The notes under the pieces are model-generated. The model made no database searches. It saw nothing but the letters and a program-made list of their open reading frames with translations, and was not told where the DNA came from. A stretch of DNA of 64,000 bases from Lepidurus packardi (taxonomy: Eukaryota > Arthropoda > Branchiopoda > Notostraca > Triopsidae). Both the position numbers and the translations under genes were made by a program. Below, one piece after another: positions 1 through 64,000 of this stretch; the first letter of the stretch is position 1, and every line of letters starts with the position of its first letter. The DNA lies in the NCBI GenBank assembly GCA_023053545.1, contig JAKZAN010000005.1, positions 1,798,001 through 1,862,000 on the forward strand, given 5' to 3'.

Positions 1-97
1 ATTAGGACATTATTACAAAAAGTTTCTTTAAATTACAAATTAAAATTGCGATATTTTTTTAGGAGTAATAAATTACTTCCCAATTGCGATTGCAAGA

Positions 98-647
98 CAG
101 TAGGGGCCCCTTATTGTGATCACATTTGTCAAGTGAATATTGATTCTACTAAGCGGCGATTCGAATAACCGAAAATTGGATATGTGCACATATACAGGTT
201 GATTGCGATGTAATGATAAAAACAAAAACAAAGATACTAAGATCGAAATTACAGTTTATTGCCCACAAAAAGAACCAAATTAACTTAAACTAGAAAATCT
301 ATAAAATTAAGGTTATCTGGGCTATAAATTATAAAAAAATATTCACTTACATTCGTTTGCCTATTTACATTATTTACATGTATTTGTTTACATTAGTCTC
401 TCTCTCTATTTTTCAACATTATATAATGTTTGGAATCACTAGTAAATGCGTAAGTACAGCACATGTGAAGATCTCGATGGAACGCTGTACACGTTCTTTT
501 GGAATGGATTCTAATAGCTCAAAGTGTGATTCCAATAACGCCCAAAATGCTATGAATTGTATCCTTCTGAATCAGTCCTTTAACATGCAATTCTATAGTG
601 CGGCCTTCTAATAACAAGTGACCCCAATAAGCGGCGTTTCCTCTTGT
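98..647. mobile_element. Decayed pogo/Tigger-type non-autonomous element (family E, copy 1)
   Basis: The left end (98-190) and right end (about 540-647) align by eye to the two ends of the better-preserved element at 55888-56730. Both start with CAGTAG followed by a CTTATTGTGATCAC-like stretch and end with the inverted counterpart around AATAAGCGGC. The termini are eroded and no clean TA duplication remains. The interior is about 300 bp shorter than in the other copy, and no transposase-like reading frame is visible. It is a dead, non-coding copy. Confidence 0.6.
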
Positions 648-3600
648 CGTTTTTAATTATTTGTTGATTCTTTGGCAGAAGTGATGTTGCAAGCTTGCAA
701 CAGCCGACATGTTGACAAACTCCACCATAGGATATATGTCTAATTTTCCAGTAAATATAGCATTCTTGCACGTAAGTTCCTATTCGTAAGAACGTAATGC
801 CATTCTTACGATTAAAAAGCCATCGCCTCAGAAAGTACGTTGTACTATCCAGCTTTAGAATTCACTATTGCTATATAAAAACCTTTTGGGATCAATAATG
901 AATTATACCGGTACTCAGTCTATGCCTTTAGGACACACGATTCATTATTGATTTACACAGGTTGGTATCCCAATAATGAATGATAAAACCTCGAACGGTA
1001 GTGAGGTTTACAAACGGTTTTGACGTAAAGTTATTTCGTAATGTGGGATTTGAGCACCAGAGAGAAAAGCTTAGCAAAAAATAAACGAGTCGTTTTGGAC
1101 ACTCTTTTAAGCATCTGCGTGTGCTTTTCCCCTATTGGAAGGGGTGCAAACTGAAAAGAGAAGAAAAAAAGATGTTTGGGATTCCGGAGCAAAGGTTGCT
1201 TACTAAAAACTAAAGCGTTAATGACTTATGCAAAGCGTGAGGCGGAAATCCTCCGTGCTGTAAAAATGTAGAAAACGGTTTTTCTTGTTGTCTTCTTTTA
1301 ACGCTGTCTGTGACTTCCTTCGGTCATGGTGCGGTCATCTTCCGAGTTCAACTGTGTGCTTGGGCTGTGGGAAGGCCGGGGTCAGAGGTCAGCTAACTTC
1401 CCCAGGCAGCAAGAGACTCATAACACATCCCAGCAGCTGCACGGTTTCAACCTTTGACCTTTTTTTCCCCAACCCCGCGGATACATACCCCTTACAAGGT
1501 CCATCTATAGTCGTCCCATCCCCCGAAAGACCCGTTTTTCCTCGATCGTCTATATATTGTACTATGTTATATCCCAGTGTATAGCAGCACTAGTCAAACG
1601 AAGGGGGCTGGCGTGACCACCAGGAAGATTCTGTGATGGTCTCGCGATGTTTGTATGCAATAATGACGTATTACAGAGCCAAGGATGAGGGGTTTGTGTG
1701 AATGCCCAAGTATTCAGACGTGAAAAACTCTGGGGGTGAAAAACTTGGATGAAAGACACGCATTGTTGTGTTGACCAAGGGCCAGTCTTGGCAGCTGCGA
1801 ACGTTTTATAAAAACGTTAGCCCCGTAATGACCCCAACACTGACTTGTGGCTCTATAGCTTGGGTGCAGGCGAACAACACTGCATACCCGTATATATACA
1901 GGCCCCATGGGAGATATAGGTATATAAACGCTAAAAATTCTCATAGCCTCCTCTCTCCTCTCAGTTGTTGCCCGGGCATCGCTCATAGATGAAGGGAAGA
2001 AAAAGAAAACGTAACCGAAAAACAGCCCCCCACGACATCTGGTCATGCAGAACCCTCAGTTTAATACATAATAACCGAGAACTCGGGATAGAAGCCAACC
2101 CTTGTGTTGAAATAACGTGGTAGAGTGCAGCTTCCCCCTTTGTACAACAGATTAGGATGGTCAGTGTTGGATTGCTGAGGGCTCTTCATAGTTTTATTTT
2201 AATATTTTCCTAGATATTCATTAAAAAACTGCCAATCTGACCTAAATCGCAAGCATTCTGAGCCAAAATTAAGCCAAGTCCAAGTCGACAGTGTTGGGAA
2301 AAGACGCCATTTTCCCACTTTAAGAAAGGGAGGGAATTTTAAACAGAACTGTCTGGGAAAAAAGGCTAAAAACAGATTAGGTTATTCAGTGTTGGATTGC
2401 TGCGAATTTTTCACTGTCTCTTTAGTTTCAATTTAAGGTTTCCCTCCATAAAAACTGACTATTTGACCTCAACCGTAAGTATTCCGAGTTTCTGAACACA
2501 ATTAAGCCAAGTCTAGTCAACGGAGTTTGGAAAGGACGCCATCTTGCCCTTCTAAAAAATGGCGGAAACTGTGAAAAGGAATGTCGGAAAAAAACGAATG
2601 TCAACTGGATTAGGAGTTGGAGCGCTGTTTTTCCAGCTGACCAGCGACCAGCATTTCCCGTTTACATTTGCAACAGCGTGTAGTGCGTGTGACTAAAGAG
2701 TCACCCCGTTTTCTTCGTTTTTTCCATTCCTTTCGGGAATTTTCGTGTTGTACGACGTGGCAACAGCCATCTGTCCTGACACCCGCATGAGTGCCAGAAC
2801 GACACTACTTATTACGGGGTATCAAACAATAGCGACGACAGGAAAGGAGGGTCCGGCTGCCAATAGTCTTGAAAGACCTGCTTTCGCCCGTAACAACCAT
2901 CAACGGTATATCAAGAGGTAAACGGTAAGCAAGCCTTTCCCTTCTCATTCATCCGAGTAATTTGTCTCGAAACGGCTGAACCCTAAGTATTTCTGCAGTG
3001 CAGCTGATGGGAAAGTGTCTTGAAATGTTGTTTTTGTCTTTGCGATTACGGTCCTAGACGCACTCGTATGCTTCCTATGGCCTCACATCCATATCCAGGG
3101 GGGCAGTTTGGAGTGACCAGAACGCTAGACTGGAAGAATAGATGACTACTTGGGTGCGTAAAAGAGCTGAAGCAGAAAGTGAAAACGGAAGTCCTGGATT
3201 AAGTTTTTGTGCTGCAGCACCCAGGCATGAATATGCGACCTCTTTAGGTCTTTCCCTATTCCCCTTTTTTTCTTTGGATACTAATTCTTCTTACATTACA
3301 TAAGTACTGCATTTTCGCTTGGCCAGCATCATCCCATGTCCCAAAAGGCTCGCATATAAGGGTGGCATAAGTTCATTACAAGTGACGTGAGGCCAAAGGG
3401 CAGCTGGGGACGTCTCATTCTTTTTTTTTTTTTGGTTGTTGGCGATCCTTTTTTGTCCATATTGTATTTTTCTCGTCGGTCATACACGAGGATGTGGGAT
3501 GCTTTGGATGACCAGGTGCGTTTGGGATGATGGTTAGAAGAATATAAGGGGAAGGATTAGGAGTCAAACTCTTTAGGGCCTCTTGTGCCATGCTGCCCTT

Positions 3601-6159
3601 TCCCCCCTTTTTTATGGGGAATGAATATTAATCCATTGACAAGAGCTGGCTGTGGAGAATGAATTGGATCGTGCCACTGCAACGTGGATAGAGAATATCC
3701 CGTTCAACGTGACACGTGGGCCCAGGGGGTTACAAAAACACAAAGGATCCTGCACTCGTGGGCAAGCAGGACAATAATAGACACATACTGACCTTGGTTA
3801 ACCCTTTGTTGGATGTTTTTTTGCAATTTTTCTTAATTCTAACCCTTGCCCGACCAAACAGCCAAAGCCTACAGCGTGTTTATAACTTCTAGAGACTTAG
3901 TCCCTCTGTTTATTTGTGTAGTTACTTTCTATTCTATAGCATTATTTCAAAGCTTTCCCTTTTTTAGATCCACTCCTTTTGACAGACTCTAATTTTGGGT
4001 ACAATTTGAACTATTAAAAGCCAACTTTAAAAGAAAAAATTAGGTCAAAGCAGTTGATCAACTAAATAAGTTCCATTAAATATAATTTGTATAGCAAATT
4101 CTTATCCTAGAAAATTACCGTTTGTCGTAGTTCGTACAACACGCATATACTGCAAATATCTAAATTGCTGCAAAGCCTCGGATGTTTCAGTCTATTTATT
4201 GTAATTATTTCATCTCGATTGCAATGCTGGGCTATAAGTAAGTCGTAACTTATTTATATCTTCCAACAGTTTCCCAATTACATTTTTTACACAACATTTT
4301 ACGCGAACGCAAACAAGTTATAATTGCTGACTTGCTGTACAAAGCAATACAGCTAATCGTGCAATTTAAAAGTTAAAACAGTACAACGTGTTACAAAATT
4401 GACTAAATGGTTTCATACTAGGGAAATATAAGAATGACGAATAAATAGAACGAGATATTCAAAAGTGTATGCGCCTTCCAACACCCTATCCGCATTTCAC
4501 TCTGCTTGTCGTCACAAATTCAATCAAACCATTTGCATACGTCATCTGTCTTGAAATCAGATCTCGTCCGCAAGGCCAGTTTGTACCAAAAAATCGTTGC
4601 GGAGACCACACATTTTCTATTCTTTAAGTCATTTTTCGTTTATTTTTTCCTCTCCGTTCAACCGCGAGAGAAAGGGGAAGTTTTACTGTAAAAATGTGGG
4701 TTCTTGTGCGCCTCAGGGGATGCTGTATGTGCCTCAGGCTGTCCTGATAATGTAGCCGCAAGGGTCATTTACTTATAACTCGACTTCCTTGGACTTTTGC
4801 ATGACATGACAACCCCGGCAAAGGCACAGGGCACTGAGAACAGGAGCCGGAAAGTTACTATGGAGACTTGATGAATTTCATTCCTCTAGAGTATTACACA
4901 AGTCGACGTCAGTCTCCATTTTCTTTTCCGAGTAGCTTTACTCTCCTACAAATTCTGCATTCCAACTTTCCAATTAGATACCAAAAAAATACATCACAAT
5001 ATTTTAAACAAACAATGCATGCTTTTAAACCAACAGTGCGCGGTTTTCGCAAAAAAAAAAAATCTTAGAAATAGATACCGAACGTAATTAACGTACTTAA
5101 ACGTTGATTCGTTACGTTATTTTTGTTATTTTAACTTTGCAGAAAGGAAGCGTTGTCATGTGAATTTCTTAAAAAATAATTAATTTCATGAAGAATTTGA
5201 ATTATATAGTAATGCTACTTTTATTAAAAGAGTGTATGTTATTTGAGCTAGACGTATACCATTATATTAATTTTGTTATTGAACCCAATGACAACACAAA
5301 TTACAAAGGAGCATTTACATTCTACTCGTAGTGCAGCAGGTGCAGCGCAGTGGGGCTTTAAAGCAAGGAAAAAAGTTCAATATTACGATATGGAAGAGAA
5401 CAGGAGTTTCAGATGATTGTATATGACGCTGCCCATTCATGTTGGGCGTCATAGCAACGCATTACCTAGACGGCCAGGACCTTACCATACGAGAATCGGA
5501 GGCAAGTTACAAAATTCAATTGAAATCCAATTTGGCTTCGCGATGTTCCACTTTTTTCTTCCCAATCTTTGTGGGCATTTTCCTGACAGGACTTATGCAT
5601 GGGAAAATGATTGTCATCGAAAACCCATGACACGTTGATGACATTTGAGCCCGTGACCCACGCGTGCTGCCTCTGCTTACATGATGTTATGCATATTTTT
5701 CGAGCTTAGCCTATATATCGTTCATCAGGTTCTCCCAACTTGGGGCGAGATAGCTAACAATCCTTTTCCTCCGCAAAAAGGGATAAGGAGTCATACCCGA
5801 AGAAATAGGGGGGAAAAAGGGACGAACTTTTATTTGGATAAATGGATAAACCCCATAATAGCCTTCGGACGCGGATATGCAACGCGTGGCCGGAAGGTTT
5901 CCTAGATCATTGTGGTGGAAATGGAGGCGCACCGTAACTTCATTAGATCTTATTAGAGTCGATCGTTGGACACGCTTTTTGGCGCAAGATACGGCCTTAT
6001 TTTTCCGACAGTTTTCATCCCAACGTACCTTACATCCTCTACACTCTTTGCTTTCGCCATAAAGGAAATAACTCCATCACCGCAAGTACTCTTGACTGCC
6101 GTGCAAGTTATTTTACCTCATTGCTGAATTAATCTCAACTTTTTTGCCTAGTCCGATAC
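648..6159. other. Long stretch without a recognisable gene
   Basis: No reading frame here resembles a known protein. The open frames present are short, overlap each other on both strands and lack a consistent splice context. The only structure found is the diverged tandem repeat at 2147-2615. Homopolymer runs (T at 3421-3434, A near 5050) and ordinary AT-rich sequence make up the rest. Confidence 0.5.
2147..2615. repeat. Diverged tandem direct repeat, two units of about 225 bp
   Basis: Unit 1 (2147-2371) and unit 2 (2372-about 2600) share ordered blocks: ACAGATTAGG, CAGTGTTGGATTGCTG, TTTGACCT/CTGACCTAAA, AATTAAGCCAAGTC and a GACGCCATTTTGCCC-like block. Near 2615 a third start is visible (GGATTAGGAGTTGGA). 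The units are clearly related but diverged, so the duplication is old. No coding potential is seen. Confidence 0.65.
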
Positions 6160-6875
6160 AGTGGTGCCTCTCATAACGAATGTTCCGCATTACTAACCAC
6201 ACGCGCGCTCTGTTTTGTTTTTTACATTTGTGGAAAGATCAGGGCTTTTTTAGTGTTGTCAAAATGGCATCTAAGAAGACAGTTAGTGGAAAGAGTAGAA
6301 AAGCACTTACTATCGAAATGAAGCAAGAAATCATAGACCAAAGAGACTCGGGAGCTAGAGTTGTGGATCTTGTAGCTGAATATGGAGTGGCCAAGTCAAC
6401 CATAGGACCAATTTTAGCCCATAGAGAATCAATCATGAAAGCTAAGGTGGCCAAGGAGTCTCAAGAGTTTGTTCACAGCTACACAGAAAAATAGATTAGT
6501 GATGAAATGGAGAAGTTGCTGTTAGTTTGGATTAATGAAAGGCAAATGAAAGGAGATTTAACGACGCAGGAAATAATTTGTGACAAAGCTAGGGCCATGT
6601 ATGAAGAGCTTAAAGATCCACTCCAGGAACAAACTCACAAGCTTTAGAACAAGAGGAAGAGGAGTCCAAAGCCAGTAGGGGGTGGTTTCACAGGTTTAAG
6701 AAAAGAAGTGTCATCATGCAAAATTACGATTTTTAACGATTTTGGACCGACCTCAGAAACGGATCAAAATTATTCCCATAGTAACGTATGGGAAACGGCG
6801 TCCCACTTAACGAACAATTCGCAGAAGGAACGCCGTCTTGGAACGGATTGCGTTCGTTATGCGAGGCACCATCTG
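6160..6875 (+). mobile_element. Internally deleted Tigger (pogo superfamily) element
   Basis: It begins with CAGTGGTGCCTCTCATAACG and ends with the inverted counterpart TTATGCGAGGCACCATCTG, the Tigger-type terminal inverted repeat. It retains the 5' part of a transposase gene (helix-turn-helix region and the start of the Tc5-type DNA-binding domain) and then jumps to 3' terminal sequence, so the whole catalytic domain is missing. It is a different subfamily from the Tigger copies at 29.9 and 39.3 kb, whose terminal repeats read CAGTGGAACC. Confidence 0.75.
6264..6712 (+). pseudogene. Tigger transposase N-terminal fragment
   Basis: The frame from ATG 6264 gives a basic N-terminus and a CENP-B/psq-type helix-turn-helix (VDLVAEYGVAKSTIGPI). 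It runs to a TAG at 6492 and then continues in frame with MEKLLLVWINERQMKGDLT and, after further breaks, GWFHRFKKRS. These blocks align with residues near the start of the longer Tigger transposase at 39572 (VEKLLLVWINEK, GWFEKFKRR). The TAG, a second stop near 6645 and the loss of the DDE catalytic domain make it non-functional. Known for the family: these domains bind the terminal repeats. Confidence 0.75.
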
Positions 6876-7484
6876 TGCTGGAATCTTGTCAGAACCCAAC
6901 TTAGCAATGCAGTTCTAAGAAGTTTACTTGTTTGCGGAATTGATTGTTTGTTGTGTGAAGGGTTCGGCACAAACCTCGGCACACCTTTTCTGTGCGTCAA
7001 GTCGCACAAGACCCACCCTAACATAACAACCCGGTTTACATGTGTAACTACGCAATAAGTTATTAAGCTGCTAAACTGATGCTTACATTTTGGCAGGGAA
7101 ACATCTTCAGTCTTTATATATGTCGCATAGCACTATTTCTAAGTACCAGAAGCTTTTTATCACTATGAAAAGTACAACGTGAAATTTGTCTTGCAAAAAG
7201 GAACTCTTGTTACGCTCAACGTTTGGCGCAAAGAAGCATTCCGGTCACGCCTCTTCGATCCTTTTCCTAAGCTTTAGCGCTCTCTGTGCTCCTCTGCGAA
7301 ACTGAAGGTGATGGAGGCGGGGCTTGTTGCTGCCGGACGCTGCATGCTGTATGCTTAGAACACACGTGGTAGAGAAAATACAGTTAAATTAAAGTGATTT
7401 GTAACTATCTCCAACCGAGGAGAACCAAGTAAACTTAATTTAATTTTGCTTTACAGTATTAATTTCGATTTCCCCATAGGTGCA
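6876..7484. other. Intergenic / 5' region of the RRP15-like gene
   Basis: No protein-like frame is visible. Immediately before the RRP15-like start there is a pyrimidine-rich acceptor-like CCCCATAG ending at 7479, so the gene probably has a 5' UTR exon and intron in this stretch. I cannot place the donor. Confidence 0.4.
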
Positions 7485-8579
7485 ATGTCGTCAGATGAAT
7501 TTGAGGACTTGGATGATACCTTTAATGCTTCTGAAGGCGATGAATCGGTCGGCAGTGATTTAGAAGGAGAAGAAGATGTAAACGACAGTGAAAAAGACGA
7601 ACAAGAGGACAATGATGAGGACGATGATGAAGACGATGTGTACGAAAACGCATCAACTGGTTCCGGAAATGAGGAAGATACGCAAAACGACGACCCTGCC
7701 AGCAAGCTAAGCAGAAATGCGTGTTGGGCTGATGCTATGGCAAAAGTTCTTCACTCCAACAAGCCAAAAAACAGTCGAACCATCATTTTGGCCAAAGCCA
7801 GAAAGGATGCTGATATTATTAAATCCAGAGCTGCAAGAGAAGAGCAAGCCAGTGTCAATCAAGCCGCCTTTGAAATAGCCTCGCAGGATCCAAATAAGCC
7901 GGACGTCAAATCCACAATTGTCCTTAAACAAGAAGACCAAAAACCTGTAATTTCTAAAGCGGAGTTTGACAGAAGGCAAAAGGTATGTTACCGAATAAGA
8001 TATAATTAGATATAAGATATAATTTTTCCTCATACTCGTATTTTTAGAAACGAGATTGGGATCTTATTGGCCGGATTAAGACTGATTTTGTCAATGATCG
8101 CGACAAGGAACGCGCCCTGGGCAAGCTGGCAACAAAGTAGCGTACATGTCTTACTTCATGTCATTTGGAAAGCTAAACCACTCATTTGTTAGGGGTGTGG
8201 TGCAGTTATTCAATGCTGTACGGATACAGCAGAAAAATATCCATGTAGAAATGCAGCGAGCCGGTCCACTGGAAAGAAAACGCGATAAAGTTTTAAAATC
8301 CCTCGACAAGAAGGCATTTTTAAACTTACTCCAAGGCCAGACCAAAGGCAAAACTTCCGTTAAACATGAAAGAGAGGTAAATAATTCACAATTTCGTAGT
8401 GAGTGCAGAATCTAATGTAAAGTATTTTCTAGGTGAAAGACGAGCAAATGGATGGTGGAGACGAAAGTGAATGTGAAAACCCTTCGTGGTCCGTTTTGCG
8501 AGACGATTTCATGAATGGGGGTAAACCTGCCAGGATACGTGATTGGAACAAGGGAAGTAGTGACGAAGAGGGCGACTAA
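7485..8579 (+). CDS. RRP15: RRP15-like ribosomal RNA processing protein
   Basis: Four coding exons are supported: 7485-7982, 8048-8136, 8193-8376 and 8433-8579. All introns are GT-AG of 56-65 bp and all phases agree, giving about 305 aa. The first 75 residues are extremely acidic and Ser-rich. From about residue 80 comes the family signature WADAMAKVL, then a Lys/Arg-rich stretch, then WDLIGRIKTDFVNDRDKE, GVVQLFNAV and RKRDKVLKSLDKKAFL, which match the conserved C-terminal half of RRP15. The tail is Asp/Glu-rich (SSDEEGD). RRP15 family proteins act in the nucleolus in pre-60S maturation; that is family knowledge and is not shown here. The start at 7485 follows an acceptor-like CATAG, so an upstream in-frame ATG at 7446 probably lies in an intron. 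Confidence 0.92.
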
Positions 8580-8847
8580 ATACACAGCTTGTTTTATAAG
8601 GTCTATGACCCAATTTCTTCTCCTTTTCTTACAATTATACAATGTCTCGGAAGGATTAGTACATAATAAGATGGCACGAGACCATGTAGGCCTGGGGTTG
8701 CTGTAGCAATGCAGTTTATTCAACCTTAAAAAGCAACAGTCGCGACACAAAGCACCCGTTTCCTAAATAGTTTGCAAGAATAGCAGCAGAAAGCCATTCT
8801 TCGTTCACTCAGCAGCCCAAATGTGAAAAAATTGATTAATACCAAGC

Positions 8848-9977
8848 TTATTGAACTGCTAATTTGGCCAAGAAACCATTTTCTCCTCCTACGTAGACAA
8901 TCCCTTGTTCGGTAGTGGCAATGGACATAATAACGTTTCCTACATCCAAACCAGCCAAACGATCTGCGGTATTAGCATCCCAAACTTGCAAAGTATTATC
9001 CCAGCCTCCGCTGTAGAACTTGGATTCGTCTGGGCTGCAGCACAGGGCATTTATAATTCGGGTCCCGGGCACTGTGGATGCCTTCAATGGATACTGGTGT
9101 CCGTCATCTTCGTAAATACGTAAAGATAAGCCATCTTTGGTAACCAGGCAAAGTTTATGACTTTGACGGCACAAGGAAATCGGGCTACGCCCTTCCACAG
9201 TATGCAGATTTGCAAGGAGCTTATGCTCTCCTAAGAAAAATCATATACGTGTACACTCATCATACGTATAGTACAGTGTTGAATTGAGAGGAAAGGGAAG
9301 CAGAAGTACACTACCTGTTCCAATATTGGATACAGTCAAATCTCGGTCACGTACAGTGTACAGTTTATTGTTGGCTACTACCATATCCCAAACTTCTTCC
9401 AGAGTCTCGTACTTAAACAGCGTAGAATTTCCTCGCCAAACGTGAATCTTAAGTCAGGTTAACATGAAGATCATTAGCTATACTGTCTAAGTGCTATATG
9501 TCGTGGTTGACAGTATTCAGACCAGACGTGTTGGGATATTTTACCTCCCCCGTGGAGTCCCCAGAGTACAGCAGTCCGTCTTCGCTGGCTGTCAAGCGAC
9601 GCACAGCATCCTGGTGGGCTTTTAAAGTCTCCAAAACTGAGGGAGCGGCCCCGTTCGCTTGCAAGGAAAAGGAGCGAATTGTTCCATCATCACACGCGGC
9701 GTACAAAATCTGTCCCAGAATGATTACATCATAAAGAACGCCGGCGCCAACAGATACGACATGTTCGAGCGTCAAATCGGGCAGCCAGATCTTTGAAATG
9801 CAATAAAAGATTCAATTATTCTTAGCAGAAATATACAAAAAAATCTTTTACCCGTATATCACCGTCGTCCGCAGCGGTATAAATGCGTTTTGTGGGCTCG
9901 TGCCACAACACCTTTTCGATATCCGAAGCATGGCAAGACTCCGGCAATGCTTTTTGTTCTAAATTGACGTTCACCAT
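8848..9977 (-). CDS. WD40-repeat protein, family not identified
   Basis: Four exons on the minus strand, 9977-9852, 9790-9545, 9447-9315 and 9230-8848, join with correct phases into about 295 aa. Repeated WD/GH-like blades are visible: IYTAADDGDIRIW, LYAACDDGTIRSF, LYSGDSTGEIHVW, FYSGGWDNTLQVWD and a last blade ending VYVGGENGFLAKL. The length suits a single seven-bladed propeller with no other domain. There is no signal peptide or membrane segment, so a cytosolic or nuclear scaffold is likely. I could not assign it to a named WD40 family. It lies tail-to-tail with the RRP15-like gene (3' ends about 270 bp apart) and in the same direction as MICU1. Confidence 0.85.
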
Positions 9978-10341
9978 TCTGAAAAATCAACCGATTCACC
10001 TCCCCAAAGTCAGTTTCAGGAATGAACGTGAGTATGCTTGTACGTGTAGGCTTCCCTCCCCTGAGCAGCAAACACCCCATTCCTTGGGTCCTTTCTAAAC
10101 TTAGCTGGCCGAACCTTCGCGAACCAAGTCTGAAAATAACCAACATCTGCTATTGCACCCCATGTTGTCTAACTTCACCGAACCTTTTAACCCTACAGTT
10201 GATTGATTACTAGCTGCCAGGCAGGCATATGCTTGTTTGGCTGTATTCAGTACGTAGTACACCAGGAAATAACGCTATGCAATAACAAACTTAAAGCTAA
10301 TGAGAATCAACTTGGTTATAATAATGTATGGTGTAAACGGT
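9978..10341. other. Intergenic region between WD40 gene and MICU1
   Basis: It contains the WD40 gene promoter side and the 3' end of MICU1. No further coding or RNA feature was recognised. Confidence 0.4.
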
Positions 10342-12829
10342 TTAAGATTTGGCATCCATTAACGCCGGACGCGAAGCTAAAGCACATCGCCACATCGAAG
10401 CTATTGCTTTGGTAAACCCTGTATCTTTTGGTTTCTCCAAGCCGCGTTGAACTCGTTGTTTCATGACCCACACAAACTCTTTGTTACTTAAGTGACCGTC
10501 CTCTATGGAAAAAAGACAAAATGAGATTAATTGAGCAACATTATGATACACTATTACATTATTTAGTAGTTTAAAAGCTAATTTAAATATTATTTTGTTC
10601 AAAGTTTAAAACTTAGCACAGACAGTTTTTGACGTTGAGATGTGAATGCTAACAGCTTTTAATTAACTAGGTTGCTTTTAGTCTATTCTAAGAATGTACG
10701 GTAACATGGACTGTACTTACGGTCTTCGTCGAATATTGTGAAAATAACATCTACTAAATGTTTCGACAACTCCACATGTGCTACTGTACGGGCAACATGT
10801 GTAAACGTTTCTAAGAAAAAATACCAATTATACAGAGGTTAAAAAGGAATAAAAAGAATGAAGGGCGAATTTAAAAGAGGAAAGATAAAGGATTAAAAAA
10901 GAATACCTTCATCAATAGCAGCGCCCGCAATGTTGTAGAAAGACAAAGCCGTGTCCACGTCTTGTATGCAATTGAGAAGCCGGAAGAGCGACAAATAGTC
11001 TTGCAAAGAAATTCCGCCTTCGCCTTCCATTTCAGCGTATTTATGTCGGACGCGTTTGATCATTTTGGACTTTCGCTTTTGATGATAACCTGCATATGCC
11101 AAAAGCAGTTCCGCAAAGGCAGTTTCTGGCAAGCGCCCATCAGTAGGACGCGGGCCGGCCCGGTGGAATTCCAAAGTCTGGATTTCGGTTTGTAGTTGAG
11201 ATTGGAATGCCAAGAAACGCTCGATGGTCAACTTTTTATCCAAATTAGGACCAAAGAAGTACGTACTCAACGCTGAATTGACAAGCTGCTCAAATACAAA
11301 ATAGATTGCAAATTGCTCTAACTTCCTAACATAGAGCGCAAAGAAATACTTTATAAGTCGAAGCGTGGGCGTGCGTAAGAGGCATTTCGCGATGTCGAGC
11401 ACCATGAGCGGAACTGTGCCGAGCTAAAGCGGCGACTTGGAAAAACTCGTCTGCGTCAACTTCTCCATCACCGTTCAAATCAAACAGACGAAAAGCAATC
11501 TGAAACTGGCGGCTTGAAGCTAAACAGATTTTTGAAAAAATATAAAATAAAGTGTGATTAATGTTTCCTTTTCAAAAGAAAAGTTTCGCTTACTGGATAA
11601 AACTGTAAGAAGGAAAATGTAGTCCGAATAAGAGATAAGGCCAGCGCTTCCCAAACGGTAGAAAATGCTATCAGGGTGCAGAGAACGGGAGAAAACTTCG
11701 TTGTTCTGAAAGGTCTACAATTAATAACATCCAACGTTTAACCGACCGGAGCAAAGCTATGGCAACAAAGGGAAAACGAAACAATGGTTTTACCTTTTGC
11801 TTATCCCATTTATCCCACGACTTGATTAGCACAGAAAAGAAGAAAAGAAGATGGGTTAACAAACCACAATTCCCACGCCGAAAAAATTAAGCCCATTGTA
11901 AGCATTAGTTTTAACTCAAAATTCAAGGTTAAATAAGTTAATTTCTAAGGCAATCTGCTTTACCTTCGGGTCGAATCGTCGAAACTGATCCAAACCCAAA
12001 CCTAAGCGACGAAAAATCGGGTTACTTCGCCTTTATCATGCAGTTTGAATCTCTTGCCTTCAGGTTGCCGCACTCCTGGAGTAATTGAACGAAGAAAGTC
12101 GTCTGGTGTCATAAAAATCTCAGCTTCCTGGCCGTTAATTATGGCTTGCAAGGTGGCAAAGTAACGAAATACTTTATCAGGACTAGAATATTGACGAACA
12201 CGGTTTTCATACTCGATAATCTAGAAGGAAATACTGCAAGGTTCGGACTACAGAAAATGTATTTAAACTTTTCGCTCGCGGAAACCAGGTTTCTTCGATT
12301 TTTTGCCATCGGCGGAGCTGTCGTCTTCTTTCTCGTCTTCATCGCTGCTTTTATTGCTAACTTCACTATCAATTGTGGCTGCATCAGCTTTGGGAAAGAC
12401 CTTCTTCATAAGCCTAATAAACATTCATTTTGAAGATACAGTACTACAAAAGTTTATTGTAAAAACAAATCTTACCACTTTTTGTCAGCCCAGGCTCCAA
12501 ACATTATGGTAATAAGTACTGCAATGTAAGCTAAAGTGAACTTGGAAGTAGGTTCTTGTTTGTGGCCGAAGTTCTTATATCCTCTTGATTGCGATGTTTG
12601 TTCCAATCCGGCTGAAGACATATTAAATTACGTCTTTAGTACAATGCCGGAATATTATGTTACCTAGCCCTGTGGTCATAGTCTGGGAATCCAACAATGC
12701 ATTGACTCTGTTGTGCTTGTGAGATACGGCTATCTTTTTGGTGAAAATATGCGAATATTGTACATTATGTGCGCAACGCGTCGTTGAAAGGAGTAAGGGT
12801 ATAAAACCCTTGGTCACTAGTCTGTTCAT
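10342..12829 (-). CDS. MICU1: MICU1, EF-hand regulator of the mitochondrial calcium uniporter
   Basis: Eleven exons (12829-12664, 12611-12476, 12413-12269, 12220-12058, 12001-11964, 11820-11794, 11714-11594, 11519-11350, 11285-10907, 10810-10721, 10502-10342) join in phase to about 531 aa, close to insect MICU1. Residues 1-35 are basic and Ser/Thr-rich, like a mitochondrial presequence. A hydrophobic segment lies at about 80-97, followed by an acidic stretch and a polybasic [12 protein letters not shown]. Conserved blocks include [39 protein letters not shown] and [17 protein letters not shown]. Two canonical EF-hand loops are intact, [12 protein letters not shown] (about 279-290) and [12 protein letters not shown] (about 476-487), and the C-terminus has [11 protein letters not shown]. 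In the family it senses Ca2+ in the intermembrane space and gates MCU. One intron is GC-AG (12002-12057). An upstream in-frame ATG at 12865 is possible but gives a poorer presequence. Confidence 0.94.
12002..12057 (-). other. MICU1: GC-AG intron in MICU1
   Basis: On the minus strand the upstream exon ends CCTGAAG and the intron starts GCAAGAG and ends CGCTTAG, 56 bp. Removing it gives [14 protein letters not shown], the expected MICU1 sequence. Reading through gives a TAG stop after 19 codons. No GT donor of workable length exists nearby. Confidence 0.8.
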
Positions 12830-14394
12830 TATGTAAATACGCTGAACGATCACAAAATTAGACAAAATAATTAGAATAAGATGTGCAAATTTTCATTGTT
12901 TATTTACATGCGATTGATTAGAGACTAGAGAGTAGGTTGTTAGTGTTGGAACTTGGAAGCCGTCTTTCAGCGCTCCAAGCGGCTAAATGCTACAGTAGAA
13001 CACATAACAACTATTTTAGACTAAAATAGAACACTCGTGTTTGCTTTTTGTAAACCAAATGGACTTCTTCTAAATTATTAGATGTTTTAAACTGAACTAA
13101 TAGTAGGTTCCACGTAGACGTAAAAGTAAAATACTTACTGAAGCTTGTTTTGTACGACTGTTCAAGAAATATATTACATATTAAAGTTCACAAGCATATA
13201 TAATACCTTAAAGGTGTAAATAAGATTAAGGGTTAGTATTACAAACATTTGCGTAGTAAATGCGCTTTTTGATACAAAGTCATGAACGCTACATTAGGAA
13301 AACTTTTTCTCGATCTTTCATTTTATAAGTACCGTACAACCCATGTGACGTCATAAAAAAAGCTTACGTGCTTTGCATTTGTTTAATGTAAAGTAGAAGT
13401 TCGGTTTGCAAGCACAATTCGGTCCGTAAGCCAAAGCACTCGTATATCAAAGCGAACATCAATATGCCAAAATATCAACGGCAGGTAACCGCGTATACTG
13501 CTCGTATATCAAGACATCGCTCGTATTTCGAATCAAAATTTGTACAAATTAATTGCTCGTCTTGTGAAACACTCGCAAAACAAGTTACACGCAACCCGAG
13601 CTTTCAGTGTATTTGTTTATTGACGTGTTGAATTGGTTTATCGATGGCACACCTTTACCCATGAAGTTGAATTGTCTTTTTTTTTCATAATAAATTTGTT
13701 ATCGTTTGCTCTTCAGCGCAGAGAATTTATGTGCGTTTTTTATCTTAGAGAAACAAAAGAGTAACTAAATGAACTTATGCATGATTTTTAAAGTAAGAAA
13801 AGAATAGTAATATCAGTGCCGCATTTCCGCCTAGGCAAATTAGGCAGCTGCCTAGGGGCCGAAGTGGTATACATTCAGGGCACAAGACAAAGAAAGGAAA
13901 ATGTCAACCTTTTCATACGAAATACTAATGTATGTAGTAATATGTAAAATAAATGGAGATTATTTTGGAGATGTTAACAAAATTATGTGTTATAACTCCA
14001 CCTACCGAGCGATTGGTTGAGTGGTTAAAAGCTTGTATTCTATAGTTCACTAGTTCAAGTCCCGATTCGTTTTTTTCTTATATATATTTTTTCCTTTAGG
14101 TTTAAATATAATTAGATTAGTTTGAGCTTGGTTAGGCTAAGTTTGGTAATATTTAATAAGGTTCAGTTAGTCAGGTACTGTGTACCTGACTATAAATAAT
14201 GTACCTTCTTCCTTTCTTCCATAAAGGAAATATCAATAGGCTGAAAGCCTACGACGTGATCAAATGAAAAAACAAAAAAGAATTGGAGATTTTCGCGAAC
14301 ATCGTGAATCACAATACCTTAATATCGACTGAATATATTTTTGCACAATAGCATAAAATCCCATTAAGTTTGGCCTTCCTCGTCATAGGACCTA
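12830..14394. other. Intergenic region with decayed repeats
   Basis: No coding frame was recognised. Around 13360-13620 there are several CTCGTATATCAA and CTCGTCTTG-like blocks in both orientations, which resemble eroded ends of another pogo-type element. At about 14002-14070 there is a tRNA-like sequence. From about 14250 the sequence is also found upstream of the second cuticle cluster (44500 onward). Confidence 0.4.
14002..14070 (+). ncRNA. tRNA-like sequence (SINE head or tRNA pseudogene)
   Basis: An A-box-like TGGTTGAGTGGTTA (14014 onward) and a B-box-like AGTTCAAGTCC are correctly spaced and followed by a T run (TTTTTT), as in a polymerase III unit. The acceptor stem does not pair convincingly, so a working tRNA is unlikely. 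Confidence 0.35.
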
Positions 14395-14531
14395 CTTGTA
14401 CAAGTTTCTTTTACGATGGGTTTGGCACTTTGCCGGACATTTAGGACGAGTCCTTTCTAATGATAGCGTTGTTTCACGTACGGTACTGTGGGTTTAAACC
14501 AATTGATTGCTGAAAAAGCGAAAGTGGGCAG

Positions 14532-14539
14532 TATAAAAG
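14532..14539 (+). promoter_or_regulatory. TATA box of cuticle gene A
   Basis: TATAAAAG lies about 34 bp upstream of an arthropod initiator-like TCAGTT (14564-14569). The block GTATAAAAGTACC recurs at the same distance in every intact cuticle gene of the window: 16442, 20336 (-), 22294 (-), 45232, 47141 and 51884 (-). Confidence 0.85.
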
Positions 14540-14594
14540 TACCGCTAGATTCCAACTAGAGCATCAGTTCAGTCGGATTAGTCCAACCATCAAC

Positions 14595-15507
14595 ATGCAA
14601 GTGAGTTTTACAAAGGGAATCTGCACCATCAAAAATTGGAAATTATATTACCTTTCCATTTCTAGTTCTTTGTTCTGGCAGCACTCGTCGCCGTGGCTCT
14701 GGCCTCGGAAATCTACCCACAAGCTAAATACCAAACGGTGCCGGCCTACCCTCAACCACAGTACCCTCAACAGTCTTACAGGACAAACGAGAAGACCGAG
14801 GATTACGTAAGTTTATAGTTATTACGCCCACGATATAAACTCAATAAGATTTTGCTATCCTGTAGTCTCCCAAGCCGTACGCCTTCGATTACGCTGTGAA
14901 GGACGACTACACTTACGCTGATTTCAGCCATAACGAATACAGTGACGGCAAGACCGTTTCTGGAGCGTACCGAGTAGTTCTCCCCGATAGCCGCGTACAA
15001 ACCGTCACCTACAAAGACGAAGGCTATGGACTGATCGCCGATGTCAAATACGAAGGTACTGCCCAGTACCAGGAAAACAACAAACCCGCCTACAAACCAG
15101 CTACTCCGGCCTACAATCAACCCAAGCCTGCTTACGAACAACCCAAGCTAGCCTACGAGCAATCACAGGCGTCTTACGAGTCTCCCAAATACCCAGCCCA
15201 ACCCAATCAACGTCCGGGATACAACCCTGCACCCGTACCATTCAACCTGGCGCCAGTTGCCTACAAGCCCGAGCCTGCTGCATACCAGACTTCTCCTGTT
15301 GCTTACGATTCTGCACCAGCCTCATACAAGGCTTCCCACGCTCAATACAACCCTGCTCCGGTATCCTACGAACCCGCTCCAGTAGTATATCAACCTTCTC
15401 CCATTACTTTTAAGGCCGCTCAAGTCCCGTACTCCCCTGCCCCAGTACATTACAAGCCTGCTCCATACTCTGCTGCCACTGAATATGCTACCAACATTAA
15501 ATACTGA
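14595..15507 (+). CDS. RR-1 cuticle protein A (chitin-binding type 4)
   Basis: Exons 14595-14600 (only ATGCAA), 14666-14806 and 14866-15507 give about 262 aa. The signal peptide MQFFVLAALVAVALA is split by the first intron, as is common in cuticle genes. Residues about 54-117 are a Rebers-Riddiford RR-1 domain (YAFDYAVKDDYTYADFSHNE, SDGKTVSG, YRVVLPDSR, VTYKDEGYG, ADVKYEG) with the aromatic residues that stack on chitin. The rest is a Pro/Ala/Tyr repeat of AYKPAP type, probably an extended cross-linkable tail. It is secreted and becomes part of soft cuticle. An AATAAA signal lies at 15566. It lacks 16 residues near the C-terminus that gene D has. Confidence 0.94.
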
Positions 15508-16377
15508 GTTAACCATGTTATATTTTAATTTATCTATGATTTACCTGTGTGAATATGTGTAATACAATAAATTTTTTATATTGCAATACCGGTTTCGGTG
15601 TTTTGTACACTCTTATTTGTAATCCTTCTTGCACGGAAAGATAGAGACAATATCTTCATAAATGGTTCTGAATATAATCATTCTTACGTAGTAACTGCAT
15701 ATCTAACTGTGTAGTAGCTTTTCAGAAATTAAAGCTACAACCAAAGTCAAGTAACATGTGTGATACAGCAAAATGGCGCTCAAACCTGAGGCCATGATAC
15801 ATTACACTTTAGATTCTGTTTAGACCATGATTTACGTTCGACCGAAATTGGGTAAATACAATATATTCTCCACCGCTTATCAAAACCTTTATATACTTGG
15901 AATCATTTACAGTAATTCCCAAATTTATACTTAGGTCACCAACCGATCGAGCCTTACAAACTTTCGTGAATACCATTTGTAAATACCAAGCTGTGCACAT
16001 ATTACTGCAGTAAACAACAAAATGTGTCTACGGCATGATATATTGCACTAGTTCGGCGCTGCGAAAGTATTGCATGAATTCTAACAGGTTACGTTCTGGT
16101 AAGCAGACCAAACAATGCAGTCACATAAAAATCCCTTGAGAAGTTCAATAATTCCCACAGTGCAAAATAAATTATTCTACGGTGTAAAACTCGTGAGTCG
16201 TGACGAAGTAACAGATTAATAGAACGATTTCCAGAGGCGGAAAACTTTCCTGTGCAATTCATATCCTGCAATCCGTTCAGTCTCTTTAGGGGGAAACAAA
16301 GAATATGTCCAAAATTTCTCTTACAATCGGGCTCTATTACCAGGCACCTAGGGCAAGGACGGATACCTTTCGAATAG
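15508..16377. other. Intergenic region between cuticle genes A and B
   Basis: No coding frame of its own was recognised. This whole stretch is present in inverted form at 20401-21270 and as a direct copy at 46208-47076. It is therefore conserved as part of the duplicated unit, not as an independent gene. Confidence 0.55.
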
Positions 16378-16387
16378 CCGCATGCGG
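16378..16387. promoter_or_regulatory. Palindromic CCGCATGCGG upstream of cuticle gene B
   Basis: A perfect 10-bp palindrome about 65 bp upstream of the TATA box (16442-16449), followed by TAAGGTGGGAATGATACC. It recurs in the same place upstream of C (20391-20400), B' (47077-47086) and C' (51945-51954). A near copy lies at 52651. It is absent from the A/D-type promoters. A transcription-factor site is inferred. Confidence 0.5.
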
Positions 16388-16504
16388 TAAGGTGGGAATG
16401 ATACCGATTACTGACCATAACTTTGTTCGAGTAAGAGTGGGTATAAAAGTACCGCTACTCTCCATCTAGATCATCAGTTCAGCAGAACCAATCCAACCAT
16501 TAAC

Positions 16505-17386
16505 ATGCAAGTGAGTTTTAAAGAAGGAAAGCAAAAGTTTAAAAACTATATTATCTTTCCATTTTTAGTTCTTTACGATAGCAGCACTCGTCACCGTGGC
16601 TCTCGCCTCTGACATCTACCCACAAGCCAAATACCAATCGGTACCTGCCTACTCTCAACCGCAGTACCCTCAACAGTCTTACAAGACAAAAGAGAAGACC
16701 GAAGATTACGTAAGTTTATAATAATAACGCACATGACATAAGAGTGACATAAAACCAATAAGAATGTATGTCCTGTGTAGTCTCCCAAACCGTACTCCTT
16801 CGATTACGCTGTGAAAGACGACTACACATATGCCGATTTCAACCATAACGAATACAGCGATGGAAAGGTGGTATCTGGTACTTACCGCGTAGTTCTCCCC
16901 GATAGCCGCATCCAAACCGTTACTTATAAAGACGAAGGTTACGGATTGATTGCTGATGTCAAATACGAAGGTACTGCCCAGTACCAGGAATACAACAAGC
17001 CCGCCTACAAACCATCGTACCCAGCTGCCTACGAGCAAGCTATTCCAGCGTACAATCAACCTAAGCCTGTCTATGAACAATCTAAACTAGCCTACGATCA
17101 ACCAACGGCAACTTACGAGGCCCCGGAATACGTCGTTCAACCCACTCAGCGTCCATCTTACAAATCTGCACCACTCTCCTACAAATCAGCTCCAGTAGCT
17201 TATCAAACTTCGCCTGCATCTTACAAGCCGGCACTAGTATCCTACAATCCTTCTCCAGTCACTTATAAACCAACTCCGGCAGCTTACAGCACTGCACCCG
17301 TTGCTTACAAAGCGTCCCCTACCACCTACGCCACAAAGGATACTTCGTATCGTTCGACCCAATACGCTACGTCCACCAAATACTAA
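16505..17386 (+). CDS. RR-1 cuticle protein B
   Basis: Exons 16505-16510, 16569-16709 and 16781-17386 give about 250 aa. The signal peptide is MQFFTIAALVTVALA. The RR-1 domain (YSFDYAVKDDYTYADFNHNE, SDGKVVSG, YRVVLPDSR, ADVKYEG) is followed by Tyr/Pro/Ala repeats that differ from gene A in order and length. The TATA box is at 16442-16449 with TCAGTT at 16474. AATAAA at 17460 directly follows a CGTCTT/AAGACG inverted repeat in the 3' UTR. It is almost identical to gene C and encodes a secreted structural cuticle protein. Confidence 0.94.
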
Positions 17387-17523
17387 ACTACCCTAATTTG
17401 TACACCCACCTAGGAGATGTAACTTATCGCGGATGAATCTGCGTCTTTGTCAAAGACGTAATAAATATTTTTGATGCAAAGAAACCAAAAAAGTCCTCCA
17501 TCCTAATTCCCGTCAAATTAATT

Positions 17524-17570
17524 TTCTTTGAAAGACGACTACGCTTATGCCGATCTCAGACATAATTTTT
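17524..17570 (+). pseudogene. Scrap of a further cuticle gene
   Basis: About 45 bp reading KDDYAYADLRHN matches the start of the RR-1 domain. It corresponds in position to the larger broken cuticle gene at 48512-48755 in the second block, of which it is the deletion remnant. Confidence 0.6.
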
Positions 17571-17767
17571 CAAAATTTTATGTACAGACTTTGGAGTCAC
17601 TTAATTGCCTGTTAAGTTGTAAAATGATTGAAATCACCGCAAATCATTGTCTACATCAAATTTCGATTTATCAGCTTTAGTTTGGGTTCTGAAATCGTCG
17701 TCGTAGAGTATACGTTCAATAATTAAAAAGCAAAGGATAATCATAGTTATTGGCTATGTTTTTGGTT

Positions 17768-18557
17768 TCAGGCAACTTTCGTACAAACGGACACTTTCGG
17801 TTCTGATACAACCAGATCCGGTTTACAGAAACTGTCGTTACCATGGCAAGTTCCACAAGGCATCGAATTTCCCAAGTAAATAAGACATGGCGATGATATG
17901 CAAGTATCAATGCAATTGTAAGGATCCGTAATAGACTGAAGTATAAAATTAGGATTTTGGTTTCCTCTAGTTCCACACAAGCATTGCATAGGTGTGTGTT
18001 CTGCACCTGTAAGTTTTCAATAAATTAGTATTCAGTATTTTCCGTAGATTAATTCCGTTAATTAATAACAGTGATTGCAAGCTATTCTTAGTATCATTTT
18101 TAAATTGAATTGGTTCGAAATCGTATACCTCCAAATGCAATGTAGGCCTCCCCAGGCGTACGGCATTGATCGCGTGCTTTATTCACAGCAATCCCACATA
18201 GAAGCCCAGACTGACGCAGATTTACATTTCTAGTAAAACATTGTTGGGAAATTGGATCGTAAGCGTATGACGGACGTAATTGCATTCTGGCTAAAAGCGC
18301 GCATTCAATGGCAGATATCTGAAAGGCTGTCGGCGTCACAAAATCTTTGATCATTAGGATTTCGAAATTGCCGTTTGTTGCGTGAGCCGTCTTATCAATA
18401 CAGCGAAATTGAACCATCTGCGCTAATACTTCCATCGCAACTGTATCAAATCACAAGAAAAAACACGGTCAACTTTGTTGGACACGTTTTTGGACACAAA
18501 GATCTACTTACCTAGGACCCAAACGGTAGTTCTAATAAGCTGTGTTACAGCTTTCAT
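17768..18557 (-). CDS. Secreted Cys-rich protein X, possibly PAN/apple-like
   Basis: Exons 18557-18512, 18440-18129 and 18006-17768 join in phase (1,1) to about 198 aa. The N-terminus (MKAVTQLIRTTVWVLVAMEV) looks like a signal peptide split by the first intron. Residues about 35-115 contain spaced cysteines with IECALLARMQLRPSYAYD and CFTRNVN, reminiscent of a PAN/apple fold. The C-terminal 75 residues are Cys-dense (QCLCGTRG, CIDTCISSPC, CGTCHGNDSFC). I do not recognise a named family. It sits in the spacer of the cuticle palindrome, and an intact paralogue X' (49008-49794) occupies the same place in the second block, so the frame is under selection or recently copied. Confidence 0.75.
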
Positions 18558-19292
18558 TGTTCTCCTAAGATATTAAATGTCTCAGAATGTATCCTTACCG
18601 GTTTTTTAGCAATTTTAGAAATTTTAACTTACGGTTATGCGCTGTACAGAATGTATGACTTTTTCTGACTATGGTTTGCTGGTCTTTGACATTTTGTCTT
18701 GGCATTTTTGTCGTTGACAAGTGTCGAAAGACCGAGCTTTGCTGGAAACGATTTTTTTATGAGTGACCTACATTAAAAACGATCGAAAGAATATTATCGT
18801 TCTTTCTGCAGTGCTATAACTACAACAAAGTAATATTGTTAAGGAAAAAAAAATAATCAGTGGTCGGAAATCACCCCTGTGTGTAGCTATACTTCGATCC
18901 ATAGTGTTTTTTTTAATATTATTCACAACTCCATATGGCAGATATTGGTTCTTTACGACAGTACTCTGGTACTATGTACAGGTAGCTAGCGAATTCGTGA
19001 GATACTATACTATAAAGCTAGTTTTATGCCTAATCGAAAATAAATTCCCAACTAGCTGCAATACTGTTAAAAATACATATACTATATGGAGATCTTCGCA
19101 TTTTTCTTTGGGCTCAAACTATCGAAAGAAATTTATCACTGAAGTACTGTTATTCTACTGTTATGTGTGCAGTTGCAATGTAAGAATGGTTTTATTCAGA
19201 ACCAAATACAAAAATGTTTTCTCAAACACCATGCAAAAATGATTAAATATAAAATCGTAAAAACATGGAAAAGAGTGTTGCAATATAATGTT
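18558..19292. other. Spacer between gene X and cuticle gene C
   Basis: It contains the presumed promoter of X. No gene was recognised; the open frame at 18904-19242 is not conserved as a frame in the homologous stretch at about 50160-50490. The two stretches are nevertheless similar at DNA level. Confidence 0.45.
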
Positions 19293-19391
19293 GCTTTCTT
19301 TGCATCAAAATATTTATTACGTCTTTGACAAAGACGCAGATTCATTCACGATAAGTTACATATTCTAGGTGGGTGTACAAATTAGGGTAGT

Positions 19392-20273
19392 TTAGTATTT
19401 GGTGGACGTAGCGTATTCAGTCGAAGGATACGAAGTATCCTTTGTGGTGTAGGTGGTAGGGGACGCTTTGTAAGCAACGGGTGCAGTGCTGTAAGCTGCC
19501 GGAGATGGTTTGTACGTGACTGGAGAAGGATTGTAGGATACTAGTGCTGGCTTGTAAGATGCAGGCGAAGTTTGATAAGCTACTGGAGCTGATTTGTAGG
19601 AGAGTGGTGCAGATTTGTAAGATGGACGCTGAGTGGGTTGAACGACGTATTCCGGGGCCTCGTAAGTTGCCGTTGGTTGATCGTAGGCTAGTTTAGATTG
19701 TTCATAGACAGGCTTAGGTTGATTGTACGCTGGAATAGCTTGCTCGTAGGCAGCTGGGTACGATGGTTTGTAGGCGGGCTTGTTGTATTCCTGGTACTGG
19801 GCAGTACCTTCGTATTTGACATCAGCAATCAATCCGTAACCTTCGTCTTTATAAGTAACGGTTTGGATGCGGCTATCGGGGAGAACTACGCGGTAAGTAC
19901 CAGATACCACCTTTCCATCGCTGTATTCGTTATGGTTGAAATCGGCATATGTGTAGTCGTCTTTCACAGCGTAATCGAAGGAGTACGGTTTGGGAGACTA
20001 CACAGGACATACATTCTTATTGGTTTTATGTCAGTCTTATGTCATGTGCGTTATTATTATAAACTTACGTAATCTTCGGTCTTCTCTTTTGTCTTGTAAG
20101 ACTGTTGAGGGTACTGCGGTTGAGAGTAGGCAGGTACCGATTGGTATTTGGCTTGTGGGTAGATGTCAGAGGCGAGAGCCACGGTGACGAGTGCTGCTAT
20201 CGTAAAGAACTAAAAATGGAAAGATAATATAGTTTTTAAACTTTTGCTTTCCTTCTTTAAAACTCACTTGCAT
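19392..20273 (-). CDS. RR-1 cuticle protein C
   Basis: Exons 20273-20268, 20209-20069 and 19997-19392 give about 250 aa. It is nearly identical to protein B: same signal peptide, same RR-1 domain, and only a few substitutions in the last 40 residues (for example TKDTSYPSTEY versus TKDTSYRSTQY). The TATA box is at 20336-20329 (-) and the CCGCATGCGG palindrome at 20391-20400. It is the inverted partner of B in the palindrome. Confidence 0.94.
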
Positions 20274-20400
20274 GTTAGCGGTTGGATTGGTTCTGCTGAA
20301 CTGATGATCTAGATGGAGAGTAGCGGTACTTTTATACCCACTCTTACTCGAACAAAGTTATGGTCAGTAATCGGTATCATTCCCACCTTACCGCATGCGG

Positions 20401-21270
20401 CTATTCGAAAGGTATCCGTCCTTGCCCTAGGTGCCTGGTAATAGAGCCCGATTGTAAGAGAAATTTTGGACGTATTCTTTGTTTCCCCCTAAAGAGACTG
20501 GACGGATTGCAGGACATGAATTGCACAGGAAAGTTTTCCGCCTCTGGAAATCGTTCTATTAATCTGTTACTTCTTCGCGACTCACGAGTTTTACACCGTA
20601 GAGTAATTTATTTTGCACTGTGGGAATTATTGAACTTCTCAAAGGATTTTTATGTGACTGCATTGTTTGGTCTGCTTACCAGAACGTAACCTGTTAGAAT
20701 TCATGCAATACTTTCGCAGCGCCGAACTAGTGCAATATATCATGCCGTAGACACATTTTGTTGTTTACTGCAGTAATATGTGCACAGCTTGGTATTTACA
20801 AATGGTATTTACGAAAGTTTGTAAGGCTCGATCGGTTGGTGACCTAAGTATAAATTTGGGAATTACTGTAAATGATTCCAAGTATATAAAGGTTTTGATA
20901 AGCGGTGGAGAATATATTGTATTTACCCAATTTCGGTCGAACGTAAATCATGGTCTAAACAGAATCTAAAGTGTAATGTATCATGGCCTCAGGTTTGAGC
21001 GCCATTTTGCTGTATCACACATGTTACTTGACTTTGGTTGTAGCTTTAATTTCTGAAATGCTAGTACACAGTTAGATATGCAGTTACTACGTAAGAATGA
21101 TTATATTCAGAACCATTTATGAAGATATTGTCTCTATCTTTCCGTGCAAGAAGGATTATAAATAAGAGTGTACAAAACACCAAAACCGGTATTGCAATAT
21201 AAAATATGTATTGTATTACACATATTCACACAGGTAAATCATAGATAAATTAAAATATCACATGGTTAAC
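20401..21270. other. Intergenic region between cuticle genes C and D
   Basis: Inverted copy of the A-B intergenic region. No separate gene was recognised. Confidence 0.5.
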
Positions 21271-22231
21271 TCAGTATTTAATGTTGGTAGCATATTCAGT
21301 GGCAGGAGAGTTTGGAACAGCCTTAGAGTAGGCAGCAGGTGTGGGGTGGTAACCAACGGGTGAAGCAGGCTTGTAATGTACGGGGGCACGGGAGTACGGG
21401 ACTTGAGCGGCCTTAAAAGTAATGGGAGAAGGTTGATGTACTACTGGAGCGGGTTCGTAGGATACGGGAGCAGGGTTGTATTGAGCGTGGGAAGCCTTGT
21501 ATGAGGCTGGTGCAGAATCGTAAGCAACAGGAGAAGTCTGGTATGCAGCAGGTTCGGGCTTGTAGGCAACTGGCGCCAAGTTGAATGGTACGGGTGCAGG
21601 GTTGTATCCCGGGCGTTGATTGGGTTGGGCTGGGTATTTGGGAGACTCGTAAGACGCCTGTGATTGCTCGTAGGCTAGCTTGGGTTGTTCGTAAGCAGGC
21701 TTGGGTTGATTGTAGGCCGGAGTAGCTGGTTTGTAGGCGGGTTTGTTGTTTTCCTGGTACTGGGCAGTACCTTCGTATTTGACATCGGCGATCAGTCCAT
21801 AGCCTTCGTCTTTGTAGGTGACGGTTTGTACGCGGCTATCGGGGAGAACTACTCGGTACGCTCCAGAAACGGTCTTGCCGTCACTGTATTCGTTATGGCT
21901 GAAATCAGCGTAAGTGTAGTCGTCCTTCACAGCGTAATCGAAGGCGTACGGCTTGGGAGACTACAGGATAGCAAAATCTTATTGAATTTATATCGTGGGC
22001 GTAATAACTATAAACTTACGTAATCCTCGGTCTTCTCGTTTGTCCTGTAAGACTGTTGAGGGTACTGTGGTTGAGGGTAGGCCGGCACCGTTTGGTATTT
22101 AGCTTGTGGGTAGATTTCCGAGGCCAGAGCCACGGCGACGAGTGCTGCCAGAACAAAGAACTAGAAATGGAAAGGTAATATAATTTCCAATTTTTGATGG
22201 TGCAGATTCCCTTTGTAAAACTCACTTGCAT
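21271..22231 (-). CDS. RR-1 cuticle protein D
   Basis: Exons 22231-22226, 22160-22020 and 21960-21271 give about 278 aa. The RR-1 domain is identical to protein A. The tail is 16 residues longer than in A and A', with the extra segment around SPVGYHPTPAAYSKAVP. This suggests D keeps the ancestral tail and A/A' share a 48-bp deletion. The TATA box is at 22294-22287 (-). A consensus AATAAA is missing (AATACA instead) in the place where gene A has it. Confidence 0.94.
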
Positions 22232-22458
22232 GTTGATGGTTGGACTAATCCGACTGAACTGATGCTCTAGTTGGAATCTAGCGGTACTTTTATACTGCCC
22301 ACTTTCGCTTTTTCAGCAATCAATTGGTTTAAACCCACAGTACCGTACGTGAAACAACGCTATCATTAGAAAGGACTCGTCCTAAATGTCCAGCAAAGTG
22401 CCAAACCCATCGTAAAAGAAACTTTTACAGTAATGGGATCACGTGGTAAAACCAGATC

Positions 22459-22870
22459 TCAACAATAGATAAAGTCTTTTACCCAAGCACCATTCGAAGA
22501 ATGCGCCAAGTTCCCATAAGTGCTATTTTGTGCATTTATCCGGCTGACGGGTGACCAGGGAGCATATTCAGGGGTTTGATCAAAATGTTTCTTTATTGGA
22601 CCCAAAGCTTCGATTACCACTGACACAGTCTTCATCTTGCAATTCCACATCCTGCTGATCTCGATTTCCTTGTCTTTATACTTGGATGTATTGACGGTAT
22701 GTTTCAACATGATGTTCGAGTCATTAGGGACAGCGATGTCAATTAGCAGGCAGGTTCTCCCTCTCTTATCATGCAGCACTGTCTGGGCGGTTTGCTGTGA
22801 CTGTTCTGTCAGTGATTATTGGGACATGCCATACAATAGTGACTTCATTGATGTTCTCAACTTTCTGTGT
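22459..22870 (-). pseudogene. C-terminal fragment of a non-LTR retrotransposon polyprotein
   Basis: Two minus-strand frames join across a frameshift near 22775. Upstream is YYYEHQTQKVENINEVTIVW, then PIITDRTVTANRPDS; downstream is CLLIDIAVPNDSN, KYKDKEIEISRMWNCKMKTV, VVIEALGPIKKHF. This block order is the well-known C-terminal tail after the reverse transcriptase in arthropod non-LTR elements. No reverse transcriptase domain is present. The frameshift and truncation make it a dead fragment that abuts the outer edge of the palindrome arm. Confidence 0.8.
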
Positions 22871-23939
22871 CTGGTGTTCGTAGTAATAACCCACTAATTG
22901 CGCGATAATAAGATTCTGTATTAAAAACAGCGCGTTCAATCAAGGCCGTTGGGTAGGATTCACGCCCGTAAGGAATCTTAATCCGCAAACTTGCGAAAAA
23001 ATCTGTGAACTCGTCCATGTTAATCGTTAGTTTATGTTAAAGAAAGGTATAATAGTGGGCTGCAAAAGCTTAACCCACTCGTACCAACCACACAGGAGCC
23101 GCTTGAAACGAAATGAAAGTATCTGGGTTGTGCTGGCTAATTTTTATAGGCCTGTTGCTGCAAAGCTAAACCGAAGAAAAAATTTGTTTTAGACAATTCC
23201 ATCGAATTTCAATAGTGCGAGTTACTGGAACGGCCGCAAACGGCGCTTTGTCCCACTTGCAGCCTCAGTCGCGCTCGCTAAGTCGAACAAGCTACATGTT
23301 CAGACAGAAACTATTGTTATGCATAACTTTATATATAGAATAGTTGCGTTTTTAGCTGAATTTACGTAACGTAGTCTGTCTGCAGTTGCGAACAACATTC
23401 CTGTTCATTTATAAGCCTTCATTCAGCTTCATTTGTAGATTTTGTGCGTGTTTTCAGTGCGAAGTTTCATTCCAAGGTTTGGGCCTGTAGGCCTTTTTTA
23501 ACGTCTAAAACGGATGATTTTGTGAAATTTGGGCTGGACAAGCTCAAACAAGATGCCGCTGAATTCTTTTCCACCTTTTGCCTGCTCCAGTTTGTAATTA
23601 TAATTTGATTTTCTTAGGCGAGACATCCTTATTTCTTCGGCTGTTATTCAAATGAAGCTGAGTGAAAACATAGCATGCCACGTGGGAGAGTCATGTGTGA
23701 GATTAAAGAAAGATATTTTTAAATGTATTTAACAGTTTATTTTAATGCAATAGATCAGGAATAATAAAATGAATAAAATAGGTCCGTTCTCTTTACGTCG
23801 CAGCTTTCGTTCTTATGAATTCGGCGTGGATTTTCCACAATTTTCGTTCCTATCCATTTGTTGTGTACAGTTACTTGTTATGTATGCAGTTTTTTGTTGT
23901 TTACATTTATTCATTTCCATTTTCCTTATTTTTTTGGAG
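22871..23939. other. Non-genic stretch after the retrotransposon fragment
   Basis: A 54-codon minus-strand frame from about 23022 (MDEFTDFFASLRIKIPYGRE) continues towards the retrotransposon remnant and may belong to it. No other coding signal was recognised. Confidence 0.3.
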
Positions 23940-26210
23940 GGGGGGGGGGTATAGTATTGCTAGAACGCAGAATGCCGGAATTAAAGAAAAATACACAACG
24001 CAGTGCCCAATCACGTTGCTCGTTGCTAACGTTGCCATTTCCTCTGGTGAAATGGATACAGCCCTCTGTAGGCACTCGCCGCCACTTTGCATAGCGGACG
24101 GAATTAATCCCGTCAGCCATTTTGTGAACAGACCCCAAGCCGACTCCACGTCAGGTAATTTGCTCCCGTTTTATTTCAATTTTTCGAATCCCATCCGACT
24201 TTTATCCAACTGAAAGGCAAACAGACTTAAGTACCATGCAATCAGCTTGCATATTATCAGAGTTTGTTAATTAAAAGTAACAATGTTGATAATGTTCGAC
24301 ACTATTCCCAGGGGTAAGCGTCAGTAGATTTCAAACCATTTTTCGAACGTTTTCAAGTTTATTCGCTCCCATTGGCTACATATTGCCATTAATTCAATGA
24401 ACAACCCCTAGGAAGTTACCGTATTCTGCCTTCCATTTCCTCTAGTTAGGCGAAGATTTGGTTTATCCTATTTTTCACGAAAATGTTCAAACCCCGATTT
24501 GAGCAATTTCCAGATTTCCCTTAATTCCTCAATCCTCATGACTACCAACAAAGGTACACCCCTGGAGGATATTCCCGTTTTTGGATTTAAAAAATTATCA
24601 ATGCAAAGAAATTTAGCAATTTTCTGTCTAAAAAAACTAATATTAAAAATTCCCGCATGGCCGCCATTGCCGGCCCCGGCCAAAGCTCCAGCGAACGTTT
24701 TTGTCCCTGTCGCTTAATCCGAGTGCCCGCCCTGTTCTGCCATTTTGATTTGTCTAGTCGGGTGGGATGACGTACTGAGGACTCAAATTCAACTTGTCAA
24801 AGTATTAAGTTGTGTTTAAAGATGAACAGTATTACTAAGAGTTGTCCCTTTTCTATTTATTAGGTGGTGACAAATTTCACAAACAGTTTACGAGTGTTAC
24901 AACGTGTTAAGTGTGTGGTCCTTTCCCTCCTCCCGTTCCACTCAGCCAACTTTATCCCCCTGCCTTTTGCCATCCTTTTGGAGAAGAAAAAGAGAACCGC
25001 AACTTTTGTGTCTGGTAAACTGAGGATGCGTGGAGACAGCTATTATTTCATCTTCTGTGGGAGGTGCCAGGAGAACCAGAAGAAAAGGTATGCCAGGAGT
25101 TGAAAAGTGTTGTGGCCGGTTAGGTCTTTAGCTGCAACATTTGAACTTCCTGGGGGACAGAAAAGTCTTCGCTGTGCCATACAATAGGTCTTAAATGGCA
25201 AAAACAGCGAAAACTTTTCTGGGGTCAGGGGTCAAACGGGTGGTGGAAGCCTCGACTGAAGAACGCGAAGACGCCGCCAGGCAGGGGGAAAAAGTGTCGT
25301 CTGTGGACATTTCTGGCTGAGTACATTCTTTTCTATTGAATTTAAATATTGATAACATTGTTAGTAACTAACTTCCATCTCGTTTACAGGCTTTCACTCC
25401 GTTTGGGTACCTTAGCGCTCCGGCTGGGATTTTGCCGTGTTTTCAAGATTGTTGCTGTTTTGGGGGGGATCCACGTGTTCGCTCAGTCGAGGTAAGAACT
25501 CGTTTGAATTTTATCCAAAGTGGCTTTCTTGTTTCTTTCCCTAATTGAAGAGTCCATTTTATGTTTGAACATGTTGGTTAACATGGCCATAGAAGATAGA
25601 ATGCTTTGAAAGTGTTTAAAATAGCTCAGTTTTACAGTTTTATTCTTATTTTATAGTTTTTATTCTTGTTCTTTTTTTCTAGGACGTTCACGAGACCGCG
25701 AGAAAAGGGAGGGCGAAGCCTCGAAAGGTTTAGGGTCGTAGGATAGCTAAGCAAAAGGGGAGCAGAACCTGCACCTGGTCGACTTTGGGCAAAATCGTCT
25801 TTCCCACACTTGCTATGTCTCCAGCCGTCGAAAATGGTTACATTTGTGTCTTTTCAAAAAAGGGAAGTACATTTCGTGTATTACTCTCTGCTTTCGTCTG
25901 CGTTCGTCTTTGTTGGGCAATTCAAACTTAAAAAAAAAAAATGGTAGTTTCTTGAGTTGGTGCAAAGAAAGCTTCGCTAATGCTAGCCACGCGAAGCTTT
26001 TGGGTTTGGAAGAATGAAACAGTTCTTGGCCAGAAGTGTTTTATTTCATTCAAACTTGCCGCATTAGTTTAGTTATAATCCTAGTGAGGGTTATTATAAT
26101 CCGAGTTAGTTTTAATCCCAGTGAGGACCATTTCTTGCCCATTTCTGAGAAAGCGCCCGGAAGAGAACGTGTCGTGTTCATTGCAATTCTATTGATGCTT
26201 TTCTCGTTTA
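23940..26210 (+). repeat. Non-coding module P, copy 1
   Basis: Ordered blocks here recur in the same order at 41970-43230: around 23940-24230 (ACGCAGTGCCCAATCA, GATACAGCCCTCT), 24300-24450, 24780-25100 (TGGAGAAG, CAGGAGAACCAGA), 25390-25600 (CAAGATTGTTGCTGTTTTGG then a G run, GTTCGCTCAGTCG) and 26060-26210 (GAGAAAGCGCCCGGAAGAGA). The copies are diverged with indels. No long frame is conserved between the two copies, so the module is probably not protein-coding. Several blocks end in GTAAG- or TTCTAG-like motifs. Confidence 0.7.
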
Positions 26211-26939
26211 TTTTCGTTTTTTCTTCCGAGTGGACGTGGGACTCCTGGGTGGATTTGATCCTCTGACGGTCTTACATGAAGTGTATGGCCTTTTCGGTGC
26301 TAATTTTCCCTAATCGGGTTTGGAAAGCGTAGCGCGTTGTGTTGGACGATGCGTAATCCCTGTGATCTGGTCCCTTTGCGAACTTTCTTCAATTCCGCGG
26401 TGTTTTCAAGACGAAGACGAGGTAACCTTTTCGTTTTCCCCAAATTGGTGTTAAATTCTCAAACTTTTATTTTGTGGAAATTTTCATTCTCATTTGAGTC
26501 TCTGTATGCATTCTTTTTAACGAGCGCTAAAAGGAAAAATGCTGAGTTCATGGTTTCAATTTATGCCAACAGGAAAAGTTCCGAAAGCCATTTGGGTTCT
26601 AAAAAAAAGGCTAAATCCTAAAACGTCAGTTTTAGGATTTTGCCTTTGACTCGTGTGTATGAGTTCCGACTAACTCGTTTCCCCCCTTCTATGTTTGTTT
26701 TGTAGGATCTTCGCCACGTAGCCCGCCGAAAGAGGGTGGAAGGCGGAAAGAACAATTTTGTGGGTTGTGGAACTCGTCCAATGTATCGAAGCGGAAAGGA
26801 AGAGTGAATAAATCGAGTTGGTCAACGTCGCACTCGTCTGCAACTTTCTTTCAGACATTTTCTTTTGTGGGTGTTTTTCTCATAACACTTTTGACATAAT
26901 ACTGATGCTTGTCTCTTTTGTTCTAGAATTTTCAGCGTA

Positions 26940-27620
26940 AACGAAGTGAAAGGCTTTCAACTGGATTCACTGCGTTACTACCCAAGATTAGCTTCATGGG
27001 AAGCCTTTATGACGCTAAACTCTACCCACTTTCGAAGAAGCCGAGATACTTGTGAGCCGCAGTTACCAGATTCGTCTTTGATGTTCATTACGCCAGGTAT
27101 CATTGTCTAATAGGCTTGAGATAGAGCTCCGTTTGGCTACTATTCCGTATTGGGAAATACCGCGAGCGGGCCCGTTCAGTCTTCATGGTCATCTGGGGTT
27201 TGGTGGGCGTGGTTGTGGGGCCGGTGGAGGACAAGCAGGCAAGGGACGGTATTGCGTGTGTGGTGCTGAAGAGGGCAGAGTAAGTTTGAATTCTTTTTTT
27301 AAAAGTATATACTAATGTTGTTGCTTTTATTCACATAGGCTATCTATGGGATCTCCTGCGTTATTACTTGACAACATCTCCATGATATTGTGCCTTTATG
27401 CCGTTAAAAATTTCCGTCCATTAAAAGAAAGCAGAGAGTCTTGTAAGCTGCAGTTATTCAATTCACCAGTTTCGCCCTTGGTGTTCACTACTGGAGATGA
27501 AGTATTTCATTGGAATGAACTCGATTTCTTTAAAATTAATATTTGCTTGGTTCTAGGCTCTTGCGTACTTCAGACGGAAATTTTCTTCAATTCCGCGGTA
27601 TTTTCAAGATTCCCGTACTC
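26940..27620 (+). repeat. Tandem non-coding unit S-T-R, copy 1
   Basis: Sub-blocks: S (26960-27095, CTGCGTTACTACCCAAGATTA, GAAGCCTTTATGACGCTAAA), T (27110-27290, AGAGCTCCGTTTGGCTACTA, GGGAAATACC) and R (27317-27555, CTAATGTTGTTG, ATCTCCTGCGTTATTACTT). S, T and R are each preceded by TTCTAG- or AATAG-like and followed by GTAA-like sequence, as exons would be. No shared reading frame between copies was found. Confidence 0.65.
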
Positions 27621-28669
27621 GTCCCATGTCTCGAAGGGAAAAGGAAGACATAAATAGACTTGGGCAACGTCGCCATCGTCTGGAACTTGAGCTCCGCGCG
27701 CAAGTTAGTACTGTGCTTTGTGTTATTTACATAATACTGATGCTTGTCTCTTTTGTTCTAGAAATCTCAGAGCGAAAATTAAGCTAAAGAGGACACTTCT
27801 AGATTCTTATGAGCTGCAGTTGTCAAATTCACCAGTTTCGTCCATGGCGTTCATAACTGAAGGTAAACCATTTTAAAATTAAATAAACTAATTTTCGAAA
27901 ATTAACATCCCCTTGGTCCATAGGCTATTGTAAGCTAGAGATAGAGGTCTGTTGCGCTAAAATTCCTTATCGAAACATTGTGTGAGCTGGTCCTGTCATT
28001 GGGAATGTTCTTTGAAGGGTAAGTTGTTCCCTTGATAATTTCGCTCCAAGAAGAGTTTTCCGCAGGGAACATTTTGTTTGAATGTATTCATGTTTTCCTC
28101 ATTCCTCTTTGCTCTAGGCTTCTCTTTTGAGCCCCTAGTGCTCTTTCCTCGCTATTTAGTAGCGCAGGCATTCCTAAAGAAGATTATCCGTGCATCAATG
28201 GCGATTCCTCCAGCTGCAATACCGAAGATCATCGTCATCATCAGCTCAACCCTTGCCTTGCCTTTGAGCGCCGCCGTAGCTGATCCCGTTGATGTTTCTT
28301 CACGTCGCCTTTGATTCGGATTTTGGATTCGCCCTTTCTGTGATGGAACTGGAGACGCAGAGGGCATAAGGTATGCTAGGAGGTTTGGCTGCGGTAAATT
28401 GCTTAAAGATTTGCTGCAATCCAACTTTCTGGGAGGTAGAAAAGTTTTCGTTGCTGCATGATTCGTTAGGCCTTTAATGGTAGCAACGGAGCTTCTCTGT
28501 TTTTTTTTGGGGGGGGGGGGTGGCGTGGTTTAATTTGGATTTTGGATAGCGATGGAAGTCAGGCAGGCCAGGGTTGAGTTCATCTGTGGATTGAAGAAGT
28601 GGAGTAAGTTTTTCTCTTATTTTTTGTTTACTTTTTGTTTTTTGAATAATCATAGTTTTATTTGTAATT

Positions 28670-28990
28670 CAAAAAGGCTTCTCAATTCGGATTCCCTGCG
28701 TTAGTACCCAATATTATCTTCATGTGAAGCCTAAGGCTAAACTCCGTTTAGCCTCACAAGGACCAGCAGGAAAGGGACGTTATGTTCGGGTGTGGTGATG
28801 AAGAGGCGAAGTAAGTTTTTACTTCTTATTTTTTTTATTTTCTATACTAGTGTTGTTGTTTTTATTCAAATAGGCTATCCATTGGGATCTCCCGCGTTAT
28901 TACTTAACAACATCTCAATGACATTGTGCCTTTATGTTGTTAAATGCCGTCCATTAGAAGAAAGCGAAGACATAAGAAGTGCTCGGTTCT
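28670..28990 (+). repeat. Tandem non-coding unit S-T-R, copy 2 (shortened)
   Basis: A short S/T remnant (28680-28815, CCTGCGTTAGTACCCAA, GGACCAGCAGGAAAGGGACG) is followed by TAAGTTTTTACTTCTTATTT and then R (28845-28990, CTAGTGTTGTTG, CCCGCGTTATTACTTAACAA). This shows that R normally follows the T-ending within about 50 bp. Confidence 0.65.
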
Positions 28991-29439
28991 GGCCCTCGAC
29001 CTTTGTCGTAGTAGAATTCGACAGAAGTGAAGCAAACACTTCAAATTTACATTTATAAGTTTTTACTAATCGTTGTTTCTTTCAGGCGAGCAAATAGAAG
29101 GCTATTTGGATCGAATATTTGTATTGAAGTCGAATATGGATCACAAGATTTCGAAGCCATTTTTAAGATTACTGTGATGGATAGCAAAGAGCCGACTTAC
29201 ATGGAGTTTGTATTGTTGAGTTTTCTTTTAAGTTTGAATTTTAAATTTGTTCACTTTTCCCACGCTTTAGGATCGGTGGTGGTGGTAGCCTTAGCCAGCA
29301 GTGGCGGTCTTTGGCGGGCAAATCCTATTGAAAACATCGTTCTAGGTTTTGATGATGGCGGTGGCTAACCTTAGACAGCAGTGGCGGTCTTTGGCGGGCA
29401 AATCCTATTGAAAACATCGTTGGAGGTTTTCATTCCCAA

Positions 29440-29893
29440 CTGGATTTCCTGCGTTATTACCCAAGATTATCTTCACTGGAAGCCTTTATGACGCTAAACT
29501 CCGCCCACGTTCGAAGAAGACGAGGATTCTTGTGAGCCGCAGTTAGCCGTTTCACAAGATTCATCTTTGATGTTCATAACGCAAGGTCCATTTTTTAGTT
29601 TTATTGAACTCGTTCTTTTTTTATTAATATCTGCCGTGTACTGTCTAATAGGCTTGAGGTAGAGCTCCGTTTGGCTACTATTCCGTATTGGGAAATACCA
29701 CGAGCAGGCCCGCCCATTTTCAGTGAGTTAAGTCTTAAACGCTAGCAGCGGAGTTTTTCTGGGTTTTGGTGGACGTGGTTCGGGTGCATTGTGGGGCCTG
29801 TGGAGGACCAGCAGGAATGGGACGTTATATTCGGGTTTGGTGTTGAAGAGGCGGAGTAAGTTTTGATTTCTTATTTTTTTTTTATTCTCTATA
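29440..29893 (+). repeat. Tandem non-coding unit S-T-(R), copy 3, interrupted
   Basis: S (29440-29580) and T (29652-29850) are well preserved. T ends GAGGCGGAGTAAGTTTTGAT followed by a T-rich stretch ending CTCTA-TA, exactly where copies 1 and 2 enter R. Instead a Tigger terminal repeat starts at 29894. The missing R is found at 41298, immediately outside a second Tigger end. Confidence 0.75.
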
Positions 29894-30132
29894 CAGTGGA
29901 ACCTCTCTTAACGAGCACCTCTCATAACGAGTAATTCGCATAACGAGCAAAACAAATGTGCAAAAATTGCTCCCTTAACGAGCGACATTTTCACAACGAG
30001 TGACGCAGAAAGGGAAGTCACGTAACGTATGAGTCACTTGTGAGCCGGGACACATCAGTTTCGCTTAACGAGTGTTTCATATAACGAGCAAGATTCTGGA
30101 ACGAATTATGCTCGTTAAGAGAGGTTCCACTG
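29894..30132. mobile_element. Tigger-family MITE (239 bp)
   Basis: Perfect terminal inverted repeats (CAGTGGAACCTCTCTTAACG ... CGTTAAGAGAGGTTCCACTG) are flanked by TA on both sides. Its ends match those of the 2 kb Tigger at 39307-41297, including sub-terminal TAACGAG repeats and GCAAGATTCTGGAACGAATT, so it is an internal deletion derivative of that family. No coding sequence. Confidence 0.93.
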
Positions 30133-30681
30133 TATCTTCCTATACCCTACTCTGTCCGATAGCCCTTTCGGGAAGTTTCGGTTCGTCAGCAACCGACGTG
30201 GGCTTTCTCCTTGCAATGAGACCATACGAGGCAGTTTGGACAACGCGGGTAACGCTTGGCGTACAGTGGAGCCCGCAAGTAATGTCGCGAAGTCAGTTTT
30301 AGGTGATCGAACTTGTACTATTCCCACTTAGCGCATAAGAGCATAACAGCTGCATAAGCGAGGCACAAGGAAGGGAAAGGTGAACTATAGACTTTCAAGG
30401 GTTTCAGCTAACTTCCATAGCTTCACCGACAGAAAGGGGTTGGGCTAAAGAAGGGGGTTGAGCAAGTTATGAAAGGTATTGTAAACAAATACCTAATACG
30501 TGTAGCTAGTTGTGAGCAAACAACTGTAACCTTTTTCCGATTTTTAAAAAGCACCATTTTTCCAAGAAATGTTATTGTAAACAATTGACTTTCCCCAAAT
30601 CCGGTTGAAGCTCAAACAAGCATGCAACGTTCATTTGGTGTTCGTCTTTTAATGGTGTAAAAACAATCGAACGGAGTGGAA

Positions 30682-31624
30682 ATGTCAAATCCAAATGTTT
30701 CGGATGAAGTTTTTATTAACGCGTATTGCAAGTACTCCGTGCTTTTTAACTCGAAGCTTCAAAGACGTGAACGTACGAGAGAACGCGCTGAAAAGTATCT
30801 CGCATGATATTGGATTAAGTAATTGTGCAAACAAAAATGTGTATTCTGAAAAAAATATTAAGTCTCAAAAAGAATGGATTTGTTAATAGACGATTGCAGA
30901 ATAGACGAACTGGAGCAGCGTTTCAAACGGTTGAGGTTGAAATTCGTACGTTTGTGTAAAAGAGCAGGGCTTTTACGAAGCGGATCTGCTGCCAAACCTT
31001 TCAATCCCCGAGAAAAATGGGATTTATACCCGCTTTTTGATTCCTTATTTGGAGTACATATATTATCAAGACGGTATTGAAAATGTAAAAAAGGCATTTC
31101 ATAAATTACTAACATTTACATATGTCATAGCAAACGTAGCACTAATGTTGCCGTTCCCTCGAGTGCTGACGAGAACGAAGCCAGCGAAGAAGAAATTAAC
31201 ATTGCAGAAGGAAACGAAGAGGTCGTGCAAAGCGAAAGAACGACGTGTATTTCTCCAGGAAACGCTTCCTTTGTCTCTTTCGAAGACAGCGACAAAGATA
31301 ATACTTTTGCAACGCAGGGTTCAGATGCTACTTTTCCTTCCATTCGTAGTCAAGGTAGAAGATTAGTCTAGAAAATTAATTATACTTAAGTTTAAAACTT
31401 TAGGAATAAACGTTGGTGCTTCCACCTCTCGAAGCACGATGAGTACCAAGAAGAAGCGCAAGTCGAATGATGACTTGGAAGTTACAATGTGCGAAACTTT
31501 CGCAATTCAGTCCAGCCATATCCAATGCCAGGCAAAGGAAAATGACGAGCTTGACTTCGTCATGAAGCACTACACAAAAAGGTTAAAGCGGTTGCCGTCT
31601 AATCAATCCGAGGAGATTCTCTAG
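30682..31624 (+). pseudogene. MADF-BESS accessory protein of the Harbinger element
   Basis: From ATG 30682 the frame gives VFINAYCKYSVLFNSK, then shifts to SFKDVNVRENALKSISHDIG, then KRLRLKFVRLCKRAG and, after another shift, IPYLEYIYYQ. These are the successive helices of a MADF domain. After an acidic linker (31135-31360) and an intron (about 31355-31402) it reads STKKKRKSNDD and ends with a BESS-like LDFVMKHYTKRLKRLPSNQS. At least two frameshifts make it a pseudogene. The family partner protein aids DNA binding of Harbinger transposase. Confidence 0.75.
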
Positions 31625-32039
31625 CACTTTGAAAGAATGTTGATGGAGGATGTTGTTGAATGTGGATGTTGAATTGCAGTGGATTGTGGATGTGGATTGA
31701 ATGTGGATGTTGAATTGCAGAATCGGGTAGCACTTACAGATCGTGATACCGAGAGTGACTAATGGAACCTCTATGGTATACTTAATCATGACAATTTCTA
31801 ATTTTATCCATTTAGCCTTTGTTCTAAAATCCTATAAAATTATTTTTTCAACCCTGTGTGTTTCCATTATTAGTTTAAAATAATTGACGTCTTTTTATAA
31901 CTCACGTTACTCGGAAAACGTATTCTTTGTTTACTGCATACTGCACGAAATTTATCGACGCGGAAAATAAAAATTCTAAGTAAAGTAAACTTGTACTACC
32001 CAGTCCCATATGTGAGCTTAAACTTTATACATCATCTCT

Positions 32040-33210
32040 TCAAGAAGTTCTCTTTACGTAGTCATTTTGCCCTGGGACACATCCTTTATTAACAAAATAC
32101 TTTGCGTAAATATTCCGAACATTTACCGCTTGAAGGAGGCTGTTCTCAGGTATGGTGTTCGCATCTTCTTCATGATAAACATCATTTTGATAATTCTGCA
32201 CAACACTAGATTTGACAACTTTCGAACCTTGCTTTGACTTCATAATATAGTTATGCAATAGCACACATGCCTTTACAAATATTAGTACATGTTCGGGTTG
32301 CGTGAATAAGAGTTGTGAGTATCCTCAAACGTTCTGACAAGATGCCAAACGCTCAACCGTTCTTCGGGCTCGAGAGAGGCGGTAGTTGAATACTATTTCT
32401 TCATGACTTAATCGGCCAGTACCCCTACCTGGGTATGGCCGTAGAATGTGTTGGTCTAAAGGAAGGCTTCATCGGCGACAAATACATAGGGCAAGATCAT
32501 TTCCGAGTTTTGAAGTTTAGCGGGTCTCGGAATGTTGAGTTTTCCTTTCCGCAGGGCTTTACGAAATATGGAAGCCTCAAATATACCCCCGTCACTTTCC
32601 TTTCCAAACGCGCCAATATCCAACATTGTAAAACAGTAGTCCGCATCGCAAGCAGCGAGCATTACAATATTAAAATAATGTTTATAATTGAAGTACAGGG
32701 ATCCAGACCTAGGAGGTGCTCTTATGCGTACGTGCTTCCCATCAATAGCTCCTAGGAAGGCAGTTTGGGAAATTCCATCTTTTCTCAAATCTTTGGCTTA
32801 CTGATCTCCAGTTTACGCTGTCAGGACTTGGGAGGTACTCATCTAGTAAAGAATTGTAGATCGCAACCGAGACTTCCCGTAGAATCTTGCACACAGTACT
32901 GTGTCCACATCGAAAAGAAAAGGCGAGGAACCTTTGTGACTCTCCTGATGCCAGATACCGTAACGTGATCGAGAGTTTCTCTCCTGTTGAGATATATTTT
33001 GCAATTAATAGTGTATTTTAGTTATTAGTGATCCATATCTTATAGAGAAATTACCAACGGAAATTGCCTTTCGAAATTTCGTGTCTGGTTTCTTGATTTT
33101 AGGACCAATTTTGTTCAGCAAATCATCAAACATGCTCAAGCTCACTCGTAAATAAACGCTAAACATCCTTGGGTCCTTCAATCTCAACTCAAGTTTGGTA
33201 TCAAGGTGTT
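32040..33210 (-). pseudogene. Harbinger transposase (DDE_Tnp_4 nuclease), frame-broken
   Basis: Segments in order on the minus strand: LRLKDPRMFSVYLRVS (33180), an intron, LRYLASGESQRFLAF and HSTVCKILREV (about 32960-32880), WNFPNCL then GAIDGKHVRIRAPP with the first catalytic Asp, CDADYCF, VFVADEAFL with the second Asp, ILRPYPGRGTG and RARRTVER with the catalytic Glu, then ACVLLHNYIMK. One extra base before GAIDGKH and others near 32455 and 32345 break the frame, so the protein cannot be made although all three catalytic residues survive. Confidence 0.82.
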
Positions 33211-34201
33211 ATATTCACTAAACTTCAGTCGGTTAGCTTCACTATAATAGGACCTAGTCCATAGCTTTTTTTCCTCCGCAATAACAATAACATGTAAGCC
33301 ACATTAATAACCCCCACGAAAGAAGAGAAGTAAATTGCCATGTCCATGGCTGGTAAACTAGCTCACTCTTTGTTTATGGTTCAATAGCCCTTGTTTACTA
33401 ACATTTCACCTTCCTGTCTAACTGGGCGGATCTTCGTAATTAGTTTGGCTCCGCCACTGGCTCACAAATGACAATAGGTAGGCCAACGGAGGCATAGCAT
33501 GATCATAAGCATAAGGCCTTATGCGCTAAGTGGGAATAGGCCCGTAGTGGTGCCCTTCGCAGAAAACCTGTGTCATCCTCTATTTAAGGCCACGGTGAAG
33601 TGCAACCTCTTATGGCGCTATAGCATGGCAAACTTTCAAACATTGTAACGACACGATGAAACATTGTAATTAAACCAAATTTTTACACAATGCGTGTAAG
33701 GTATAAATCTAGGGGGTGAAGGTCGTACTTTATTTTTTTTTTATTCTGTGATTTTTTTAATAAATGTTCAAAGTTATCAAAATCTTAAATAAATCATATA
33801 TCAAAATTTTACGACCTTCATCCCCTAGGTTTTATTATTTAAAAAATTTTAAAACTCGAACTTTTCAATTATCTCTTTCTGTTTACTTTAAAAACTGCTT
33901 ATAAGTTTCTGAAGTTCTGATGAAAAATTGTGCTGCCACTCAGAAAATAACGGCCAGTCAGGAAACTGCATAGCTTGTGCTGAACTCAAGAATGAGCATG
34001 AAAAGGAGAAGAGCGTAAAAGTAAGGGGAAGTAAAGGGCAAGTAACTAATTGGGTTTGCTCGAGCCTAAAGTAACCCAAGGGCACAAATACCTTGTGGCG
34101 TTTTACCCTTTTCTTTTATTCTGAATGATTTTGTCTTGTGGCAACTGACGACTAGGATTTTACGCACTACTACAACTCTTACGAACTATTTATAGGCCGA
34201 A

Positions 34202-35356
34202 TTAAATTGACTGAAAATTAGTATCTCTAAAACCATCTACAATAATGGAGCTTTCCATAGCTGTAGACGGACCGTCCCAGTTTTTGAAACATTCGTGGGG
34301 GCGAGGATCCACTTGTTTGTTCTTAGCTTGTTGACAAATGGAACAATATTTGTTACGAACTCCTACATGCAATATTTTCTTGGTCCGCGCACCAATGATT
34401 ACGCCCACACCTGACTTGGCTGTGTACCTGGTGCCGTGGCTTCTTTGAGACCACCCACCATCGCCAATTACGGTTATGTACGGGGTGTTGTCTTCGTCGA
34501 TTTGTTCAGCCCGTTCAGCCGATTCACGTTCTTCCTTCCCTGCATTTTCTATTTCTAGCTTTGCCTCTTTCTCCCATATTTTCCCAACTTTACGTTCCTG
34601 GTCAATAAATGAGTTGCGGCTCATTGAAGGAACGCCAACGGTTGCCATGAATTCTTCTAAGTGGTTATGGGCTGCACCAATTTGCATAATTCCCATTGCA
34701 ATTTTTGTGTTGACGGACAAGGCCTGAACTTTATCTGACCTCAAGCGTGCAGCATGCGGCGAAATGTTCTTTTGCGTAGAGCTTGTCGCGTTTGGATAAA
34801 CCGGGTCAGTCGTAATAAAAAGATTATCCTGGCATTTCTCACATTTGAAAGAAAAACTGCTCCAAAAACCTTTCTTAACTTCCTTTTGGAAAGGAATGGG
34901 TGAGCGACAAATATCGTAGTGTTCAAAAATCTTATTGTGCCCTGACAAGAAATGGCAAACATTTACTAATCGAAGTCCGTCAACTTCTTTCTTCATTTTT
35001 GGTTGCGAATACCAAACAGGTTCAATGTTAAGTTCTACAGCATCAATTTCTGCCTGTTCTTTAAGAATGCGTGAAAGTTCGTCATCTTCAAGACAGTTCG
35101 TTTCTTTGTCAAGGAGATCTAAACTAGCAATATGGGAAACAACGGCGCTAGTGCTAGCTATAGGTTCAACGGAAATTGATTCTACACCAGGTGTGTAACT
35201 TACAGTATTGGAAGCTTGTAATTGAAAACTTTCACCTGGAATTAATTTCTCGGGCTCAGCTGGATGATGTTTCGTAATCTTTTCGTTTCGCGCCTTCAAA
35301 GCAACCCCCATTAGCAGGTGCTTTTTTTTCCTGGATGACACTTTTCTATTACCCAT
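34202..35356 (-). CDS. Mutator-like transposase, C-terminally truncated
   Basis: An uninterrupted 384-aa frame. After a basic N-terminus and a variable linker, conserved blocks appear from about residue 170: KCEKCQDNLFITT (zinc-knuckle-like), AAHNHLEEFMATVGVPSM, then ITVIGDGGWSQRSHG with the first catalytic Asp, SGVGVIIG, KILHVGVRNKYCSICQQAKN and CFKNWDGPSTAME. This is the Mutator-like transposase domain common in arthropod genomes. The frame stops just after VDGFRD, where the second half of the catalytic core (second Asp, Glu) should follow; no continuation was found downstream. The product is probably inactive unless it is spliced to something not recognised. Confidence 0.75.
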   Translation of the reverse strand: MGNRKVSSRKKKHLLMGVALKARNEKITKHHPAEPEKLIPGESFQLQASNTVSYTPGVESISVEPIASTSAVVSHIASLDLLDKETNCLEDDELSRILKEQAEIDAVELNIEPVWYSQPKMKKEVDGLRLVNVCHFLSGHNKIFEHYDICRSPIPFQKEVKKGFWSSFSFKCEKCQDNLFITTDPVYPNATSSTQKNISPHAARLRSDKVQALSVNTKIAMGIMQIGAAHNHLEEFMATVGVPSMSRNSFIDQERKVGKIWEKEAKLEIENAGKEERESAERAEQIDEDNTPYITVIGDGGWSQRSHGTRYTAKSGVGVIIGARTKKILHVGVRNKYCSICQQAKNKQVDPRPHECFKNWDGPSTAMESSIIVDGFRDTNFQSI

Positions 35357-36135
35357 TTTCAGTCAGTAGTACAACGCCAAAAAAGTTTCACACTAACTTA
35401 CACAACTCACTTTTTTTAACCACTCACGAACGCAGTAACGAACTTTTTGGGTTGTATTTTTTTTAATAACGTACAATGCTATAATGTTTTAAACAATTGA
35501 AGAAATTGGTAACACTAAAATTAAGAACCGTTCATGCTGATCTCTGATTACGGAATGAGTTCTAGTCAAAGTTGCATAACAATATTCCGAAAAGTTAGCG
35601 AAATAGTAAAAGTGAATGTCCTTTGAAATCGCATTTGGGCAAATTACACAAACACTAAAAATTAAAAAGTCATTCAGTTTTGAGAAAGAGTGAATTCCCC
35701 TTAGTAGAAAAATTATGCGTTTCCAGTTATTCCGTTGGGATATAACCAAAGCTTGTTGTTGTAGGGAATTTGAGATCGAAAGTGAAGGTTGTTGCAAAAT
35801 ACTGATCCTCAATAATTGGGAATCTATTTTATTGGTCACTTCCTTTGACTGATTCATGTCTAAAAGCTAAAATATTCAGTAACTTATTTTATATTCCAGA
35901 GTTTCACGATGTGGCCAAGCAGGAAAAACTATTGCAAGATGTAATTTAGCGATCAATGACCTATCGGCATCAAGATGATCATCAGCATGCATTACACTTT
36001 TCAGCAGTGCCATAGCAGTCAAACGAAAGCCCCAAAGAGCAAGATCTTCGAAGGCTATTAGTTGACTAGAACTAGAATATAAACAGTGATCGCTAAGACG
36101 AGCGCTTGATAAGATGGGTGGTAACCTTGAGTGTA

Positions 36136-36380
36136 AAGCACGGTAATGGCAATTTTCTAGGAAAATAGTATGATTTAGTTCGGAATTTCTAAGTACACTT
36201 CTAAACTTTGGAAATTGGATTATCCCTTCCATTTGTATTTTATACATAAAACGACGGTGTCAACCTTGACCATAAAGAATGGTAATGGCAATTTTCTAAG
36301 AAAATATAATTGCTTAGTTCGCAATTTCTAAATACTTACACGTCTAGCGCATGAAAATTGGATTATCAGTAAATTGGTAT
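36136..36380. repeat. Tandem duplication of about 120 bp inside the Mutator-like element
   Basis: Two consecutive copies share ACCTTGA, GGTAATGGCAATTTTCTA, GAAAATA, TTAGTTCG and AATTGGATTATC in the same order. They lie between the transposase fragment and the right end. Confidence 0.6.
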
Positions 36381-36722
36381 TTCCCTCCCATTCTCAAGCG
36401 AACATAGGGAGGAAGTTCCTTAGCATAAGCTGACCTTTTCCCTTTACCCCATACTTTACCCTAATTATTGTGTGCAGACCTCTAGTGCGAGAAATTAGTC
36501 ATAGGTGTATATTTATTTGTAGCATTCTCAGGATATAGGGGTCTATGCCAGTGACATCTTTTGACGGAAAAGGGTCAACTACTTCGCCTTCACCGTGGCC
36601 TTAATAAGAAAAAAACCGCATCTCTAGGTTATAGCGTATAGACCCAAGGACAAAGGTCGCAATGTTAGGGCAAGGACGCTGGTAATGTCAAGTACAGATA
36701 AGAAGCCCAAGACATTTTTGGG

Positions 36723-36730
36723 TATAAATA
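36723..36730 (+). promoter_or_regulatory. TATA box of the Gln-rich secreted protein gene
   Basis: TATAAATA is followed about 37 bp later by an initiator-like CTCAGTAG (about 36762-36769), with the coding start at 36831. This is the usual arrangement for a regulated arthropod secretory-protein gene. Confidence 0.7.
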
Positions 36731-36830
36731 CTTCTCCGCGAACACCTGATAATCATTCCAGCTCAGTAGCTTGTCTTCTAACTAACAAGAAGCAACTTTT
36801 CTGAGTGGTATACATCTTGCGAGAGAGACC

Positions 36831-38723
36831 ATGGTTTCCAAAACCGTTCTTCTCCTGGCCGTAGTGGCCTGTGTTGAAAGATGCCTTTCTCTTCCGGTAG
36901 CCAACGTAAGTTTACAATTTTTACTCCTAGTGCAGGATAAGATAAATATAATTACATTTGTATCTTTCTTGTATTTCTCAGGATGAAGCGCAAGAAGTTG
37001 CTGCTGCTTCCATCGAATTCGGTCAGACTGCCAGAGAAGGAAGATCGGCATTGTGGTACTATCCTACGCAAAGTCAAGCGCAGGCGCAAGTCCAGGCGCA
37101 GGCTCAATACCAGGTAGAAGACGATGGCTCTTACCACCCAGATGATGAGGGACAATACCAGGAACAATACCAGGAGCAATCGCAATTTCAGCACCAAAGC
37201 CAGGCCCAGACACAAAGTCAGGACCAAGCACAAAAGCCTTGTCCAACGCCCTGCTATGTGCCCTGTTACGAGCCCTGTTATAAACTTTGCCAGACACCCT
37301 GCTACAAGCCATGCGAGCAGTCACAACAAACCCAAGTTCAACAGCAGACGCAGCAACAATCCCAGGCGCAATCCAAGGAGCAATCCCAATCGCAATCGCA
37401 AACTCAAGCTCAGACTCAAGGACAGAAGCCCTGCGAAAAACCTTGCACCCCATGCAAGCCTTGTACGGAAGAGCAGCAATACCAATTTCAACAACAGACT
37501 CAAGCGCAAACTCAAGCCCAAGTCGGACGTGAAAATGTCCAAGCCCAATCGCAAGCTCAACAACAGCAGCAAGTACAAGTGAACCACGAAAACCCTTGCG
37601 GAATACCATGCGCTGAACAAGCACAGACGCAAGTTCAACAGCAGAGTCAGCAACAGTCTCAAAACCAAACTCAATCGCAATCGCAATCCCAATCTCAAAC
37701 CCAATCACAAGAACAAATCCAGACTGAAAAACCCTGCGAAACTTGCTACCAACCTTGCTACCAACCTTGCTATGAACTCTGCTACGAACTGTATTACGAA
37801 CCCTGCTATCACACTCAGCAACAATCCCAGGCGCAATCCCAGACGCAATCCCAGGAGCAATCCCAGGCGCAATCCCAGGAGCAATACCAAGCGCAATCGC
37901 AATCGCAAACCCAAGTTCAGACTCACACTCAAGAACAGAAGCCCTGCGAGAGACCTTGCACCCCATGCAAGCCTTGTAAAGAAGAGCATCAATTCCAATT
38001 TCAACAACAATCCCAGGAACAAGCGCAAGCCCAATTAGGACGCGGAAATTTCCAAGCCCAATCACAAGCTCAGCAGCAGCAGCAAGTCCAAGGGAGCAGG
38101 CCTTGTGTTCCTACATGCGGAATTCCGTGCTGGGTACCGTGCTCCGAACAAGCGCAGACGCAAGTTCAACAGCAGACTCAGCAACAATCCCAAACTCAAA
38201 CCCAATCGCAAGAGCAAAGTCAATCGCAAACACAGCAGCAATCGCAAACACAGCAGCAATCGCAAACCCAACAGCAAGTTCATCCGCCTAAGCCATGCGG
38301 ACAGCCTTGCGTAAAACTCTGCATCAAGCCTTGCGTAAGGCCATGCCAAGACCACGTTCAACAGCAGGTTCAGCAACAATCTCAAAGTCAGACCCAACAG
38401 CAAACGCAAACCCAATGGCAAGCTCAGCAACAGGCACAGGAACAGGCTCAAATCCAATGGCAAGCTCAGCAACAGGCACAGGTACAAGCTCAGCAACAAG
38501 CACAGGCACAGGCTCAATCCCAATGGCAAGCTCAGCAACAGGCACAGGATCAAGTACAGGTTAGTTTTTAAATTTTGTTTCTTTCGTTTCATTAACCAAG
38601 TTTCTTTCTTAGGTCGCTGCCAAGCCTGAAACACCCTGCGGAAAGCCTAAACCCTGCAATGCGCAATACCAGAGTCAATACCAAGCTCAAGCACAGCAGC
38701 AGGGTCAATACATTGATCCATAG
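36831..38723 (+). CDS. Secreted Gln-rich / Cys-Pro repeat protein, unnamed
   Basis: Exons 36831-36905, 36982-38559 and 38613-38723 give about 587 aa with a clear signal peptide (MVSKTVLLLAVVACVERCLS). The mature chain alternates Gln-rich runs (QAQSQ, QQQSQ type) with eight short Cys-Pro islands such as PCYVPCYEPCYKLC, PCEKPCTPCKPC, CGIPC and PCVRPC. There is no known domain. Islands of paired cysteines in a Gln/Ser/Ala matrix suggest an extracellular structural, adhesive or cuticle/eggshell-type protein cross-linked through disulfides or glutamines; that role is inferred. A GT-AG intron (38724-38780) appears to begin directly after the TAG stop. The gene lies inside the Tigger-bounded segment. 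Confidence 0.82.
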
Positions 38724-38780
38724 GTAAATACTTGTCTTCTTAAATGAATAACTCAAAAAGCTTGAATTCTTCGTTTCAGA

Positions 38781-39304
38781 TCAGCTAAGGCGCCATCAAG
38801 AGACCTGTATCGGCGCATTCCATCTTCGGCCTTTCACAGTAGCTCAGCTTCTTCTTGCTTCTTTTTCTTACTTACTGCCAACCTTTTATGAGTCTTTCCC
38901 CTTTTTTACTTCAAGGGGACTATTATATTAAAATATTTATATTGGTAAGATAGGTAAAAGAAGGGTCGAACAATACAATTCTTTGAATCCAGACTTCAAG
39001 CTGCGTTATGTGCTTCAAGATTCGGGAAAAATGCGTTCACTACATCCCAAACAACTACGTGCTTTTGAGTCCAAAAATCGATCGTGGCCCACATACTTCA
39101 TAGTCATTTTTCCGTACAATTTTTTTTACTAGTTAGACTTAATGAAAGCGAATCTTCAGGGTTAACTGTTTTCTTAGTATTATTTAGCATTATTTTTTTT
39201 ATTCTCTGTTACCTTTGAGGCGTCCTGAGAATTAAGCGTATGATACTACCTATTCAAAAAACAGCGCACTATTACCAGTAATAAACACGAAACGTGGGAG
39301 GAAA
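38781..39304. other. 3' flank of the Gln-rich gene
   Basis: It starts with the likely last (untranslated) exon after an acceptor TTTCAG at 38780. AT-rich sequence follows; no gene was seen. Confidence 0.4.
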
Positions 39305-39306
39305 TA

Positions 39307-41297
39307 CAGTGGAACCTCTCTTACCGAGGACCTCTCATAACGAGTAATTCGCATTACGAGCAAAACAAAAAATTTGAAAAAATTGCTCCCTTAACGAGCG
39401 ACATTTCGCATAACTGAGTGACGCATAAAGGGAAGTCACGTAAGGTATGAGTCGTAAGGTATTGGTGTAAGCGTAGCTGATCTAGCGCCCTCATACAATC
39501 GATGTACATCAACGATTTGCACTATCCTCAAGAACAAGGACAAAATTAAGGAGATAAATGCTTCAAAAGGAGTGTCAAGAATGTCTTCAAAACGTTTACG
39601 TATTCTTGATGATGTTGAAAAGTTGCTTCTCGTATGGATAAACGAAAAGGGATTGCAAGGCGATACTACTAACGAAAAAATCATTTGTGAGAAGGCAAAA
39701 GCTATATTCGTCGACCTTGTTAAGAAATCGTCAGGATCATCAACTGCCGAAAATGAAGAACAATTTAAGGGAAGTAATGGATGGTTCGAGAAGTTTAAGA
39801 GAAGAACCGGCATTCACAGCGTTGTGAGGCATGGTGAAGCAGCAAGCTCTGACACGAAGGCAGCAGAGAACTTCATCGGCGACTTCAAGAAGCTCGTGGA
39901 TTTAGAGGGTTACCTGCCACAACAAGTTTTTAATTGTGACGAGACGGGTCTCTTCTGGAAAAAGATGCCGAAGCGAACCTATATAGCAACAGAGGAGAAT
40001 GCAATGCCTGGCCACAAGCCGATGAAAGACCGCCTTACGCTGCTATTTTGTGCCGATGCAAGCGGTGATTTGAAAATTAAACCGCTACTTGTTTACCATT
40101 CAGAAACTCCACGAGCCTTCAAGAAGTGTAATGTTCAGAGAAACAGACTAAATGTAATGTGGAGATCCAAAAAGAAGGCTTGGGTGACACGTAACATTTT
40201 CACTGAATGGATCAATGGAGTGTTCGGTCCTTCTGTGAAAAAATACTTGGTTGGGATGAATCTGCCATTCCGTGTCACGCTCGTTATGGACAACGCACCC
40301 GCCTATCCTCCAGGCCTACAAGACGATATCATTGAGGAATTTAATTTCATCAGGATCCAGTTTTTGCCTCCCAACACCACTCCGTTACTCCAGCCTATGG
40401 ATCAGCAGGTTATTTCCAACTTTAAGAAACTGTACACAAAAACTCTTTTCGAGCGTTGTTTTGACGTGACTGAAGGAACAAATCTCACTCTCAGAGAGTT
40501 TTGGAAAGACCACTTTCACATCGTTGCTTGCCTCAAGATAATTGACAAGGCGTGGGAAGGGGTTACCAAGAGGACCCTCTTTTCTGCTTGGAAGAAGCTT
40601 TGGCCAGAGAGCGTTCACGAATGTGAATTTGAAACAGTACCTGTAGAGTCTACAGTCAACGAGATTGTATCTTTGGCTAATATCATGGGACTGGAGGTGG
40701 ATAACAATGATATTGAAGAGCTTGTGGAAGAGCACAATCAAGAGCTGACCACTGAAGGGCTTATGGAGTTGGATCGTATTTCACAGCAAGAAGTTATGAA
40801 GGAGAGTTTGTTAGTGGAGGAAGAGGAAGTAGCAGAGCAACAATCTTCTGTCGCAATAAGAGAAATGCTGAAAGCATGGGAAACTGTTTCATCGTACATT
40901 GAGAAGCGTCATCCTAATAAGGAGGTGGCTATGCGTGCTACAAATTTATTCAATGATAATGCTGTGTCACATTTTCACCAAATTTTAAAGAGTCGGCAAA
41001 AACAAATGTCTCTAGACAGCTTTCTAGTAAAAAAGAATTAATTATTTGTCATAAATTAATAAGTAATAAGCTAGTTTCGATTTTTGAAAATGTTTTTTCC
41101 AGGTTGTTACGATCTTTAACGATTTATAAGCATGTACCTGTAATTTTATTTGAATAAACATTAAAAAATATTTCGCATGGAACGCATTATCGTGTTTTAC
41201 ATTGACTTATAAGGGAAAATCAGTTTCGCTTAACGAGTGTTTCACATAACGAGCAAGATTCTGGAACGAATTAAACTCGTTAAGAGAGGTTCCACTG
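39307..41297 (+). mobile_element. Near-complete Tigger transposon (pogo superfamily)
   Basis: Terminal inverted repeats CAGTGGAACCTCTCTTA... and ...TAAGAGAGGTTCCACTG lie next to TA at both ends, total 1991 bp. Sub-terminal TAACGAG repeats are shared with the 239-bp MITE at 29894. It encodes one transposase frame lacking the first part of the helix-turn-helix. The family moves by cut-and-paste into TA. Confidence 0.93.
39572..41041 (+). CDS. Tigger transposase, N-terminally shortened
   Basis: 489 aa from the first in-frame ATG. The same frame extends upstream to about 39500 with STICTILKNKDKIKE, the end of the CENP-B-type helix-turn-helix, whose beginning is missing. Next come the Tc5 DNA-binding region (VEKLLLVWINEK, GWFEKFKRRTGIHSV) and the DDE_1 catalytic domain with VFNCDETGLFWKKMPKRT, VTLVMDNAPAYPPG and LPPNTTPLLQPMDQQVI, so all three acidic positions are present. 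The C-terminal part is intact (REFWKDHFHIV, AWKKLWP, stop at 41041). Without a full DNA-binding domain it is probably inactive by itself, but it is relatively young since no internal stop has appeared. Confidence 0.92.
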   Translation: MSRMSSKRLRILDDVEKLLLVWINEKGLQGDTTNEKIICEKAKAIFVDLVKKSSGSSTAENEEQFKGSNGWFEKFKRRTGIHSVVRHGEAASSDTKAAENFIGDFKKLVDLEGYLPQQVFNCDETGLFWKKMPKRTYIATEENAMPGHKPMKDRLTLLFCADASGDLKIKPLLVYHSETPRAFKKCNVQRNRLNVMWRSKKKAWVTRNIFTEWINGVFGPSVKKYLVGMNLPFRVTLVMDNAPAYPPGLQDDIIEEFNFIRIQFLPPNTTPLLQPMDQQVISNFKKLYTKTLFERCFDVTEGTNLTLREFWKDHFHIVACLKIIDKAWEGVTKRTLFSAWKKLWPESVHECEFETVPVESTVNEIVSLANIMGLEVDNNDIEELVEEHNQELTTEGLMELDRISQQEVMKESLLVEEEEVAEQQSSVAIREMLKAWETVSSYIEKRHPNKEVAMRATNLFNDNAVSHFHQILKSRQKQMSLDSFLVKKN

Positions 41298-41560
41298 TAC
41301 TAATGTTGTTGTTTTTATTCAAATAGGCTGTCCATTGGATCTCCTGCGTTATTATTTAAAAACATCTCAATGACATTGTGCCTTTACGTCGTTAAATTCC
41401 GTCCATTTGAAGAAAGCGAAGAATCTTGTGAGCTGTAGTTATCAAATTCCCCAGTTTCGTCCTTGGCGTTCACAACTGGAGGTAAAGTATTTTCATTGGA
41501 TTGAACAAGATTTAAAAAAGGAATAGTTGCTTAGTACTAGGCTATGATGGGCTTCAGATA
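41298..41560 (+). repeat. Module R, copy 3 (right half of interrupted unit)
   Basis: It begins directly at the TA next to the Tigger end with CTAATGTTGTTG and continues CTCCTGCGTTATTATTT, TCAATGACATTGTGCCTTTA, matching R at 27317 and 28845. It is the missing partner of the S-T copy at 29440-29893. Confidence 0.75.
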
Positions 41561-41969
41561 GAGTTTGGTATAGAAACGTACGGTGAGCTTGGTCTGCTCA
41601 TTTGTTGTGAATCTTTGAACCGGAGGCTGTTCCAACCCGCGGAAGCCCCACATTTCCAGACTGTAGCAAGTACTGCCACGTTCTGAAGATCCACAGTAAG
41701 CTCCTGCCAACTTTTTGCGGATTTCATTGCCACATTAATGTTTATTCTGTTTAGTTTGACCCTTGCAGCAGGTGTTTTATGGAAAGGACGCAAGGAGATC
41801 GCGTATTCGTCAAGACTTGAACCTGTCGTGTGGTGTGCGATGCTTTCCCTCTTCCGGTTTGTTAATTTTTTGGTAAGTGATTTTTGTATTTGTATTTTCT
41901 TTCATTTTTATTTTCCTTCAAATTATTTATATTTTCCTTGAAATTATTTGTAGTTTCCTTCTTTTTTTG

Positions 41970-43230
41970 GGGGGTGTTGATAGTATTGCTAACACGCAAA
42001 ATGCCAGAATAGGGAATTTAAACAATACCCAACGCAGTGCCCAATCATGTTGCTCGTTGTAATGCCGCCATGGCTTCTGGCCAATGGATGCAGCCCTCTA
42101 CAGGTGCTTGCCGCACCTTTGCCGAGACGACGGATTTATCCCGTCTGCGAACAAACTTCGAACCTGCTACACGTCAGGTATTTTGCTCCCATTTTCTTTC
42201 AAGTGTATCGACTCCCATTCTACTTATATCTAAGTGAAAGCATACAACACTTCCATAGTATGCAAGCAGCATGCATATTCTCAGAGTTTGCTCATTATAA
42301 GTAGTAATATTGAGCGTTTTCGACATAACTCCCGAGGGTTAGCGTCAGTAGGTTTCGAACAATTTTTCGAACGTTTTCAAGTTTCTTCGCTCCCCTTGGC
42401 TACATATTGCCACTAGTGTCAAGTTCCCGTAGTGTCTTCCATTTCCTCTAGTCAGACAACGATTCGTTCTTTCTATTTTTCACGAAATCCGATTTTTTTA
42501 AGCAATTTTCCAGTTTCTTTTTGTATTTGTCAAGTCGGGTGGGGTGACTAAGTGGGGTGACAAAGCTTAATACCCTTATTAAGTTGTGTTTAAACCTGAA
42601 CGGTATTATAAAGAGTTGTCCCTTTTCTATGTGTTAGACGGTGACACAATTTCACGATCAGTGACATTGTTACAACGTGTTAAGCATATGGTGCTAATCC
42701 ATTCCCTCCCCCTGTTCCGCTCAGCCAACTCTTTATCCCCTTGCCGCTTTCCATCCTTTTGGAGAAGGAAACGAGAACAAACAATTGCTTATCTGCTAAG
42801 CTGAGGCTGTGGGACAGTAGCTATTATTTCATGTTCTGTGGGAGCCGCCAGGAGAACCAGATATGCTAGGAGTTGAAAAGTGTTGTGGCCGCCTGGAAGT
42901 GTGGTGGAATCCGGCTGCGATTCTGCCGTGTTTTCAAGATTGTAGCTGTTTGGGGGGGGGGGGGGGGGGGGGGGGGGGGAGGAACCACGTGTTCGCTCAG
43001 TCGGGTAATAACTTATTGGAATTTTTTCCAAAGTGGCTTTCTGGTCTCTCTCCCTAATCGAAGAGTCCATTTTATGTTTGAACATGTTGGTTAACATGGC
43101 CATAGAAGATAGATTGATGTTAAAGTAGTTTTCATCCCAGTGAGGGTTTATTTCTTGGCCATTTCTGAGAAAGCGCCCGGAAGAGAACGTGTCGTCGAAT
43201 GTGTCGTTCATTGCAATTCTATTGATGCTT
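41970..43230 (+). repeat. Non-coding module P, copy 2
   Basis: Ordered blocks match 23940-26210, with a long deletion between about 43110 and 43140 relative to copy 1. No conserved reading frame was found. It contains a 28-bp G run at the place where copy 1 has a shorter one. Confidence 0.7.
42952..42979 (+). repeat. Poly-G tract, 28 bp
   Basis: An uninterrupted run of 28 G. Shorter G runs lie at the matching place in module P copy 1 (about 25460) and at 23939 and 28510. Length may be affected by assembly or polymerase slippage. Confidence 0.8.
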
Positions 43231-44500
43231 TTGGAAGGGATTGGCCCTGTCTGGAGGGATTGGCTGAGTATCAACATCAACGAGCTGAGAGACGCAAGCG
43301 CTGCTCGCTGGCTGATGGCCAGGGATGCGAATCTACTGCAGGGGTTTAGTTCTTTAGCAAGACCGGAAAGGAAAGCGAAATGTAAGTTTTCTTTTGAATG
43401 CGTTTAACAATTTGATTAATTGGTCTTCTTTTTATCTTATTATAGTTGAAGTGGAAATGAAGAAAATCCATCGCGGTTTTGCCTCGTTCCGATGATGCGA
43501 ATTTGTCCGCAGCGTGTCAGAACCGCAGATCCTCCATCGTCTAGCTTCTAGAAGATGAATTAGTTTCGCATATAAATAAGAATGTAATGGTGAATTACAG
43601 TGGAAGAACGACAAACAGTAGATGACTCAACTTTTGTTACGCAGAAGACCTGATCAGGCAGGAAATGATTGTGATTCTTCATTTCAAATCAGCGTCCAGG
43701 ATCGGGTCAATTTTTGCAATAAAAGGGAACATTTTTAATATTTCTGCGTGATTTTTCAAAAAATCCGCTAAAAAGGAGGAGTGGTTTCCGAAATGGACGA
43801 ATCCTATTGGTGGAATGCGCTAAAACGTGGGCGTGGCTCCTTTTCGAGCTGGGGAAGCGTTTTCTGGGCTTTTTTCCATAAGGATCCCTGCACGATCAAG
43901 GTCCCCTTCAAAAATCGTAAAAACTTGAGAGCCTCGCCCCTCTTCCCAACTCCCCTGCTCGGTTTCCTATCCTCGATATTCGAAGTAATTTCAACTATGG
44001 GAGTAGGAACCTTGCCGGGAAAGCATATGGTACGCGGAAAGGGCGCAATTTAATATTTCGTTTTTTCAACGAAATAAAGTGCCTCGACCGGGAACCAAAC
44101 CGAGGACCTTTGGGTCCCCAGTCGTGCGTGTTATCCACGCGGTCTTTGGCTTATATGTAGTGAACGTTGAAACATCTATAAATACAACTATGAACTGAGC
44201 CTGTGTACAGTGTGAGGGTAGTGTGACATTGTGACATCCATCTTCTGTTCGATTTATATAAATTTGACGGATAGTTAATTTAAAATAACTTTTCTAGCGT
44301 TTCTAAAGCCCGAATTAAATGGATAGGAATTAGCTTTACGAAGCTCCTGAAGACTGCGACTTAATTCTTGTCGTATTTTATCGCGAATTCCGTGATCACG
44401 AACCAATCATGCTAAAGTGGTTAGTCTTAATATACGGTTTTGAATGTGGTTAGTCTTAATACATGGTTTGGATGAGGTTTTGAATACTATAATCAAGCCT
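43231..44500. other. Non-genic stretch before the second cuticle block
   Basis: No gene was recognised. It includes sequence around 43780-44150 that may be a SINE-like unit ending in a tRNA-like part on the minus strand. Confidence 0.35.
44080..44150 (-). ncRNA. tRNA-like sequence (SINE head or tRNA pseudogene)
   Basis: On the minus strand GACCGCGTGGATAACACGC resembles an A-box region, and GGTTTGGTTCCC followed by GAGGCA resembles a B-box and acceptor end. The acceptor stem pairs only over three bases, so it is not a working tRNA. Confidence 0.4.
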
Positions 44501-44759
44501 ACTACGTGATCGAATGAAAAAACAAAAAAGAAGTTAGTCAGGTTTGGTTAAGTTAATTTTTGTAAGCCAGCGTAGGTTCTTTTCTCCGCTTTTCATAATT
44601 CGCGCTTTGATGAAGGTGGCAACAAATTCTGAAGTTCTTAGAATTAACTTTGAGAAAGAGTAAAAAAAGCGCAGAAAAGATACATTTTACTGTCTGGGGA
44701 AAACTTTCCGTTCTATTTTCCAGAGATGAATAATTTTTGTTGTCTAACGTCAACAAAAA

Positions 44760-45035
44760 TTTGAGCGTGTTCCAGAAAAGAAAAAGGAAAACTTGTGGAA
44801 GGAAAAAGAGCTTCTTTCTAATGTTCCTAAGTTGGATTCGTTCTTCGCTACTTCCAGACCTAATAACAGTGCATCAGCTTCTAGCAACTGGAGTGACGAC
44901 ATTCGACGGGCAAGCGCGTCTGATTGTGACGACTTACCTCAAATTCTTCAAAACTTGATTTTTGAAAACTTTGCTGCCGTCATTGGAGATTTTGGCGAAC
45001 ATCCTGAACCGCAGCTCCTTAGTATTGACTGAACA
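44760..45035 (+). pseudogene. Possible hAT/ZMYM-type transposase fragment
   Basis: The frame from 44793 contains NVPKLDSFFATSRPNNSAS and DDLPQILQN, reminiscent of the N-terminal K-x-PKLDSFF motif seen before hAT-type transposase domains. It ends at 45032 without further domains. Block I (14280) has the downstream part but lacks this stretch. Confidence 0.3.
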
Positions 45036-45294
45036 TATTTTTGCACAATTCCGTAAAATTCCATGAAGTTCTGCCTTCCTCGTCATAGGACCTACTGTTA
45101 CAAGTTTCTTTTACGATGGGTTTGGCACTTTGCTGGACATTTAGGACGAGTCCTTTCTAATGAAAGCGTTGTTTCACGTACGGTACTGTGGGTTTAAACC
45201 AATTGCTTGCTGAAAAAGCGAAAGTGGGCAGTATAAAAGTACCACTAGATTCCAACTAGAGCATCAGTTCAGTCGGATTAGTCCAACCATCAAC

Positions 45295-46207
45295 ATGCAA
45301 GTGAGTTTTACAAAGGGAATCTGCACCATCAAAAATTGGAAATTATATTACCTTTCCATTTCTAGTTCTTTGTTCTGGCAGCACTCGTCGCCGTGGCTCT
45401 GGCCTCGGAAATCTACCCACAAGCTAAATACCAAACGGTGCCGGCCTACCCTCAACCACAGTACCCTCAACAGTCTTACAGGACAAACGAGAAGACCGAG
45501 GATTACGTAAGTTTATAGTTATTACGCCCACGATATAAACTCAATAAGATTTTGCTATCCTGTAGTCTCCCAAGCCGTACGCCTTCGATTACGCTGTGAA
45601 GGACGACTACACTTACGCTGATTTCAGCCATAACGAATACAGTGACGGCAAGACCGTGTCTGGAACGTACCGAGTAGTTCTTCCCGATAGCCGCGTACAA
45701 ACCGTCACCTACAAAGACGAAGGCTATGGACTGATCGCCGATGTCAAATACGAAGGTACTGCCCAGTACCAGGAAAACAACAAACCCGCCTACAAACCAG
45801 CTACTCCGGCCTACAATCAACCCAAGCCTGCTTACGAACAACCCAAGCTAGCCTACGAGCAATCACAGGCGTCTTACGAGTCTCCCAAATACCCAGCCCA
45901 ACCCAATCAACGTCCGGGATACAACCCTGCACCCGTACCATTCAACCTGGCGCCAGTTGCCTACAAGCCCGAGCCTGCTGCATACCAGACTTCTCCTGTT
46001 GCTTACGATTCTGCACCAGCCTCATACAAGGCTTCCCACGCTCAATACAACCCTGCTCCGGTATCCTACGAACCCGCTCCAGTAGTATATCAACCTTCTC
46101 CCATTACTTTTAAGGCCGCTCAAGTCCCGTACTCCCCTGCCCCAGTACATTACAAGCCTGCTCCATACTCTGCTGCCACTGAATATGTTACCAACATTAA
46201 ATACTGA
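45295..46207 (+). CDS. RR-1 cuticle protein A' (block II)
   Basis: Exons 45295-45300, 45366-45506 and 45566-46207 give about 262 aa. It is almost identical to protein A, including the shared 16-residue deletion relative to D. Differences are few (GTYRVV for GAYRVV, EYVTNIKY for EYATNIKY). The TATA box is at 45232-45239 with the same downstream initiator. The poly(A) signal position reads AATACA instead of AATAAA. Secreted RR-1 chitin-binding protein. Confidence 0.94.
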
Positions 46208-47076
46208 GTTAACCATGTTATATTTTAATTTATCTATGATTTACCTGTGTGAATATGTGTAATACAATACATATTTTATATTGCAATACCGGTTTCGGTG
46301 TTTTGTACACTCTTATTTATAATCCTTCTTGCACGGAAAGATAGAGACAATATCTTCCTAAATGGTTCTGAATATAATCATTCTTACGTAGCAACTGCAT
46401 ATCTAACTGTGTAGTAGCATTTCAGAAATTAAAGCTACAACCAAAGTCAAGTAACATGTGTGATACAGCAAAATGGCGCTCAAACCTGAGGCCATGATAC
46501 ATTACACTTTAGATTCTGTTTAGACCATGATTCACGTTCAACCGAAATTGGGTAAATACAATATATTCTCCACCGCTTATCAAAACCTTTATATACTTGG
46601 AATCATTTACAGTAATTCCCAAATTTATACTTAGGTCACCAACCGATCGAGCCTTACAAACTTTCGTGAATACTATTTGTAAATACCAAGCTGTGCACAT
46701 ATTACTGCAGTAAACAACAAAATGTGTGTACGGCATGATATATTGCACTAGTTCGGCGCTGCGAAAGTATTGCATGAATTCTAACAGGTTATGTTCTGGT
46801 AAGCAGACCAAACAATGCAATCACATAAAATCCCTTGAGAAGTTCAATAATTCCCACAGTGCAAAATAAATTATTCTACGGTGCAAAACTCGTGAGTCGT
46901 GACGAAGTAACAGATTAATAGAACGATTTCCAGAGGCGGAAAACTTTCCTGTGCAATTCATATCCTGCAATCCGTTCAGTCTCTTTAGGGGGAAACAAAG
47001 AATACGTCCAAAATTTCTCTTACAATCGGGCTCTATTACCAGGCACCTAGGGCAAGGACGGATACCTTTCGAATAG
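46208..47076. other. Intergenic region between A' and B'
   Basis: Near-identical direct copy of 15508-16377. Nothing else was recognised. Confidence 0.5.
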
Positions 47077-47203
47077 CCGCATGCGGTAAGGTGGGAATGA
47101 TACCGATTACTGACCATAACTTTGTTCGAGTAAGAGTGGGTATAAAAGTACCGCTACTCTCCATCTAGATCATCAGTTCAGCAGAACCAATCCAACCATT
47201 AAC

Positions 47204-48085
47204 ATGCAAGTGAGTTTTAAAGAAGGAAAGCAAAAGTTTAAAAACTATATTATCTTTCCATTTTTAGTTCTTTACGATAGCAGCACTCGTCACCGCGGCT
47301 CTCGCCTCTGACATCTACCCACAAGCCAAATACCAATCGGTACCTGCCTACTCTCAACCGCAGTACCCTCAACAGTCTTACAAGACAAAAGAGAAGACCG
47401 AAGATTACGTAAGTTTATAATAATAACGCACATGACATAAGACTGACATAAAACCAATAAGAATGTATGTCCTGTGTAGTCTCCCAAACCGTACTCCTTC
47501 GATTACGCTGTGAAAGACGACTACACATATGCCGATTTCAACCATAACGAATACAGCGATGGAAAGGTGGTATCTGGTTCTTACCGCGTAGTTCTCCCCG
47601 ATAGCCGAATCCAAACCGTTACCTACAAGGACGAAGGTTACGGATTGATCGCTGATGTCAAATACGAAGGTACTGCCCAGTACCAGGAATACAACAAGCC
47701 CGCCTACAAACCATCGTACCCAGCTGCCTACGAGCAAGCTATTCCAGCGTACAATCAACCTAAGCCTGTCTATGAACAATCTAAACTAGCCTACGACCAA
47801 CCAACGGCAACTTACGAGGCCCCGGAATACGTCGTTCAACCCACTCAGCGTCCATCTTACAAACCTGCACCAGTCTCCTACAAATCAGCTCCAGTAGCTT
47901 ATCAAACTTCGCCTGCATCTTACAAGCCAGCACTAGTATCCTACAATCCTTCTCCAGTCACTTACAAACCATCTCCGGCAGCTTACAGCTCTGCACCCGT
48001 TGCTTACAAAGCGTCCCCTACCACCTACACCACAAAGGATGCTTCATATCCTTCGATCGAATACGCTACATCCACCAAATACTGA
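47204..48085 (+). CDS. RR-1 cuticle protein B' (block II)
   Basis: Exons 47204-47209, 47268-47408 and 47480-48085 give about 250 aa. Signal peptide and RR-1 domain are as in B, with GSYRVV in place of GTYRVV. Tail residues PAPVSYKSAPV, YSSAPV and KDASYPS are shared with C' and not with B or C. The TATA box is at 47141-47148 and the CCGCATGCGG palindrome at 47077-47086. AATAAA lies about 70 bp after the stop. Confidence 0.94.
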
Positions 48086-48511
48086 ACTACCCTAATTTAT
48101 ACACCCACCTAGAAAGTGTAACTTATCGCAGATGAATTTGCGTCTTTGTCAAGGACGTAATAAATATTTTTGATGCAAAGAAAGCAAAAAAGCCTCCTGA
48201 ACTTAATGACTAAAATTTCATTTGAGACCATATCGCTAATTTACTAATTTCATTGTTCAACACAACCAAACGAAGACACCCTTGCACACTAATTTGAAAA
48301 GTTAGAACCTCACCACGAACACACTTTGCTACTTCCATTTTCTTGAACCTTCGTGTTTTATGCCAGTTTATTGTTCGAAAAGCGAAAGTGTTACAGTATT
48401 AAATATACCGGATTAGTTGTACGATCAACACGAAAGAAAGTTTTACTCCAATATTTCCATGACAAGAAATTCAAATCTCAAAATCTTTTTTTATTACATT
48501 TCGTCATTCTT

Positions 48512-48755
48512 ACAGCAATCGTCACAAGTGTTGCCGGAGTCTGAAATGTATCCACACGCCAAATAGCAAACGACACCGTGCTGTCAACAGTCTTACAAGA
48601 CAAAGGAGAAGACCGAGGATTACGTAAGTTTATAGTTATTAAGCATATGACATCCAATCAGAAAAAATTGGCTGTCCTATATAGTCTCCCAAACCGTACT
48701 CTTTGGATTACGCTGTGAAAAACGACTATGCTTATGCCGATTTCAGCCATAACGA
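48512..48755 (+). pseudogene. Broken sixth cuticle gene of block II
   Basis: It has an exon 2-like stretch (AIVTSVAG, then YPHAK followed by TAG, and YKTKEKTEDY with a GTAAGT donor) and the start of exon 3 (SPKPYSLDYAVKNDYAYADFSHNE), which runs into an A tract at about 48755. The signal-peptide exon and the whole tail are missing and there is an internal stop, so it is non-functional. The 45-bp scrap at 17524 is its counterpart in block I. Confidence 0.85.
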
Positions 48756-49007
48756 AAAAAAAAATTATCTAATGAATAAAAGTTATTTTAATTTTTATAC
48801 ATTTTGTAATAATTTTTATATAGAGACTTTGGAGACATTTAATTGCCTGTTAAAGTTGTAAAATGATTGAAATCACCGCAAATCATTGTCTATATCAAAT
48901 TTCGATTTATCAGCTTTAGTTTGGGTTTTGAAATCGTCGTTGTTAGAGTATACGTTCAATAAGTAAAAAACAAAGGATAATCATAGTTATTGGCTATGGT
49001 TTTGGTT

Positions 49008-49794
49008 TCAGGCAACTTTCGTGCAAACGGACAGTTTCGGGTCTGATTGAATCACTGGTTTACAGAAACTGTCGTTACCATGGCAAGATCCACAAGGCAT
49101 CGAATTTCCCAAGTAAATAAGACATGGCGATGATATGCAAGTGTCAATGCAATTGTAAGGATCCGTAATATAATTATCAATAAAATTAGGATTCAGGTTT
49201 CCTCTAGTTCCACACAAGCATTGCATAGGTGTGTGTTCTGCCCCTGTACATTTTCGATAAATTAATATTCAGTATTTTCCGTAGATTAATTCCGTTAATT
49301 AATAACAGTGATTATAAACTATTCTTATTATCATTTTTAAATTTAATTGGTTCGAAATCGTATACCTCCAAACGCGATGTAGGCCTCCCCAGGCGTAGTA
49401 CATTGATAACGTGCTTTATTCACAGCAATCCCACACAGAAGCCCAGATTGTCGCAGATTTACATTTCTAGTAAAACATTTTTGGGAAACTGGATCGTAAG
49501 CGTATGACGGACGCAATTGCATTCTGGCTAAAAGCGCGCATTCAATGGCAGATATCTGAAAGGCTGTCGGCGTCATAAAATCTTTGATCATTAGGATTTC
49601 TAAATTGCCGTTTGTTGCGTGAGCCGTGTTATCAATACAGCGAAATTGAACCATCTGCGCTAATACTTCCATCGCAACTGTATCAAATCACAAGCAAAAA
49701 TACGGTCAACTTTGTTGGACACGTTTTTGGACACAAAGATCTACTTACCTAGGACCCAAACGGTAGTTCTAGTAAGCTGTGTTACAGTTTTCAT
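49008..49794 (-). CDS. Secreted Cys-rich protein X' (block II)
   Basis: Exons 49794-49749, 49677-49366 and 49243-49008 give about 197 aa with the same intron positions and phases as X. Cysteine positions are conserved (CIDNTAHA, IECALLARM, QCLCGTRG, CIDTCISSPC). Substitutions are scattered, with one codon fewer near the C-terminus. Both copies remain open, which supports a real protein. Function unknown; possible PAN/apple-like fold in the N-terminal half. Confidence 0.75.
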
Positions 49795-50599
49795 TGTTCT
49801 CCTAAGATATTAGATGTCTCGAAATGTTTTCCTTACCGTTCTTTGCGTCCGAATTTTGAGCTATTTTAGTTTACGGTGATGTGCTGCACAGAATGTATGA
49901 CCTGTTCTGACTATGGTTTGCAGGTCTTTGACATTTTGTGTTGGGCATTTTCTTCGTTGACAAGTGTCGAAAGACCGAGCTTTGCTGGAAACGATTTTTT
50001 TTATGAGTGACCTCCATTAAAAACTACTGAAGGAACATTAGCGTTCCTTCGGCAGTGCTACAACTACAACAAAATAATATTGTTAAGGGAAAAAAAATAC
50101 AAAAATAATAAGTGGTCAGAAATCGTGTCACCCTTGTGTGTAGCTATACTTCGATCCAGAGTGCTTTTTTAATATTATTCACGACTCCATATGCCAGTTA
50201 TAGGTTCGTTATGACCGTACTCTGGTACTCTGGTAAGTACAGGTAGCTAGCGAATCGTGAGATCCTATCCTATAAAGCTAGTTTTATGCCAAATCGAAAA
50301 TAAATTCCCGCCAACTTCAATGCTGTTAAAAATACATGTACTACATGAAGATCTTCGCATTTTTATTTGGGCTCAAACTATCAAAGGAAATTTACGTTAC
50401 TGAAACAATCACTGAAATACTGCTATCCATATGTGGAGTTGCAATGTAAGAATGTTTTTTTTCAGAACCATATACAAAAATGTTTTCCCAAACACCATGC
50501 AAAAATGATTAAATATAATATCGTAAAAACATCGAAAAGAGTGTTGCAATATAAAATATGAATTATAATACAGTCACATAGGTGAATCTGAGATAAGTT
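49795..50599. other. Spacer between X' and the D-type remnant
   Basis: Homologous to 18558-19260 of block I. No gene was recognised. Confidence 0.4.
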
Positions 50600-50690
50600 A
50601 GAATACAACATGGTGAACTCAGTACTTAATGTTGGTAACATATTCAGTGGCAGCATAATATGGAGCAGTTTGGAGACTTGAGCATTTCAT
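50600..50690 (-). pseudogene. 3'-end scrap of an A/D-type cuticle gene
   Basis: On the minus strand it reads YAATEYVTNIKY-like codons followed by a stop and the same 3' flank as genes A and D (GTTGTATTCTAACTTATC). It is a displaced remnant of an A/D-type gene lying between X' and C'; the rest is deleted. Confidence 0.6.
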
Positions 50691-50922
50691 TATTGGCATC
50701 ACAGTATAAAGGTTTAACCTTTATACTAGTGTAGAGTATTGTTGCGTGTTGAACGATGAAATTAGTAAATTAGCGATATAGTCTCAAATTAAATTTTAGT
50801 CATTGAATTCAGGAGACTTTTTTGCTTTCTTTGCATCAAAAATATTTATTACGTCCTGACAAAGACTCAGATTCATCTGCGATAAGTTACATCTTCTAGG
50901 TGGGTGTATAAATTAGGGTAGT

Positions 50923-51821
50923 TTAGTATTTGGTGGACGTAGCGTATTCGGTCGAAGGATATGAAGCATCCTTTGTGGTGTAGGTGGTAGGGGACGCTTT
51001 GTAAGCAACGGGTGCAGAGCTGTAAGCTGCCGGAGATGGTTTGTAAGTGACTGGAGAAGGATTGTAGGATACTAGTGCTGGCTTGTAAGATGCAGGCGAA
51101 GTTTGGTAAGCTACTGGAGCTGATTTGTAGGAGACTGGTGCAGGTTTGTAAGAGACTTGGGCAGGATTGTAAGATGGACGCTGAGTGGGTTGAGCGACGT
51201 ATTCGGGAGCCTTGTAAGCTGCCGTTGGTTGTTCATAGGCTAGTGTAGATTGTTCATAGACAGGCTTAGGTTGATCGTACGCTGGAATAGTTTGCTCATA
51301 GGCAGCTGGGTACGATGGTTTGTAGGCGGGCTTGTATTCCTGGTACTGGGCAGTACCTTCGTATTTGACATCAGCGATCAATCCGTAACCTTCGTCTTTA
51401 TAAATAACGGTTTGGATGCGGCTATCCGGGAGAACTACGCGGTAAGAACCAGATACCACCTTTCCATCGCTGTATTCGTTATGGTTGAAATCGGCGTAAG
51501 TGTAGTCGTCTTTCACAGCGTAATCGAAGGAGTATGGTTTGGGAGACTGTATTACAGCAAATTCTTGGAAGTTTTATGTCATATACCTAAAATAACTATA
51601 AACTTACATAATCCTCGGTTTTCTCGTGTGTCCTATAAGACTGTTGAGGGTACTGTGGTTGAGGGTAGGCCGGTACCGTTTGGTATTTAGCTTGTGGGGA
51701 GATTTCCGAGGCCAGAGCCACGGTGACGAGTGCTGCTATCATAAAGAACTAAAAATGGAAAGATTACTATAGTTTCCAACTTTTGATAGTGCAGCTTTCG
51801 TTCTTTAAAACTCACTTGCAT
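50923..51821 (-). CDS. RR-1 cuticle protein C' (block II)
   Basis: Exons 51821-51816, 51748-51608 and 51546-50923 give about 256 aa. RR-1 domain as in B/C with VIYKDEGYG. The tail has an extra YNPAQVSYKPAPVSY unit compared with B and C and shares YSSAPV and KDASYPSTEY with B'. The TATA box is at 51884-51877 (-) and the CCGCATGCGG palindrome at 51945-51954. Secreted structural cuticle protein. Confidence 0.94.
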
Positions 51822-51954
51822 GTTGATAGTTGGATAAGCTCTGCTGAAATGATGATCTATATGTAGTGTAGCGGTACTTTTATACCCCAACTCTTACATA
51901 CTCGAACAAGGTTATGGTCAGAAATAGGAATCAGCCCCACCTTACCGCATGCGG

Positions 51955-52900
51955 CTATTAGAAAGGTGTCCGTCCAAGCCCTAGTTGGCTGGTCTAGAGC
52001 CGATTGTAAGAGAAATTTATTACAGACTTCGTTTTGTTTTCTAAGGAGGCAGAACGGAATGCGGCATATGAATTACACAGGAAAGTTTTCCCTACTATGG
52101 AAATCGTTATATTAAGCTGTTTTTTCTTCACGACACTCCGTTTAATTTTTGCTTTATGGGAAATGTTGAATTTTTCAATAGGTTTTTATGAGATTTTATT
52201 GTTTGGAATGCAAAGCAGTACATAGCCTGTCATTCATGCGAGACTGTCGTAGCTCCGGACTAATGTATATCAGTATATCATGTCGTATAAGACAAATTTC
52301 AGTATTTTCTGCAGCACTATGCGAACAATCTGATTTTCAATATAATGTATTACATTTACGCGAGTATGCGAGTCTGGATCGATTGAGACCAAAGTTGTAA
52401 AGTGGTGGTCTGTGTATTGTACACAGGCTATACGGGCTTCTATCTAGCTCCTGTTTCACAAGATTGACTACTACTTCGGATTCCGAGCGCTCCGACAACG
52501 CAATCTTGCTCTTCTTAAACCGAGGACCCAGAAAAGTTCATGCAAAATCATACGCATAGCGTCTCAGGAAGTAATTCATAGAAAGTATGTTACTTAGCAC
52601 ATAGAATGTGTCATGTAGAACACATTCCATGCGTCGCTTTAACGATTGGTGCGCATGCGGTAAGGTGGGGCTGATTCCCATTACCGACCATAACCTTGTG
52701 TTTAATAGATGGCGCGCAAGTTCTACTAAACATAATACTTCTGTTTAATAGATGGCGTGCAAGGTTCTTTCTTGTACATTGTACAAAATAGGTTTGTTCT
52801 CTCCCTAGTGACTTTATTCTCCGTGTTTACCCCCGACGTTCTGGGATCAGCTGTGAAGTGTTTGGGGTATTTTCGACAGCCCGAAAAGTAATAATAAATC
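51955..52900. other. Intergenic region upstream of TFIIF alpha with a stray cuticle promoter piece
   Basis: 52650-52697 repeats, in the opposite orientation, the distal promoter of B/C-type cuticle genes (GCATGCGGTAAGGTGGG, ACCGACCATAACCTTGTG). It is followed by a short direct repeat of TTTAATAGATGGCG at about 52708 and 52744. No gene D' follows. The remaining sequence is the 5' flank of TFIIF alpha. Confidence 0.6.
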
Positions 52901-54580
52901 ATGTCTAGTGTAAAAGGCGAGAAGGCAATGGCCAGTTCAGCTAAACCTTTAGTACCAATTAAGCCAGAGCGACCAACACCTTCAATCAAGCCTGAAAAGC
53001 CCATTACAGCCACACCTGGCGCTTCTGGTTCGTCTGCAGGCGCTGGTGCTGGTCCCAGCACAATTCCAACCGTCCAAGAATACGTTGTAAGAGTACCTAA
53101 AACTTCCCGTAAGAGAATTAATGTCATGAGATTTAATGCCACGTTGGGAGTTGATTGCAGCAAATGGAACCAGAGCCACGTCAAAATGGAACGCGAAAAT
53201 AACATGCGCGACTTCAAAGGCTTTCAAGACGACATGCCCAAATTTGGCGCTGGCAGTGAGTTTGGTCGAGAAGCTCGCGAAGAAGCGCGTCGCAAAAAAT
53301 ATGGCATAATTAGCAAGAAATATAAACCGAACGACCAACCTTGGTTGATGCGTCTAGGTGGTAAAAATGGCAAAAGATTTAAAGGCACACGAGAAGGTGG
53401 AGTAACGGAAAATGCTTCCTACTACGTCTTCACCCAAGCCACAGACGGAGCTTTCGAAGCCTATCCGGTAGCTGAATGGTACAACTTTCAACCCATCCAG
53501 CGGTTTAAAGCGCTGAGTGCCGAGGAAGCCGAAGAAGAATTTGGACGAAGAAATAAGATCCTCAATTACTTTTCCGTTATGGTTCGGAAGCGCCTCAAAG
53601 CTGAAGACGGTGACGACGAAGAAGAAGGCGAAGCCGCTAAAGGGAAAGGGAAAAAGAAAAAGGGAGGAGAGGGTGATAATGCGGACGAAGAGGAAAAGGC
53701 GGCTTCTGGCTCATCCGACGACGACGGTGAAGACGCGGATGAAGAGGGCGGCGGTAAGGGAAAAGGCAAGAAGAAAGCCACCAAGAAAAAGGCCAAAAAG
53801 AAGAAGGATTCCGACGATGAAGCCAATGAAGACAGTGACGATGGCGATGAAGAAGGCCGAGAAGTCGACTACATGTCCTCGTCGGAATCCGACGACGGTA
53901 TCTTGGATGACACCAAATTGGGGTTGAAAGGGGTCGCCGAGGAAGATGCCTTAAGGAAGCTGCTCAATTCCGATGAAGAGAGCGAAGATGAAGAGAAGAA
54001 AGAAAACGAAGACGAAGAACAGGAAGAAGACCCTGATGCGGCAGCCAACAAGGCTGAGAAGGAGCAAGACAAGACGGACGGCAAGAAGAAGAACAAGAAA
54101 GACAAAGCCCCGCGGAAGAACGACTATGGATCGAGTGACAGTAATATGGACAGCTCTGACTCGGAAGATGAGAAAGCGGTCAAAGGCAAGGCCAGTAAAG
54201 GAGGGGCGGATACGTCGGCTGTCAAGACTGAATCGCCAGGAAAGTCGACTGAAGCTCTGGCCGAAAAACGGAAGGCCGAACCATTAACTCCTGCGCAGTC
54301 TGCCGTTCAAGCTTCCAAGAAAGTTCGATTGGATGGGCCGAGCCCCTCCAGCCTCTCGCCCTTACCGGCAGGTGCCACAGAAGGCGTGACGGAAGAATCT
54401 GTACGCCGGTATCTTGCCAGAAAGCCTATGACTACGACGGAATTGTTGCACAAGTTCAAGAGCAAGAAAACGGGCTTGTCCTCCGAACAAATGGTTCATC
54501 ATGTGGCGCAGATCTTGAAACGAATCAATCCTACCCGACAGACGATTAAAGGAAAGATGTATCTTTCTCTGAAGTCATAA
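52901..54580 (+). CDS. GTF2F1: Transcription initiation factor IIF subunit alpha (RAP74)
   Basis: A single intronless frame of 559 aa. Residues about 60-230 form the N-terminal dimerisation region (EYVVRVPKTSRKRINVMRFN, FGREAREEARRKKYG, QPWLMRLGGKNGKRFKGTRE, SYYVFTQATDGAFEAYPVAEWYNF). The middle is a long charged Lys/Glu/Asp linker typical of RAP74 with VDYMSSSESD. Residues about 495-559 are the C-terminal winged helix (ESVRRYLARKPMTTTELLHKFK, VAQILKRINP) that contacts RNA polymerase II CTD phosphatase and TFIIB. It acts in the nucleus in preinitiation complex assembly and elongation. The lack of introns contrasts with all neighbours. Confidence 0.97.
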   Translation: MSSVKGEKAMASSAKPLVPIKPERPTPSIKPEKPITATPGASGSSAGAGAGPSTIPTVQEYVVRVPKTSRKRINVMRFNATLGVDCSKWNQSHVKMERENNMRDFKGFQDDMPKFGAGSEFGREAREEARRKKYGIISKKYKPNDQPWLMRLGGKNGKRFKGTREGGVTENASYYVFTQATDGAFEAYPVAEWYNFQPIQRFKALSAEEAEEEFGRRNKILNYFSVMVRKRLKAEDGDDEEEGEAAKGKGKKKKGGEGDNADEEEKAASGSSDDDGEDADEEGGGKGKGKKKATKKKAKKKKDSDDEANEDSDDGDEEGREVDYMSSSESDDGILDDTKLGLKGVAEEDALRKLLNSDEESEDEEKKENEDEEQEEDPDAAANKAEKEQDKTDGKKKNKKDKAPRKNDYGSSDSNMDSSDSEDEKAVKGKASKGGADTSAVKTESPGKSTEALAEKRKAEPLTPAQSAVQASKKVRLDGPSPSSLSPLPAGATEGVTEESVRRYLARKPMTTTELLHKFKSKKTGLSSEQMVHHVAQILKRINPTRQTIKGKMYLSLKS

Positions 54581-55320
54581 ATTAATATAAATCTCTTTAT
54601 TGTAAGTGACTGTTGAATACAAGAGGAATAACCAATATCCGCTAGTAACACCGTACGAATTATAAACAATTTAAGGCAACCGTATACCTTAGCTCGGTAT
54701 AAGCGATTAGCATGGGAAATTTCGGAACGAATTTGTGAGAAAATCACTACATTTCATGAAAAAAAAAATTCACAGTACCTTGAGCTTGCTAACAGGTAGT
54801 GCACAGCCAATGTACGTTTGCTTCAATGAGTAATAAATTAGCAATAATAAGTAAGCTAACCTAAGGTAACCTATCATAACCTAAACAAACCTAACCTAAT
54901 GCATTTCCAATCCAACTAACAATTTTCAACTCGAGTGACACCCTTTTATCAATGTGTTTCCGGAGAACGTTTTGCATCAATAATACATTAATAGTGTCAT
55001 TTTTATCTCCGGGTTCTGAAACTGGAGAACCTGTTCGGAGGGGTTACATGCTACAGCCTCGCCATCTGTTGAGGTTCATAGAAAATACGAGTGAAGGACG
55101 GCTCTTTGTTGATCATCATCAGTTCAGGCTTATTGTGCGTTAAAAAACTAGTATTTGCGTTAATCGGATATAAATAATAGCTCAAAGTTTAATAGTTCGA
55201 AGTTTTCTACCATGTTTTTGTTTATCGTTTACCATCGTGAATAACACAATAAGCTTATTGTATTGTATATATATATATACATTAGAATCAAAAGTTTACC
55301 TAAGAAATAAGGAAAGAACT
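54581..55320. other. Intergenic region with degenerate CCTAA repeats
   Basis: 54857-54899 holds five imperfect CTAACCT/CCTAA units, similar to the arthropod telomere repeat TTAGG read on the other strand. A TA dinucleotide run lies at 55265-55279, just upstream of the CCP gene. No gene was recognised. Confidence 0.45.
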
Positions 55321-57561
55321 ATGCAACTACGAAGCTTGGCCTTTCATGTTTTCATGTGTGTCTCGGCGCAGAGCTTCCAAGTGAATCAGGACCCACCCAA
55401 TCTAGTTCTAGATTGTGAATTTGGCTCATTAGCCAATGGCAGAACTAGTTTTGAAGAAATTAGACCTGGCTGGAGTAAACTGTCGTTTGTCTGTGACGAA
55501 AATTTCTTCTTGGACGGTCCAAACTACTTTTTGTGCCATAATGGGTCCTTTGACCAAAAGGACGTGACTCCTAGATGCATTTCAAGTAAACAAAGCAAAC
55601 CTGTTTGTCCATTTCGATAATTTTGTTCTCCACATTTTAGATACTTGTTCGGTACCTTTGATTTTGCACGGTACAGTGGAACCGTTCCTCGAGGAATATC
55701 AAGCTGGAAACAGTATTCAAGTTCGATGTCAACCAGGCTACAGTTTGGAAGACGCGGATGCTATGTTGCAATGCAATGCTGAGGGGGCATGGGTTTCTCT
55801 GAGCAGCCTGAAATTTCCTCGCTGTGTTGGTAATTCAAATCAATAATTAATTAAGAAACAGAAATCAATAGAAAATCAATAATAATACAGTAGATGCCGC
55901 TTATTGTGATCACGTTTCGCAAGTGAATATTGATTCTATTAAGCGGAGATTCTAATTCCCGAAAATCGGAAATTTGCGATAGGATGCTTCGATTAATCGG
56001 GGCGTGAAACAAACTGTCTTGTTTAAACCAAAGAACCAAAGCATCGTTTACCTTTTGATACTTTCATATACGTTTTCTTTTTCTAGATTCTTTACACCCA
56101 CTATTGTTTATTTCGTAACGATTTTTCAACAATTTTGATAGAGATGATTGAGGAATTCCTAATTTAACGGCCGCTTCCCTTTGTGGCAAATCTTTTAAAT
56201 TTAACTTGTCATAAGTTTCAATGAGCCGCAACTTCACTTTTACATTTAAATCAACTCTTTTCTTGTTCGTCGCCATTTTATATATCCACACGTCTAAAAC
56301 ACAACTAAGACTGCGCCTTTGAAGCCCATTCCTACGCTTAGAAAGGGTTCTCAACACGATATCCCTTCTAATTGTCCCAGTCGTTAAAGGAACTGGTCAT
56401 TCAATTGAATAACCTGCTCATTTAATTGACTGGAGAGCTTATAAGGAATTTCTCCTAAGCGTAGTAGTAGGCTCGAAAGGACAGGATTGGTCAAAACGAC
56501 GTAAAAGCAATGTCATTGGTCAATATGCAAAGTCCATGTAGCAATTACTCTTGTAGCTTCTTATTGTATTGTTAAGATGCTTTTGGAATTGATTCTGATA
56601 TCCGAAAGTGTGATTCTAATAGCCGATTCAAATGCTATGAATTTTATCATTTTGAATCGGTCCTTTAAAATGTAATTCCATAAAGCGGCTGATTCTAATA
56701 ACCAGTGATCACAATAAGTGGCATCTACTGTAATTTAGTCTATAGAAGATAAGTTTTGTAAGGCGTTTTTTTAACAGTTTATTGTTTTTTTCCAGAATCC
56801 TTGAGTGCCAACTGCCATTCCCCTCCTCCTTTGCAAGACGGTAGTTTGGAGATTGAAGGTCTAAACTCCCTAGTGCGTAAAGCAATCCTGAACAGAAACG
56901 AAGACTATGATGCCCAAGCCAAAGCGTCTTGCAACCCCGGATACCGATTAATTCCACCCGAAAGTCACTTGCGGCATTGCAGAGACGGGATTTGGTTTGG
57001 CGTCGAACCCAAATGTGGTAAATCTCTTGTTTTTACGTATTTTTTGTTAAGATACAAATCTTAAGTTTTCCTTATTTGTAAACCAGGCGCTAGAAACCGT
57101 ACTGTTAGAAAGCTCTGACCTTCGGCATGCTGTCACTTGCATCTTTTGAATGTAGGTTAATATACTGCGAAAATAATGGTGCTTCTTTCTCAGAAACCCT
57201 TAGCTTTTCCTAGCAGTAGTAAGAAACGTCGACCTTCTCCGAAAAAACTGAATTGTGTTTCTGGCAAAGTTCCGAAATTCCTTTTGTTTTCATGGCTGTG
57301 TTTTTATTTTTATTTTTGCAGTTCCGGAAAGCTGTGAATCCCCACCTCCCATTAAACATGGCTATCATGTTGCTCTTTCATCCAAATTTGTGACTCTGTC
57401 CAGCGAGTCTCCCTCCAAAGGGCACTTCCATGCTGGCTCTAGTCTGCAGTTTTTGTGCGACACTGGTTATAGATTGCAAGGACCTTCCGTTATACGCTGC
57501 ACCAATCAAGGAACTTGGCTACCCACAGGCGTTCCAGACTGCATCCCACAGAAGGCGCATC
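55321..57561 (+). CDS. Secreted sushi/CCP-domain protein, 3' end not found
   Basis: Exons 55321-55585, 55641-55829, 56796-57017 and 57322-57561 join in phase 1 each time, giving 305 aa so far. A short hydrophobic N-terminus (MQLRSLAFHVFMCVSA) precedes four complement-control modules. Signatures are FVCDENFFLDGPNYFLC, VRCQPGYSLEDADAMLQC...GAW, ASCNPGYRLIPPE...GIWFG and FLCDTGYRLQGPSVIRC...GTWLP. Each module is one class 1-1 exon, the usual exon-shuffling layout. The last exon ends with a clear GTAAGT donor, so at least one more exon exists; I could not place it within the window. Likely extracellular adhesion, synaptic or immune role (inferred). Intron 2 carries a pogo-type element. Confidence 0.85.
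55888..56730 (-). mobile_element. pogo/Tigger-type element (family E, copy 2) in a CCP-gene intron
   Basis: Terminal inverted repeats (CAGTAGATGCCGCTTATTGT ... AATAAGTGGCATCTACTG) are flanked by TA on both sides; total 843 bp. It encodes only the N-terminal DNA-binding part of a transposase on the minus strand. Copy 1 lies at 98-647. Confidence 0.9.
56064..56276 (-). pseudogene. Transposase DNA-binding fragment of family E
   Basis: 70 codons from ATG 56276. MATNKKRVDLNVKVKLRLIE is followed by QREAAVKLGIPQSSLSKLLKNR, a CENP-B/pogo N-terminal helix-turn-helix. The frame stops after a basic tail with no catalytic domain. It could still make a repeat-binding peptide but not a transposase. Confidence 0.75.
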
Positions 57562-60500
57562 GTAAGTAAACTTTTAGTTCTGCTTGGATACAATTTCTTT
57601 CGCTACAAAAAAAAAACTCAGAGGTTGCAATGCAATTTTTATCGATTTAATTTCGATTTTCGATTCGATTTAAAAGGGGTAGAAACGTTTATCGTCGGTC
57701 TTTTCTAGCAAAAACTACCCGTCTTGATACAGTATTCAGGCTCTCCTTTCTCTTAAACCGTGTGCTCAAGGACCCCGAGTAACTGCCAAGAGCACAATAA
57801 CTTGAATTAAGAAAAAATCGAAACTTAATAACGAAACAAATTCAATTACCAATATGATTCGAAGGGATTCTTTTAGGAAGGTAGCATTTAATTCAGCTCG
57901 TATTGAAGCTGCTTAATTTCACCTTTGTTTTATATATTAAGGTATTTCTTTTCAAGCTTTTTTTTCCTTTTAACTTGTTAACTAGCTTTTATTGCTTTTA
58001 TAAGCTTTTATTGGTCCGCTTTCGTACATCAAGCAGTATTCAAGCGCTATTTACAGGTCTTATCAGCTTACTCAAGTTTATTTAAGGCTTATTTTGATCT
58101 TGTGTTGTGTTTACGGATATATTGTACGTAATTTAAAGACTACTGGAAATACCTGCAGAGGTTTAGAGCAAATAACGTTACAAACTCTATCGCTAATCAC
58201 TAGTGTAATTATATGCATTGAGTGTCCATACCTTGGTTGTATACGTGTTGTCTCACAAGATTCGAAGGCCGTTTAAGAAAGTTTCGATCCAGTTGCCCGA
58301 CAGATTAAATACGGGTTGATCTGCATTAGGTCAGACTCGAATAGAACCATATCTAATGTAGGACTGTTTTATAAGGCTAAATTGTGAGGACGCGGTCTTA
58401 AAACAATAAACTCCTCGTAGCCATTCAAAAATAAAATTGGTCCAGTTTTATATAGAAGGGTTTGGCTTTCGTTGTAATAGATGATTAATATACAGTAGAA
58501 AAATGCCAGTAGGCATTTTACAATTCATTTTTTTAGTACCGTAAGACGAGGAATGCTTATTCCTGTCTTGGACAACTTTCGGAGCTTGTATAGTTAATGT
58601 AAGGCTATATCTTAGCTTATTGATGCGAAACAGTCACAGATGGCACTCGTGCTTGTTATTGTTTTTGCGAAAGCCTGGTGCAAAAAAGGAAAAAGAAAGA
58701 AACATATATTTAATTGCCTGTAAATTGTTTTGGGAAAGCCTTTTGTAACAATAAAGTAAACGTAAAAGTAAAAGTAAAGCAAAAAATTAAACAAAGAAAC
58801 AGATAATTAGCAGCAAAGTTTCGGCGCTTTGTAACGAAACTTTGTAACGAAAAGTTGTTCTGAAATTCCCCATGCTAACCACCTATCCTAAGGTATACGG
58901 CAGCCTTAAAGCTAACCATTGAACCGCTTTCTAATTAGCAAAAAATAAAAATTCCATACATGTCTTCGAAATTGTCAATGTTTCTTGTCTCACGATCTTA
59001 TTCCAAGTTTGAGTTCAGCTAGGTGCGTTTTTTGTATCAAATACTGCCAGGTATTGGCTCCTGAAAAGTCCGGATCAGCCAATGTTGATAGTCGACACAT
59101 GTCGATGTGCGTCTGACGGCATGTTGCGAATCTGTCCAGTCAAATCCTCTAGATCCCAGCGACTTTCTTGGATGCATTCCAATTCCAAGGCTTCCAATCA
59201 ACCGGATTAGTTGTTTCTGAAGAATAGCAGTAGCGTCTGCCGTATCTCGATCAAAGAGAACAAAAGGTATCCTGCGGTTGTCTGTGGTCCGGGACATTAA
59301 AGTTAATAAGGTGTTGGCGATTGCTTTATCATCCTAGTGATTAGCCAAAGCCTTTGGATAAAATCCCTCTAGGGACTTGTGCATCACAAGAACAGAACAC
59401 AAGTTTGAGAGACCTTTCCCTGAAGCCACCCCCAAAAGAAAAAATTGAAAAAAAGAAAAACGTGTCAGGAGTCGCTTCGAGGAAGATGTTGGACAGCCAA
59501 CAACTTAGTTTTTTTAGTTAGTTTTTTTAAGCCAAACCTAGTCTATAACATGCATAAGACCTTTTCTGCACGATAAGCTCAGACTTTTTGAGCAGTTTGG
59601 TGTAATTTATGCCCTGGCTGTGCAACTTGATTAAAAGAAATTAACCGTACGGTTTTTGGGCTGTTACTGTCTAAGACTGAGGGGATCTCTCCTTCGCGTT
59701 TTGGTACTTAATGGAGTGGCGAAGGCATGTTTTATGGCAATCTTTTGACTTTAGCTGCAGAGGTTCGATAAAAGTAATTTCAAGAACTTGGGTGAAAATC
59801 TCTGGCGGTTCGGTTAATGCGCTGTATGCTGTATGGAACCATCGGCACTCCTGCGGTACGATATCTTCAAGTTGAAATGGTGAAAAGAAGAGGATTCTCT
59901 TTTCACTTGATTGACCATTAGCGCCGCAGTTATACCTTTCAGTGTCGCTGGAGCTAATCTGATAAGCGTTACTTTATCACCTTGGGGGCCACGCATTAGT
60001 TAACGTTCGTAGAAATCCTGGGGAGTTCTAAACCGTTTCAAAAAAAAAATAAGAAAAAAAATGAAGCGTTGATCGTTTGATCCGGAGAACGTTTCGCCAT
60101 CAGCTTTTCGAAACGCGGATGATGTGTTGTTATTATTTTATTTTCTCAAGTCGTTAAAAAATATTTTAAAATATTTACTGAGGCGGTTTATGGGAACGCT
60201 AAGGAGAGTATGCATTCGATTTGTCATTTACGATAATCGAGTGCCCAAGTGGAATTTCTGTTGGCCTCGCTAACAAACAAAGGGGGTGAATCTCATCGTT
60301 TCCGTTCTCTAGACGCGTTAACGAGACATTAACGACGCTTTGGGGCTTTGAGGCTGTCGAAGCCGCCTATTTAATGTAAACGTGTTTTAATCCCAAACGA
60401 TGCAACACGTTTTCAAAACTTTTTTTTCCCAATTGCGTTTTTTTATCATCATTTTATTGTTGGTACCAATGAAGGGGAAAACACTTGTCTGTGGTGATTA

Positions 60501-61339
60501 ACGATACAAGTAAAGCTGAGCTGTCATAGCATTACACGTTTTTGCAACTTGGCTGGTACGGATACTCTAGTTTCTGCAAGTGTCTCCCATTGTCCGTTTT
60601 TATTTCGTTTTTTTTGTTAATAAGGTGTGGCGGTATAAGTTTGCGGTATAAAACAGTCACGTGTGGGCTTCTCACCTGTCATCACGGCGTCCGCTTCAAA
60701 TCTTAAAAAAGTACTTTATGTAAAAAAAAAAGCTTTTGGGTAATACTTTGCGGCCAGTTGTAAGACATACCATGAACGTATCATTTGCCGATCATAAAAG
60801 ACTGCCAGTAGCACAAGCAACATTTTCCGTGTTGTTATGTGTGCATTTTTGACTGCGAACCATTCTTGCCATTGTTCTCTGCTTGATAGACTTTGGAAAG
60901 ACCTCATTTCACTACGCTACTTTCTTTTTCATTCTTTGTATTCTTAACTATTTTCTTTTTTTTTCTAGTTTTGGGAGTCTTGGTCTAGCTTTACGATAGT
61001 TTGCCATCTGCGTACAATGCAAAGTGCACAAAAAAATAATTTTTAATTGCATTTTCTTAACAAGAATTTCATTGCTATTTTGCATCAGTTGCATTTGGAA
61101 ATAGTTTGGAAATGACAGTAATGGATTATGTACTTTAAAAATCTGTATTCATTTATTAAACAACTTTTGCTGTAAGTTTTCTACTTGTACCATACAGGTA
61201 TTTTGTTAAAATTTTTAAAAATACAGTATTTTTATGAGAATAAAAAAAGAATATTTTGTTAAAGGAAAGAAAAGGAAAATGGCAACAAAGGTCTGCGTCT
61301 TTTTTCGTAAATGGTTTCATTGTGTTTCCAAGTTTTGAA
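57562..61339. other. Stretch without a recognised gene
   Basis: Several open frames (for example minus strand 59037-59297 and 59814-59996) have no recognisable motif. A TATA-like GGTATAAAAC at 60645-60654 is not followed by a convincing coding start. An acceptor-like T-rich TTCTAG ending at 60969 followed by TTTTGGGAGTCTTGGTCTAG could in principle give a six-residue last exon for the CCP gene in correct phase, but this is weak. Confidence 0.3.
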
Positions 61340-61650
61340 AATTGTAAATAAATCATACATCGAAATAAATCACAGACAATTCTCTAGGTTTTACTATTAA
61401 GATATTTATTTAAAAAAAAATAATAAAAAAATATTTCTTTTTGTTTATTTTCAAAACATTTTTAGGTTTGTGAAATTAGGCTGAGAACTTGTGTTACCAC
61501 TCAGAAAATAACAGTCAGGCAGGAAACTGCATAGCTATGTGTATATTTTGTGTTTACATTTTGCGGCATAATCATGATAAACGGGTCTGTCATCAGTGCC
61601 ATCTTTTGGCGAAAAGGATCAACTACTGGCAGTTCACCATGACCGCTGCA
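61340..61650. mobile_element. Deletion derivative of the Mutator-like element
   Basis: The left part (61340-61545: AATAAATCATACAT, CTCAGAAAATAACAGTCA, GGAAACTGCATAGCT) matches 33780-33990. The right part (61580-61650: ATCTTTTGGCGAAAAGG, ATCAACTACT, GTTCACCATGACC) matches the right end at 36550-36604. The order is the same and the transposase part is missing. The left terminus was not identified. Confidence 0.6.
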
Positions 61651-61999
61651 GCACGAAAGCATGGGAAGCACCGAATTGTATTAAACTTCTTGACCGTAAT
61701 GTAGGTAATATTAATACGAAGGGCATGGCAGTCTTACTTTTTGGATTTCTGCTTTCAGTAATTTTAAAAACGCAAATTAATTTTTCATATACGGGAAGAA
61801 AAGAAACAATTGCGCATTTGGAAACTGCCTCGCCCTAGTAATTATTGTAGTGTTTTTTCCTTAACTTTTAAGGAAAATTTCATGCCAATTAAGCACGTGG
61901 TTATAAGCTGTCCAAGTTAAGGTTTCATGCGCAGAAGAATACACCCACGCAAAGCACTGCGCGCCATCTAACGGTAGCTTGGGTGCACCGAGCGAAGCT

Positions 62000-62157
62000 A
62001 CTTTTATTGACGAAACCTTTTTTCCACCAATTCTCTTGTTATTTTATACATTATCACAACAATTAGGGTCGGTGGAGTACCTTTATTGACGAAACTTTTT
62101 CCCTCTAATTCTCTTGTTATTTTATACATTATCACGACAATTAGGGTCGGTGGAGTA
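62000..62157 (+). repeat. Tandem direct repeat, two units of 79 bp
   Basis: 62000-62078 and 62079-62157 are nearly identical (CTTTTATTGACGAAAC, TTCTCTTGTTATTTTATACA, AATTAGGGTCGGTGGAGT). Recent tandem duplication, non-coding. Confidence 0.9.
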
Positions 62158-64000
62158 CCTTCAAAATTGGTTTCTATGATGAGTTGGTAAAGTTGGTTAG
62201 TAACCTTGTATGGTTATTTAGTTAGCTGTTTAGCAGAGTTAGTATGGTCAATTTTGGTTGATTCATGAGGGACAGCCCTTATTGACTCTTGTATCATGTG
62301 AATTTCAGTTATACAAGTTGTATTTAGTGTTATACGGTTGGAAAGTCTTGGAAACTGATATCAGAATAGTATATGGTCCAAGTGTGACGCTGCACAAAAG
62401 TAAAAATGTTGAAGTAAAAGATTCCTTCTTTGTATGTTGTCTTTGTTTTGTTGAGTCGTACCCTGTAGGCCTAACAACTATCAACCATCACCTGTAGAGC
62501 ATAGCCGAGGCTTAGCACTTTTGAGAGTTTAAGTTAAATTAGCCGAGGGAAAGGAAAACAGGAGAGAAAAAGCATCAGCTTCCCTGTGGTTTTTATGAGC
62601 TTTCTTGTGAGCGTCCTCATGACATGCAAATGAGCCTGGGTAAGGTAAACCTGAGGCGAGAAATGTAGAAGTGTGGCGTATTTTTTTTAACCATTACTGT
62701 GTCCAGGGCGAAAAAAAAGAAACTTATTTCAGGTGTACATTAAAGTTCAGAAGGTATCAGAAAAGGGGAGGGTTGGGTTTGCGTGTCCAGATTGTTAGTT
62801 TCTTTTCCTTTTCACCCTATTATATAACCTTTAAGACCGTGAAAACGTTGAAGAGTGTTAATGAGGACTCGAGGTTTGGATTTTCCGGACGAATTTTTTC
62901 AAGTGGTTTGCCTCAAATTATGGAACTAGCCACCCTCGCTAGCTTGGAGTTTGAGTAACACCATTTTGGAAGAATTTTTGAAGCTCTTGTTATGCGAGAA
63001 GAGAACAGGTCACTTTTAACAGGGTTTCTTTTAACTATCGCAAGAAATTGTAGGTTGGATATACCTAAACTTTGGACTCTGGAAAAACCGTGTTTGAACA
63101 AATAACAGACACTTTAGAGACAGTTTAACCAGCTTGCGGTCTCTGACGCCTTTTATGAAACAGACTAAATTACTAATTCCAGCATAAAAGAAAGGCTTAT
63201 AACTTTTGGGTATTCATTTCTACGAATTCCAAAGTCGTAACCTAGTTTGGGAATATTGCATTTGTAAGTTTTTCGGCAATTCTACCTTCATGTTGCATTA
63301 ATGTCATTTTGAAACCATACAATTGGTTGACTGTAATAGCGGGATTGTTTTAGTGTTATTGGGGAATGACTTTATTGTAAAATTTTTACAATTGTCCTAC
63401 GGAATCCTATATAATATATATAATTTAATTCCTATATAATATATATAATAAGTTCCATAATTTTCTCTTCAATATAGTTTTGTAATGGCTTAAGTAACAT
63501 ATTGATCAAACCATCCACAGTGATTAGGTAGGACAGGTGTGGAATTCACCGATCCTACTTGTGATGAGTTATAAACAAACAACGTAATGTAAGAAAGAAC
63601 GGAAATAAAGAATCCGATAACAGGCGTGATCCTATAGGTCGGTTAAATAATTAAACAAATGGCTTAGGTGTGATTTTGTAATCATGCCAATGCATTTCCA
63701 TAAGAATCGAATTATTTTACGCTTATTTCACTCTAATGTTCGTAGCGTTGCAGTTTAGTAATTATTGGCTATAAATCTATTAATTTGATTTAATTTAACT
63801 ATACGGCTTAGCCCAAATGGCGAATTTTGCGTTGCTTGAATAGTAGCTCCTCTATATGAACGTTCAGTTGCACTTTAGGACAATTACGAACAATTAATTC
63901 TATTGCAATTTTACGTTTGTCTCACTAACGTTTTGGCGAGTTATATAGCTTTAACTGCAACCAAATAATTGTGCGTTTGTCCCTTCCATTGGCAATGAAA
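62158..64000. other. End of window, no gene recognised
   Basis: AT-rich sequence with a short tandem repeat at 63408-63449 (two copies of CCTATATAATATATATAAT). No coding, tRNA or rRNA signature was found. Confidence 0.4.

Follow-up and report, generated by a model that had tools for sequence, protein, structure and literature searches.

How did an 11.4-kb segment, edged by two members of one Tigger family and enclosing a secreted-protein gene, come to interrupt a repeat unit in the genome of Lepidurus packardi? The segment (29894-41297) lies in a 64,000-nucleotide stretch of contig JAKZAN010000005.1, hereafter the window. A sequence-only reading had proposed that its two outer flanks are the halves of the third unit (T3 and R3) of a tandem array, split at a single TA, and that the whole might have moved as one composite element.

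The outer flanks and the interrupted unit

The following features define the outer junctions:
29437-29893, + strand: T module, forming the left half of the split unit (window and genome matches)
29892-29893, unstranded: TA at the left outer edge, one of the two target-site duplicates (sequence; a single TA in contiguous paralogues)
41298-41299, unstranded: TA at the right outer edge, the other target-site duplicate (sequence; contiguous paralogues)
41298-43195, + strand: R module plus the repeat that follows it, forming the right half of the split unit (window and genome matches)

The left edge falls at 29893/29894 (CTCTATA/CAGTGG) and the right edge at 41297/41298 (CCACTG/TACTAATG). Taken alone, a 2-bp TA duplication is weak evidence. 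A query fusing 29499-29893 to 41300-41626 was searched across the whole assembly; the best 40 of 168 candidates were scored, and the counts are therefore lower bounds. At least 54 matches were obtained, at least 44 of which cross the join with 30 or more bases on each side. Two of these lie inside the window and at least 42 outside it, all with the flanks contiguous at one TA. That T3 and R3 are halves of one unit is thereby confirmed, as is the direct joining of T to R in the window's own copies near 27309 and 28845. Genomic and query lengths differ by only -49 to +23 bases in the 42 outside join-crossing matches listed, so that a MITE or Tigger stands at the join in none of them. The remaining 10 matches listed comprise the window's own two halves, two partial matches and six halves of three near-contig-end copies, in which roughly 280 bp of unrelated sequence has been inserted at the T/R boundary. 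At one locus (L032, C1:315 kb) a single alignment of 1796 columns (82.7%) begins at 29590, passes the join and extends as far as 42725. Judged by these alignments, chance is excluded as the source of the contiguity of the outer flanks.

The T/R unit, described as tandem, is also a dispersed repeat, present at over 40 genomic places. One pattern that the sequence-only reading had named as contrary to its proposal, T3 and R3 lying nearer to different units, is present in part: the T3 flank is closest to one unit subclass (88-90%), and the R3 flank, once past its first 125 bp or so, most resembles another (86-88%). Units that keep this T-R order without interruption nevertheless occur at 84-87% (L009 and L011) and 83-84% (L032, L062 and L024).

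Two complete elements of one family

The segment is edged by:
29894-30132, + strand: 239-bp Tigger-family MITE, both ends complete (family comparison)
39307-41297, + strand: Tigger/pogo element of 1991 bp, complete ends (domain, end and relative comparison)

The inverted ends of the MITE match at 23 of 23 positions and those of the Tigger at 21 of 23. The outer pair, formed by the left end of the MITE and the right end of the Tigger, makes inverted repeats at 22 of 23 positions, in agreement with the earlier claim of family-matched terminal repeats at the outer edges. All four ends are intact and the two elements have the same orientation. Compared with the majority sequence of 8 further copies, the window's MITE differs at 6 of its 239 sites. 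The longer element has a DDE_1 domain with DD36D spacing, an HTH_Tnp_Tc5 domain and a TA duplication; the spacing range for Tigger (pogo) elements is given as DD29-36D in the section of PMC7386202 cited here. About 250 bp are missing near 39455 relative to five relatives, and the element's own transposase is shortened; an uninterrupted 576-aa relative of this transposase is encoded on C5. In a cluster on C5 (L069), family members lie back to back with one TA in common.

A gene locus from elsewhere

Between the two elements lie:
30133-30317, + strand: 5' flank of the carried gene locus (95% to C3:7466540-7466726; inner TA at 30133-30134)
30318-33543, - strand: Harbinger-type element bordered by GTA, lying within the 5' flank of the gene (PF13359 DDE_Tnp_4; absent from the C3 copies)
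33588-36600, - strand: TTAA-duplication element with GGCCACGGTGAAG/CTTCACCGTGGCC ends, probably Kolobok, perhaps a later insertion (PF20700; absent from the C3 copies)
36831-38723, + strand: secreted Gln-rich/Cys-Pro gene, 587 aa predicted (exons 36831-36905, 36982-38559 and 38613-38723, spliced by eye)
38724-39306, + strand: 3' flank of the gene, ending at inner TA 39305-39306 (94% to four C3 copies over 38700-39307)

The predicted gene is open, with dN about 0.3 of dS relative to its relatives, which accords with its having been called intact-looking. Close full relatives of the middle locus are limited, in this assembly, to two palindromes on contig C3, which together hold four copies. Apart from two insertions, the interior (30133-39306) is collinear with one C3 locus and is, on this comparison, a contiguous gene locus that originated elsewhere. 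Both inner edges sit at a TA beside a complete element. On the Tigger side the inner site is empty in all four C3 copies, where the sequence runs uninterrupted through the TA (GGAAATACGGGAATTTG); on the MITE side there is one comparable relative, in which another element ends 4 bp away.

These observations bear on two of the alternatives. Independent insertion of two family members at one TA finds a parallel in the back-to-back elements on C5, but such insertions bring no contiguous foreign gene locus ending at the inner TAs. This explanation, already considered less likely in the sequence-only reading, is practically refuted. It is also very improbable that an assembly misjoin placed a foreign piece into the array. 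Both joins do fall at family repeats, as a misjoin would have it; the true outer neighbours should then be found elsewhere. With 17 of 17 candidates scored, however, the four C3 copies are the only places at which the stretch following the 3' TA of the gene begins. The other matches in this search for a donor are coding parts of the gene repeat or short inner pieces, and the assembly holds no additional copy of the gene.

The two insertions are of different kinds. The first had been recognised as a Harbinger, and the DDE_Tnp_4 match upholds this; its left part has seven relatives at 96-99%. The second had been described as Mutator-like, an identity that was not sustained: its sole link to Mutator is the name of Pfam domain PF20700, its only transposase match, whereas TTAA duplications and GGCCACGGTGAAG inverted ends point to Kolobok. 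Kolobok elements are defined by TTAA duplication and RR...YY ends in the portion of PMC9587614 consulted, and the element has both, making it a probable Kolobok. Together the insertions, both absent from the C3 copies, amount to about 6.2 kb, so that the unit without them would measure about 5.2 kb. A search of the window against Rfam gave no match. Insect-cuticle domains point to an arthropod source; a search for SL1 RNA was negative, but equally so in every control genome, and is therefore uninformative.

Composite transposition as the likely origin

With a C3 gene locus inside, TA-flanked inner edges and Tigger-side empty sites in all four copies, the proposal of a macro Tigger moving as one unit fits best. 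We consider it likely that the segment is such a composite, mobilised as one transposon by the left end of the MITE and the right end of the Tigger. A secreted-protein gene belonging to the C3 family would first have been bracketed by the MITE and the longer Tigger, both inserted in one orientation. Transposase, presumably supplied by another copy, would then have paired the outer left end of the MITE with the outer right end of the Tigger, and the whole unit would have been cut out and inserted at the TA of the T/R boundary in a repeat on C4, duplicating that TA. We infer a single transposition from a doubly flanked donor that was once present. The uninterrupted transposase relative on C5 speaks in favour of this; the shortened transposase of the window's Tigger and the different subclass affinities of T3 and R3 weigh against it.

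The segment shows several marks of a macrotransposon: a pair of complete elements from one family, compatible in their outer ends; an outer target-site duplication with an empty site; and contiguous donor DNA between the elements. Neither a donor carrying both elements nor an excision scar was found in the assembly. Loss or repair could explain this, so that the absence weakens assignment to the macrotransposons but does not overturn it; a cut-and-paste move would in any case be expected to leave no two-element donor. The same absence tells against copying repair, in which a break in a family element resident at T3/R3 was mended from a MITE-gene-Tigger stretch. Such repair would equally yield exact element boundaries, and the part of PMC4270019 cited describes how, in maize, sequence flanking Ac ends is copied. 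It predicts a surviving donor, however, and no place where the gene occurs has a MITE or Tigger at these TAs; we regard it as improbable.

A further alternative is that a Tigger resided at the T3/R3 TA and that a circle carrying the gene and one MITE, set free when flanking elements recombined, then joined it by homologous recombination. This would account for the absent two-element donor. Moreover, the first 145 bp or so show no type-specific differences between 8 MITE and 8 Tigger left ends (the window's included), so that a crossover there would leave no trace. Right ends, by contrast, are pure by type (9 of 9 for the MITE, including the window's; only 2 define the Tigger type), and crossovers in the right part are thereby excluded. 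In addition, none of the 42 contiguous copies listed has a family element at the T/R TA, and the scheme likewise requires a donor flanked on both sides as well as two recombination events, and hence more steps. It appears unlikely, although less so than copying repair. One MITE (C6:9148091) was considered as a resident-element site and rejected: a 31-base match extends into the T flank, but the sequence is AT-rich and has no T/R module.

The segment is a single case. Five other close family pairs were examined (C1:6.42 Mb, C6:8.57 Mb, C1:0.81 Mb, C5:2.74 Mb and C6:8.83 Mb), using their joined outer flanks (150 + 150 bases each) as queries and scoring the best 40 of 390 candidates. Among the matches listed outside the pairs, none reaches further than 11 bases across a join. 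The right flank of the C5 pair, alone among the flanks, is itself a dispersed repeat. The five pairs are uninformative on macrotransposition.

Significance and comparison with known systems

Gene capture by DNA transposons is usually described for fragments within one element, mostly in plants, and macrotransposition as a route to gene duplication is known mainly from maize. Here, two separate elements seem to have moved a whole, still open gene between arthropod chromosomes. The chances are about even that natural Tigger/MITE macrotransposition placed a complete duplicate of a host gene, promoter and 3' flank included, on a different chromosome and that the copy stayed functional. If so, any gene with two such family insertions within a few kilobases would become mobile. 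A single assembly preserves the empty outer site, the C3 relatives and an empty site at one inner edge, which allows the event to be read nearly base by base. Further cases might be screened for among gene copies bracketed by a pair of same-family elements, where the outer flanks of the pair adjoin each other at another site.

Macrotransposons themselves are already known from maize Ac/Ds, reportedly through the work of Huang and Dooner (2008) and Wang et al. (2022); a natural Tigger macrotransposon carrying a whole gene would be new, and no natural macrotransposon from the pogo or mariner group with a whole gene as cargo was found in a limited literature search. In maize, as probably in Lepidurus, two linked elements in direct orientation move with the intervening DNA by their outer ends. 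Ac/Ds, however, is a plant system of the hAT superfamily, whereas the Lepidurus segment involves pogo/Tigger elements, one partner being a MITE, has a whole gene as cargo and represents a single fixed event inferred from sequence.

Pack-TYPE elements (PMC8903248) and Turmoil-1 transduplication in C. elegans (PMC2572040) are, in the sections cited, DNA transposons with host coding sequence inside one element, whereas the Lepidurus gene lies between two complete elements; a Pack-TYPE identity was rejected on the presence of four complete ends rather than a single pair. In Composite Insertions made by reversed Ac ends, as presented in the cited part of PMC4270019, transposon ends also flank duplicated host DNA, but with an internal junction of two re-replicated flanks. 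This identity was likewise rejected, the interior being collinear with one C3 locus and free of a two-flank junction.

Another comparison is with the P-element macrotransposition proposed for the origin of an Anopheles MITE (PMC1562414). In the excerpt drawn on here, nearby copies move en bloc using one end of each; the proposal differs in explaining a MITE, in superfamily and in having no carried gene. In Sleeping Beauty sandwich vectors (PMC4229213, cited in part), two complete Tc1/mariner-related elements enclose a cargo and are cut at their outer ends, albeit in an engineered, head-to-head arrangement with disabled inner ends. They provide a precedent that supports the movement of two complete elements as one unit.

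Terminal elements and the outer site

The segment at 29894-41297 interrupts the third unit of a repeat array, between its left (T) and right (R) modules, at a single TA. The sequence-only reading had placed family-matched elements at both outer edges; these are confirmed as a complete MITE and a complete-ended Tigger, each flanked by TA on both sides. C1, C3, C5 and C6 denote other contigs of the assembly (108.6 Mb, 344 contigs searched), C4 the contig on which the window lies (C4:1798001-1862000).

Mobile elements of the segment
29894-30132: MITE, complete, 239 bp, TA at both sides
30318-33543: Harbinger, flanked by GTA, absent from the C3 copies of the gene
33588-36600: TTAA-flanked element with TTAA duplications, GGCCACGGTGAAG inverted ends and Pfam PF20700 (Mutator), absent from the C3 copies
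39307-41297: Tigger, 1991 bp, both ends complete, TA at both sides

Comparison of right-end types indicates that MITE and Tigger share one orientation, the former ending in the MITE type (ATGCTCG) and the latter in the Tigger type (AAACTCG), which is defined from two right ends only. A 25-base element-end pattern (up to three mismatches) has 51 and 55 occurrences genome-wide, against 0 for the control. Set against the majority of eight other copies, the MITE shows 6 differences over 239 sites. The Tigger carries DDE_1 and HTH_Tnp_Tc5 domains (Pfam), and its DD36D catalytic spacing falls within the DD29-36D range given for Tigger in PMC7386202. Compared with five relatives it is about 250 bp shorter near 39455, and its frame is 527 aa long versus 576 aa in a C5 relative (94% identical); from this gap and shortened frame, transposase was likely supplied in trans. 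Elsewhere, at C5:2737095-2740355 (L005 and L069), members of the same family lie back to back with one common TA.

When the outer flanks (29499-29893 and 41300-41626) were joined and searched in the whole assembly (40 of 168 candidates scored; counts are lower bounds), at least 54 matches were obtained, 44 of which extend 30 bases or more past the join in both directions. Two of these are inside the window and 42, among the matches listed, elsewhere. Genomic and query lengths differ by only -49 to +23 bases in the 42, which therefore carry no MITE/Tigger family element at the join, and the claimed contiguity of the outer flanks at one TA holds. The commonest junction among compared loci, TTCTCTATACTA(A/G)TGTTGTTG, has a single TA. 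One locus (L032, C1:315 kb) gives a single alignment that starts at 29590, crosses the join and ends at 42725 (82.7%, 1796 columns); L062 and L024 resemble it in collinearity rightward of the join. The 10 other listed matches comprise the window's own two halves, two partial matches and six halves of three near-contig-end copies. These copies (L057, C5:11 kb; L058, C3:12.859 of 12.866 Mb; L059, C6:10.739 of 10.744 Mb) are near-identical, each with an unrelated ~280-bp insert at that same T-R boundary.

The contiguous copies bear on a rival ranked second, in which a circle carrying the gene recombined into a resident Tigger. The product would be the same sequence if crossover fell within the first ~145 bp of the elements, but a resident element is required and 0 of the 42 contiguous copies (among the matches listed) has one; a doubly flanked donor is needed likewise. 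We regard this route as unlikely.

The sequence-only reading counted as refuting any case in which the halves of the interrupted unit, T3 and R3, match different units better than each other, and this is half seen. Their nearest subclasses do differ: short-R units are the best match for T3 (88-90%), and R3 past about 125 bp is closest to other units (86-88%). However, L009 and L011 maintain the same T-R order at 84-87%, so that one unit of the T3-R3 kind is plausible, though T3 and R3 need not come from a single unit.

Surroundings of the repeat array

Mirror-image T/R pairs occur at C1:414777-415360 (L024) and C1:423175-423758 (L023), and at C4:982236 and C4:1009378, and score equally or similarly against the joined-flank query; such inverted duplications seem to be frequent in the genome. 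Two clusters of insect-cuticle-type (Chitin_bind_4) genes (window 14397-22429 and 45099-51783), both with mirror-image arms, flank the array on either side. A ~159-bp unit matching window 29277-29433 is repeated in tandem about nine times at C6:6931.5-6933 kb (L063, ~6493-8000), and a large open frame at window 52898-54580 matches almost the full TFIIF-alpha model.

Origin of the interior

Four other places in the assembly match the 3' side of the interior, 38700-39310 (5 of 5 candidates scored):
C3:7460996-7461606 (-), 94%
C3:7468898-7469506 (+), 94%
C3:8935172-8935776 (-), 94%
C3:8943450-8944054 (+), 94%

They lie in two palindromes, C3:7460434-7470036 and C3:8934964-8944262, the home loci of the gene. 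Identity between arms at aligned sites is 99.7% and 99.8%, which suggests that the arms were duplicated recently or undergo conversion with each other. For the 5' side the matches are C3:7466540-7466726 (95%) and, partially, C3:8937515-8937638 (95%); within the gene's 5' flank, a ~160-bp stretch (window 30156-30317) is a dispersed repeat with 27 further matches at 68-78%. By alignment, 30133-39306 is collinear with the C3 gene locus except for the Harbinger and the TTAA-flanked element, without which the unit measures about 5.2 kb. The latter had been called Mutator-like; its Pfam name agrees, but the TTAA duplications and inverted ends suggest a Kolobok instead.

All four C3 copies read GGAAATACGGGAATTTGAC uninterrupted through the TA where the window carries the Tigger. 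On the MITE side one relative, the right arm of the first palindrome, can be compared and reads TATATATCTTCC, another Tigger-like element ending 4 bp before the window junction; this stretch is missing from the second palindrome.

The gene (window 36831-38723) predicts a protein of 587 aa (spliced by eye, no transcripts). This protein begins with a hydrophobic stretch and contains 204 Gln and 36 Cys; Pfam gave no match for the large exon. The description "intact-looking" stands, the predicted exons being free of stops. Common exon columns lack stops in 5 of 5 copies, and coding lengths differ by multiples of three. Both arms of the first palindrome lack 194 bp containing the intron-1 acceptor and exon 2 start, and a large internal deletion is present in one arm of the second, so that not every C3 relative need be functional. 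A fragment like the gene's own coding repeats lies in its 3' flank at C3:7469865-7470036 (L053). Identity between window and C3 copies is 98.0-98.3% at ungapped sites and 96.8-97.0% within 38800-39306. Synonymous and non-synonymous changes number 9 and 12 against the right arm of the first palindrome (dS 0.030, dN 0.009; 528 codons), 11 and 12 against the right arm of the second (dS 0.033, dN 0.009; 573 codons) and 10 and 9 against its left arm (dS 0.042, dN 0.009). Small as they are, these counts suggest retention of the protein.

Mechanism and known relatives

Both elements are complete and point the same way, the outer site has one TA and many contiguous relatives, the interior is of C3 type, and the Tigger's inner site is empty in relatives; together these favor the composite-Tigger option of the sequence-only reading. 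A single move by the outermost ends (macrotransposition) is the simplest account and probably what occurred. A gene of the C3 type flanked by both elements would have been the donor, and the MITE's left and the Tigger's right end would have paired and moved as one transposition, with transposase from another copy. Neither a donor with both elements nor an excision scar was found in the assembly, searched with sequence beyond the gene's 3' TA. This also weighs against macrotransposition; donor and scar may have been lost, unsampled or repaired from an element-free chromosome. Copying repair of a break, bringing in the MITE-gene-Tigger stretch, predicts a surviving donor, of which the assembly holds no example, and seems very improbable. 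Pack-TYPE capture does not agree with the four complete ends, nor do maize Composite Insertions (PMC4270019) agree with an interior collinear with one locus.

The window offers a single, unusually readable case. En-bloc movement of linked elements, or macrotransposition, has a precedent in maize. It has also been proposed for P elements in Anopheles (PMC1562414). No natural pogo/mariner macrotransposon with a whole gene was found in the literature searched, coverage of which was partial; within it, this variant, from the pogo/Tigger group and with a whole gene, is apparently new. An engineered equivalent of such en-bloc movement is the Sleeping Beauty sandwich vector (PMC4229213).
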